Positions 1 through 64,000 of a stretch of DNA of 64,000 bases are shown here, in pieces. A model generated the notes under the pieces. It was not told the DNA's origin. It did not search any database and saw only the letters and a program-made list of their open reading frames with translations. The position numbers were made by a program, and so were the translations under genes. The stretch covers positions 1,447,283 through 1,511,282 of the forward strand of contig MU001674.1 of the NCBI GenBank assembly GCA_010093515.1. Direction: 5' to 3'. Position 1 is the first letter of the stretch. Each line of letters opens with the position of its first letter. This DNA comes from Lineolata rhizophorae (taxonomy: Eukaryota > Ascomycota > Dothideomycetes > Lineolatales > Lineolataceae).

Positions 1-561
1 CCTTGCTACGTCCGGTTACTCCCAGAACTCCATTGGAATTTACACCGACTGCCTGATCGATATTAGATCTGTTCAAGAATTTCTTTTTTTTCTAACTTGC
101 TGTCTCTTTCGCCAGCAAATTCTTTCCGACGCAATGCCTTAGTCTATTCACGCGATAACAGCTAATGTTCAGATCTTCTTAACTATGCAGACGGAGATCG
201 ACTAGTCAAATACGTCCTGCCGCCAGTGGGGTACCCTAGCTTCTGCATTGTTCAAGATTCTAACGGATGGGTTAAGTCGGGATCTGTCTACCCTAAATGG
301 CAAACCACATGTCGGAAGTCCTTGCCGTTACTCAAAGTTCTTACTGATGATGGAGAGGTGGATGCGATCACATCATACCAAGGCGCATCCTGCCGTCAGA
401 ATCAAGCAAAGAGAAGAAATCGGAGCCGAAGCAATGACCGCTTGCAATTTTGAGATGTCGGTGAAAGTCGTGCCATGCTCAAGTTTCGAACCTGCTGTCT
501 CTTTTCGTTTTCTGGTGCGTGGTGTGTCCTGCAAAGAAGGGTTAAACCGTTAGCCAGACCC

Positions 562-598
562 AAAAAATAAAAATAAAAATAAAAAATAAAAAATAAAG
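562..598. repeat. A-rich short tandem repeat
   Basis: An imperfect tandem array of A4-6T units covers about 37 bp. It is a simple low-complexity tract with no coding content. Confidence 0.8.
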
Positions 599-2307
599 TT
601 TCTGACAAAACGACCAGCAAAATGATGGCATGTGCAACACATGACGACATTCCAAAACTCAGAACTCGTTGCAGCCCGTGCCACGCGCAACATAACCCAT
701 TGTCCTTTTTTTCCCAAGCGCGCGAGTCGCTAAAGCTTCTCGCCAAGTAGTGCGAGTTTTGCAACCCCCTTCAACCCCCCATGTCGCAGGCGGCGCTGAG
801 CAAAGGCCGAAAGACCGAAGTTGCCGAGATATGCACGGACAAATGCTTCATATAAAGCCTTGTCACCACATAGGCGAATTGTGGCGCCGAGAGCTGGCGG
901 TGGTACATATGTAGCGCCGTGCGGAGAGCGCGAGGTGGCTTGGGGGAATGGCAAGGGTCGAGGGGTCGCGTAGAGCCATGTGGTACGTTGGGCGCTGCAC
1001 GCCGCGCGACTTGGCGGCGCGCAGCTTAGCCTTATCCTTGACGGTTTGGCGGTCTTGGAAAACGGTGAGCCCCGTTGGCGGGTAGGTTAGGTTGACGCCC
1101 AGCGAGAGGGAGGGAGAGAGAGAGGGGGGGCCAGAGAGCCAAGAGGCGTCGCGTTGAAAATGGACGCAAAGCTGCGGGATAAGTCCAAGACGCAATTCTA
1201 GAACAATGCACCCTAGGATCGGTGCTTTCCCATTCATGGCAGCTGCTTGTAACGCAGGTACAGGAGTGCACATGGTCGTGGGGTATAAACACGGGGCGTC
1301 ATACAGCTTGATGATGATGCCATTAGGAGACGAATAGGAGAAGTGACCTACTATGTAAACCACCTACGAGGGGAAAAGAAAGAGTTCGCTTCACGACGCG
1401 CCTGGACCATGCGAATAGGAGTCCCGGCGCTTGGGGTGGTCAGATTTCAATCGGTCAACACGTGGCAGCCCTGCGACGACAAAAGGATCTGACTGGATGC
1501 CACCAAGGTCCAGGTGTGAACCTTAAGGATACGTTCTGCCAGATAGGAAGGCGCTAAGGCCTGGTCGACTCTAAATGAAAAGCAAAAGTTACACGACCGG
1601 ATAGGCCAGAGTTGTTGTAGATCTACCCGGGCACCGGCGGCTGGACTCCATACCAGCACAGCTGAACAGCCGCGAAATCGCGCGACGTTCTCGTATACAC
1701 GTCTCTAGACCCGCCAGGTGATGAGACGGACCCTTCCATGCGCTGGAGTCCCCTCGAGTCTCGTCCACGTGAAGCGGGCGCGATGAGTGGTTGCGATTCA
1801 GAAGGAGGAAATGTACGTACGTAGCTGGGACCCACCGGCCCAAAAGCCAGAACGGATCGGCAAAGTGCCAGAGCTGTGGTAGGGAACCGAAAGGATCCAG
1901 CCCTGGGGCCCTGTCCTGCCAAGCCCGCCCCACATTGGCAAATGCATTACCAAGATTGATCTATATCGGGCCCCCGCGTACCTATTTCTGGGGAAAGCTG
2001 GTATCTCGCTACTTATAGGTGCGCTATAGGCAATTTCTGCCTTTCCCTCCGCTGATGCCGAAGGCCGAGAAAGGTCCTATACGACTTTGCTCCCCGGCCC
2101 AAAGGCGTGCGCCCGTTTAATTTGACATGTTCCACCGCTTATACGTTCAAGGCCCAAAAAATGCAAGTGGTGATACCTTGCTGCCTTCCTCGTGGCGCTT
2201 AAAGCATCCGGACACGGTGCCCCAAAAAAAATCATTTAAAATTACTATGCAAAGCGCAACGGCTCGCGGGTATCGCATCGCTCGGGCGCTAATAAATAAG
2301 GAGGCGG

Positions 2308-2328
2308 CCTATACGAGAAACGTATAGG
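2308..2328. other. Perfect 8-bp inverted repeat (hairpin)
   Basis: CCTATACG at 2308-2315 is followed by the loop AGAAA and then by CGTATAGG at 2321-2328, an exact inverted repeat. The same 8-mer CCTATACG recurs near 2074, and TATAGG words occur near 2014, 2028 and 2772. It could be a protein-binding dyad or chance; no gene start is near it. Confidence 0.6.
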
Positions 2329-4561
2329 TGACGAAACCGCCTCGAGCGGCTGTGCCATGGGTTCGTGACAAGGCGGTCAGAGCAATGGGTGTGGCTGGCG
2401 GGCGCAACGAGGGCGCGCCACAGCGGCGTTGCCGCTCGGGTGGTGGTGGCCAGTGTGACTGGTGGGCAGGCGGGCGCTCGAGCCTCGGCAAGGGACGGGC
2501 ACATCGGACCGGCCCAAGGGCTCCGCGTGCTCCGCCAAACAGCTGGTGGCTGCGTGACGGCCGTGATTGGATCAAAATTCGCTTGATTTTCTCTCCGCCT
2601 GAGTCAGCGCTAACCTTAAAGACAAGCTTGGTTTGGATCCCTGTACTACATACGTACGTGGTAGGTGGGTGCGGGCACCGCTCCGCTACCTATGCCTGCA
2701 ATTTGGAAGGGCGCAGTTTAGTTCACGAGTGGCCGTGTTTGTGGCGTCCGGCAGTCCCGTTCGTCAACTTGGCTATAGGTACAAATGTGATAGCGCTCGA
2801 GCCGTCCAGTCGCGGACTCGCACATGTCCCTGTAGCAGGGTTTACGACTTGCTGGAGTCTGGACGGGAATTCTGGCACAGAGCACGAGAGACAGACAGGG
2901 GCTCTGGTAAAATGAAGGGAAACAGAAAGACTGTACGTAGTAGGTGGCTTTCTCGCTGGTCGAGATGAGTCTTTACACCGGATAAGCGTTGCCGACGAGA
3001 GGCCCTCATCGGCAGAACATTCTTATTGCGGTCAACTAGTCGACTAAGATGTCGACGTATTCGATAATATTTGGGCGAGTTGGAGGGCATTGCGAGCCGT
3101 GACCAGAAGAACTGAAATACTATTCCACCCGGTTCAGGCATAGATGAGGGCGAGGCTGCGGGCGGCCCGGCAGCGGAAGTGCATCGAAGCCAGGAGGCTC
3201 AGATCTTTGCTGCACCCACCGAGCCTCCATGCGCCTGTCAGGCCCGTAACTCAATTCCCGGGCCCGCTGCGGGCGAAAAAGTCAGCAAACTTTACTTATG
3301 CAGAGCAGCAGTCAGCACTTAATTACGAGGGCCAGGTACCCCACCATGATGTTTGGCAGTCCGCCGTACTAAACGCGTGTGTAAGCAGCGGGAACGCCCT
3401 GCGGCAGAGCATTCTCGGTATCGCGGCAATTTGCCATGGGCACTTGGAAAAGCGGCAAGTGCAGCGCCAGGAAGGCTGCGGAATCTCGTGGACTCGTAAT
3501 GCTGTCGCATAACGATTATACAGAAGCTACTTAGGTTACAGAGCCGCGGGACTCCGCGCAGGGCTTGCCGAAAGGCTAGCACGCCCGGCTGCACTGGCAA
3601 GGTCCGAAAGGTGGAGAATGAACGGGGGGGAGAGGGGCGTGACGAGGCCTTTGTCCCAACGTCCATCAGGGTCCAGAGGGCTTGCGGAGGACGACGGTGT
3701 GGACCTGCGGGGGCTCTGCGATGTGACGGTGCCGTCGCTACTCGGCACTAAGGCGAAGAACACAGCAGCGGGAGGGCCGGCTCCACCAATCCGGGCTGGG
3801 TCCGGGCCTTAGGGCTGAACCCGCGGTCCCGGACCACCCGTTGGCTTGGCCGCACCCGGCGGGCACTCTCGCCCGCTTGTTCCCGTCCCATCCTCGCCGC
3901 GCGGCAAGCGAGGCGAGAGCGGCCGTTCACCACTGTGCGGGGCGTGTGCTTGCTCTGACGACGGATTCGATCCCGCTGCCGAAGGGCTGAACTCGACTGA
4001 CGGGCCTCTCAGGCCTAAGCCCTGAGCCCCCCGGGCCAAGCCCGCTTGTGCAGGTGGCGCCGGGTCTTGGCGTGACGGGGCGGCTACCGGACGCGGCGGG
4101 ACGGGAGAGGAGAGGGCAGGCGCGGGTAGAGAACCGCCCAGACCGCGGCGGGAAAGCGGCTGCGGTACGAGCACATGCTGCTCGGGGCCCCCTCAAAACG
4201 GTCGGGCGACGGGCAACGGAGGGGCTCGCCGCCTTCCAGGTGCCGTAGAGCGTTTGCTGAAAGAGGTCAGTGCTGCTGTTCTCAGCCCGTGCTGGGCAGC
4301 GGCGGCGCGCATGCAGCGGCTGGCTCCTGCCCCGCCCCCCTCCGTGGACCAAGACCAGAAGGGCCGTTTCGCCGGCAGCCCTACTAAGGCACTGCGAGCC
4401 TGCCCGGCGAGCCCACCCCTTCCCTCCTCCCCTGCCCGGCGGCCGGGCCCCCCTCCCCTTTCCTCCTCCCCTCCTCCCCCTCCCGGCTGCGCGCTGGGGG
4501 GTCGTGGAAGTCGCTCCCTCTTAGGGCGACGCCTGCCACGCACGGACGCCGCAGCTCCATG

Positions 4562-5232
4562 CCCGCCTGCCACCACCCCCGGCCGCTCCTGCCCGCCCTC
4601 ACCGTTCTGCTGAGCCTGTCGCGTCCCCTTCGCGCAGGCCCGAGCTAGCGTGCGCCTTCCACGTCCCCTCTGCGACTCATCGCGCTCTCCACGGTAAGCC
4701 TTGCTCATTTAAAGTGTCTCCCTTGCCGCGGCGCCCAAGCCCGCGTCCACGCAAAGCCGCAGAACTCGGTGCTGCTACAACCTCGAACCACGCTCCAAAC
4801 CACACTCCTTCAGCCGTCCCGACGCCGGCCACCGTCCTTTGACCGTCACCCATCCGCTGCAGTCAATCTCATCGTCCCCGACGATTGGCTGAGCTCCCCG
4901 TCCACGCGCCGGCCTTTGGGCTCTCTACACGCTCAAAACGAACTCGCTAAAACTTCCGTGCAACTGAAGTTGCACCTCTTGCCTTCGTCGGCCAGCAACT
5001 CACTTCGTGTCTCGGGCTTAAGACTTGGCTCGAAAACATTCATAAACCTCGTTTCTACTCCTTCACGTCCCCTCCTTTCCTTGTCCGCATCTCTTCCTCG
5101 CCGCCAGGCCTCTTGTTTCGCTTCTCTTCGATCAGCATCCCCGGCCCTTCCCCGTCTGCTTGTTTCTTGCGACAAGGCCTCCGAACCGGCCTCGACTCGG
5201 GCGTGATACTCTCCATTGAAAATCTGGACGAA
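4562..5232 (+). promoter_or_regulatory. Long pyrimidine-rich, ATG-free leader of the bZIP gene
   Basis: Between the ATG at 4559 and the start codon at 5233 there is no ATG on the plus strand in any frame for 671 nt. Much of the stretch is C/T-rich. This fits a long 5' untranslated leader kept free of upstream starts. A GTAAGC at 4694 could be the donor of a leader intron. Transcript ends cannot be seen from sequence. Confidence 0.5.
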
Positions 5233-6909
5233 ATGGACTACTCCACATATTACGCGGCTCCGCCAGCCGCTCAGCCGTTTGGCTACATGGGCATGCCTCC
5301 TACCCCTGGATTTCTCAATGACGTCGACGACTCGCGAGTTCATGTGAGTAAGCCGGTTTGCTTCAGTTCAAACTTTTCCATTTTCTGCCTGCGCGTACCG
5401 TTTCATGCGATCGTTACCCTTTCCTTTGGCGGGTTGCGGAGTTTAGAGAAGCGTGGGCGAGTAGGAAGGCTCCACAGGTGTTGGTCCACCACAAGCAGCG
5501 GGCCGAATGGCCCCCACGTCACGACGGGGTTAACGACCTCGTGCATACACCGCGCCTGTTGGGCTCGGAACTGTCTCCGCAACCCGGATTCTCTCTTTTG
5601 ATTTGGGTTTTCGCCAAACGGCCGATCTTTCCGCTAACGGGATATATGCAGGACCAACTCGATCCTTCGAGCTTTCTTCCGCAGCACTATGACGCCTTTC
5701 GATTCGCTGCTGCCGCCGCCGCCGCGGTCACGACCACCTCCTCCTCGCAACACCAGCTCCTGGTGAGCTCGCCCACGTCGAATGCAGCTACGCCGGCGCC
5801 CAATTCCGCCATGAGCCCGATCCCAGCCCACGTCGGCAGCGTCGATTCCGGCAGTGGCGTTGATCTCGATCCCGAGCGGCAGCCGACCCCGAGAACGCGC
5901 GGCAGCAGCGAGGAGAAGGAGCAGGCCAAGGATGGTGGACTGACGCCGGCGCAGAGCAGGCGCAAGGCGCAGAACAGAGCAGCGTAAGTGGTGGAATTAT
6001 CTTTTGTTCTGGCATTTCCAGCCCACCCGCCCTCCTCCCCTCCGGGACGATCGTGCACTCGTTCAATCCCCCGGTTTCCCTTTTCTTTTTCCTTACTAGA
6101 CAGTTTTGTGGGGAGGCAATGACGTCAAAAGACGAGCCATCACTTGCATGTCCAAGCACCGCCATTTGCGGTAGCAATTATCCAAGTTGCTTACAGATCC
6201 TGGGCGTTTTGCTTTGGAGTGGAACCCCCCCCCTCCCCCCCTAGCGTCAAAGACTGGCTTGCACCCCGAGCTTATCCCCTTTCCGGAACACTTTCAAGGC
6301 GTGTGCTAACATTATGTAAACAACCAAAACAGCCAACGAGCCTTCCGCGAACGCAAGGAACGCCACGTCAAGGAGCTCGAGACCAAGCTCGCCGCTCTCG
6401 AGTCGGCCAGCCATTCGCTCCAGTCAGACAACGAGCGCCTCAAGTTAGCCCTCCAGCGCGCCCACACCGAAAACCAGATCCTGCGCGCCTCGAGCGCGTC
6501 CTCGGGGCTCTCGCTGCCGCCCTCGCCCACGGCCGCCGACATGGCCGACGCCTCCTCCGCCGCCCTCGACCCTTCGCTCCTACCCTCAACCGCCGCTTCG
6601 ACCTCGTCCTCGTCGTCAAGTCTTTCCGCCGCTGCCGCCGGCGCCGACGACCAGCTCCCCGGCGCCGGCGCCGTCAGCCACCGGGGCAGCGGCGCTGCTG
6701 CTGGCTCCAAAGTGCTTCCCGCGGCCGCCACGTGGGATCTCATCCAGTCGCATCCGCTGGTGCGGCAGGGCCAAGTGGACGTCAGCGACGTGTGCGAGCG
6801 GCTGAAGCACGCGGCGCGGTGCAGCGGCTCCGGGCCCGTCTTCGAGGAGTGGGTCGTGCGCAAGGCGATCGAGGAGAGTAGGCGGGGGGGCGGCGATGAG
6901 TTGATCTAG
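5233..6909 (+). CDS. Yap/PAP1-type (AP-1-like) bZIP transcription factor
   Basis: Predicted exons are 5233-5343, 5652-5983 and 6333-6909, giving 339 residues. The second intron splits an Ala codon inside the DNA-contact motif, joining NRAA to QRAFRERK (residues about 145-156), the hallmark of the fungal Yap/Pap1 basic region. A heptad leucine stretch follows to about residue 200. An Ala-rich and Ser-rich middle is followed by a C-terminal block with Cys302 and Cys311 (VCERLKHAARC), resembling the cysteine-containing PAP1 domain seen in several fungal Yap-like factors. It should act as a nuclear DNA-binding dimer, possibly in stress response or secondary metabolism; that role is family-based. 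The start is the first ATG after a long ATG-free leader, in a MDYS context. Which Yap paralogue it is (for example the Fcr3-like group) I cannot settle. Confidence 0.9.
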
Positions 6910-8436
6910 GTAAACCCGGCGCGACAGAAAGGCGTTTCGTCCTCTTTTTTTTATCATGTCGTTTTTCTTTTTTTTTTTTTGCGCCCGTTCACGACATGCT
7001 TTCCCGTCTTGGGATGATACGAGCTATATATTAGGGAGGGAATGCCAATTCAGGTTTGGCTTGTGCTTGGTTTGGTTTTTGAGTTTATTTTCTTGTTTCG
7101 CGGTCTTCTTCTAAGCTTTGGAAGCTTTGGAGCCTTTGGTGTTTGTATCGCAGCTCCCTTTTCTTAATGGGCCATCTGGGAATCGATGGAACGGTATGAC
7201 GATCATGACATGGGACTCAAAGAGATACAGACTGATTTTCTTCTTTTTCATGGGTAGGCCGGGAGGATACATGACAGCTTGATCATTCAGGGTTTCTCTA
7301 ATCTACTTGCACAGTGCGTGGGTCAGGGCATATGGGATCGGGCTTGTTCAATGGGGTCCCGCTCTTTTCTTAAACCACAAGAGACATTCTCGAACCTTCC
7401 TGAATGGGGGAAAGAGAGAGGCCACGGAGCTTCTTTTTGGGCCAATAGTTTCTCCTATTTGTCGTACTTTTGTCCTTAGTACTTGGTCAAACAAAATGCC
7501 AACAAGTTCAAGGTCCGAGAGTTCTAGTTCGTCCTCATGCTTCTTGCGCTACCTTACCCTTTTCCCCTTAACTGCCATGGAGAAACAGAAACCGACAGCT
7601 CCATTCATGATTTAGTCCCGCAAGAGTGCAGAAAACATGTTGTGACACTTTTGTTAAGACCAATTGTCCCAATTCCACTTCTTCCGCTCAAAAGCCACCA
7701 ACGGAACATGGTCATATGGGGCACAGCTCGTCCCGTCGTGCTTTCCCCATTTGCGTAAACCTACCATGAACTCGCGCTCCTCCCCTCCCCCCTCCCCGGA
7801 CATCCGACAGGATCCACGAGCGGGCTTGACAATGACGGGTAGGCAATCGATCTTCAAACCAACCCCCCCCCCCGCCCCCCCGCGGCCAGGCATGTGCCCC
7901 GCGGCTTGCCTGCTTGCTGGGTGGCAGCACCACCCGGCCACCCACTCCTACTTACAACCACAGCCGGACACATAAGTGCAGCGCGGCCGAGAGGGGCAAC
8001 CGCAGAACACCCCATTCACAACAAGGGCAGCACGAGCACGCACGCAATCGCCCGATGACGAGCAAAAAGATCCTCACAAAAAAATGAAATGAAATGAAAC
8101 AAAAGCAGCTCTGCGGCCCGCCTGAAGCGCGCCGTCTCCGCCAGCTAGCCCACGGCACGACGAACCCACCCACCCACGACGCACACACACGGCGAGGGAC
8201 CTACGTAGGCGGGTATGTAGCTCTGCTCTGCTCCGCTCTGCTCCGTTCTGCCTACGGCCGCGAGGTTGGCCACCCACGCGCCGCAGCCTCCCCCTCCCCC
8301 CCTCCCCCCTCCTCTGGCGCTTTTCCGCACAGCCAAGACGCGGAATGCGGGCTTCGGCCTGCGACGGCCCGGCGGCGGCGCGCGGCGCCGTGGGCCGGAG
8401 TATCAGCCGCGCCAACGGAAGCACGCGCACATGCAT

Positions 8437-8475
8437 ACACACACACACACGCAGAGAGAGAGAGGGAGAGAGAAA
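8437..8475. repeat. CA/GA microsatellite
   Basis: An (AC)n run at 8437-8450 passes into an (AG)n-rich run. It is a simple-sequence repeat in non-coding DNA. Confidence 0.85.
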
Positions 8476-8614
8476 GTGACAGAGGCACCTCCCCCCTCTG
8501 GGGGTCCCCCTGGCGGCCGGATCACCCGCTCAAGGAGCCCCGTCCGCCGGTGTGTCTTGTGTCCGCGTGGGCTGCAACGGCGGCGGGCGGGAAGCCCGCG
8601 ACACGGCGCGCGTT

Positions 8615-8680
8615 GGGGGGGGGGGGGGGGGGGGGGGCCCGCGGCGGGGGGGGGGGGGGGGGGGGGGGGGGGGGTGGGGG
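8615..8680 (+). repeat. Two adjacent long G homopolymers
   Basis: G23 (8615-8637) is separated by CCCGCGGC from G29 (8646-8674), followed by T and G5. Such tracts can form G-quadruplexes and are hard to sequence, so the exact lengths may be assembly-dependent. Confidence 0.9.
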
Positions 8681-11336
8681 CACGGGCAACTGGGACTCGA
8701 ATCCCCCTCCCGGGAGCCAAGAGGCCGAAACTGGAGAAAGCTCGATGGAGGAAACCTGGGGCACGAAAGGACGGGCGGTACATGCCACGCACAGCGCATG
8801 CATACCGCCGCGCGGGCGGGCAGAAAGGCAGGGGAGAACGGAGAGGAACGCCATCCATGCTGAGCCGCCGGTCGATCGAATCGGCGGCCGGGCGAATGAG
8901 CGAGCCCGGCCCTCCCCACCCAGCCGCGCTGAGCAGGCACGGATAAAGGAAATGCCATGGTTCGTAGGGTTGTTGGACCAAGAGCGACGCGGCTGGAATG
9001 CGATTTTCGGGTTTTGACTTCCCAACACGCACTCCTGCCCTCCCCCCCCCTCCCCGGCTGTCCCAGTCCACTGGGGCCGGGTGGTGTCGCGGGCAGACCC
9101 CGCGTCCGCGGTGATGAATCAGCGGCGGCGCGCGTCGATTGACGCCAATGGACTGGGCCCTGGGGCTGCTGACTTGCGCGATTGCCGTCCCTCATCCTCT
9201 GCGGAAGCACTCGCAGGTAGCGTGGAAGTGGGCACTAGAGGGGTGGGGGTAGGGGGGGAGGGGTTATGGAGCTTCGCACGGGCAGTGCCACCAGGCGGGA
9301 TCGGATGGTTAACCACTCGGGCGTGGTCCTTTCAGTGTTGAACATCGGCAGGACGGATGCCCAGACCAATCATAATAGCGCACCTTAACGACGTTCCTAG
9401 AGCAGAAAGTTAGAAAGATGGAAGTGTTGGCGATGCTTGGCTCTCTTCCTGCACGAGCCCGTCTGGCTTGGCAACGGGATGCAGACATGTCGCAGAAAAC
9501 AGTGTCTCGGGAAAGCTGCTTCGTTTGATGGGACGGAAGTAGGAAAAGCTGGAATAGGCCAAGTCGAAGGGACGTGGTTGTTTCGCGGATCCTGTGGCTA
9601 CAAGGCTGACAAAGTCCGGAAATGGTGTGCGTGTCTCCCTTCTTGCTGTTCGATTGGCTCGATTCGCACCACCGGAATGGGTCCAACATTGCTGCGTCAT
9701 GCCCATCGACGGCAGGGTTAGTAACGGGCGAGAGCTGCAGCTAGAGGTTTGCCAAGACCAATGGGGACGTGGGGCAACAATCGACTGGTGCCAGCTTAAC
9801 CGGCAAACACCACTGACATAGTCGTGGATGCAGTGGCAGCAGAGGGCTTGTTTGATGTTCGCCTTGACGTGCAGCCACCACGCATCGATTGAAGACTGTG
9901 CATGTATTGTCAAGAAGATATCCATTCTGTCTCGCCAAGCTCAGCTTCAATAGCAGACCTGCGCTGAAAGAGGCAAGTATAGCCGTGCATTGCATCTGCA
10001 ATTATTTGAGATACCGTTCAAGCTTGGCCTTGCGACAAAGCCGTTTGGCTGGGGCTCCCGTCCCCGCAGAGTAGATACATACTTTGTCAGCCAGCAGAGC
10101 TGTGACGGCGGCACGCAACAGGGACGGCCGCACACCTCCAGGAGGGGAAAAAAAGAGAAAGCGAAAGTAGCGGGGCTCTTTGCCAAGGGCGCACGCAGCT
10201 GGACAAGGCGGCCCCATTAAAAGCTATTGCGAACATGTGCCCATTCTGGATAATGGTCGGCGCGTCTCGGCCGCTGCAACTACTGAGGTGCACAGGCAGC
10301 TTGGACGGCAGCGATTCCGGGGCAGTAGCTCGAGCAAGGCCCGTGTTTTCTTCTCGCAGAAAAGCCAGGGGTACGTTTCTTTTTCGCGTGCTTTCGCGGC
10401 GAAAAGCTGTTCCGTCAAACAGCGCTGCAGCGGCAGGTTTCGGATCCCGCGCGGCGAGCGACACCAAACGACATGGTTCGCCGGCATTCCAGAACTGCCG
10501 TGCTCTTACACCCGCCATGGGCCGCTGCCATGACACCGTCAAGTCACAACCGAAGACAACGAAGCACCCACAGCCTCGTTTTTCGCGACTTGAGTCCTAA
10601 AGTGGAAGGTTAGTTGGGCGCGCAAAGTCCCAGACAACCGCGGTGCCCAGTGGAAGGCTACGGAGCCCGGGCAAATGCGAGCCAGATTGAGCCACTGCTC
10701 TAACAAGTCCACGAACATGAGACTTCGCCAATGGCCGACGAAACCGCATCTTTGTGGTCAAGGTTTGCCATGCTTTGGTTGTCCCGGGCGCCGGTCAATA
10801 GTGTCCCGCTGGTTTCTGGCGGCAGAGGCCAGGGCTGTGCTCGAGTAGAATGGCGGCAGTCGTATACAAGCAGCGGGGCCCGCCATCCAAATCGCTCGCT
10901 GCGGTCTATCCCGTGGTCGGGGGAGTCGATCGACTCTCTGGATTGGCGGGACGGGACGGGCTGCGAGTTGACTATTTTGCTGAAAGCCATCGACCCAAGG
11001 GTGAGACCCGCTTGGTGGTGGGCAAGACAACATTGCCAAAGGGCAGCGCGACCCGCACCACGGGCTAGGTTTAATCGTACGATAGATCTAGTGCGTGCAG
11101 GCCGACAGACGATGTAGATCCGAACACGAGCAGACGTGGTTTCCGGTGGGGAGAAGAAGGGCGCTAGCACCTGGGGCGGCATGGCGCGCAAAAGGCTTGG
11201 CATGTGAATGCGCATGTCAGCACTGCGAAAAGTGTATGGGCGCGGTTACTTAAGCCCAGCCCTATCAGGTCGGTGCTCCTACTGGCCCGCCCCGCCGGAC
11301 CCGGTCTCCGGCGATGCCCCGCCGCGGCGGCGCAAG

Positions 11337-11356
11337 CCCCCCCCCCCCCCCCCCCC
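11337..11356 (+). repeat. C20 homopolymer
   Basis: Twenty consecutive C residues sit in GC-rich non-coding DNA; the length may vary by strain or by sequencing. Confidence 0.9.
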
Positions 11357-12257
11357 GGTCGTGTCCGGGCAGCTCACTTATCTGCCCACCCTGGGCCGTC
11401 TGCGCCCGCCATTCGCCGGCCAGAGGCCGTCGGCCGCGACGTCTCCCATCCTACCGCGCATCGGGATGCGAGGGGGATCGGGTCTCACGCTAGAACCCAA
11501 AGCCTAAGCGCCTGACGAGGCCAATCAGTGCGTTCGTTCGTTCGTCTGGGACGGACCAGAGCACTATGGAAGACTACTAGAAGCGCGCACCCCAGCATCC
11601 GCCGACGGAATCATGCCGCAAGTGAGAGGATGAGTCGTGCGCCGCGTGCGGGCCCGTCTGCGAGCCGTCGGGCGACTAGTCCTCTTCCGGTGAATGCTCG
11701 TATCTGCAGGTCACTCGTAGAGCCCGCCAATAGAAAGCCCGTGGGTGCCGGCTTCGCTTGCCCTCGACCAAAGGATCTGCCTTACGTACGCCCGGCTCGA
11801 GGCAGCAACAGCCGATGGCCCATGTGCGTTGAGCTTCAACCCTTCAGTCCCAGTCGCTATCACCGCTGTCTTCGCCTCCACCTCTTCCCACGTGGCCCTG
11901 CCTTATCGTGCTTTTTGTGTTACCGTCGTCTTCGTCGGTCCGCTTTCCCTGGTGTCGCTGCAGTCGCATGTCGTTTCTCTCAACGGCGCCCGCTTCCACT
12001 AGCACATTTTCGACGTCTGCTCGTTTGTGCATGCCATGTGCGGTTAGTCTTTATGTGGCTTTTTGTGAAACGGGTAGTCAAATGAGCCTTGGAGCACGAT
12101 AAAACTCCGTGCCGTGTGCCGAGAAACTTTGAACCCCTCAGCCTTAACCGTGCGCAGGAAATTCGAAGACCTTGCCATGCCTTCCATCGGCCTCGTGCCG
12201 TGCCAGAAACGGTAGGTTTCTGTAACCAGGCTCGGCCATAAGTCTCTACCATGCGAG

Positions 12258-13366
12258 TCAAGCCGTCCTACAGATTACAAGGTCTCTTCGGCGTAGCACA
12301 AAGGCTTTGAAGCCATGCCTCAGCCGACACGGCACTCTGTGCAGAGCATGTCTCCGTAGAACGCGTAATTGCCGAGCCCACTCGATGCGTGTATGAAGAG
12401 ACGCTAAAGCATTGCAAATGCTTCGTAACAAAGTAAAAGAGAGATTGACTAGCGTACCTTGAATGGACGTACGAACTCCGCGTAGCTCGCGCAACGTTAC
12501 GATTTGCCTCTTGATATCTCCGTCTTTGTATACCAGTATCGTTGGCGTGTTTCTTTCAGGATATCCTTCGATACACAGGTTGGCCTGCATCTGACAGAAC
12601 TTTACATTCCCAAAGACTCGGGCCAGCTCCCTCCATATTTCCATCAATATCCTAGATTCGGTATTAGTCCCTTGAGAAGAAGTGAGTAGGACAAAGACGT
12701 ATGACTTGTTAGAAGCCTCGGTAACGTCGAGGGCGTAGTCGGGTTTTTGGAGGTGATACACCTGGTTGTAAACGGAAGCGTTCGAGATCTTGGACATTTC
12801 CTCCATGCGCTTTTTCCTAGGAGACGTTAGGCGATTTGCACATCGCAGGAAGATCGACAATATGAGTCTAGAGCCTCCTAAAACGAACTCGCTTCACATA
12901 CCGATACTGCTCCAGGAACTCTTCATCTTCTTCGTCCTCTAATTCGGCCAGTTCGTCTATGTCCTTCCCCTCTAACCTATTTTCGTGGGCTAGCCGTCGT
13001 GCCTCCACCAATGCCTCCTCGATCATCGGCGTCGGTGACGGAGGCTTTTCCGGAATGATGCCATGCTTTCGCAGAATGTCGTTCCTGCCAAGAGCAAGCC
13101 CTCGTTAACTCCGCACGGCTAATTTGTTTATACATGGGCGTTTTGAAACGTAGGAAGAAGCGGCTTCTTTCGCTATGCGTCGAACTACGTCGTTCTTGAC
13201 GACGTTCAGGGCCTCGCTTTGCGGTCGTCCCGGCGCAGAAGGGCGGAATAAACGCGCTCCGGCCGTGACTTCTTACACTCGAATTCTGGGCAGGTTGGAT
13301 TTTAGTTCCGTACCATTCTGTGTCCGCATTAGGATCATCAACAGGGACATTGACGGGCATGTCCAT
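12258..13366 (-). CDS. Phosducin-like protein (Plp2/PDCL3 type) with atypical C-terminus
   Basis: Predicted exons on the minus strand are 13366-13314, 13084-12902, 12816-12458 and 12403-12258 (246 aa). The N-terminus MDMPVNVPVDDPNADTEW leads into an acidic helical segment and then KKRMEEMSK, SVYNQVY and the thioredoxin-like fold ending in CIEGYPERNTPTILVYKDGD. This matches fungal phosducin-like proteins, which assist CCT chaperonin folding of tubulin, actin and G-beta. After RELRGVRTS the usual tail (a short LLVD-GA helix plus a charged end) is missing, replaced by about 50 Arg-rich residues. The last intron (12404-12457, 54 bp) is in frame and free of stops, so it may not be spliced; the tail frame is the same either way. 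It shares a 575-bp promoter region with the divergent SEC21 gene. Function may be impaired. Confidence 0.85.
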
Positions 13367-13555
13367 GCTGGCGCAGGCGTCGCGTCTCTTCGCGGAAGAG
13401 GACCGTGGCGACAGCCCCCAGAGGGCGGGGACGAGGGCGCGAAGCGGACGATGGAATAAGGCAGAGCAGAAAGCTAGGCAAATATAAATAAGACGTCAAG
13501 CGCGCAAATAGCGGGATTGGCACTAACCTTAGCTTTGCCTGTGGCACGACGACGG

Positions 13556-13575
13556 GATCGTACGATCGTACGATC
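13556..13575. other. 20-bp perfect palindrome in a divergent promoter
   Basis: The sequence GATCGTAC-GATC-GTACGATC equals its own reverse complement and is built from overlapping GATCGTAC units. It lies 190 bp upstream of the phosducin-like start and 367 bp upstream of the SEC21 start. It could be a binding site for a dimeric regulator; no known factor was assigned. Confidence 0.7.
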
Positions 13576-13941
13576 GCAGATGGCGGAACGTGGTTTGTCG
13601 ATTGAGAACTTGAGGTGGAGGGCCTTGTAGTTGTGGGAGCGCAGCGCATGCGGCGGCGCCAAGATTTCCACATTCGCCAAAAATGCACCAACCGACCTCC
13701 AGCTCGCGATCGCGGCGGCCACCTTGGGCCAGGAACCACATTCATCAACCGCCCGCTCTGCCTCCGCTTCCCGCGCTCCTTTCGCAACTCCGGCCGTGCG
13801 TGCGCTCGCCTACGTCCCACTCTGTTCCCTGCGCCGCTGCTAGCCATTTCCGAAGTGTCCGCGACATCCGGCGACGTTGCGTTTGGCCGGCAGCGCTCTC
13901 CCTCGCCGGTGACCGCGGCATCCCCAGCCACCTAGCCCAGC

Positions 13942-16900
13942 ATGAGTTACAACAAGAAGGACGAGGATGCCGATGGAGCCATTGTCAAGGTGGACAGGAC
14001 TTCAGTCTTCCAAGAAGGTGCGCGTTGTCAAGAAGATGCCGGAGTGGTTTAGGTTGTGTTGGAACCATGCACGATGCTGACATCGAGGACCAACACTGTT
14101 TGCACAGCCCGAGTATTCAACACATCGCCGATATCACCGCGCAAATGCCGCATACTACTGACCAAAATCGCGCTCTTGCTCTTCACCGGCGAGAAGTTCC
14201 CAACCAACGAAGCCACCACTTTGTTTTTCGGCATCTCGAAGCTTTTTCAGAACAAAGATGCAAGCCTTCGCCAGATGGTGTACCTTGTTATCAAGGAGCT
14301 GGCCCACACGGCCGAGGATGTCATCATGGTCACGAGCAGTATCATGAAGGACACCTCCGTAGGGAGTGACGTGGTATACAGGGCGAATGCGATTCGGGCG
14401 CTTTGCCGGGTTATAGACGTATGGAATTGGCTACGGAAACTATACTGAAAAGCTATTGCTAAAGCACGACTCTAGGCCAGCACCGTCCCCGCAATCGAGC
14501 GCTTGATCAAGACCGCGATTGTTGATAAGACACCCTCCGTCTCTTCCGCCGCTCTCGTCTCTTCATATCACCTGCTTCCCGTCGCCCGCGACGTCGTCCG
14601 AAGATGGCAGAGCGAGACTCAGGAGGCCGCTTCGGCGTCCAAATCGTCTGGCGGGTTCTCTCTTGGCTTTGGCGCTGGCAGCCATTCTTCCTTGGCGGCG
14701 GCCAACACCAATTTCATGACTCAGTACCATGCAATCGGCTTGCTGTACCAGATGCGCACGCATGACCGCATGGCCATGGTCAAGATGGTGCAGCAGTACA
14801 GTGCAGCTGGAGTAGTCAAGAGCCCCGCGGCGACAATGCTTCTCGTACGACTGGCTACTAAATTGGCCGAGGAAGACACGAACTTGCGTAAACCTATGAT
14901 GCAGCTTCTCGACGGCTGGCTACGGCACAAGAGCGAGATGGTCAATTTCGAAGCTGCAAAGGCTATCTGCAACATGCACGACGTTAGTGACGCAGAGGTC
15001 ATCCAGGCCGTGCATGTTCTCCAGCTCTTCCTCACAAGCCCGCGCCATGTCACCAAGTTCGCCGCCATCCGCATTCTTCACAATTTTGCAACGTTCAAAC
15101 CCGACGCCGTCCGCTCCTGCAATCCGGATATCGAGGCGCTTATCACTAATAGCAACCGATCAATCGCCACATTCGCCATCACCACGCTACTGAAGACTGG
15201 CAATGAGTCTAGCGTTGATCGTCTAATGAAGCAGATTTCCGGCTTTATGGCGGAGATCACCGACGAGTTCAAGGTCACTATTGTGGAGGCTATCAGGACG
15301 TTGTGTCTCAAGTTCCCTAGCAAGCAGGCCGGCATGCTAGCGTTCTTGAGCAGCATTCTGCGGGATGAGGGAGGTTACGAGTTCAAGCGGGCTGTTGTGG
15401 AGAGCATGTTCGATCTCATCAAGTTTGTTCCTGAGAGCAAAGAGGACGGTATGTTATGCATGAGGGGTTTCTAGTGCGTATGGCTGACTTTCAATAGCTC
15501 TGGCTCATCTCTGCGAATTCATTGAGGACTGTGAATTTACCAAGCTTGCGGTGCGTATCCTACATCTGCTCGGCGTCGAAGGCCCTAAGACCGCCCATCC
15601 CACAAAATATATCCGTTACATATATAATCGGGTTGTTTTGGAAAATGCGATCGTCAGGGCTGCGGCGGTGACTGCACTGAGCAAGTTCGGAGTTGGCCAA
15701 AAGGACCCAGAAGTCAAGAGCAGTGTGCATGTACTGCTGACCAGGTGCCTCGATGACACGGATGACGAAGTCCGCGATCGTGCTGCCCTATATCTGCGCC
15801 TTATGGAAGAGGATGACGAACTAGGTGTCAGATTCACTAGAAACGGTAAGTCCACAAAATATTGCCGTGTAATTAGTTTCTAATAGACCGCAGACTCCAT
15901 GTTCTCGCTCCCCGTTCTCGAACATCAACTCGTAATGTACGTCACCGCGGATTCAAAGGAAACTTTCACCACGCCTTTCGACCTCAGCAAGATCCCCGTC
16001 GTCACTCGCGAGCAAGCAGACGCCGAGGACCGCAACAAGAAGCTCACGACCGCTACACCAACGCTCAAGGCCCCGAGCACGGGCCCCAAGCCCACTCCTC
16101 GCGGTGGTGCAGATGCTGCGGCATCCGCCACGGCCGCCGCCCAGAAGTACGCGTCGCAGCTGCAGCAGATCCCGGAGATGGCTGCGTTTGGCGGCGTGCT
16201 CAAGTCGAGCCTTATTGTGGAGCTCACCGAGTCCGAGACCGAGTACGTGGTTGGAGCCGTCAAGCACGTGTTCAAGAATCACGTGGTTCTTCAATTCGAG
16301 GTGAAGAACACACTGCCCGACACCGTGCTTGCGGACGTCTCCGTGGTGAGCACACCCGCAGTGGACGAGGATGGCGACGTGACGCTTGAAGAGGAGTTCA
16401 TCATCCCTGCGCCACTCCTGAAGACTGATGAACCCGGAACCGTCTATGTGGCTTTCAAGCGCATGGAAGATACCGGCGTTTTCTTGGCCGCGAGCTTCAC
16501 CAACGTGCTCAAGTTCACGAGCAAAGAAATCGACCCGACGACGGGCGAGCCCGAGGAGTCTGGCTACGAGGACGAATATCAGGTTGAGGATCTGGAGCTG
16601 AGTGGTGCGGATTACGTCATCCCGGCGTATGCTGGAAGCTTCGAGAATGTCTGGGAACATAGCAACGGAGAGGAAGCGCAGGAGACGCTGCAGTTGGGTA
16701 ACGTGAAGAGTATCGCTGGTAAGTTGGCACCTTTTTTACTACGCTCTTCTCTCGTCTAGCCGAAGCTAAAGTCGGAAAACAGAAGCGACTGAACAACTGC
16801 CGAAGGCGCTGGCCCTCCAGCCGCTCGAGGGTACGGACGTCGCGCTCAACGCGTCGACGCACACGCTCAAGCTGTACGGGAAGACGATCACGGGCGGCAA

Positions 16901-17015
16901 GGTGGCCGCGCTCGTCCGCATGGCCTTCTCAGCCAAGTCGGGCGTCACCATGAAGATCCAGTGCCGGGCCGAGGAAGAAGGCATTGCGCCATTGGTGGTG
17001 GCTTCAGTGGCGTAG
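13942..17015 (+). CDS. SEC21: Coatomer subunit gamma (gamma-COP)
   Basis: Six exons are predicted: 13942-14017, 14108-14418, 14476-15448, 15498-15845, 15894-16718 and 16793 corrected to 16783-17015, giving 921 residues, the family length. The N-terminal adaptin-like solenoid (about residues 20-530) carries long stretches typical of fungal gamma-COP, such as [19 protein letters not shown] and [20 protein letters not shown]. An Ala/Pro linker then leads to the C-terminal appendage (about 600-921). Gamma-COP is part of the F-subcomplex of the COPI coat and links it to Arf1 and cargo for Golgi-to-ER retrieval. The start [20 protein letters not shown] matches the family N-terminus. Every splice junction restores known family sequence, so the model is firm. 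Confidence 0.97.
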
Positions 17016-17719
17016 ACGAGAACTAGTGGAATTGGAGAAACAGGGTGCATATTGTAGCACATGCGCCCGACTGAGGTTGCGGAAAAGCGTCAAACTGGTT
17101 AAGGACTGCTTGTTTAATTGTATTGGCGCCTTGGATGGGTGAAGTAGTTTTAAGCTTTTGGAATATCTTTTGTTTCGCGTTTCGTCAAAGACGCGGCTTG
17201 GTGTGGCATAGGCAGATAAATCATGAACACCGTCTTTGCTCCTCAGAGTTTGCACTCTACTCTTTTGGTGTTGTCGGCTAGGCAGCGCCGCAGACTGTAG
17301 TGTCTGTCCCTCGAAGTTGTTGCCTTCACCTCGGTAAGTCTACTAAAAGTAACGTCCCAAGAACAAGTCAGTGGATACGCTACATTTTTCTTTCAACATT
17401 AAAATAGTCCCTAGATGGACATCTCGGAAGATCACCGAAGCTGCGAGACTACCTTGGATGCAGGTGATGTGCTACTCGGAGATTTGCAGCAAGCGCTGAT
17501 TGGCCTGCGAGGCTGCATACCAGGGTCGCGTGCTCACGGTCGTCATCGCCCACTGCCCTGCCAACACTAGGTACCGCGCCTTTGTTAAAGCGGCTTACCG
17601 CCCATCTTTGGGTGGAAATTTTCTCAACGCCAGAGTTCATTTCGGCTTGTAGCATGCCCCCGAGTGCGTAATTCATCGGATCGATTTCTCCCCCTCTCCC
17701 GGGTTTCTGGGTCGGCAGC
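17016..17719. other. Gap between SEC21 and the small membrane-protein gene
   Basis: The first 300 bp should hold the SEC21 3' end. An ATG at 17414 opens a short frame that ends without recognisable motifs. No other feature is seen. Confidence 0.5.
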
Positions 17720-18730
17720 ATGGCCTTCAGCGACGATGCCGAGAACGTCACCGAGCGGTCCGCATTAGTCGAACATAGAGCTAGAGCAAGTCTTCCACCA
17801 AATTCTTGAGCATTTTGGAGCCATTGATGCCTACAATTCTACCTCTGAGCTACGCCGAAAAGGAAATATCGCTGACGTGACCGCAGAAGGAAAGCCAATG
17901 GGCAATATCGTCTCTGGCTCGCTTCGTCGGCAGTGGCTTGTTCTCGCCGAGAACTATGACTTATGACCCAATTGTGCTGCTCCTTAATGCACCAAGCAAG
18001 GAGGAAAGAGATACTCTCACGGCGCGTTGGCGGGATAACAAGTTGTCGGAATTGAACTTCATTGGCGTTGTTGTAAGTTCAAGCACACGCATTTAGTGCA
18101 AACTGTCTCGAGCAGACGCCTTTAATTCCTCTCCTGCCCTCAAGCTCTCCAGGAATAACTGTCATCTAGTCTGCTCTTCTAGCCGGCTGCCTCACCTCGA
18201 CTGGCTCCTGGCCCACCATTCTCCCCAACGGCGCCAAGACGCCTTGGTCGGTCCGCTGCAGCTGGTATTGCGGCATTATTCTCGCGCTGGCATCGATTCT
18301 TTGCACCGCCGATCAGATCCTCCGCCTTCATCGTCTATCCGCGCATCGCGAGGCCATGCCGCACATTCGTCACCTCCTGTCTAACCGTAAACGTGATGCC
18401 GAGGGCATGATCCGTCCTCGACGATTCCAGTTCTTCACATGGCAGCTTCCAGTCCTCTTCTTGACAGGGTCCGTCGTTTGCATGGTGGTGGGGATGTTTG
18501 TCACTGTGTGGGCAGCGACGTCCCGTCCAAATGGAGGGCCGTGGTGGAATGAGAACGCATGGGTAAGTGTACCGTTCGTGGAAAATGTGCGCGCATATGT
18601 CGGGCTTAACACGTCACAGGTTGCTATTACCTTCACTATTATTGCAGTCTTCTCTGCTCTCAACTTTTTCCTCGCACAAATGTCGCTTTTCTCGCCGATC
18701 AACGAACTGGAGATGGAAGGTGATGATTAA
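17720..18730 (+). CDS. Uncharacterised fungal membrane protein, four helices, 5' end uncertain
   Basis: The 3' part is clear: exons of about 17887-18072, 18170-18562 and 18620-18730, all phase 0, encode TYDPIVLLLNAPSKEERD, then NFIGVVSALLAGCLTSTGSW and three more hydrophobic helices, ending in LFSPINELEMEGDD. This matches a family of small fungal proteins of unknown role that I recall as sharing the DPI-LLLNAP-KEERD and LTSTGSWP motifs. Upstream, an ATG at 17720 opens MAFSDDAENVTERS in one frame, and 17782-17890 reads as LEQVFHQILEHFGAIDAY in a second frame, before the clear part in a third. A CTGAC branch site and CCGCAG acceptor end at 17886, but no good donor joins the pieces. The first exon is unresolved, or the gene has a frameshift. 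Confidence 0.55.
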
Positions 18731-20512
18731 AACATTCTTCATAGCTACCAGTCCGTGGCCAAGCTTCTGCATCAGATCTTCTCACCACTGTCTTATGAGT
18801 GAAGGTTGAAATCCCTGTTATCGCGGTATTGCATAGCATTGGTGGACTCGCGAATAGTTGTGCCCAGTCATTTGAAAATCAGTAATGTTTAGTTTATGAT
18901 GATACCAATGTTCTGGGTTTATTATTTCAAATAGCGCCTACAGAATCATGCTTTCTTTGCTAGTCTTCGGGCCAAGAATTGGCTACAAGGGTGGTTCCTT
19001 TCGGGCTGCCATGTTTCTTTTATGATTTCATCAAACCGATCGGCTCATCAAATCTAGCAGCTGTTTAATTATATTAAGCGTTGGTGTCGGCAAATTCGTT
19101 GCTGTTTTAGATAGTAGTGTTATTAAGATGTTACGTAGTTAACCTACACGATACCCATGAGTTCGGCACCTCAGGTCTTGCTACTCCTTTATTCGTACAG
19201 AAGGTACCGTCTTTACACACGAATCATTTCAGCTAATAGGGTTACTACTTGCGAATACAATTTAACCATACTAGACGACGCTTGGTATAGTAGAGAGGTC
19301 ATATCCCCAAGTCCAGCCTGTGCTGTTAGGTACGGGTTATGCCTTTGTATTCTTATCGATATTGCTTGATGTATCGTGAAAGCATGTAAATGTACAAAAT
19401 GTCTGCCAGAAGACTCCTCCATTCACCGTAGTGACTTACTAGGCTCAGCATGTCAGATAAACTCGTACCTAGTTTCTACCTTAATGGGTGTGCTTTCACT
19501 TTTGCTTCTAAAATGCGTGTGGAATTACGTCAAGGAAGTTCTTCGTAAGAAGAAATATATAAGAAGGTGGATGGATAAGTGAATTAGGAAATGAGCGCGG
19601 ATGTGAAAAGGTAAAGACATAAAATTGCGCCTTATATCATAAAAATGCTCCACACTTTTGTCTTGATCAACCCTAAAAGTACTTAGAATGTTATGCCTAA
19701 GTAAGAGACTAAATGAAATTATGTGACACAGATGGGCCTTTCTAAGGCGTGCTAAGCCTAGATGCCGCGGTAGAAAAACTCAACTGCCACATCTTGTCGC
19801 AGAAGACTAATCACTATATTCCGGGCCTTAGAAGCGGGGAACTCTACATGTACACTTTCCTTACACCTGCTTTCGTGTGCAATGCTAAGACTTTGGTTTA
19901 TTAACACTTGAGAGACACATATAACACGCGTAATCAACCACTATACTCTAAGAAACCAATGTCTTAGTACTGTACACATCATAAGCAGAGTTGGAAAAGT
20001 GAGCGATGAGGCTGTAGTTATCGAGGAGACTATCCGTCGATTGTGACGAAAAGGCTCTCTGTTCCTTTCTATCAGAAAAGGGAAACCAAAGTGCCGAGGT
20101 TTGAACGGAACTGACGCTTACTTCTCTGCGTAGAGATAGGGAAAATGAATATGATTCGAAGAACTGTATGAGCCGCAACATAACATGGACAGAATCCGAA
20201 TCATAGAGGGGAGTGGAGCTCATAACAATCTAGTACTGATGGAGAAGCGTCTTTGATAATATTCGAAGGCTTCGAGACGGATGATGAAGGTTATTGATCT
20301 AGCCGCCCAATCTCGGCAATGACCGCCCGCTTCGTATTTGAATGGTGGATAGAATCGCAAAACGATTGGAGAAACAATAGTTCGGACATTCATTGCGGAG
20401 CAGGTAGCTTACGGTAACTCAAATCCATTAGTTATACTAGGGTAGGTAAGTAACAAAGCTCCAATCTAGCCTCCCGTAAAATTAAACCGACGTCCCAATT
20501 CCGTTCCACTAA
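18731..20512. other. AT-rich gap
   Basis: This 1.8-kb stretch is visibly richer in A/T than its neighbours, with no motif-bearing frame. I see no terminal repeats, transposase remnants or tRNA. AT enrichment could reflect neutral drift or repeat-induced mutation of an old element; neither can be shown here. Confidence 0.5.
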
Positions 20513-21940
20513 TTAGAAATCCTGAATCTGCACCCCTATATTACGTGAATCCGCAATATCCACCAACTGTGCGCCCACCACAATATCCATCAAGCCAATC
20601 CCCACGCTTTTATAAACCACGTTCCCGCGCTCCAGCCAGTCCGTTAGGCCATCGTCGTAAGACTGGCTCTTCGTCCGTTTGTGGTGCAAAAACTTGCCAC
20701 CACTTCCACTCCCTTCCTGCTCCTCACTCTCCCGCTTCCTCATCTCCGCATCCCTCTTCAACATCACCAGTTCGCCCAGCTCGACAACTTCGCGGCCACT
20801 CAGCCCGGCCTGGATGACCTCTCCCGCTTCCCGCATGCACGCCTCGATGCTGTCCACGATGACGGCGCCGCCCTGCCGCGCATGCTTGTGGTGATGATTT
20901 CCATGATCCGGCGCCACGGCCTGGCGGAGGATGTCCGGGTGTAGCTCCACCATGTGCGGTTTGTACGATCCGACGGCCGAGATGTACCTGCCACGGCGTC
21001 GCCCTTCGGTGCTGGTCAGCACAGCGGGCGGAAACAAGGGCTCCTCGCTCGGCACGGTGCAGAAGATGGCCGCGCTCTGCCGCAGCGTCTGCTTCAGGAG
21101 GCGCTGGTACTCCGGATGGTGCGGGGTGATGATGGCTAGCTTGGGCTGGTGGATCGGATGCCGCGCCACAGGCCCGTCGTCGCGTCGGAACAGCGACTCG
21201 ATCATGCGCTGGGCGCCGTCGAAGGACCGGTTCACGATGTTGAGGTGGTGGATGTCGTCGCCGCGCAGGATGAGCGCTAGTCGCGCGTGCCAGTAGGCCT
21301 GCTTGCCGGCCCCGAAGATGGTCACGTCGTGCACGTTCTGCCGCTTCTTGAACAGCATGGTGCTGGCTAGCGCGGTGCGGAACGCCGTGATTTCTTCCGC
21401 GTTAATCAGAGCGCGCATGAGCCCCGTGGAGTCGAATAGGGTGAGAGCACCGCGAGGAGTCGTGGCTGCGGTTTTGTTGTTCGAAGCGCCATATTGAATC
21501 GAGGCGCGGCCCTTGATGTTGTACTCGATGTCTGGCGGGGCATCTGCGGGACTGGATGGCGAGGGAGAAGATGACATGGAAGCGGAAGACAGCGACTGCG
21601 ATAGAGACTGCGCCAGTGAAGGGGCATCCTTGGAGGAGGGAGTGGATGATCCCCTGCTATGCCCAGCGGCCGAGCTGCTATCGCCTGCTGACAAAGTCAC
21701 AACCTTGATTCCGACATTGTCGTTGCTGCAGGCCGGCATGAACAAAGTAGTCCTTCCATCTTTTTGTCTCAAAGATTGGCGTGGCAGTTGGTACGACGAA
21801 TCACAACCATTTGTATCATCGTCATTTGAGTACACATGCAACGAATCCGCTAGAGTTTGTTGCAGCGCTAGAACGTCGTCCTTGTCCAGCGCGTGAAGCA
21901 CCGACTTCACGGCGTCATCGGAGAGGATAGTAAACGACAT
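20513..21940 (-). CDS. Ornithine cyclodeaminase / mu-crystallin family protein
   Basis: A single uninterrupted frame of 475 residues. The central TLFDSTGLMRALINAEEIT and FRTALASTMLF motifs, and the dinucleotide-binding turn TIFGAGKQAYWHARLAL (GAGKQA, about 210-215), place it in the ornithine cyclodeaminase/mu-crystallin superfamily, which uses NAD(P)H for deamination or ketimine reduction of amino acids. A Ser/Pro-rich insertion (about 84-163) interrupts the N-terminal substrate domain and lengthens it beyond the usual 330-380 aa. The C-terminus (YKSVGIGLMDIVVGAQLVDIA) is typical and intact. The substrate cannot be told from sequence. The start is the first ATG, giving MSFTILSDDAVKSVL, a normal family opening. 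Confidence 0.88.
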   Translation of the reverse strand: MSFTILSDDAVKSVLHALDKDDVLALQQTLADSLHVYSNDDDTNGCDSSYQLPRQSLRQKDGRTTLFMPACSNDNVGIKVVTLSAGDSSSAAGHSRGSSTPSSKDAPSLAQSLSQSLSSASMSSSPSPSSPADAPPDIEYNIKGRASIQYGASNNKTAATTPRGALTLFDSTGLMRALINAEEITAFRTALASTMLFKKRQNVHDVTIFGAGKQAYWHARLALILRGDDIHHLNIVNRSFDGAQRMIESLFRRDDGPVARHPIHQPKLAIITPHHPEYQRLLKQTLRQSAAIFCTVPSEEPLFPPAVLTSTEGRRRGRYISAVGSYKPHMVELHPDILRQAVAPDHGNHHHKHARQGGAVIVDSIEACMREAGEVIQAGLSGREVVELGELVMLKRDAEMRKRESEEQEGSGSGGKFLHHKRTKSQSYDDGLTDWLERGNVVYKSVGIGLMDIVVGAQLVDIADSRNIGVQIQDF

Positions 21941-22649
21941 CTTCGCAGCTGGTTTCCGGGAATGTGAAGCTTGCGATGACTATTGCGTCGAAGGGGCGAC
22001 AGTCAAGTTATACGTTGTAGGGTGACATGGGAATTATGGGTCTTGCGACTACAAACCCTAGCCCAAGGGCCGCAGCCACGAGGGAGCTAGCGGCGGGGTT
22101 CGGCAATGATTGCCGGACGCGGCGGATTGCGCACTCGGGCCGGTGGTATTCATCTGTCTGGCAAGTGGATTGGACATCGTCCTTTGTGGCACATGAACCG
22201 TCGGGGCACGGTCTTGATAGCACGTATGACGTTATTAGGCTCGGCGAGGGCGGTGGTCGGCACAATCGGTGCTGCTTCCGCCGCAGACGGTGGCCCGCTC
22301 GTGATTGGAGCTTGAAATGCGCCACATGCCCACGTCCTTTTTAATCTGCTTCGGCCGAGTGCACACTAGCACGTACAACTAGATACTCTGTAGAAGGGAG
22401 CTCCGCCTGGGCAGAGGCGCAAAACCCTTAGTGCTGGTTCACCACAGACGTCCTAAACTTCCAGCTTTGTTTGAATCTTCACTCATCAGCTATTTGATTT
22501 GTCACGACCACCCGGTAGACGCAATGCATGGTTGGAATTTGATCCACTCGACGAAGGTCCATCCCGTCGTCAAGAATGCATGTTAGGCTGGTATCCATAC
22601 AAAGCAGAAACGCCCCGAGCCGTGCATCATTCGTCGACGCCCCTGGATT
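21941..22649. other. Gap between the OCD-family gene and eL8
   Basis: It holds the promoter of the minus-strand gene at its left and the 3' end of the eL8 gene at its right. Open frames on both strands lack motifs. Nothing else is seen. Confidence 0.5.
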
Positions 22650-23787
22650 TTAGATCTTGATGGCCTGCTCCAGAGCCTTGCGCTTCTTGTCGCGCTTGGC
22701 CTGGGCCTTAGCACCCACGAGACCGCCACCCCAGTGACGCCTATGCTCCTCCGTCTTGGCCATGTAGCCATCCTTGACCGCGGAGGCGACCTTGGAGAAC
22801 TCGGACTTGTCCTCCGATCGCACCTCGGTGACAGCAAGAACCGCGGCAGTCTTCATACCATTAGTACCTGAGACATATAGTCCAACAAGGGATCACAAAT
22901 TACCTTCTTGTGGACTACAGTCCCGAGCCTAGCTTTGCCCTTGACGATAGCGTAAGGCACGCCCATCTTGCGGCAAAGAGCGGGCAAGAAAACGACAAGC
23001 TCAATCGGGTCGACGTCGTTGGGAATGAGGACGAGCGAAGCCTTCTTATTCTCGATCAGGCCAACCACGTGGTTGAGGCCATACTTGACAGTGTAGGGCT
23101 TCTTGCTGACGTCCTCCTTCTTCTTGCCCTCGGCGACGGCCGTCGCTTCCTTGTGAAGACGCTCCTTCTTCTCGGCCTTGGTCTCCGGGCGGTACTTATT
23201 GAGTAGCTTGAAGACCTGGGTCGCGGTGTTGCGGTCGAGAGTGTGGGAGAATTGAGCGAGCGACGGCGGGACTTTAAGGCGCATATTGAGGATCTTGCGC
23301 TGGCGTTGAAGGCGAACATACTCGGGCCACTTCACCATCCGCGAGAGATTGCGCTGCGGCTGGATATCCTGGCCGATGCCATAATTGCGCGGGCGCTTCT
23401 CAATAAGGGGGTTCTAAGCAAGCGTCAGAAATTATATTGATCATCGTGGATAGATTCATCATGAGTATGCATACCTTTGCCTGCTTCTTGGAGCTGCCCT
23501 TCGCGGCAAAGGGAGCCGGAGCGGCTTTCTTGCTCGACTTGGGAGGCTGTCATTGAGAAAGAACAACATCAGCGAAACTTGTTCACCAAGTCGTCCTTGT
23601 CTCTAAAGAGCAACGAGGGTATTTCTACGCCTCGATGCTCAAGCCATGGAACCATCACCGGCTGGCCATTCCCAGGTCCAGCACGGCGGAATCGCTTGCA
23701 GTGATGAGAACCGAGCATCGGAACTTCATATGCGCGAGCGATTTGTAGAGGGTAGACGCATTAGAGGGAAAGGGGTGTTCTCACCAT
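22650..23787 (-). CDS. RPL8: 60S ribosomal protein eL8 (Rpl8/L7a)
   Basis: Exons on the minus strand are 23787-23785, 23546-23475, 23413-22904 and 22850-22650 (261 aa). The first coding exon is just the start codon: ATG is followed directly by GTGAGA, and the next exon continues [14 protein letters not shown]. Family sequence follows: [32 protein letters not shown], the L7Ae fold with [17 protein letters not shown] and [20 protein letters not shown], and [17 protein letters not shown] at the end. The third intron has a TACTAAT branch site. eL8 sits in the large subunit near the 5.8S/25S rRNA and is needed for early pre-60S assembly. A 238-bp intron right after the ATG is typical of fungal ribosomal protein genes. 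Confidence 0.97.
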
Positions 23788-24489
23788 TTTGGCGTCGGTG
23801 TCGAGGAGATGTGCGCTGGGGAAGAAATTGCCTGCGCGATAGAAGTCTTTTGTGGGAGCGCTGGGCCCGTGCGCTCGCTAAGGTACGATTCAGCCGGGCG
23901 GCGAACCCGAGTACGGAGCACAAGTACCTGTGCGATAGCCGATGGTTACATCACGTGAGCGGAGTTCCCGACACGTGATGTCACTCCCACTTTGAATTAG
24001 GCGTTCCTTAGTACGAGGCGATGTATCTATGACTGCGAACCGGGCGGTCTTTTCACATGACATTCGTGCAAAAAGCTGAATCACTAGATTTAGAGGGTTA
24101 TAAGCACTCTCAGCTTATTCAATTTCGACACGCACGCAAACTTCACAGGAAGAGCTTGTTGCTACGGGTTATCTGTGGATACGTCTCCCTGGCCTGCTTT
24201 TTTTAATGACAGTCTCTATAACAGACCCTAATGCATGACGAATCCATGATGAAAAGAATCGGTCGTACTGTGTTGCCGATTCGCCATGAAAGAAAGGATA
24301 AGAGAAAGAAAACACAGTAACGCAAATGACAGCAAGTGCATGACGGATATCCATCCACGTCTTAACCCACAGCATGAAACAGAAAATTACCAGCTAAGCA
24401 GACAAGAAGTACACCCCCACCCCTTGTACAGGACACATCTAATAATACATGATTTGTGAAATGTTGCTGGGCCAACCACCGGTCTCCTC
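23788..24489. other. Promoter region of eL8 and 3' side of BLM10
   Basis: About 700 bp upstream of eL8 and beyond the BLM10 stop. No reading frame with motifs. I did not find a clear ribosomal-protein promoter motif. Confidence 0.5.
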
Positions 24490-27400
24490 TTACGCGAAGT
24501 AACTCTTCCAGAGCACCCCTTCAAGATCCTCGAGTTGTTCGGGCTCAAACGCCTTGGATAAGTTAGCGCATTCTTTAAAAAAAAAATAACAATGCAAGAC
24601 TTGTACCGACCTTGACATCAATGTGCCATGTATCTTGCCTCGTGTTCTTGAAGTCTGCCAGGATGCTTTTGACGCTCTTTCCGACGCTTCCCGAGTCCCC
24701 AGAGGCCTTCAGCGCCAGCGTTGCCAACACATCAGGCAGCCAGGGCGGCGGGGGGCTCTGGTACGGGAACGCCTGGACCAAGCTGCCCAACCCCAATACC
24801 GCAGCGTGCCGATTCAGGATGAGGCGGCTGTGCTCTGGGGTAGGAGTACCTGGGATGCGGCGTTTGGGTAGAGGGTTCTGGGCCAGCATTTCGGTGAATT
24901 CCTTTTTAAGGTTGGCTACGGTTCGGTCACGGAATGTGGCAGGAGAGCAACGGATCATGCCCGATAAAGTCGTAGAGGCGCCGAGACGGACCTCGAGCTG
25001 TGCGTCGGCAAGCATGGCCGTCACACAGTCGGTAAGCGCCTGCTGCTGACCCTCACTCATGACAAAAAGGCGGCGGAAATAGATGACTTGGATATTGATG
25101 AGGATGCGAAGGCGCTGGTGCCACGTGGTTGAGGAGCGGCCGATGCGAATGAGTGCGTCGATGAAAGCCTGGTCTTCACCACCGCGGTGAGGGATATTTG
25201 GCAAGTGACGGAAAACATGGTAGGCGAGAGATTGGAGTTCGCGATCCTCTTTGATGTCCATCATGTGCAGGAGCTGTTCCATGAGCGGGTCGGGGAAGAA
25301 AGGGACAAGCTGGATGCAGTCCTGTCCACAAAGTGTATTGTCGAGCCATAGTAACATGGTCTTGCTGCCCTGAGTATAAGACGAGGGTGTCTGCTGCCCA
25401 GGTGGGTGTTCTTTGCGCCAAACCTCAAGCCGATCAAAGACAGCTTTCATCATTTCGGTGAACTTGGAAGTCGGGGCGTACGGTCGAACGCCCAGAGAAG
25501 AGGCGGACCTCTGAGCTTCCATCAGGCTTTTGATGTCCGGATAAGACTCATGGTATCGTGTCCTATAGATACTTGCCAATGTCTGTCCGATGGCTTCTCT
25601 CACTCCCTTGTACGGGTGATCTAGATGGTTCATAAAATCCTCCAGAATTGGGGTTTCGAGCTGAAAGTGCCAGCCAAGATCTAAGACCGTTTGTTGAAGC
25701 ATGTTGATTTTGGAGCTCTGCTTGAACGCTGCGTTCGAGGACATGTCCAGCCGGAACTCCGCAAGCCAGTTTACCAATGGCCAAGCGCGTCGCGGGTCCT
25801 TGCCTTGGAGTGTCACGCGAAGGAAAGAGCTCCAGTACGTCGTGTTTTCAGGTGTCAGCTCGTCTTGGAAGATGCCGCGAACCCTCGGAAAAACGTACGT
25901 CCAAACCTTCGACCTCAACTCCGGGTCTAAGTCTGGGGCACAGTTTAGGAGGGCGCTCATTATCTCTGCTGTTGCGCGATGCTGATGTTTGTCGCTTCCA
26001 TCACCCCACACTGACTCCGCCAGCTCTTTAATGTCGTCGAAAGTCGCTGAGCTAAGGCCGGCGAAGACGAGTTCGAATGCATGCGTCAAGACAAGAGCAC
26101 TGGACATGCGGAAGCGGTCGGAGCTACTATCTCGCGGTTCCTGCTTCATAAAAGCGAAGAAGGACGAGAACCAATCCCGATCCATGATCTTTGCAATCAT
26201 TTTCCGCGCCCCTAGTTCGACCTCGTCATAGTCCATGTCCCCGACTTTGGTGGTGAATGCGGGCATTGTATCGTTCCAGACAAGCCAGCCTGGGTAGTCA
26301 TAGTCGACATAGTAGTTGGCGTCTGGACGAGAAAAGCTCCCCAGATACTCCTTTGTCCACTCGGGATCATACCGTCTGGTAGGGACCATCACCTTGTCAG
26401 GAAGCTCTTCGGTGCGCAGGATATACTTCTCGTAACTATGCTTGCAGAGGCTACGAGTGTGTATAACTGTGAATATCCCTACCAAAGCACCCGAGTAAAG
26501 CCCTCGCAGGCTCGGGTGTGTATCGATCGATCCCTTCGTTACGAGGTCAATCAAGCCCTTGCACGCAATCGAATCGAAGCGGGTGCCGAGGTTGCACACA
26601 ATGGCCGCGGTCCTGCTGGCAGACTTCCAGTGTGCTTCTCGAGCTATATCAACCAATTCTTCGGAAAGATGGGCCTTCTTTTCCTCTACCCTCTTTCGCT
26701 TTTTTTTGATGGTCTTGCGCTTACGATCGATGGTCGCCATGACATCGTCTTTTTCTTCTTTTGCGACAGAATATGAGATGCCTTCTACCACATCAGGGTT
26801 GAGCACAACCATACGCTCGAGGGCCCTGCACATATCCATGACCTGGAACGTGGCGTTCGAAGAAAGCTTTTGTACGGACGGTTTATCCGCGCCGGTCACT
26901 TCAATGAAAAGTTTGACCAGTTTTGGCGCAAACCTCCAGTTGCCACTGATCGTTTTGGCTAGGCTTCCGAACAACAAGGAGAACACCCCTCCCTTAATGC
27001 GAGGGTAATCCTGCTCTTTAAGAGCCTTCTCTAGAGCTTCAAGAAGTGGTGGGATGACCAGTGGACGGGCACCAATGATGCATTTGTTCGCAGACTCATT
27101 GGCAGATTGAGCTGTTCGTCGAATCTCTGTGTAGAGTGAGACACTTGACTGACTCAGATCTAGAAGTAATGCTTTTTCTAGTTCCGTCTTCGGCCTCGGC
27201 GTAGCATTGTGACGAAGGCGTTGCAGATGATAGACGAATGCCCTACGGACTAACAACGGACGCGGATATTCTTTTCTTAGCCCGCTGGCCCTGAATTGAT
27301 GCACGTCGGCCTGGAGCAGGCGGATGACTCGATCTAGAACTTGCGCCGACCGTTCAATGCCCACGTCAACGAACCACGCCCGGTATGCGTTGTATAGAGC

Positions 27401-30400
27401 ATTGAAACACTGAACATCGTCCTCCTGTCTCTCAATTAAGAACTGGTGGATGCGATGCAGAGTCTCCCCAGTCTCGTATCGCAGTTGGTGAATTGTCTTG
27501 TACCGAGGGTCATCGCGTTGGAGACGATAACCAGTGGGATATTGGAAATCGATTCTGTCCTCTTCGCCGTCCATATCGCCCAAGTTGCTGTCGTCGATGT
27601 CTTCTTCCTCGTCCGCCGCATTGGCCATTTCGATATCCTCGCCTGCAGCAGTATCCCGCTCATCCGGTCGATATTTCGAGTCGAAGAAGTTAGACATGCC
27701 CGAAAGGACCAGACGTACAAGAACCAGGTTGCGTGACACTTCATCGCTCCAGTCTTTCCCAGTACCATCCCTCTTTATGGGGCTGTCATTACTGGTGAGA
27801 GCGGTGAGTTGCTTGATCGCACCCTTTATCTGGCATTCGAAAAGCTCGACAGCAAAGCTCATCTCATCCTCAGACGGCGTGTGCCAGAAAATGTTCAGCT
27901 TCTTGGGGTCAACGATTTTGCCCCAGTCCGAAGTTGTCAGGCCACGTTCGACATCGGATTTCTCGTATATTGAGTAGTCAGCGGTGTATGTGACTGTCAG
28001 ATTCAGAAGGAGGTGGTGGATGAAGTTTGACACGTGAACGGTCGGGATGCCACGGCACCTATCTTGCATATGCGTGGCAATGTCGAAAAGCTCCTTCTTC
28101 CAGCGCATGACATCTGATCCCACATGAACCACACACATGCTGATGAGACTAATGTTCCAGACTAATGCGCGATCTCGCGGGAGAACCTCCGACCCCGTGG
28201 TTCGCGTAGAACCGGCGCCATTGTCATCAATTTCAGTGCGAATGCCAGCAATCAAGGAGGGAAGTAGACGCTCTAGAGCCTTCTTCGGGTTGATTTTGAC
28301 TAAGCTGTTGCAAATGAATGCGATGGCATCCCGGGCTTGATGAATGACGTGATTTGTTACAAAGTCGGCAATCTTGTTGAGGGCGATCTCATACAAATCT
28401 GGGGACAGTGCAGCAAGTAAAGGCGTGAATGTGGCTGGCAAAGTGTTGACAATGTTCTCTTCTGGCGAACCACTCCTAACCCGGGATGCATCAGGGAGGT
28501 TTTCCAACAATGCAAAGACGCGGCCCAAGAATGATATGATGAATTCTGATAGCCCCGTCGTCGAAGATTTCAGAATCATGGCTTCTTCGTGGTCGGTTAA
28601 TTCCTGATCGTAGTCGAACTCCATAGTCCGACCCTCTTTCTCCATTCGCTCCACCTGCTCCGTGATCCAGTGCATAGCCAACCCAGTGTCCGCAGATTCG
28701 TGTTCGAGAGGCGTAGTAGCCCCACTGCGAGATTCATCCTTGGCGGACGCAGGCTTCGACTCTTGCGTCAAGTCGTGCAAGGGTACGTTATAGCATACAG
28801 CTTGTATAAAAGCCAGCGTGTGCAGCGTCTTTTCCAAATCATTTGCGTCGATACCTGGCAGGGCTAAGCCTAGCAGCGAGGTGATGTGGCATCGAAAACC
28901 CTTCGTTCTAGCCATTGTCTTCGAAAGCACTTGAAGTGCCCGAATCGCAGAAATAGTACGATGCACTTCTACAAGACCTTGAATCGCAGGATAGATGCGC
29001 TGCAATGCACCAGGCAGGATTAGGCTCGGTTCCAGGTATGCCAAATTCTGTAAAGTCGACATCGAGAAGTTCATCGCAGTTCCGCTCTTGGCGAAGATAC
29101 CCATGAAGATCACTTCCCGTAGACAGCGAACAAATCTGCGCTTAACGGCGGCATTCAAGCGTCTGTCTTCGGGCACTTTCATCTCACCACTATGCTCCCT
29201 ATTCCACCGCATCACGAAGAAATCGGCCAAATAGTACACCAGCTGGGAAAGAGTTGCAGTCCAGCTTCCCGAATTTGATGGGTGGTAGAATGTTTCTACC
29301 GCCTGGATAAGGCTCTCAAGCTTCACCAGCATCGAATCCGGCGTCTCAGCAGATGAAGGTGAAAGGGACATGACGACCCAGCGAGCGATGTGGTGCGCAA
29401 CTGGGTGCTTCTGCCGGTCCCTCTCCAGCATCAGAGCAAGGCCAGCTCCCATATCAACGGCTGAACTGTACGGAGAAGTCGATTGGCCCACAGGGATTTC
29501 CAGGAGCCGAAGGATGGCCGTGAAAATCACGGACGACTGTTCGGCCGTAAAAATCCCGTGCTGCGAGAATGGGATGTGACTGCCTAGCAGCGAATCTCGT
29601 GCCAAGCGGGAGAAAACGTCGATGAAGTGTATATCGAATATCTTGGAACGATTGACAAGAGACCATAGGTGGAAAAACGTCGGTAGATATTGCTGTGGCA
29701 GCAAATCTGGACGGTCTTCGGGCGGGGGGGACGTCGGGAGCATGAGGTTCAATAGTCCAACCACAACGTAGGCATTCTCGTTGAAGGACGTGCTGAAATA
29801 GGGCAGGAATTCTTCGAACATGGCGGGAATCTCTTTGGGGTCGAAGTAAAGTTGAGCAAACGTGCAGAGCTTCGTAAGTGTGCGGATGGCCCTCTTGTTA
29901 TCCAGTATTTGGACTTCAGGAGGGAAGACGAAAGGCTTAATCTCCTTGAAAAGCGGTCTCCAGTCCAAGAGTAAGTCCTTTCCGGGCCGCACATAGTGCT
30001 TTCTCCTTCTCCAGTGCTTAGCTCGAAGATTGTCCCATACGTGTAAGATATTAGTATAGACTTACTTTGTCAACACCATGAACATGCTAGCGAAACGTTC
30101 TGCTACAGTAACATTTAATCCCGGAGCAAGAGCGAGGTCGTAGTACAGATGGATCAGCTTTATCCGGACATCAAGCGGCAAATCAAACTTGAGAGACAGC
30201 CAGCCCCGAATCTCCCTAGTCCAGTGGACAGCTCCCGGCGCAAAGTCTCCGGCCTTAACCGCGATATAGAGATTCTTGATGCAGACTTCGAGATCGGCCA
30301 CCCGCTTGGCTTGAGTCTCGACATCATACGGCAGGCATTCGTGATAGGGAAACGTTCGAGGCCGGCTGCGAGATAGCTTGGCGTCCTCTATGTTGTTGAT

Positions 30401-30505
30401 GCTGCCATTGCTGGCCTGCCAGCTTGTGCCGGGCGTCGTTGCTCGCGAGATATCCGCACCGACCATCGGCACGTCAAGCGTGTCTATTCGCTCGTTTCCG
30501 GCCAT
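24490..30505 (-). CDS. BLM10: Proteasome activator Blm10/PA200
   Basis: Three exons on the minus strand, 30505-30066, 30008-24611 and 24552-24490, encode about 1966 residues (yeast Blm10 2143, human PA200 1843). The protein is a long HEAT-repeat solenoid. Recognisable pieces include LPYDVETQAKRVADLEVCI near the N-terminus, HYVRPGKDLLLDWRPLF, and DFKNTRQDTWHIDVK before the last intron. The final 21-codon exon supplies AFEPEQLEDLEGVLWKSYFA; the C-terminal Tyr-Phe-Ala resembles the HbYX-like tail that Blm10 family members insert into the 20S alpha-ring pocket. Without splicing that 58-bp intron the tail would be lost. The protein caps 20S or hybrid 26S particles in nucleus and cytosol, with roles in assembly, acetyl-histone turnover and DNA repair known for the family. 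An acidic loop (EDIEMANAADEEEDIDDSN) lies near the middle. Confidence 0.97.
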
Positions 30506-31520
30506 GATGATTGGGCCCCGTCGGAGCCGTACGACGAACCTGTCGACGAGGATATACGAGAGCTAAGGGAAAGACGCCGACGGAAGCGGTCAAAGAGGAG
30601 ATACAATAATGCCTAAAGTCCACGCTTTGTAAGCACGTTGTCGGCGATGAATGCCGCACCAGCTAGCGACGCGACAGCCGGGGGATAATGAAGTGTGATG
30701 GCAACGCAAACTTACAGGGAAGCTAGAAGCTCTCGTGATAAGAGGCCAGCGGATGCTGCCAGGCGGAGTTCTGAAGCAACCGTTACGGCGTCTACGGATC
30801 GGTACTAGCAAGAGCGTGTGTTCGGCCGGGTCCTGCGATGGCCGGGGCAAGTGCGTGCAAGATGATGCGTGCGTGAAGCGATGGCGGACGATTTCAGCGG
30901 TAAGGAGAATAAGAAGGCTGCCGCGGCGGTCGGGCGCGTCACACCGTGTGGCGGGTCAAGCTGCGGTTCCGGGACGCAGGTATGGGTACCTGCGAGTTTG
31001 GTGTTGCTGTAACGAGCCACCACGCGCCGAAAGGCTGGCGAAGCTATGGCCACCCAGCGGCGCCAACGAGTCGGAGGTCACGAGAGTGCTTCGTCTCCAC
31101 CAAACGCGCTCGCACTTCGTGCAACGTAGCAGGACGTACGGACCGAGTCACCGAGTCTTCTTGAGAACGCGGTGAAGGGGTAAGGCACCGAATCTTTGCG
31201 AGCTCTTAGGAGGGTGAAGTAGTAAAGGACCGTCCTCGCCTTAAGTGTGGCGCGTCGCTTGTAACGCAAGGCTGCAGCCATTACGCATTGTCAAAGCTCG
31301 CCCCGTTCCCCACGATCAATCCCGCGCACGTGCCGACAGCCCTAGGCGCCGGTCGAGATATCGAAATTCCTACCCGAGTGAGTAGGTGGTTACGCATAGC
31401 TAGGCCTTGTGCTGACCGACGAATTCCCCGGTAGAGCTACCTCGCACTTAGGTCGCTGTAATCGTCTTCTCATTTGTCGCTATCTTTCCCTCGTGAATAC
31501 CTAGGCACGCGACTTAAAAT
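30506..31520. promoter_or_regulatory. Divergent promoter region BLM10 / PSF3
   Basis: This 1-kb interval separates two divergently transcribed starts. No convincing reading frame is present. I looked for a yeast Rpn4-type PACE element (GGTGGCAAA) on the BLM10 side and found none. Confidence 0.5.
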
Positions 31521-32459
31521 ATGGACTCCTACTACGACGTAGATGCAATCCTTACCGATTCCCAAGTGAGAGACGCCTAGAATATCTCGCCGGAATAACC
31601 CTGCTAACCACGAGACAATTTGCTAGAAAGTTCCGTGCACGTTTGAGCTCTCTGTTCCTGGCCTCGGGTTCCTTGACGGCAATATGGGCGGAGATGTCAG
31701 AGCTCCTTTCTCATCATTTGACTTGCGCGGTTCTGTTGACAGCAGAGCAGATGAAGCAAGGTACCAAGGTTGAACTACCTCTGTGGCTGGCAGAGATGTT
31801 GGCGGTCAGGTGAGTCTAAGGCAAGATGGTCTTGTCAAGAAACACTATCTTCTACGCCTCGAAGTACTTCTTCTCTTTAGGACAAATTGGGACTTCGACC
31901 TTTTCTATTGAGCTAGTATTGGACATACAAAGCTGATGTATTCCCACAGCTCGGCTTCCGCTGCAGTTCCATCCTTCACGTCGCTTGATCTTCCATCAGC
32001 GCTTTCGAATCGTGTCGTGGCAGCATTGAAGGCCGATCCCCGAACGGTCGACTTGCGTGCCCAGGCTCCTCACTTCTACGCTTTGGGAGCTAGAATACTG
32101 GAACTCTTCGATGAAGACGAGATTGTTGACGTTTTGTCAGAGGTAGGTGTGCGGCTATATTGCCGGCGGTAAATGCAAATTGTAAGGCTAACAAGAGCTA
32201 AACCCATCCTAGACGTTCAAAGTTCGCGTCACTACATTGGCCGACCAGGCGCACAATCCACGTGGGGCCACGGGTGAGGGGGCAGATTTCCTTCGTGGGT
32301 TGGATGAAACAGAGCGGAAGCGTAAGCAATCAGCAGTTGTCCATGAGTGTACTGTTGACAGAGATGTCTAGTTACTGACTATATACAGTATTTCGTGATG
32401 CCCATGATGGCGCAAAAGCTGTTCGAACCTGGTTGGCAGAAAGCGCAAAGAAAAAATGA
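31521..32459 (+). CDS. PSF3: DNA replication complex GINS subunit Psf3
   Basis: Six small exons (31521-31565, 31627-31695, 31751-31809, 31950-32142, 32213-32321, 32389-32459) give 181 residues, the family size. Motifs in order are MDSYYDVDAILTDSQ, KVPCTFELSVPGLGFLDGN, KVELPLWLAEMLA, FYALGARILELFDEDEIVD and LFRDAHDGAKAVRTWLAES. Psf3 is one of four GINS subunits (Sld5, Psf1, Psf2, Psf3) that join Cdc45 and Mcm2-7 to form the CMG replicative helicase in the nucleus. All junctions keep phase and restore family sequence. It converges on the hydrolase gene, with only 150 bp between the two stops. Confidence 0.95.
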
Positions 32460-32609
32460 ATTTTATGACTTCGGGGAATCGAAAGTCTATTGCTCTACCT
32501 ACTTCTAGCGCGTTTGATTCTTAATTTCGTCTGGTGATAATATCTATTGGTTTGAACAGAACGACCTGCGAAGGCAGAAGTACCTCATAAACAACCCAAA
32601 GAAGGACCC

Positions 32610-33485
32610 TTAAAATGGCAGATCCATATCCTCTGCACTCTCTTTTACTTTCCCTTTCTTTGAACCGAAACCTTCAGCACCAGTCGTCACTTCCTGGATA
32701 AAGTTGACTAACGCGCCAACATATTGCCTCTGGCTGCTGGGCAAGAAATGCCCTCCTGGGTGGTACACTGTCCAATCGCCCCTGCTTGCGCTCTCGCAGG
32801 CGTTCACTAAGCGCAAACTCCTGGCCTCCTCCACTACCGTATCCACGCTCCCGATAAAATGCATCATTGGCGTATTAATTTTCGGCTCATAGAACGCCTG
32901 ATACAATTTATTCGTGCTAGCTCCGAAGCCCGAGTACGACACGGCGAACTTCAGCGGCGGATGCACCACATCGGTTACGAACCCGGTGTCCTCCTCGAAA
33001 CTCTCCGGGAATCGCATCCCACCTTTTGGTTGCGCCGCCTCGAAAGCCTCCCTCCTCCCCGGCTCTAGCAAGCTCGCCAACATCCCGGCTAGCGCACCTC
33101 CTTGCGAGAAGCCGATCACGCCGTCGAAGGGCCCCTCCGCCTTCAGCACCTCGGCCACGCCTGCGAGCCCGCGTTCAATCCCTTCGTACGTGTAGGGCTC
33201 TGCGTCACCCTTGCGACGCCACCAGCCCCAGGCATCGGGCTCTTCGTCTTCGCCGTCCGTCTTGTTGGCCGGGTCGACGACGGCGGTCGCGGCTTCGAAG
33301 GTCAGGTCCGCGCGTGCGAGGTGGATAGGGGCGGTGGGGTATGAGAGCGTGACGCCGGCGGGGAAGGCTTTCTGAAGGTTCTTTTCGAGGGCACGTGTTT
33401 TGGAGCGGAAGAGTGGACCGGACTGGGTGTAGCCGTGAAGCATAAGGATCTTGAGCGGGCGTGTAGGAGGGCCGAATTGGGCCAT
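32610..33485 (-). CDS. FSH-family serine hydrolase (OVCA2/Fsh type)
   Basis: An intronless frame of 291 residues. KILMLHGYTQSGPLFRSKT at the N-terminus is the oxyanion-side signature of the FSH1 domain. GFSQGG holds the nucleophile Ser127; HFIGSVDTVV supplies Asp215 and YHPGGHFLP His246, completing an alpha/beta-hydrolase triad. Homologues include yeast Fsh1-3 and human OVCA2, thought to be esterases; fungal relatives are sometimes mislabelled dihydrofolate reductase. A Lys/Glu-rich tail follows. The substrate is unknown, and no signal peptide is seen, so it is probably cytosolic. It shares a 390-bp promoter with IPI3. Confidence 0.93.
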   Translation of the reverse strand: MAQFGPPTRPLKILMLHGYTQSGPLFRSKTRALEKNLQKAFPAGVTLSYPTAPIHLARADLTFEAATAVVDPANKTDGEDEEPDAWGWWRRKGDAEPYTYEGIERGLAGVAEVLKAEGPFDGVIGFSQGGALAGMLASLLEPGRREAFEAAQPKGGMRFPESFEEDTGFVTDVVHPPLKFAVSYSGFGASTNKLYQAFYEPKINTPMMHFIGSVDTVVEEARSLRLVNACESASRGDWTVYHPGGHFLPSSQRQYVGALVNFIQEVTTGAEGFGSKKGKVKESAEDMDLPF

Positions 33486-33875
33486 GGTAACGCCAGTGTG
33501 GTCGGAGAGGTTCCCGGTCTAGAAACCGAAACCGAGGAAAATCTCAGCACGTGGTATCTCGCTTGGTAAAAATAACAATGGCAACGCACGTGAAAGTGAA
33601 TATGTACTTGGAATCCAATTTCACTATCGGTCGTAGATTGAGTTTCGGCTTACCAGTGCGTCGCAGTCGATAAACTACCAGGCAGCCAATGAGGGGCAGT
33701 GGCTTATTTTGAGTCAGAGCCGAGGCGTGATGTGGCTAGACCGAGTCGTGAGGCTTCCCATGTCACCCTGCCGGGAAAGCTTTTCTACCTTTGCTCCAGC
33801 TCCGCCAAGGCCGCCAACTCTCCACAACGACCGAGTCACGACCGTCACCGGCCACGCGTGGCCGCCTAGAGCCAA
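33486..33875. promoter_or_regulatory. Compact divergent promoter (hydrolase / IPI3)
   Basis: 390 bp separate the two start codons. Both 5' leaders and promoters must fit here. No TATA box or named motif is evident. Confidence 0.5.
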
Positions 33876-35709
33876 ATGCTTGCGGAACATTTGGTTGCCG
33901 CCATATCGGCTCGATCGGCACCGAGTCCGACCCCCACGAAAGATGGTGGAATATTTCTCTATGAGTTCCAACCTGTGGTAACGCAAAAGGCGATTTTCAA
34001 GAAAAGTGCGGCGCCGCCAAATTGTGTGGCCGTCAACGACTCGCATATCTTCGCCGGCCAAGTTGACAAAGCCGTGGTTCACGTGTACAATCGAGAGAAA
34101 GGCAACCAGGAAGCTATAATACCATTTCCGGAGCGCATCACCTGCCTCACTCTTGCTGCTTTGGGCACCTTGCTTGTCCTAGGCACGCAGGGCGGGAGAT
34201 TGATCCTATGGGAGGTAAGTATGACCATAAGGCGCTCGTCTCGCGTACGAACTGTGCTGATATGATGCAAAGGTATGTACGGGACGACAGGTAATTACCT
34301 CGCCTTCTCATCTTCAAGCAGTCACTGCAGTTGCCGTTGACCCTACGTCGAACTTTGCCTTCACCGTCTCCACCGACACGTACATACACATCTGGTCGTT
34401 GCCTAGATTACTGGCATTCAACGCGACACCAGAGTCGCTAAGTCCCACCAACACGATATCCGCCCATCGGTCCTCGATATCAGCGCTTACCGTTGGCCAT
34501 TCGACTACTGCGGCATGTTTTGCTATTTCAAGCGACGATGGCGGGACAGTACAGGTTTGGGACATTCGGACTGGCAACATACTAAAGTCATACTTGACTG
34601 CCGAGGCATCCAGAGTTACGTCTCTCGCGGTTGATCCAGCGGACCGCGGTTTCTACATTGGTTTTGAGGATGGATCAGTGCAAATGGTTCACTTCTTCTC
34701 GCAGACTGTGAAGCCTAGCATTGCTGAGCTATCTTCGGGCGCAGAACTTACTCGAGATCCTAGCCACCTGCGCGCTACGAACACGCCGGTTGCTTTACAG
34801 CAAATTTCTCGCTGGATTCCTGAAGTTGGCAACCAAACTGGTCCCGTATTGTCTCTCGCCCTTAGCTGGGACGGTACAATGCTCCTATCTGGTCACACTG
34901 ACGGGCGTATAATCGCTTGGGATATTGGTAGCAGCCGATACGAATCCACCATCGCGACTCTCCCAGGACCTGTTTCAAATCTGATGATTCTTCACCCAAT
35001 ACAACAAACCCCGAATGATGCGAGCATTGTGACAGCTTTTTCAGGAGGCCGGGACCCATTGACATTGGCGCGCTCTGTCGTCAAGCCGCGCTACGGACAA
35101 GAGGAGGGTGGCGGGCATAATGGAGATGGCAACAACGTTCCAGCAAACTACAGCTTTACGGCTAGTTTTAGAGCAACATGCTCTTTGCGACCTAAAGCCA
35201 TGCCGGACATTGATGCCTTGTTTACTGAAGGGTTTGACGAGCTTTGCAGTTTAGACCTCCAGTCTAAACGGTCAATCACCCAGAGGACAACGAAACCTGT
35301 ACAGAAGGGGCATCAAGAAGCAGGCAATTTCACATCGATGGCCGATGAAGAAACTGATTTCGGCAACGTTGTAGAACAGACGCTGCAATCGCATGACGGG
35401 TCTTTACGTGCGCGGGTGTCAGTGTTGGAAGAATGTAACAAGATGCTCAACAAACGGATCGATACGCTGCTCCAAGAACGTGCAGCAATTGAGGATGCTA
35501 TGAGGCAGGAAGAAGAACGGAAGCTGAGGTCATCGAGAAGGCGGCACGAGAGGGTGACCAGGGGCTGGGCAGCTCGACCAAGTAACCTAGACCCAGTAAA
35601 TTTTGTTCAAGGGAAGCAAGACAATGCTCACAGCAGCGACACAGATATGGCGCAGAGCAGCCAAGAAGAAGACAGCAGTGGTAGCTCTGATGGCTTGGAC
35701 CCAAGCTGA
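33876..35709 (+). CDS. IPI3: Pre-rRNA-processing WD40 protein Ipi3
   Basis: Exons 33876-34214 and 34273-35709 encode 591 residues. The opening MLAEHLVAAISARS, then GIFLYEFQPV, NCVAVNDSHIFAGQVDKAVVHVYNREKGNQEA and GGRLILWE-VCTGRQV, match fungal Ipi3. WD-repeat blocks follow (TYIHIWSLPRLL, GTVQVWDIRTGNIL, DGRIIAWDIGS). A C-terminal coiled coil (about 485-550, ARVSVLEECNKMLNKRIDTL) and an acidic Ser-rich tail end the protein. Ipi3 forms the Rix1 complex with Rix1/Ipi2 and Ipi1, which drives ITS2 processing and the Rea1 step of pre-60S maturation. The splice joins phase 0 to phase 0. Confidence 0.92.
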
Positions 35710-36913
35710 GCGCACTCCGTTTTTGCCGTACGAGGTAGACGTAGTCCGGCACTCTATTTGAGCACGAATATAACCCGACGTCATGGGTTATTATGCTCAC
35801 TTTTTTGCATGCTATTCTGCGAAGGTTTGATGATTCGTCATCATATCCTGGCAGCAGATCTCTTCGCATAGGCTTGTGACCGACGAAGCCGGGCGAGCCT
35901 GTCAAAGGATTCGTTTACAATTCCGGGTTCGGTGATTTGTTGCTTGATGAACACAACCGAAAACTCGGCAGCTGCCAGTCGGGGTTCTATCAGTACTCTA
36001 AAGCAATACCCTTGTTAGTCAAATAAATAGAGTTCGCTTAAGAATGCTTCAGTTCTTCCTATGTATAGGCCGTGTGCGACAAAGCGGGTCATCGAGCCGA
36101 AAGGCTTGATCGCAAGCTAATGAGCCAGTGCTGCAATATTAATTTGAGCGATCTAGATTGGCCGGGTATGGATGCTACAGGCTAAAGTCAATGTGCCCTA
36201 GCAGGCCAACGATCCGGGAATCCAAATCATGGCTTAGACAACGCCAGCTGGCATGGCCTTTGCTCGGCAGACATGTGCCAGATCTACAGAATTACACATC
36301 TTACACCTCGTCACTTGCAGCTATTCCAACCAGACATTCCTTGGTTGAAATTAAGTTGAAAGAATATAAGTGGTGGAGTGTTTCCAACTTTCAGCATTCT
36401 GTTTCACGTCTGCTTTTATCCCGTTTGAAGTTCCGAGATAATTGACGCTAAGAAGGCGCACATACCGGCCGGCGGGCCGTAAATCACCGCTCGAGCGCCA
36501 GGTCATCTAGACCACAAATGAACATCTTTACAATATCCGGATGCTGATTGGACGCCAACACATCCCGTAACTCCCCTTCGCAGGGTCCTGGGCACTTGAA
36601 TCGACGTCAAAAATTCCAATCTTGTGATCTTTAGCGGCGACGTTGAGATATCATGAACGGAGCAGAAACAATCTATATGGGGACCCCGCATTCTATCTCC
36701 GCAATCTGGTCGGTAGAATGGTAGCTACTTAATTTGACATAGCAGGAGAAGACAGATGGCTGGATGGAGTATAATAGCAATGGTACCCCAGGCCAAGTTT
36801 CTAGAGTTGATCCTTTCCCTCCTTGACAGTATCTATTGACGCTGCTTCCAACGTATGGTATCCTTCCATTCGAATCAAAGATTTGAAGTTAACACACTAC
36901 ATAGACAATAGCC
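35710..36913. other. Gap upstream of the cytochrome-domain gene
   Basis: No coding region is recognised. The right end is the promoter of the secreted cytochrome gene; a TATA-like GTATAATA lies at 36769-36776, 138 bp before its ATG. Confidence 0.5.
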
Positions 36914-37707
36914 ATGCATTTCTCCGCGGCTCTCCCCTTCCTGTTCGCTGCAGGTGCCTACGCGCAAGTCTCCGCGGAGTACACCGACGAGGAGACCGGA
37001 ATCACCTTTCAGCGGTTCAGCGCCGACGCTATTGGCTACAGCTTTGGCATAGCGATGCCTTCGGACACGTCGTCTACGGACTTCATCGGCCAGGTCACCG
37101 GCCCTTCGACCGGCTGGTCAGGAGTGTCTCTGGCCGGGCAGATGCTCAACAGCCTTCTTATCGTCACGTACGACGACGCCGACGCGATCGATTCCGGCTT
37201 CTACATGGCCAAGTACGTTCGACACTGGGTCGGCGTTGCTACACGTGCAACTTGTAGGGTTTGACTGACACTGTAAAGCACGTACGGCTCGCCGCCGGAG
37301 ATCGAGGGCGACTTCAGCATGACGCCGATCCCTTCAGGGACCTCCGTTACCGCGGACGGCTTCAAGTACACGTTCCTCTGCAGCGACTGCATCCAGTCCG
37401 ACGGCACGACCTTCCAGCCGGATATGGACACCGTCCTGATAGGCTGGGCCTACTCCCAGGTCGAGCCCGTGGAAGGCATCTTCACCAAGCATTCGATGCA
37501 AGGCCAGGTGCCTTTCGATATCGCGTCGGCCCGCTCCGAAGACTTTGAAGCTTGGTCTTCGATGGTTTCTTCGTAAGTAACCAGGACGCTCCTAGCCAGT
37601 CGAGCATCAGAGTCGGGGGTTTTCCTCGCTGTCGGAGTTGGCACAGAAAGCTCACTTTGTTTCCTTTACATTTCAGTACCAATGCTACGCGCCGCGCGTG
37701 GCACTAG
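36914..37707 (+). CDS. Secreted stand-alone haem b cytochrome domain (AA8, CDH-cytochrome type)
   Basis: Exons 36914-37212, 37279-37572 and 37677-37707 give 207 residues. The first 18 form a signal peptide (hydrophobic core ending AYAQ). The rest matches the DOMON-like cytochrome domain of cellobiose dehydrogenase: YTDEETGITFQRF, STDFIGQV, GWSGVSLAGQMLNSLLIV and KYTFLCSDCIQSD. Met77 (GQM) aligns with the axial Met and His171 (TKH) with the axial His of the haem b site; Cys134 and Cys137 should form the conserved disulfide. Known AA8 domains pass electrons from a dehydrogenase to lytic polysaccharide monooxygenases. Here no flavin domain, cellulose-binding module, membrane anchor or GPI signal follows; the protein ends shortly after the domain. 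It is either a free electron shuttle or acts with partners encoded elsewhere. The last small exon is the least certain part. Confidence 0.9.
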
Positions 37708-38771
37708 GTGAGCGAGAATCACGGGTCCTTTTCTTGTCTTTTTTTTTTTGCGGGTATCGGAGGATATAGATGCAAGTTGTTCATAGTGTTGGTAGGGGGA
37801 GGGGGCGGCAGCGATAGATGGTCAATACACTGTTTCGATTGGACCTGCAACCCATCTTCACTGGGATAGTAGTAGTTCTGTTTTGTGCGAACAAGATAAG
37901 CACACAAATAGACTAAAAGCTCTACACTGTCTGCAATCGCTTGCGCATCGGGAATGATGTTGACGGAATCCTAGCACCTACACGTACAGAAGGTAAATCC
38001 GTGTGGAATCTATGCATTTTAGTAGGTTGGAATTTGATCTCGACATGTTGGCGTGTTTGGGTCCTGAACGTAAGCACGCCAAGCGGGTCTCTAAACACAT
38101 CCCACGCGTCTCCCAGCCGTGACAGCACTGTGGGAAGCAAGGAACGCTAAGGCGTGTTATTGCACCGTCGTAAATCCATGTGCATATTGAGGGCCGAGAC
38201 AAAGTCACAATTCAAGTCCAACACGGGCCCCTAGAACCGGTACGCTACGGCCGCGATAAGCGTCGGCCCCTCTGTGGTGGGAGGCTCGCCAGAGTACCAC
38301 GGTCCAAGGAGCCTTCCCCGGGGGAGAATCCGGGGAAGAACGCCGGGGGGTCCGCCTTGGCCCACGCGCCCGCGTCACGTCTGCCAAGGGCCAGACGCAA
38401 GGCGTGCCCTGCCCTGCCCTGCCCCGCCCCTACGCAGCAGGCGCGCTTTCCCCGCAACCCCTGGCTCCCTCGCGTCTAGCGTGCTGCCGCTCGGCGGCGG
38501 GCAAACCTTGGGCAGGCCACTCGAGAACCAAGCGCCACACTCTGCGCTCGCTCCCGCGCGTCCGATCCACCCAGACGCTGTCCATGCCGCGCCGGGTTTC
38601 CCGTCGTCGGAACCCACGTGCGTTCTCTCTGGCTGCATGCCACCACATCTCAGAGATCTCTAAGAGAATTAGAATTTGGACGCACTCGCGCACGAATAAT
38701 ATCTGCTGCCTGCCTGGCTAGTTCAGCCTGCACCGTCCTCAGCTCCACAGCCTCTGCATCGTTCATCTTGC
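37708..38771. other. Gap between the cytochrome gene and EOS1
   Basis: The first part is AT-rich and likely holds the cytochrome-gene 3' end. From 38220 the DNA becomes GC-rich and probably carries the EOS1 promoter and leader. No protein-like frame is seen. Confidence 0.5.
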
Positions 38772-39977
38772 ATGCTCAGCGGCAGCATAAGCCGTCACCG
38801 GTCCGCGCAACTGGCTCCTCACGCGCCTCCCAATTCCGTTGCCGCGATCCCTCCTCCTCGGTCCCAATCCCCGCCGCCGCCCTTCGACGCCGTTCACCCT
38901 TCGTACCATCCCTCCAATGCTGTCTCCGCGCTACACCCTCGCGTGGCCTTGCTCCTCGGCGTCCCCTCGCGTTACCACGTCCCGCTCCTCGCCGGCCGCG
39001 CATTGAGCACCGCGCCGGCCATTTACGGTGGGCTGAGTGCCGCTTGGGCCGTCATAGGCCCTCTCCTTGCGGCCAGGGAGACTAGTGAATCGGCTGGGGA
39101 CGAGTTGAGGACCAAATGGCCGGGGAGTAATGCGAGCGTAAATGGCGAATTCGGGCTTGAGCAGAGGTTGTGGGTGACGGAAGTTGTGCTGGCAGTATTA
39201 TGGGTGAGCCAATCGCGAGCCTTCTCTGATGATCCACTCGGGTTTCGCAAGCACTATAAGGATCGCTGCGCTAACGTTGAATTCTATAGTGCTCTGCTTC
39301 TGCTTACTTGTCCTTCTTCTTCATTGATTGTCTCATGAACCGCTGGTAGGTCTAATATATGGTTATCTTTTTCAGAGCCCCGGCTTACTGACGCCAACTT
39401 ACAGGCTCATGAACTACACACCCAACGCCACAATCGTTCGTCTCCTCACCATTAATGCCATAAATATCTACACCACCACTGGAGTCCTGCACCTGTCCGG
39501 TGGCAAGTCTGACCCACGTCTCCTTCTTCCAGCTTGGATAGTCATAGCTAGTGTTAGTTGCTTTGCTTTCCTCAGTGCCAACAATATACCCCACCGCCTC
39601 TTCATTGTGCACCCTTTTGTTCTTCTCCTTCGAGTCACTAACCAACCCCCGTAATCAATCGCCAGACCTTGACTGTCCTCTACCACGTCGCCCACCGAAA
39701 CATTAACATACGACGCGAAACCTCCGCTGCTATCCGCGTGTTTTGGATCGCCTCTTTCGTTTCCTCGTCCGCTTTGCTCATCCAGTTGCACTGGCACCAG
39801 CTGGCCGACGATGCGCCGCTGTCATCGAGTCCGAGTCCGACGGCAGGAGCCGAGGGTACCGCGACCAGTGCCCATGCAGCGGTGCCGGTTCCGCTCTTTG
39901 TGGTTCTGAGGCGGGCGTGGCGGGTGTGGAAGGAATGGATGGCGCTGCGAGCGCGCAAGGATTTTGGAAATGGTTAG
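38772..39977 (+). CDS. EOS1: N-glycosylation protein Eos1 family, ER membrane
   Basis: Exons 38772-39203, 39290-39345, 39405-39552 and 39666-39977 give 315 residues. A Pro/Ser-rich N-terminal region is followed by helices in LWVTEVVLAVLW and SAYLSFFFIDCLMNRW, then the family core LMNYTPNATIVRLLTINAIN, GGKSDPRLLLPAWIVIAS, TLTVLYHVAHRNINIRRETS and a last helix. This pattern is that of fungal Eos1, a multi-pass ER protein linked in yeast to N-glycosylation and oxidative-stress tolerance; its biochemical activity is not established. All introns keep phase and restore family sequence. The exact start is the best in-frame ATG and is less certain than the rest. Confidence 0.88.
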
Positions 39978-40479
39978 AGTGTTGAGGTTCCCTGTACGCC
40001 TTTGCGGGGATTGAAAGGTTTCCTCATTTTCTGGATTAAGGGATCGGACGGTAAATGTCTCTTGTTTTTATGTCCGTTACTGGTCGGAGTTCCTACGTAT
40101 TATATGACGGGTTTGGAATACCGAAACTGGACTAAACGTTACACCTCGTCTCTATGGTTAGCTTCTTTAGGATAGAAGATGCTCTAGGGGGGTTTGGTAA
40201 ACTAACGCATATAATAGGCAGCATGCACATTAAACATATAAGTTTTTATGTGGCAGCCCGTTGAAAGGCCTTCTAAATACTAGTTGATGAATTTCTCCAT
40301 GCTAGTCCAGCCAACCTTTAGATACTACATCCACATCCCGCAGCTAATATCACAACAAATAGACCTGGGATGACACGAACCAGAAAGCCCAAAAACGCCT
40401 CACATATGCATCCCATTTACATCGCCCATAACGAAAGCATCAAGAATAACATGAATTGTTAGTCGAAGCCGTTTCACCT
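39978..40479. other. Convergent 3' gap EOS1 / lipoyl synthase
   Basis: About 500 bp between two stop codons on opposite strands. AT-rich 3' untranslated sequence only; no other feature. Confidence 0.6.
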
Positions 40480-41957
40480 TCAAACTTCTGGCTTGCTGCC
40501 GACTTCGATGCCCACCCCTTCGAATCCTTCAACGGGCCGCTGCACGCCGCGCTTACGCAACACATTCTCGATGAAAGCCTCTCCAGCCTTGTACGAACTG
40601 CGTACTAGAGGACCGGACGCACAGTAGAGGAACCCCATATCAAGAGCGCGCTGACGCCAACGCTCAAAGGAAGCCGGCGTCACATACTCATGGACCTTGA
40701 GGTGTCGCTTGGTAGGGCGCATGTATTGACCGAAAGTGACGACATCGACGCCGATAACCCGCAGTTCTGTTCCGCGTCAGACGGCTTCAGCGCTCTGAAA
40801 GAAAACTTAGGAATTGGAAGGGAGATTCTCACCTCTCAAAGCATCCCAAATCTGATCTTCCGTCTCGCCCAAACCGAGCATCAAACTCGTCTTGGTCAAC
40901 AGCCCCTCCCTCGCCCCCTTGGCCGCCTCCAGCACGCTCAAACTCTGCCGAAACGACGCCCTCCGATCTCTCACCCCCGGAGTCAGCGCCTCCACCGTCT
41001 CCACGTTATGCGCGTAGACATCTAACCCGCTCCTCGCCACCTTCCTCACGCCGTCCAGATCGCCGGCGAAGTCGCCCGTCAGCGCCTCGACCAGCATGCT
41101 GGGCGCCTTAGCCTTGATGCGCGCGACCGTCTCGGCGAAGTGGGCGGCGCCGCCGTCGGGTAGGTCGTCGCGGTCGACCGACGTGAGCACGACGTAGCCG
41201 AGGCCCCAGCGGCGCAGGGCCTCGGCCGTGTGCTCGGGCTCGTGGGGGTCCAGCGGCGGCGGCGCGCGCGCCGTCTTGACCGAGCAGAAGCGGCAGCCGC
41301 GCGTGCACGTGTCGCCCATGAGCATGATGGTCGCCGTCGCGGCCGACTTGGAGGAGCCGCCCCAGCAGGTCGAGATGTTGGGGCAGCGGGCTTCCTCGCA
41401 GACTGGGAGGGGGAAGATTAGAGAGGGATGGAAATTGGGGGCCTTCGCATCAGGGGAGAAGACGGGAGGGAAAAACGCCGTTCTAGGAACGGTGGGAAAG
41501 GAAACTCACCCGTATGCAAGCCCAGCCCTCGCAGGTCCTTCTTGATCTTCTTGTACTGGTCACCGCCGGGTACGGCCGTCGTCTTCAGCCACTCCGGCAG
41601 CCGCGTGATCTTCTTGCCGTTCACCGTCGCCGTCTTGAGCTCCAGCGCCTCGTCTGGCGTCAGCGCATGCTCCTCCTCCTTGCCGCCGCCGAGGAAGTCG
41701 GAAAAGGACGGACCCGCGTTGAGCTTGTCGGCGAAGCGCGTTTGCGGGCGCCGAGGCGCCGAGGCTGCCGGTGACGGCGGCACTGGCGCCGCGTCGGCGG
41801 AGGCGCTTGCGGAAGAAGAGGATGGGGATTGCTTGGCTGGAGGAGCATCGGGGACTGTGGCGAGAGAACGGGCCGAGAAGGCGGAGAGGAGGAATTGACG
41901 GAGTGGGAGAGCCGCAGGGGCGCGTGCGCGGCTGTGGGAGAAAATGGCCGTCGCCAT
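40480..41957 (-). CDS. LIP5: Lipoyl synthase, mitochondrial
   Basis: Exons on the minus strand are 41957-41510, 41402-40833 and 40766-40480 (434 aa). An Arg/Ala/Ser-rich N-terminus fits a mitochondrial presequence. The auxiliary 4Fe-4S cluster motif is C151-x4-C156-x5-C162; the radical-SAM motif CTRGCRFC places Cys182, Cys186 and Cys189. [50 protein letters not shown] and [17 protein letters not shown] are family-typical. The C-terminal RSSYKAGE provides the conserved Ser ligand of the auxiliary cluster. The enzyme inserts two sulfurs into octanoyl groups on lipoate-dependent proteins. It is divergent from RPN5 across 802 bp. The intron before [10 protein letters not shown] has a good CTGAC branch point. 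Confidence 0.97.
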
Positions 41958-42759
41958 GGCGAGAGGGTTAAAGATAGGCGGTAGAATGCGACATTCGAGG
42001 TATGAAAGACTAGACGTACGGCGGGATGCGGTTGAGGTTTTGTGGCTGCAAGGATATCGATGAGCTCAGACAAGTTGATGAGTTCGGGTAACGTCGGAGA
42101 AGAGCCGTTCTCGGTTAGCTCGCCTCGCCGCTTACCAAAGGCCGAACCGTGGGTGGATCATGGACTGGCCCGGATATCGAAAGCGGATGTCTTTACTTTG
42201 TCCTGTAAGGCTCTCTTACAGTCTTCGAAGTAAAATTAAAGGACAATTTATTAAGGGCTGATAAGGTCTACCTTGGTGGTTCTGGCGCCACGAACGTCGT
42301 AGATACCTATCGTTGAGCAGCTACAAGTTCAGTAATCTGTACGAAGTATCCGAATAGTTCAGCGTACCATGAAAAAAGCGCTTCCGTATCTGCAGTATCC
42401 AATTTCTTTCTTGGTTTGTTTTTGGCATCAACAATAGAACTCGGCTCTCCTTAGTCTTGTCTTTTCGTGCTTCCGAGGTGGAATCTTGACGCTTTGTGAT
42501 CCGCGCACGGACCACCAAATCCAGGTTCAGCGCCAAGACGATCTACCGCCCTGGGCAGGTCGGCGCTGCAGAGCTTCCGACTTTGAGCCTCACTCTACGA
42601 CATCAACGCCAGGACCAGCGCTCCATCTCCAACACCGGTCGCTTTCCGCCAAGCTGTCGAACCCCAGAAACCTCGCACGCGCTACCTCCAAACCTTACGT
42701 GATTCTTTGCCCGAACCGAAAGCACTGCGGCAACCCAGATCTCACCCCGAGCCGTCATC
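41958..42759. promoter_or_regulatory. Divergent promoter region LIP5 / RPN5
   Basis: An 802-bp interval between divergent starts. An open frame entering from 42486 is continuous with the first RPN5 exon but its upstream residues show no family similarity. No named motif was found. Confidence 0.5.
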
Positions 42760-44423
42760 ATGGCGTACAACCAAGTCCTCCGTGCCGAGAAGGATTTCTC
42801 AAAGGAAGTCGACAAGCAGCTTCCAGAAGCCGAAAAGCTCGCCGAGGTGCGCTCATGAAATATCCCAATCGAGTCAGTTTCGGGAGGGGTGCTCACCAGC
42901 TTCTTTGTGGCCAGAATAATGTCCAGGCAGCCATCGAGAGGTTGCTCCCTTTGGAGAAGCAGACGCGACAGGCATCGGACCTGGCCTCGACGTCGCGCAT
43001 CTTGGCCGGCATTGTGACCATGTGCAAAAATGCGGGCGACTGGAGCTTGCTTAGCGAACAAGTGCTGCTGTTGAGCAAGAAGCACGGCCAGCTCAAGCAG
43101 GCGACGACTAAGATGGTCCAGGTCGTTATGGGGTTCTTGGACGACACGCCAAACTTGGAGACGAAGCTGCAGATCATCGAGACGCTGCGAACGGTGACTG
43201 AAGGGAAGGTAGGCTAGGAACCACGGAGTCCGTGCGATTAGTTTGCCGTACTAACGCTTCCCATGTCTTCAGATCTTCGTCGAAGTTGAACGTGCCCGCA
43301 TCACACGGGTCCTCTCCGATATCAAGAAGTCGCAGGGCGATATCGCCGCCGCGACCGACACCCTGTGCGAGCTGCAAGTCGAGACGTTTGGCTCCATGAC
43401 GCGGCGTGAAAAGACCGAATTCATCCTAGAGCAAGTGGGACTGTGCATTCAGAAGGGTGACTGGACGCAGGCGGGCATTTTATCGCGCAAGATCAGCACG
43501 CGTTACTTCGCGCGCAAGCCTAAGAAAAGCCCTGAACAGCTAGAAAAGGAGCGCAAGGAACGCGAGGAGAAGGAGAAGACCCGTTCCGTCGATGAACCTC
43601 CGCCGGAACCAGAAGACGATGTCACTGATCTCAAGCTGCGCTACTACGAGCAACAGATCATGCTGGACAAGCACGAGGACAAATATCTGGAGGCGTGCAA
43701 ACACTACCGGCAGGTGCTGGATACGGAGGCGGTGGAGGAGAACCCGGAGAGGTTGAAGGCTGTACGTGACCTTGTCATGTCTAAACATTATGTGGTTATA
43801 TTGACTAAAACCGGGAACAGTGCCTCCAACGCATTATCTACTTCATCATTCTCTCGCCTTACGACAACGAGCAGTCTGACCTCCTCCATCGCATCTCGCA
43901 GGACCCACGCAACGGACAGGTCCCGCAGGAAAAAGAGCTTTTGGGGCGCTTCATCAAGCCGGAGCTTATGCGCTGGCCCGTCGTCTCCGCCGAGTTTAGC
44001 TCCCATCTCTGCTCCACAGACGTCTTCGCCGCGGATGAGCAGTCGGCATTCGCAGCGGGCGACCCGAAGGCATATACACGCTGGACCGACCTCCGCCGCC
44101 GCGTCATCGAGCACAACGTCCGCGTCGTGGCGAAATATTACACCCGCATCTACATGTCGCGCCTAACGGAGATCCTGGACCTGACGGAGATCGAGACGGA
44201 GAGGTACATCTCGGAGCTCGTCACGGCGAAGACCATCTACGCCAAAATCGACCGGCCAGCCGGCGTAGTGAGCTTCGCCAAGCCGCGCGATGCGGATGAC
44301 GTGCTGAATGAGTGGAGCTCGAACATGAAGAGTTTGCTGGGTCTGCTGGAAAGGATTGATCATTTGATTACGAAGGAGGAGATGATGGCGCGCATTCAAC
44401 CAGCATCGAAGAAGGCGCATTGA
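42760..44423 (+). CDS. RPN5: 26S proteasome regulatory subunit Rpn5 (PSMD12)
   Basis: Exons 42760-42846, 42915-43208, 43273-43761 and 43821-44423, all joined in phase 0, give 490 residues, close to the family length. Family sequence includes AAIERLLPLEKQTRQASDL, EVERARITRVLSDIKKSQGD and KYYTRIYMSRLTEILDLT within the C-terminal PCI domain (about 330-450), then a helix with LLERIDHLITKEEMMARIQP that joins the lid helical bundle. Rpn5 is a scaffold of the proteasome lid next to the deubiquitinase Rpn11. A charged Lys/Glu segment (EKERKEREEKEKTRS) lies around 200. The acceptor of intron 1 could alternatively be the CACCAG at about 42893-42898, which would add a few residues. Confidence 0.96.
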
Positions 44424-45320
44424 GGAAGGACGTGATGCTTATGTCTATTACAGACAAGCGGAAAGCGGGAGCATGAATGCATTGTATCACGGACAGTTCA
44501 CTAAGTATCCGTTGAGCACGGTAACCGTTAGATAGAGATTGGGTTCGGAGGTCCTAGTGCACTAAAGTTGGAAGCTGTTTGCATGGTGCTAGCGGACGCG
44601 ATGTAATATTAGTACAAAGACTTCAAGCATGTTTCATGCACGGCAATTCTAACTTCAGTCGTATTCCCTAGAATTGGCCCTTCAGGATTTTCAAGTTTCC
44701 GACTAAAAGTAGTTGAGCTCCAGGGAGTTTTCTTGATGCTAGATGAGTAGCACCTGGTATCTTCCAGGTCACCTATTAATTTATCTATATTGAAGGCATA
44801 GTGACTAGCACAAGAGACTCCTGCTGCAGACCAAAGACTTCTTGGCCTCGTGGCCCTAAAGTGAATATTGTGTAGTTAGGGGGTAAGTAACTGTCAAGAT
44901 AATGAAGTATGCTCCACCTCTAAGGCCACAGGAGCCAGGAAAGCTCAGAAACGAGATGAATCTAACGCGAGGAGAGCGAGCCTTTCAAGTGCCGAATGCT
45001 GATGTGGGAATCGTTACGAACATGGTGCTGCCAATTCGTTCCCACGATTTTACCAACTAATTGCGCCTTGACTGGCTGCAAGTTTACAATTAGTTCCACA
45101 CTCGTACCGCAGATATCCACCTCTATGTCCGCAGTAATACCTAATGACAATAGACTTGTTCGTTTCTAGGGTCTATTTACAATCGGCTCGGAAGGTTGAA
45201 CCTAGCTCCAAAGTCATTTTTCAAACGCCAAACAGACGCCAATTCAGGTAAGAAAGTAGTATGTACTTCAGCACCAATCGAAACGGCTACTCCTGCCAAC
45301 ACAGCCTGCCTACAACCACA
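44424..45320. other. Convergent gap RPN5 / cis-prenyltransferase
   Basis: About 900 bp between convergent stops, AT-rich, without protein-like frames or RNA genes that I can recognise. Confidence 0.55.
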
Positions 45321-46590
45321 TCACCACCCTCTTCCCCATCCCAGCCGCTTCCTACCGTTCCTCAAGCCCTCTACCTCGTCCGCCTTCCTCCTCTCCCATT
45401 GCCACTCTACTAACACCGGCAGAAAATGCCAAAGGTCGAACTCGGGCCACAAGCACTCCAGAAACACGACCTTCGTGTGCTCATGGCACTGCCAGAGCAT
45501 GAAGTCGGAGAGACGCTCGACGCCCGAGGTGCGCACGAGCATGTCCAGCGGCGGGTCGGTCGGCGAGTACAGGTGCGAGGATATAGTGTCGGCGGTGATG
45601 GTTTCGGGGTCGAGGAACTGTGGAGGGGAGGAGGTTGCCGGGGGCGAAGGTGCAGAAGTGGGGTGTGTGGAGGGGGATGCAGTGGAGGGGTCAGAGGATG
45701 TGGATGAGGGCGCTTGTTGGTGCCGATGCTCCTGTTTCGCTTTCTTTTCACCCTCGTATTCCTCGCCGTCTGCGCTGCTGTCCTCGATTGTCCCAGGGGG
45801 CACCGGCGATGACGAACGTGATCGGTTAGCTCCGTTCCCGTTTTCTTCGGCGACAGTGCCTAGGTGCTGCTGCGCGCGGATGTGGCGCGCAATGTGGGAT
45901 TCAGAAAAGGTGCGCTTGGCGCGGGCGGCCTCGCTCTGGGATGGCGGCGATAGTGGCGTCGAGTACTCCATGACGGTGCCACGAATCGCCGCGGTAATTT
46001 CCTCCCGCGAAGTATAGGGAAAGCAAACGTTGAGAACGGCCCTAGAAGGTCACCACGTCAGCCCACGTCAGCCAAAGGCGATTGAAAGCAGATCGGAGAG
46101 GGAACGCCCACCTCTTGTTCGCCTTGGTCAGGTCAACGGCGCGATTTACGGCCTCCAGCACGTCCTGCTTGATGAGTTCTCGCTGGCCCAATATCCGAAT
46201 GCACGCGCCATACTGATGCAGCAGGTCGCCGTGCTGCGTCAACTGTTGCAGCTTCACCTTGGCCATATCCATCAGCGCATCCACCTCGTACTTGGATCTC
46301 TTGAAGTTCTCGATGCTGAAGGCGTAGATGGTCACAACGCGCACCCCGCTCTTGTAGCACACTTCGAGGATCCGCGCCAGCGCCTCGAAGCCGAGGTTAT
46401 GTCCCTCGACCGTCTCGATGTGATGATTGCGCGCGAACCGCCGGTTGCCGTCCATGACGAAGGCGATGTGCTCTGGAATGGGCCCTTTGCGCAAGGCGCC
46501 AATGAGGAGGTTCCGCAGGTGGGAGATAGCAAATTCGAGCGGAGGGGACTGGAGAAACCAGTTGGTGGCATTGGAAAGATGTAGCGACAT
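45321..46590 (-). CDS. RER2: Cis-prenyltransferase (dehydrodolichyl diphosphate synthase, Rer2/Srt1 type)
   Basis: Exons on the minus strand, 46590-46112 and 46041-45321, give 399 residues. HIAFVMDGNRRFA carries the catalytic Asp47. TVEGHNLGFEALARILEVCY, VTIYAFSIENFKRSK and AVLNVCFPYTSREEI follow. The C-terminal substrate-binding region MLVRTSGVERLSDFMLWQC is intact. Between the two halves sits a Ser/Pro/His-rich insertion of roughly 120 residues (about 190-310); similar insertions occur in fungal members. The enzyme adds isopentenyl units in cis to farnesyl diphosphate to build dolichol, the lipid carrier for N-glycans, at the ER or lipid droplets. Assignment to Rer2 rather than Srt1 is not secure. 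It shares a 725-bp promoter region with the next gene. Confidence 0.93.
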
Positions 46591-47315
46591 GATGGCAGGG
46601 GAAGAGCCCGCTGATGGGCAGCGTATAGGGTCTTAACGATGGATGATGGAATTGAGATTGTGGAAAAGCGAGCGACAGTTTATGATTCAAATGACAACGC
46701 AAGCTGCCAATCGCACCCAAAAAGGCCCTCGGTCGCTCAAGTGGTATCTCGGCAGTAACATAGAGGTATCATGGTAACGAAAGCGACAGGAGGAGGCTGG
46801 CAGAAATAACCAGGGACTACCTAAGAGGCAACACTCGGGAGCAAAGCTTACGGGGTATCGTAGATCCCGAGGCCGCGAGGCACATGCGCCAAGACGCCCA
46901 AAACGCCCCGTCTAGGCGCCCACCGGCTGTTCTGCCACGTCCATCCGTGTCTCGGAGGGCTGCAAGCCAGCGGAGCGCCTGACCGCCGTCGCCACCGCCT
47001 TCGAAGCATTACCGGAACTTCCTTCGCCGCCGTGATCGTCCTCGCAAGACACTAGCTGCTGAGCTTCTCCCCTTCAACCTTCTTCACGCGCTGCCTCTTT
47101 CCGTCCTTACTATTTTTAATGCCCTAGTTAGTATTCTTTTGAGATTTCCCTTCCTTCTTTTGCCCGTATGTAGCGCTATCATTGTGTCGGATTTCAAACG
47201 GACCGATCGGCCACTCCCTCAGACCGAAGACTAGCTCTCCACAGACCGAAGAATAAAGCGCCGTCCGACTCGCCTATTCTGTGCTTCCCCTTCCTCCACA
47301 GCTTCAGAGATCGCC
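46591..47315. promoter_or_regulatory. Divergent promoter region RER2 / Cys-Pro protein
   Basis: A 725-bp interval between divergent starts, with pyrimidine-rich stretches before the 47316 start. No specific element was recognised. Confidence 0.5.
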
Positions 47316-49660
47316 ATGGACTCAGCCAAGGATAAATACGATGAACTCGCCCAGGTTGCCCGCCATCTGGTTGAGGGATTCCAATCCCTTGCTGTGGCCA
47401 CTGTTGGGATTATAGTGTCGGCACGGCATCAAGGCCTACGAGATTGGGAAAATTTGAGGGAATTGGTACGTTTACATCTCTATTCGAGAGCGTGAAACAC
47501 GGTCGAGACTCGCGCGAGAAGTATCGACGTTTACACTTTGGCTGTGAACTTCTCGATGATGAATGTCGAATTATTAGCTCTAGACATGTAGCCACCCTTC
47601 AGGGATGGCGATGGATTCAACCCTCGATTTTATTCTGACGACCCCGTGGAAATACCCTCTCTGCCGACAGCGTGTTCTTGGAATTCTTATTGACATCCCG
47701 TCCAATGCAGGCTCCGAAACTATTCGATTCGATCCACGAGAATGAGTCGAGCGACCCTTCACCTTTACCTATTCTCCCTGAAGTGGACATGCTTGCCATT
47801 TGGTTACAAGAACTCTACAAGCCCAATAATCCCGACGAATACGGAGTGGGCCGGGCTATACGGCGTGCTAACCAGGCTTTGAAGTCGTACAGACAGTTCG
47901 TTGAACGCACATCACCCAGCGTTCCACACAACTCTAGCACACAACAACCACCTCCCGTAACATCCCCTTCGGTTTCACCGAAATCAGGAACAAAATGCCG
48001 CGCTAAAGCGGACCACTTCGCCATTGATTTCACTGTTCCTGGCACACCTGGCAAGCTTGGCTGTCCCTTCGCCACGATGAAGGCTTCTCGTGCCGCCGAC
48101 AACTCCGCCATTAACACCTCTTCCTCGGTGTCTCCTCCTCGTGCCCGCTGGCAAGGCAGCCACGTTGGCAATGCGAGCAACGGTGGCCGTCGCTCCAAAC
48201 GCCCTTCTTTTGTCGATCCTATCAAAGCTGAAGTATGCCACAACGACGCACACAACCCAGACGCAGCTCTCATGTCCCCCACGGCAGCTGTCTCCGTTGA
48301 CGGTGGCGCTGCTGGCACAAACAACAATGATGTAGCGTCAGATGCGGCGGCGGGTGGCACGCCGGCACCCATCTGCCCGATTCGATTCTTGGATCAGCAT
48401 TCGCCCGAGGAAATGGCGCAGTACTTCGAGAAACACAAGCACGAGTTACCGAGGTCGCATGCGGTCTGCGTTAGAAGGTACCAGCGGAACGAGGAAAGCA
48501 TACGGCAATTGGACGCGAAGTACGGCAATCTAGTCAGCATGATTCAAGGGCTTGGCGAGCAGCATAGAAGGTTTATGAGCGAGAAGCTCGAAGGTTCCGA
48601 GGACCATGAGGATGGTGAGGCGGAGGGAAACGAACATGGAGTTATAGACGAAAATCAGGAAGGAGTGTCTGATGCTGCCGCGGATGATGGCTTGGGAGAT
48701 GCGGGAGGAGCGCCGTCTGGCCGCAATGTGCCAATGCAAGGTGACGAAGAACGCACTAAGGAAGAGATTTTGCGCGAAGCAGCGCTAGAGAGCCGAGTCG
48801 AGGAGGAGGAAATGGAGCACCAGAGGCGGAAGGCGGAAAAGGTAAAGAACTGGGCTCATGCAGTCAGCGTGGAGACAGTTCCTAGCGCCGCCAGTGAGGC
48901 GGCAACGCCGCCGCCAACGGCCCCTCCCGAGGACAACCGAAGCAAAGTAGGTGGCGTTGGAGCCGGGCAATCAAACCCGAATGTTTCGCCTGGCAGCCCG
49001 ACACAGAACCGCTCTTCTACTTTCACAGCCTCAGGCGGTCAACCTGACGATAGCAATGACGACGACGATAGAGTGCCGCACTTTGACCGTCATCTCAAGG
49101 AAATCCGTGTCGGCGAGTCACCCTCCCGCCCGTGGGGCATTGTCGTGCCGGCGCGCTTCCATCAGACTCCAAGCGCGACGCAGGAGGACGAGGAAGATGG
49201 TGAGGAACCTGCCGTGCCACCGCCATCGCCACCAAAGACGGCGGCGACTCATACCGGGGGCGAGCAAATGGGAGGAGGGCTACCAACGTCCTCTCCGGAC
49301 GAAGCGGTTAAGGTAAGAAGGGATTGCCCTGTTGCACAAGGAACTCCGGGTCCATCTCTCATGATCAGGGGTGCAAGAACGGGTGGGCGGTGTCCTTTTG
49401 GACACGATGCTCTGGGTCAAGGAGCGTCGCAACATGTGCCTCCGCCACCTACGTCCCCCGGGAGGACTCGCAGCCGGAGCAGAAATGAGCCTGAGAGGAA
49501 CGAACCCGTTGTGATGCCGGATGTAGAGGGAGTCAGGGAAAGGCAGGGACCTCAGATGATGTTTACAGGGCCCGTGTTTATCGGGTATCCGGTGGAGCAG
49601 GCTGTCACACTGTTGAAAGAGGGCGGGTGGGGAGGTGGAATGGGAATGGGAAAAATGTGA
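47316..49660 (+). CDS. Uncharacterised fungal protein with four Cys-Pro motifs
   Basis: Exons 47316-47465 and 47711-49660 give 699 residues. A helical N-terminal region (MDSAKDKYDELAQVARHL to about residue 115) is followed by mostly disordered, acidic sequence. Four Cys-Pro dipeptides stand out: GKLGCPFA (Cys168), APICPIRFLDQHSPEEMA (Cys272), RRDCPVAQ (Cys589) and GGRCPFGHD (Cys611). Around Cys272 the run to KYGNLVSMIQGLGEQH (about 270-335) looks like the conserved core, and MMFTGPVFIGYPVEQAV near the end is another likely conserved block. A Glu/Arg-rich coiled coil spans about 398-432. No catalytic domain, signal peptide or membrane helix is seen. The Cys-Pro pattern, especially Arg-Cys-Pro-x-x-His, resembles haem-regulatory motifs, but could be structural. 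The splice site joining exon 1 to APKLFDSIHENES is phase-consistent. Confidence 0.8.
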
Positions 49661-50396
49661 GGCTCGCAGAGGTGTGTCCCGCATTCCTGTTATTGTGGGG
49701 CCTTCATATATCGCTAGACCCTTAACCCCATGTCGCTTCGATTTGAAGGCACGACCTCCGTGAGGGTGCAATCTTAAACTCCGTCGCAGTCTTCATGGCT
49801 GGAAGTTATATCGCAGTGGGAGATGTGCATCTCAGCGATTTGTACTTCGTGTCTCTTAGAGCGCTACGACCTGCGTTGGACGTCGAGAATTAGGAACGCC
49901 CCTATCAGGCACTTTGAAACGTTCGGCCCGCTAACCTTGAACCAAATAAGCGCCAAAATCAAAGGGTGGAGCACAGCCTCAGGTGCGCCGAAATCCTTCT
50001 GGGCGTCAGCGCCACAGCTGTTCGTTCAATCAGGCTTGGCGTGAAAGCTCCTAAAACATCCGCCCCTCTGATTGGTCCACTAGAGGCGTTTCAGGATCCA
50101 GGCAAGGGTTGCAAGTCTTAGACCCCCCACAGGATTGAGGCTTATATCCGGCAAGCACGAAGGATTTCAGGCAGCAATCGCGCTCCGCACGGCGCAGCTA
50201 TGTAGGCAGCTGCCACGCCGCAGCAGGCTCGACTAGTATTTGAACTGCTGTGCCGACACCCAAGTCAAAGTACTTGAACGTCTGGTCACTGGCTCTTGTG
50301 GAGACCGTCTTGCTCTCGTGTGCTATTTCTCACTGCTCACTTGTACGTCCAGCTCTAGGTAGCCAACAGCTAAGCATCTCGTCGCACAAAGCAGCC
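49661..50396. other. Gap before the four-helix membrane protein
   Basis: Holds the 3' end of the preceding gene and the promoter of the next. A frame open from 50250 runs into the next gene, but the ATG at 50397 is the better start. Nothing else is seen. Confidence 0.5.
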
Positions 50397-51139
50397 ATGG
50401 CTCCACCAACTTTCGACCACCAGGCCCGCATGGCCACAATCATCACCTTCGTTCCCACCTTCATCCTCCTCTTCATCCACGGCGTCATCACCCATACCGC
50501 CTTCCCTGCGCTCGGCATAATTCCTCTCTTCATGTCCTCGGTCTTCGGGGTTCTCCTTGTCTTCACCAACAAGTCCGTGCCCGGCGGCAAGAAACATATC
50601 ACGGCTGAGGGCATATTCCTGGTCGACGCCATGCTCAGCATCCTGCTCTTCATTTCCCTGGTCACTACCTGGGCTCACAATGAGGGATGGCGCTATTCCT
50701 ACACCGCCGGACATGCGATGCTCTCGGCATATGCAACTGTTGGTCTGATGGTGAATTGGTAAGTGATCAAGTTCATTTGCTGGCGCCGAAAATTTTCATT
50801 GCCGTTTTGGAGCCGGGAAGTTTCGTCTAGTGATGAGCACTTGCTTGGGTGTTTAATAATGTTGCGAGTATTTTGTGTCGGAAGCATCAGCCGATGTTAA
50901 GTCTAGTAGTTAGTCTTGAGAGCACCTGATTACGCTAAGCGACTGACAACTGTTTCTGCTGTAGTGGCATTCACTCGTTCTATGCAATCCGCAAGGCCAA
51001 GGATGTTTTCTTCGACAACCCTCTCTTCTTTGAAGCCTGTGATTGCGATGATCCCGAGACGCACCATCGGCATCACAATTGGGCCTTTCTTAGACGGTCG
51101 GATTATACACCTTTGACTGACGATCCGTCCGAAGCGTAA
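50397..51139 (+). CDS. Small fungal four-helix membrane protein of unknown function
   Basis: Exons 50397-50758 and 50965-51139 give 178 residues. Four hydrophobic helices are evident: MATIITFVPTFILLFIHGV, LGIIPLFMSSVFGVLLVF, GIFLVDAMLSILLFISLV and a last one across the splice junction (LSAYATVGLMVNW-CGIHSF). A soluble tail rich in His and Asp follows (ACDCDDPETHHRHHNWAF). The layout resembles small fungal integral membrane proteins without known function. The intron is phase 2 with a good GTAAGT donor. The His/Cys/Asp-rich tail might bind metal, which is only a suggestion. Confidence 0.8.
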
Positions 51140-54100
51140 GGGCAGCGGTTGTTCCCGAAACGCTAGGAGTCTACTCCTTGAACCTTTCGTTTTAACTTCT
51201 ATTTTTCTTTGCTGTTCGAGTTTTGGGATTATGTATTGTCCACGGCTTTCTGCATTGTTACGCACCAAGGGTGTACAGATTTTCTATGTTGATTATTTAG
51301 CACTATTTCCTCTTGGCACATGAAGGGCTATTCAGCTCAGCTAACGGTCCTTTATATAATCTAAAGTTGGCCTTTCAATTAAGCAGAAAGAAAAATGACT
51401 TTACGACATTCCTTGATTGCACCCTAAACACCCTGGACACCGAAACGCCGCTTCCAGTTGCCACGCTATACCACTCAGAGCCAAGCAGTGCCCTATGCCA
51501 TCGCGTTATTGATCGCCCGCATGAGGTGAAGCACCCCACTTCCCAATGCGCGGGACACCTCCTCGGGACCCGCAAAGGTTCCCAGATTCCCGTCCACCCC
51601 GAGCGCATGGAGGGCGCAGAGGTAGTGGTACGGCTCTTGGATGCAGCTTGCGAACAATGTCATGATTATGCAGCCCGTTCCGCGCCAGCACTATGCAAGC
51701 CCAGGCGGCGAGGTCGATGAAGCTACCCGGGCCGTGTGTAGGACATTGGTGCCGAGCGCACCCCACATGTGAGAAAGTGCCTCCGGAGACACCTGCACGT
51801 AGCGCAAGCGGGAAGAGGGAGGGAACCCTAGAATTTCCGAGAAAAATAACACGTGGAACGTATCACTGGGATAGAGCTGCGAGGGATGATCTTGTGTGGG
51901 ACATTCGACCGATTCTGCGCAGGCGACATTACCTGGTTCTATGACGCCGAGAATCCGGCCTCCCTTTCGGCCTATTTCGAAACTGCCGATAGACATGTTG
52001 TCCTTCCCCGCTCTCGGAGGTATTCCGTAGCGGCGCGTTTGCTAGGAGAGCAAAAGCATCTTGCATATGCTTCCCTTCCTTCATGCGGCCTCACGCAATC
52101 ACGCTATATGGTTGATCTTTTCGTCGCTGAGCCGATTCTCAACAGCCCATGCCAGGACAGCTTCCGCTGCACGGCATCCATTGCGAAGGCTACTTAAAAT
52201 GATGCAGTGATTAAATTCTTGTGGTTTTAAGGAAGCGATGAAACGGTCATGTAGTTGTGGTAGAAGTTCTGGGGCTTGACAGAGAATTGTTGGAAAATAT
52301 TTTGAGGATCGGCACGGTTGAGGAATACGTCTGTTGTGAGCTTGCCAGCACATTGGCCTTTTAACATGTTAAAACTTAGCTGTGCCGTGGTTAGACTATT
52401 CTGTCGACCTAGCGAAACCGATAATGGCTTCATTGGACAGCGGCCTTGTTGAAATATTTTTAGAGAATGGTTAGCTTGGAATGCAATAGGACGTTTGTTT
52501 CGGCTTGATTTGGTGAGAGTGAGGGGGGCACTACGTAGTAGGATGGTGTTCTTCCGGACGAAAATTAGGGCGGCGACTTCATAATGCAGTAGGAGGCCCT
52601 TCTTTTTTTGCTGGTGTCGGCGCCGTAGATATTGTCGAATGACCTCACCGCGATTGCTTTAGTGAAGGTTGCCTGCTTGAGCGTCCTTGTGGTCTGTAGC
52701 TTCCGGCACCTGTGAGACATGTTCCTCTTAGTCGCGGAGGTTGCCGCTCTCCAAGTAGAAATGGCCAAAGTGGCGTGACGTGGAAGAGGAGAGAGAGTGA
52801 GGACTTGGGGTTTGCTCGAATTCTGAGCAGTTTGCGTCCTGTCGGCGCTTATGGCTTACAATAGATAGGCAGTGTATGTCTGTTAGGCTGTGGCTGGAGT
52901 GCTTGGTTCGCTTGTATTACTGTTGGTTTAGGGGTTAATCCACATACTCTCGCCCGGCGCCATAGCTTCACAGTTTGTTTTAATTCTATACGGAGTATGT
53001 TAGCCGAACCTACGCCTAGAAGCTTCTACCGTGATATTATGCTCGATTCAGTAGTTTTCTAGTGCAAGGGATTGGTTGTATAACAAATAAAACCAACAGG
53101 CGTAGCTAGGTCGTGCACAGCCATTTTGGCTCAGTTGGTGGTCACCAGTGTCACTGACCGGTCGTACTTCTCAAAGTGCGACCCAATCCATCTCTCTTTG
53201 TTGTAAACATCACTTACTTGACAAGCCCATTAACCTGTAATGGCGCTACGTATCTTGTAAACGCTTTGCGGAGCCAGGTGGAATTATCTCCAGGTTGAGC
53301 TTGTCGGAGACCAAGGCCCAATGTCTTCAGGGCCGAGATAATACCACGAGCTTAATCTTGGCTTCCGGGAACATGGTTTATCTCCTAGATGAGATGCATT
53401 TATTGCCGCTCGCTGATTCTATTCCTAGAGCCATTATCAAGGCGAACTCGGAGAAGAAAATTCTGGGTATGCTGAAGTATGAACAGGGCTGTACCATGGA
53501 TCCTGCTATTCGCTAGTCTCGGCACTTCCGAGCCACGTATGGATGTCGTAAATGTCCGTAATAGCTCGGCGGATGAGAGTCCGTATTGCCTAGCCTTTAA
53601 ATGCATGGATTGCACTCTAAGAATATGTCTTCCGGATCCCACATACGGAATTCTGTGTTGTGCAAAGGTATTTTAAGGACGGTCTTGGCGGCACTCGCCG
53701 ATTTGAAGTCGCAACGACTCATTCAGACATGTACGCGCTGCTGTCTAGAGACTGGATGTTTCTACACGTGCCAAGCAAGTCAGACATTTAGAATGATAAC
53801 ATTTTCATCTCTGACTTTAACAGACCATCTCCCAGTGGTGAAACTCGGAAACTTGGAACTAAATATTTATCATGTCCCAATCATACATATTAATTCATGC
53901 TGACACCATGCAGTGCAGTCGGAGGGGTTCAACGACTCTCTTGCCAGCCGTTTGAAATGCACGCTCTCGAGGTCTGGTTAGGAATAGGCTGCTTACATTG
54001 TTTCGACGTGTGGGCTTTTGCTGTTACGGTTAGCCGCTCTGCCACCATTTGCTGACATTTACCCTAACAAAGAAAGTTTTCCACCTAGATTCCCCCCTGT

Positions 54101-55070
54101 GTCTTTGGCGCTAATGACATGTCCATGGCAAAATTCTTACGACTCTTTCTTGGTTCAGTTGGCGGTTCACCCCACCGGCCCGAAGTACCGAGGTAATTTC
54201 AGGATTGCCCAGCTCCCTTAGACCTCTCTGCTTGTCGTTAATGTCGAAATGTGCTAGAGGTTTCTTGACTTGCGGTGGGACATAATTTGCTCCAAATCGA
54301 GGTTACTCTCGAGCAAATACATTGTAGGTGGCGTACTAGTGCTTCTGGAACTGGAAGCCACAATGGCTTTCTGTAGAAGTTTTAGATATAAAAAGCGATC
54401 ATTGCAATGCAGGACAAAGTAAGCTTCTGCTGTGTAATCCTGAAGTAAACCTAGTGACTGGGGGTATTGTGCTGGATATTAGCAGCCTCGTCGGTTTTTA
54501 TTATTAGGTGTGCAAGTGAGAGATTTGGTTTGGATTTTATAACTTGAGTAGAAGTGACTGGGTGAGCGAAAACGTACATATGTTCGACCTGGGTTTACAC
54601 GATTGTGTAGGCTTATAGACCACCGAGCATTATTAGGGGATGTGAAAGTATGAAATTGACCATTGCGATGCGCGAGATATGTGTGCACCGTATTCCAATT
54701 GTAGCTCGCTCGCTTCGCCATTTGAGTTCTAATGCGCTTGCAAGCAGTTGAGAAGACAGGACTGGTCTGCCGGAGCGAGCGGCCTGTTTATGAGCTGCAA
54801 AAAACTGGCACCTTGTTAAGGCAGCGACTTCTGCAAGACATAGTTTTAGGGATTTATCCGTTTCTGGGCTCTGAACCCCAAAACACGGGATGTCCAGCTT
54901 TGAATTCATCCTATGGCTGGGTCAACAGGGTGGCTAGCATATCCATGTTCGTATCGCAAGCTTGTCAATGCATCCAACTAATAGGCAATTGGAAAAAAAG
55001 TATTATCGTCAAACAATGGGTCTAAATTGGACCTGTTAGTGTACGTACATCGGGATTCATCCAACGCCCA
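51140..55070. other. Gene-poor region with possible relics
   Basis: About 3.9 kb with no intact gene. It is more AT-rich toward 52200-55000. Short protein-like pieces occur on the minus strand at 51493-51960. A GGCTCAGTTGGT word near 53137 looks like a tRNA D-arm but has no matching T-arm or acceptor stem. No terminal repeats or transposase fragments were recognised. Confidence 0.5.
51493..51960 (-). pseudogene. Possible remnant of an unidentified coding gene
   Basis: On the minus strand, 51672-51493 reads as 59 codons ending in a stop, with a protein-like composition (YHYLCALHALGVDGNLGTF, VSRALGSGVLHLMRAINNAM). Just upstream, in shifted frames, come SFIDLAAWACIVLARNG and VSPEALSHMWGALGTNVL. 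No intron sites join them cleanly. It may be a decayed gene or a gene whose introns I cannot place. I do not recognise the family. Confidence 0.3.
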
Positions 55071-55980
55071 TTAGAATGTATACCGACAGCTCGCTTGCTC
55101 TCTAGAATGGACTATCTGACCAAAAAATCTGAAGGGGTATTCGACAGCTGCGAAAGCAAGACATAGTAACCTGCGCAACTCCGAATCTCGCCCCCTCTTT
55201 TGATATGCTGAGATGACACCTGGTACAGGCTGTGGTTCGGACACCATCGAACTCTCAAAATCGATCACCATGACCTGGCCGGTATCCTCATTCGGCATGT
55301 TGCGAGGCATGAGGCAATTGTGCACAACCTCCAGGTCATGTATTGCTCGGGTAGAACATTCAACCTGCTGAGTAAGAAAGTTCCCTCCGAAATTAAGGAA
55401 CATCGCGTGAACAAGCTTCGCGATACCTTCATAATAATAGGGACAGTTGAGATCAACGTTACCAAAATATGTAGGCATATAGACCCCCTGAATTGGTCGG
55501 AGGCGCTCATAGATGGTAGCCTCCAATTTCGGGTAACGAACGAAGCAGACCGAGGCGAATTTGGCGACTATGGTATATCCGTGTGATTTTAGGCTGGCTC
55601 GGGATAGGACAGCGCATGCCCTAGGAAGACCGATAGGATTACAGTCGGTATTTAGGTCTTCTGATAGTCATTAGCGAATAAGAATAAGGAGGGTATATGG
55701 ACCGGAGGCATACGAAGGTCATCGTGCCGAGGTGGTCGGGGCTCCGGTGACGGTGCGTCTTGTCGGGTAGTAGTTTTCACCAAGTTGTCAATGTAACCTC
55801 CAAGCTGTGCAGTTGAGCGACTGCCTTTTCCGGTCCCTTCTGGCCTCGAGGCGGCGTCTTCAGCGCCTGAAGGGCGAAAGCTAACATCTGGTCAACAGCT
55901 GGAAGAGGGAATGGAGCAAATGACAGCGTCTGGGACTCGGCGACCACGGTCACGAAGCCTACACGTTCATCGCTGAGCGC
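55071..55980 (-). pseudogene. Decayed fungal protein-kinase-like gene
   Basis: The minus strand from about 55640 to 55071 reads through a kinase-like fold common as multicopy families in filamentous fungi: SLKSHGYTIVAK, YERLRPIQGVYMPTYFGNVD, YYYEGIAKLVHAMFLNFGG, VVHNCLMPRNM and GQVMVIDFESS. The catalytic loop has His-Asn-Cys where the family has His-x-Asp, so the catalytic Asp is missing. Farther upstream (about 55980-55790), VVAESQTLSFAPFPLPAVDQ continues the N-terminal part, but a TGA follows the TTW at about 55786 and the two parts are not joined by a clear intron. Loss of the catalytic residue plus the interruption suggest a pseudogene. The retained 152-codon frame may still be expressed. 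Confidence 0.6.
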
Positions 55981-57336
55981 AAGGCACTACATAAGCCCAC
56001 ACTCGGTTTTATCTACGAGGGTTCTGGATGATGAGACAGCTGAGGATGGGTGCACCGGCAAAGCATTTACCTTCTCACGAGTGCCTAATGATCCCGGGGC
56101 GCTCTGCTCCTTGCTATCCGTTCCCAAAGGTGACGGGTTCTCCCTTCGGCCCTGTCCGGGGCCTGCTCTGCATCTTCGCGGCTGCGTTGCGCTTCTCCCC
56201 GGGCGCGCTGTAATTTGCCTCGTCTGTGTGTCGCTTCGAAATATAAGCTTTTTTTTATGATCGGGCGGCTGCCGAGCCGTGTTGCAGCGACGACAGTGAT
56301 GGCGGAATGTCTCTGGTGATGCTTGTTGACAGCAGGGCGTTCATCTTGGCCTCGCTATTCCACAGTCCAAGTTTGCGCTTCAAAATATCCCTGGTCGAGT
56401 CGGTGTTCGGCCGAGGCTCGCGGCCATGGAGATGCGCGATGGCCTCGAGCCGTGGGGGGACGGCGGAACAGCGTGGCGCGCGGGCGGGTAGGGACCGGGG
56501 CAGGGGGGTCGGGCCGGCCGCTCGGCGGGTGGCGTGGTACGCGGTGAATGGTACGTACAGTACCTAGGTACTGGGTACCAAGGCTCCGGCCTTGGCGGGG
56601 CGGGCGCGGCCGCTTTGATCCGATCCCAGCGCCCCGTGCCCGTGCTGCCCTGCCCCGGCGCCGTGGCCCTGCGCGCTCCATCGCCGACGGGAATGGAACG
56701 GCGTTACTAGACGGACCACTACCACCACCACACGCGCTCGCCCTTGTTCGCGCTCCGTCTTCTACCCAAGGAATCCGATCTTGCGGCGACCGCCGAAGCC
56801 GAGTGCGCGCCGACGCCGCGCGCAGACCAGCCGAGCCGAGTCTTCAGTAGACGACCCATCTTGTTCCGCGGCGACCGGGCTCCGGTCCTCCATCCGTCTG
56901 GCTGACCTCTCTTGCCCCATCTCAGCCCCGGCGCGCCCTTCTCTCCGCCTCTCTCCCCATGAACAGGCCATCCACGACGCCTCGCCGCGCATCATCAACA
57001 CGTCAACGTCTCGGTCCCGCTCCTGTCGTGCCCAACGCCATCGCCCGTCTCACCACCAGCAACAGCAGCAGCAACAATAGCAACAGCGGTGGCAGCGCCT
57101 ACATCCATCTCGATACAGCACAGCACCGTCCGCTATAGCAACGCCAAACGCCCGCGCTCACCACCTCCGTCAACGGCCCTCGGCAATCCTTTCCCCGCTC
57201 GCGCCTCGTTACCTAAAGCCCTCCCCCCGCAAACGCGCCCACCTCTTTCCTTCCGCCTCCCCTCTCCAGAGAAACCCCCCACACCGAACGAAACGATGCC
57301 CTCAACCCCACCACCCCCGCACCGACGCCGCTTCCG
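55981..57336. promoter_or_regulatory. Promoter and 5' leader region of MED12
   Basis: GC-rich from 56400 on. A palindromic TACCTAGGTA lies near 56559-56570 inside a cluster of GTAC words. The last 400 bp contain two upstream ORFs (listed separately). No other gene is recognised. Confidence 0.5.
56959..57138 (+). promoter_or_regulatory. Upstream ORF 1 before MED12 (59 codons)
   Basis: The ATG at 56959 opens MNRPSTTPRRASSTRQ, rich in Ser/Asn, and stops at TAG 57136-57138. It lies about 200 bp before the MED12 start. It may be a translated upstream ORF, or a 5' coding exon if an unseen intron joins it to MED12. Confidence 0.4.
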
Positions 57337-57340
57337 ATGA
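57296..57340 (+). promoter_or_regulatory. Upstream ORF 2, stop overlaps the MED12 start (ATGA)
   Basis: The ATG at 57296 encodes 14 residues (MPSTPPPPHRRRFR) and ends at TGA 57338-57340, overlapping the MED12 ATG at 57337 as ATGA. Such an overlap would suit termination-coupled reinitiation. Confidence 0.45.
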
Positions 57341-57462
57341 GTTCCCGTCCTGCACCCGCTGCCGGGCTGCCCAACAAACCGCCGCCGCCACGGCCGCCTC
57401 CTCCTCCCGCCTCCTCGTCGACGCGACCCCATCATCGCGCGTCCGACTCCGGCCCCAGCGCC

Positions 57463-57497
<35 letters not shown>

Positions 57498-60400
57498 CCG
57501 AGGGTCGAACCTGCAGGCACAGACACAGACACAAGCACAGGCGCAGGCGCAGGCGCAGCAGCAATTGGCGCGGCAGCAACAGAGGAGGCAGCAGAGGCAA
57601 CAGCAGTTTCTGCGCGGCGGCGCGGCGGCGCCTAGGCCCGAGCACGCGCATGCCCGGAATGCGGCCGCCGCGAGCGCGAACGGGGCCGTTGTGGACTTGA
57701 CGGTGGAGGATGGGGCTGCTGTTGTGGATTTGACGGGGGCGGATGAGGACGCTGGGGGGGGGCGGGGGACGGGAGTGAAGAATGGGGCGCGGGGCGGAGG
57801 AGGAGGAAGAGGAGGAGGGGTTGAAGGCGGCTCGGCGGACGCGAAGGCACCGCCACCACCGCCGCCACAACAGCAGCAGCAACAACAGCAACGGCCAGTA
57901 GAGGTTAGCGATAGCGCGAGCAGCGAGGATAGGGGTAGTAGTGGGGTGGCAGGCCAGGCGGGAGGGGAAGCGCTGCTGCCGCTCTGGGAGAAGGGACGGC
58001 CTCAGATATATTTTGAGGACGATGATGACGAGAATGACGATGATGAAGGCAACGTTGATGTCTTGATGAGTAGCGAGGACATGAACATTGATGCCGCGGC
58101 GGGAGACGCGAATGTGGAGGCCGAGCAGAGTGGCACACCGCTCCCGTTCCCGCCTAGGCCCGGCTCGAACGCTTCCCCGTTGCAGATATACGTTGAGGTT
58201 CAGCCATCGATGCCGAAGCGCAAGGCGGTTGGCGGGCCGGGGACGAGGTCTACGGCTTTTAATCCGCCGCGCGCAGCAATGAGGTTGGCTCGAGGGAGTG
58301 AGTGGACTCTTTTTCATCTCGTTTGATCCCGTTAAGCTACCTGTGGAGATCGGATTCTGTGTCCATGCTAACAACAAATCACCGTAGAACCAATCGACTT
58401 TTACCCCTGGCAAGGCAACGGCATGCACCCCGAAGACATCACTTCCGACGCCACTATCAAAGGCGGCATCGGCGAAAAATCCAACCCGCACCAGGACATG
58501 ACGGGCACGGCGCGGCCCTCCCTCTGGCAGCACCTGAAGAACAAGCCCGGGCTCACGGTTCTCGGCCACTTCTTCGTCACGGTGCTGGAGCGCCGCCGGG
58601 CCGCGGGCCGCCTCACGGCGCCGCCGACGTTCCGCCCGCCCCCGCGCTCCGCCTTCAACGAGACCAAGCGCGAGGGCTGGCTCAAGGACCTGGCTAACCC
58701 GGCCGTGCCGCTCCGCCGCATGAGCAGGACCATCCCGCACGGCATCCACGGCAAGCGCCTGCTCGAGCAGTGCGCCGCCAAGCAGGTCCCGCCCGCCCGC
58801 GCCATCTGGCTCATCAAGAGCGTCGGCACCAACGAGATCCGCGCCTTCAAGCGCAGCAGGCCCCTCTCGACGGCGGGCGCGCCCGGCGGCTCTTCAGCTT
58901 CTTCGGCCTCGACTGCCGGCGGCCTAACGGGCGAGCTGAAGTACTTCCGCGAGTTCACCATCGGCTTGGAGCAGTTCGTCGAGGCCACCATCGCCGACTG
59001 CGGCACGCCCGGCTGGAAGCAGCGCATGGACTACGCCGTCCGCCTGTCGAGCCACATGTACGCGGCGCAGCTGCTCGAGCAGGACCATTACTTCGACTGG
59101 CTGCTCGGCTCGCTCGAGGCCAGCCCGACGGACCGCTTGCCCATCTGGCTCCTGCTCATCCAGGTCTACTGGCGGGACCTCGTGGCGACGCGGCGCCGCG
59201 GCCGGCGGCTTGCCGAAGCCGTGCTCGCGCAGCTCACCAGCGCGAGGGCAGAATCGGGCGCCGACGCGGATGCCGGGGGCGATGACGGCGGGCCCTTGCA
59301 ACCCCTCATCGACCGGCTGCAGCGCCTGGTCGCGCTCCTAGCCACGAGGCACAGGGCCTGCCTCATCATGCCTCGCGTGTGGTATAAGTACGCGAGCGAA
59401 CTAGAGCGGCTGCCAGGCGTGACCAAAGCGACGGCGCGGGACGACGGCGGCGGCGGCGGCGGCGATGGCAGCACGGCGGACGCAGCGGACGAGGCGGTCC
59501 GGGCCGCGGTGCGGAGTATCGTCCGCAGGAACGAGCGGTTGGCGCCGCCGACGAAGGCTACAGCAACGACAAGAGGCCCGCGAGACGTCGGCGGAAGCGC
59601 CGCGGCGCCACGCAAGGAAGTGCTCGCGCTTCTAGACGCCGCCGCCTCGGCGCGCGATGTGCCCATCGATAAGTTGGCGGAGCGGTGCGTCGCGGTTTTG
59701 GGCGGCGACGGCGACGGCGACGTGCGCGAGCTTGTCACCGTGACGATGCAGTGGGCGACGACCATTTTCCGCGACGGCGAGCACAGGATATACCTTGCGG
59801 CGAGGCTGGTTAGGAAGTGGAGGAAGATGGGGCTGGATACGGACGAAGGGGTCTTGGGGTTTATGGCGGGCATGGGGAACAAAGGGGAGGGAGGGATGGG
59901 CGTGGGGATCGCGTGGAGGGAGGTGTTCAGGCTGGTGGGGGAACTGGTCAGAGCGAATGGGTTCGGGGTGGGGAGGTATTTGGCCAGAGTGATCGCTACC
60001 GGCGGGCTTAGCGATGGCCTAGAGGAGTCGTGCTATCGCAGGCTCATTGCAGAGCTGCCGCTGCACCAACTGCCGGACAACATCGTCACGCTGCGACGCA
60101 ACCTTCTGCGCGACGTCGGCCTCGATGCCGACGAAGAAGAGGCGACGATCGATGCCGTCATCGATTCGGTCGTCCGCCAGCTGCCGGACATGTTCGAGGA
60201 TGAGATGCTTGACGACTCGTCACCCGTGCCAACCCACGATCTCTCAAGCCTCAGTACTACGATCCGCCTCGAAGTGAGCCGCTGGCTGCGCGGCCAAGTC
60301 ATCTCCCGCTCCTCCAGCCCGGAGACGGACGCCGACAATGCCGCCAACGCCCTCACGACCGCCCAATTCACCACGGTCCGCGACATCCTCGAGCAGCTCG

Positions 60401-63342
60401 GCGATATCTCCATTCTCGCCGACGTGATTGGTCTAACGCTAGGCTCCCCCGCCGACGCCGCTACCGCCGCCGCCGTGGCCGACACCATCAACTACCACCT
60501 ACGCGCCTTCGCGGCCATCGGCGCCCTGCCAAGGCTCTTCGAGCTGCTCGTCCTGCGCTACCAGCACTTCGCCAAGAGCGCGGGCGCGGCGTCGGCGGCG
60601 GCGGCGGCGGCGCAGGCGGCGGCGGGCGGGGTCGGGGCCACTCCCGCGCCCGCGGACCGGTTGCCGGACAGGGCGCTCATCGTCGCGCTGGCGGATCTAA
60701 CCTGCAGGGTGGTGGGGCCCGAGGCCCAGCTCGTGGGCCAGCTGCGCATGCATCTGCTCCAGAGCGAGCCGCGCGGGCCGCCCATCTGCTCGCCCGTGTC
60801 GGACATGGCGGCGGCGGCCGAGGCGCCGCACGCGGCGGACGCGCCCGACCTCATCGAGCAGTACCTTTCGGGCGGCAGCAGCATGGATCCGAGCACGCTG
60901 CGGGGCGCCTTCGCGCTCGTGCGCGGCGCCTTCGAGAAGGACGTGGCGGCGGCGCGCGCGGGCGGGAGCGCCGTCGCGCCGGCCTTCGCGTCGTACTTCC
61001 ACCGGCTGCGCGCCTTCGACGAGGCCCTGTTCGACCAGCTGGTCCAGGGGTGGCTGTCCAACTGGCTGCTGGAGCCGCGGTGGCCGCCGGCGCTGCGCCC
61101 GGCGCTGGCGATCCTGGTCGGGGCCGGCTGCCTGACGCTGGGCGCCTTCGCGAGCAGCGCGGATCGGCTGTATGCGGATCTGGTGGGGTCGCATCCGATG
61201 AGGGCGAGGCTGGCGAGGAGGGTGCTGGGCGGGCTGGTGCCGCCCAGAGGGGCTGGGGCAGGCGCAGGTGCTGGCAGGGCTGCGGACGGGCGCGGCGAGC
61301 CGCAGGCGCCGGTCAAGGACGCGTACCGCTTCCGGCTCGAGCAGGAGAAGTTTTGCGCCGAGAGGGCCGACGTGGTGCTGAGGTATACGGGCTACTTGGT
61401 GCGCGCGGTGGCGGCGCTACGGAAAGGCGGCGCGGGCGCGAAGGGCGCGGCGGTGGACGAGCGGATGGACGGCGGCGGCGGCGGCGGGGTGGTGGAGGAA
61501 TTGTTCGGAGGCGAGGGGCTCGGGCCGGGCGACGCCGAGGGGCTGGTGGCGGTGCTGAGGCGCGCGGCGGCGGAAGACCCGGCGGCGTTCGCGGACGCGA
61601 TCGTGACGGGGCCCGCGGAAGGCGAGGGCGCGCCCGGCTGCGGCGCCAGGGGCGCCGCGGCGGCCGAGGCCGTCGAGGCGGCCGAGACGACGGCCAAGCG
61701 CCTCCTCGACCGCATGGTCGACCCGGCGGCGTGCCTCGGGCTCGGCTGGCGGCCGCCGGCCGCGCAGGTCGACGTGCTCGCCTCGCTCGCCTCGGAGCTC
61801 TCCCTGCCCTTCTGCCAGCTCCAGCTGCACCTGGTGTTCGGCATGGACGCGGGCGCGGGCGGCGACGCCGCCGCGGCGCTCCTGGACGTCATCAAGGCGG
61901 CCGTCGACCGCGACTCGCCCGTCTGGACCGACCTCATCGCCGGCCTCGACCCGGGCGTCATGAGCAGGATCCGCGAGCACGCCGAGGGCAAGATCCTGGG
62001 CGCGGCCGCCGCCGTGTTCGCGCCGCCGCCGGGCCCGCCGCCGCCGGAGGACGAAGGCGAGATCGTCGAGCAGGTCGCGGCCGCGCCGGGGCCGGAGGCG
62101 GCGGGCGCGGGGGCGAAGGCGGAGAGCGATGCTGCCACGGCGATGCTGCGGCGGTACCTGAAGGTGGTGGAGCTGACGACGGCGGCGGGCGGCGGCGGCG
62201 GCGGCAGCAGCAGCGCGCGGGCGGCGGCGGGCGGCTCCGCCGACGACGTCCTCGCCCTGGCCGTGGCGGAGCGTCTCCGGGCGGTCGCGGAGCTGCTGCT
62301 CTCGGGCGACGACGAGCGCGTCGCGGCCGCCGGCGACGTGTGCGCGTGGATCCGCGCCCTGCTGCGGCTCGCCCTCGTGCACCGCTTCGGCGCGGCGCAG
62401 GAGGGCCCGCTGGTGGCGGTCCTGGGCGCGATGCTCGGCAGCGACGCGCTGGACAGGTGGCCGGCCACGGCGGAGCACGTGTTTGACGTCGCCATGTGGC
62501 TGTCGGACGGTGAGTTGCGCCCGTCCGCCGGAGCGCGCGGGCGCGTGGACGCTGACCGAGCCGCAGACCTCCCGGACGACCTCCGCGCGGCGCTGTATCG
62601 CGCCGCGGCGCTGGGCACGCCGCTGCCGGGCGCGGCCGGCGCCGGTCCCGCGGCCGGGCCGGCCGCCAACCCGCACGCCCACGCCGCGCCGCGGCTCGCC
62701 TTCCTCTTCGGCCCCGGCCTCGCGCCGGACGCCTGGCTCGGCCTGACCACGGCCCCGCCGGCCGGCCGGCCGTCCTCGAGCTCGGCCGCCGCCGCCGCCG
62801 CCAACCCCGGCGCGCCCTCTCCGGCCGGCTTCGCCCCGGCCGGCGCCGCGGCCTCGTCGCCCGCCACGCCCGGCGGCGGCACCGGCACGCCGCAGCCCTT
62901 CGGCCACCACCACATCGCGCGCCCCGCCACGCCCGGCTCCGTCGGCGCCGTGGCCGGCCAGCGCTCGCCCTCGCGGCCCGGCACCCCCGTCGCCAGCATC
63001 CGCCCGGGCGTGGCGCCGCAATTCCCCCAGCAGCGAGGCGGCGCGGGCGCAAAGGCCTCGCAGCAGGGGCAGGCCCAGAGCCAGGCCGGAGGAGCCGCCG
63101 CCGCCCAGGGCCCGCAGCAGGGACAGCAGGCCGCCGCCGGCGCGGCGCAGGCGCCCGTGCCCTTCTCGCCCCGCCGGTGGGAGATGGTGCCGGACTCGGG
63201 GTCCGGCGCCGGGGCCGCCGGGGCGGGCGCCGTCGGAGGGGCCGTCACCGGCGGCGCCGGCGGCGCGGCTGGCGGGCAGGGCGGCGCGGGGCTGAACGAT
63301 GCCGCCATCAGCTTGGTTGTTTTTGGGGCGCGGAGGGTGTGA
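57337..63342 (+). CDS. MED12: Mediator complex subunit 12 (Srb8)
   Basis: Exons 57337-58297, 58388-62509 and 62567-63342 give about 1952 residues. MSSRP at the start is like other fungal Med12. The N-terminal region carries a poly-Asn run, Gln-rich stretches and an acidic block (EDDDDENDDDEG). The core begins KPIDFYPWQGNGMHPED, continues with TARPSLWQHLKNKPGLTVL, RSAFNETKREGWLKDLANP and VPLRRMSRTIPHGIHGKRLLEQC, and ARAIWLIKSVGTNEIRAFKRS, the Med12 domain. Helical sequence follows to about residue 1700; the last 250 residues are Ala/Pro/Gly-rich and probably disordered. Med12 belongs to the CDK8 kinase module (Cdk8, cyclin C, Med12, Med13) that reversibly binds Mediator. The 57-bp segment 62510-62566 has a GTGAGT donor, CTGAC branch and GCAG acceptor, yet no stop codon; if retained the protein would be 1971 aa. 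Confidence 0.93.
57463..57498 (+). repeat. (AAC)12 microsatellite coding poly-Asn in MED12
   Basis: Twelve perfect AAC codons in frame. This is a length-variable simple repeat inside the disordered N-terminal region. Confidence 0.95.
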
Positions 63343-63490
63343 GTGCGGTGGGGTGGGATGGGTAGGCCAGGGGGGGAGCAGTTGGGTGTTTCTGGGAACG
63401 TGGGGACATGGATCATGGCATCGATTTACGTACCGGTCACGATGTGAGAGGGACACAAACTTACGTAGATCTCGGACCTCGGACGTGCAA

Positions 63491-63527
<37 letters not shown>

Positions 63528-64000
63528 TTTTTCCTTTTTTTCTCTTCTTTTAATTTCACGGCCCCGCGGCCGCCTACCCTATGCCTAGATAGATAGATGG
63601 GTTTTCCACGTAGTCGTGGTGGATGAGCTGTAAAACAATGTGATGGCGTCATCAGACACTTCCAACTTGTGTATGTCGCATCGTGATGCCGCCATGTTCG
63701 TTGGCGATGCTGCTGGAGCGAGCAGAGCCGTGTGCTACCGGGCTGCCGCCCTTGCCCAAGGAGCTTGCCTCCCGCCGTCCTCGTCCGCGCGAGCGGCGTT
63801 TTCCTACAATATATAGCGACGGCTGGCGGGCGCATCGGTCGCGGTCGGGCGTATTTGTGTTTTTCGCTTTTATATTTGTTTTTGTTTTTGCGAATGTTTT
63901 AGCTAGATAATGTTTACAATTGTTGGTTTGTTTAACGTAATCACCCACCGAGTGTCTCACCCCATCGAGTGTCTCACTCATCACCACCACCACTCCGAAA
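63343..64000. other. MED12 3' flank
   Basis: Contains a TG microsatellite, T-rich runs, and no recognisable gene up to the end of the window. A TATATA word lies near 63811. Confidence 0.55.
63492..63524 (+). repeat. (TG)n microsatellite
   Basis: A perfect TG dinucleotide run of about 33 bp is followed by a T-rich tract, in the MED12 3' flank. Confidence 0.95.

Follow-up and report, generated by a model that had tools for sequence, protein, structure and literature searches.

A protein of Lineolata rhizophorae with four Cys-Pro-hydrophobic motifs is a candidate haem-responsive adaptor or carrier

The fungal haem-responsive proteins in the literature compared here are the yeast regulators and carriers Hap1, Gis1 and Hhy1, together with metabolic enzymes and 5-aminolevulinate synthase (ALAS) of the white-rot fungus Phanerochaete (PMC10771590). 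What experiments have revealed about haem biosynthesis in filamentous fungi is described as limited (PMC10940619). The classical haem-regulatory motifs are the Cys-Pro (CP) motifs of the ALAS leader (PMC12856317), and Phanerochaete ALAS has two CP motifs (PMC10771590). Hap1, the yeast haem activator, has seven such motifs; six of them, which are clustered, reportedly contribute little or nothing, and one is essential (PMC5758875, PMC6025097). The Kd of Schizosaccharomyces pombe Hhy1 for hemin is 1.09 uM; of its two sites, the CP one can be altered with hardly any effect, and alteration of the CPC one lowers affinity 7.4-fold (PMC13135908). The citrate synthase of Phanerochaete has one CP motif, yet its spectra suggest His as the haem ligand, and the pig enzyme is also inhibited by hemin, though mammalian citrate synthases are described as having no CP motif (PMC10771590). 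Haem binding is reportedly favoured by positive charge and hydrophobic residues (PMC6356037), known mammalian haem CP motifs lie mostly within loops that join helices (PMC10377097), and for many CP motifs haem plays no part (PMC5758875). The Soret band of bound haem falls at about 370 nm with a five-coordinate Cys ligand and at about 420 nm with six-coordinate or His ligation (PMC10377097).

The protein studied here is encoded in a window (the whole stretch of DNA analysed) of 64,000 nucleotides from the ascomycete L. rhizophorae. The initial annotation had proposed a two-exon gene for a 699-residue protein, and this model was reproduced from the letters (Table 1). Five junction pairs leave the frame open when donors are sought between 47440 and 47500 and acceptors between 47600 and 47760; one yields 699 residues and the other four yield 687-721 residues, with all four CP motifs retained under each of the five. 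The open frame that holds exon 2 runs for 673 codons and cannot be put down to chance, since 500 base shuffles of positions 47001-50000 yielded no frame longer than 284 codons. The G+C content by codon position (0.64, 0.52 and 0.56 for first, second and third) adds little as coding evidence.

Table 1. Features of the gene and its predicted product, in window coordinates.
Feature	Position	Strand	Residues	Basis or remark
Exon 1	47316..47465	+	1-50 of 699	ATG to GTACGT donor; without Cys
Intron	47466..47710	+		245 bases, GT-AG; junction pair yielding 699 residues; predicted
Exon 2	47711..49660	+	51-699 plus stop	Open frame
CP motif 1	48062..48070	+	C168	LGCPFAT
CP motif 2	48374..48382	+	C272	PICPIRF; directly N-terminal to helical core; His at +8
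CP motif 3	49325..49333	+	C589	RDCPVAQ
CP motif 4	49391..49405	+	C611	CPFGH; sole CP site with His at +4
Helical core	48344..48595	+	262-345	Single-sequence AlphaFold2
Charged stretch	48755..48850	+	399-430	Possible helix; sequence reading only
C-terminal block	49568..49591	+	670-677	GPVFIGYP; order-leaning composition

The protein is poor in Cys, as first noted, with seven in 699 residues, and the four that precede Pro stand at the positions originally given; the remaining three are C146, C226 and C303. Each CP is followed by a hydrophobic residue: F in GCPF (C168), I in ICPI (C272), V in DCPV (C589) and F in RCPFGH (C611). No His occurs in the 30 residues downstream of C168, and the first His after C589 is at +26. 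All four CP nonapeptides have a net charge of +1. Charge fails to mark out the CP sites, because the nonapeptides around two non-CP Cys are more positive (C146 +3, C303 +2).

The ALAS locus in this genome served as a control. It is where the 5-aminolevulinate synthase family is best matched (L031, around C12:531098-532330), with 640.2 bits against a cut-off of 338.55. Upstream of this match, in a different reading frame from the enzyme, is a stretch that begins METIIRQAGAVCPFLKK and is presumably the leader, predicted to lie in an earlier exon. It contains two motifs, AVCPFLKK and RRCPIMGK, with the Cys at residues 12 and 51 counted from that Met. The CPF and CPI forms at this locus are also those of the protein studied here; ALAS, in contrast, is an enzyme and carries a mitochondrial leader, whereas Pfam found no enzyme domain in the exon 2 frame. 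RCPFGH had been likened to the motifs of Hap1, haem oxygenase HO-2 and ALAS. The likeness to ALAS stands for the CP-hydrophobic form, but it does not extend to the His, as neither CPFLKK nor CPIMGK has one at the CPxxH position. One Hap1 motif, CPVDH, is of the CPxxH kind.

How far the CP sites exceed chance was assessed by shuffling the residues of the protein within its own composition (68 Pro in 699) and by comparison with 20 stretches of 10 kb (200 kb) from eight other contigs, in which 324 open frames reached 150 aa or more, many of them not genes. At least four CP occurred in 444 of 200,000 shuffles, whereas at least four CP[FIV] occurred in none and three in 12. The 324 background frames contained 1,758 Cys, 130 CP and 14 CP[FIV]; none had two or more CP[FIV], and the only one with four CP had 21 Cys and no CP[FIV]. 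A reduced set of 134 frames overlapping by less than half contained 810 Cys, 52 CP and 9 CP[FIV], with at most three CP in any frame. At these rates the binomial probability of CP at four of seven Cys is 8.7e-4 (324 frames) or 5.1e-4 (134 frames), and that of CP[FIV] is 1.4e-7 or 5.2e-7; the smaller values flatter the case because [FIV] was picked with the protein in view and many background frames are not genes. Within the window, four of the six CP[FIV] found among 85 frames belong to this protein. CP alone is therefore a modest signal, and a proteome of an assumed ten thousand or so proteins would hold a few like it. The CP-hydrophobic form is a strong signal, though [FIV] was in part a post hoc choice. 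By the shuffles and the 200-kb background alike, the sites that drew attention to this protein lie beyond chance and are CP-hydrophobic in form.

Apart from a core around residues 270-335 and the C-terminal block, the protein had been described as disordered. In the best single-sequence AlphaFold2 model the core has a mean pLDDT of 77.8 (50.8-77.8 over five models) and a pTM of 0.45, with predicted helices at residues 273-279, 282-291 and 296-344. C272 sits just ahead of the first helix, within the initial 20 residues of the model, which are of low confidence. A fold search with this model returned three matches, every one with an E value of 7 or more and none meaningful. On a composition-based disorder scale, which separates regions poorly, the most order-leaning windows are 1-51, 81-111, 301-331 and 661-691; going by the first two, some order is possible in the N-terminal part as well.

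Searched against Pfam at E up to 10, the exon 2 frame, preceded by 24 intron codons, had two matches, both far below the cut-off (E 0.072 and 0.33), and a PDB sequence search with exon 2 gave none up to E 10. Pfam placed neither a zinc-cluster DNA-binding domain of the Hap1 family nor an amidohydrolase-like domain of the Hhy1 family in that frame. Compared by description, Hap1 resembles the present protein in having several CP-hydrophobic motifs and a coiled-coil part, and differs in its zinc cluster. On the same descriptive footing, Hhy1 shares a fungal origin and CP or CPC motifs, but is a protein of 463 residues with a predicted amidohydrolase-like domain. The regulators Gis1 and Bach1, with two and six CP motifs respectively, own JmjC and zinc-finger or BTB and bZIP domains, in contrast to the lack of a usable Pfam match in exon 2.

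Six-frame searches of the L. rhizophorae genome (30,968,845 bases in 48 contigs) yielded no second copy of the gene among the best candidates. A pattern coding for RCPFGH occurs there at three places, this gene and two others, against one for the reversed control. The two others (L009, C15:828915-828932; L010, C28:325186-325203) sit within 52- and 40-codon open frames and may be short exons. Among viral contigs, the exon 2 query gave no loci from 11 stretches, and a 69-residue core query gave one locus from five stretches (L002, 44% over 32 residues), which we took as chance. Of three degenerate patterns, only the second hit the viral contigs, at two stretches (L006, L007); both encode HHKHEVPSSH in short frames otherwise unlike the protein, and were rejected. 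In genome contigs, two loci from 27 stretches matched at 67% and 62% over 21 residues in a bacterial open frame that is otherwise unlike the protein, and these were also taken as chance; the frame is presumably that of a DNA polymerase III tau/gamma subunit. Strings from the core and tail were absent from open-licence PMC text, which need not mean that the protein is undescribed. Among the papers listed there for haem motifs, both in general and with fungal terms, no title or abstract beginning named a comparable protein, and strings of the Hap1 type matched only papers with unrelated titles. Some hypothetical proteins of other Ascomycota may share a core like CPIRFLD.

We tentatively favour, at a little under even chances, a reading in which at least one CP site binds labile haem reversibly, the protein being an adaptor with a helical core that responds to haem or buffers it. 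The protein would be soluble, probably cytosolic or nuclear, and single in its genome. Labile ferric haem may be held by the Cys thiolates of one or more CP-hydrophobic motifs, the likeliest being C272 ahead of the core and C611 in the CPFGH tail motif, and its binding could alter the contacts that the core or the tail makes with a partner. The outcome would be a haem-responsive adaptor, or a haem buffer or carrier; sensor, buffer and carrier cannot be told apart by sequence. Several observations argue for haem: four CP[FIV] among seven Cys, unmatched in shuffles and background frames; the charge of +1 on the CP nonapeptides, given that positive charge favours binding (PMC6356037); the place of C272 ahead of a helix, in a low-confidence part of the model, which recalls the loop-borne mammalian motifs (PMC10377097); the presence of two CP-hydrophobic motifs at the ALAS locus; and the precedent of yeast proteins with multiple CP motifs (Hap1, Gis1, Hhy1). 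Against it count the higher charge around C146 and C303 and the reports that CP motifs are often non-regulatory, from Hap1, Hhy1 and Phanerochaete citrate synthase; CP motifs by themselves do not suffice. The four haem-type motifs make the protein a concrete candidate for haem sensing or movement in filamentous fungi. If haem binding is real, it would add a CP-motif haem-responsive protein from a family missing in the Pfam copy used. A bolder proposal, which we regard as unlikely, is that it represents a new filamentous-fungal family of haem sensors or carriers without the domains of Hap1, Gis1 and Hhy1, in which haem bound in a loop preceding a coiled-coil core and at the CPFGH tail motif couples the level of labile haem to the assembly of a partner complex.

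Of the other explanations, the one that survives best, although we think it rather improbable, makes the protein a scaffold with a coiled-coil core, its CP-hydrophobic sites being helix caps or short motifs where a partner docks and having nothing to do with haem. The long helix of the core model fits such a scaffold, as does the lack of a haem role for many CP motifs (PMC5758875). Against it, the motifs at this genome's ALAS locus have the identical form, and CP[FIV] is not known to be a docking motif. Chance is a poorer explanation and seems improbable. A Pro-rich and probably fast-evolving protein, nearly a tenth of it Pro, could acquire four CP, the frequency of such shuffles being enough for some proteins of this kind proteome-wide, and the partly post hoc choice of [FIV] also works in its favour; but no shuffle gave four CP[FIV], and the single background frame with four CP drew them from three times as many Cys, none in the CP[FIV] form. 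Least probable is that the Cys serve redox sensing or metal binding, with Pro adjacent for a non-haem reason: each Cys may well matter in a protein with so few, but there is no CxxC pair, the Cys are spread widely from 146 to 611, and the hydrophobic residue after every CP is left unexplained.

The 683 bases upstream of the gene contain a single CCAAT and a single GATA-type site (reverse strand), a poor guide to iron control. To the left lies a minus-strand gene for a cis-prenyltransferase (45324-46632, Pfam Prenyltransf); the match spans two adjacent open frames, so an intron probably splits it. To the right, the open frame at 50244-50759 matched nothing in Pfam. Elsewhere in the window are two very long open frames, 24575-30061 on the minus strand (1828 aa) and 58372-63342 on the plus strand (1656 aa). 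The latter is overlapped antisense by minus-strand frames at 61392-63425 (677 aa; no Pfam match at E 0.01) and 61417-63549 (710 aa). Other genes in the window include those for an ornithine cyclodeaminase/mu-crystallin-type protein (20513-21976, minus), an FSH1-type serine hydrolase (32613-33518, minus), a WD40-repeat protein (34261-35706, plus) and a protein with a PSMD12/CSN4 N-terminal domain (43255-44163, plus) that is probably a proteasome lid subunit.
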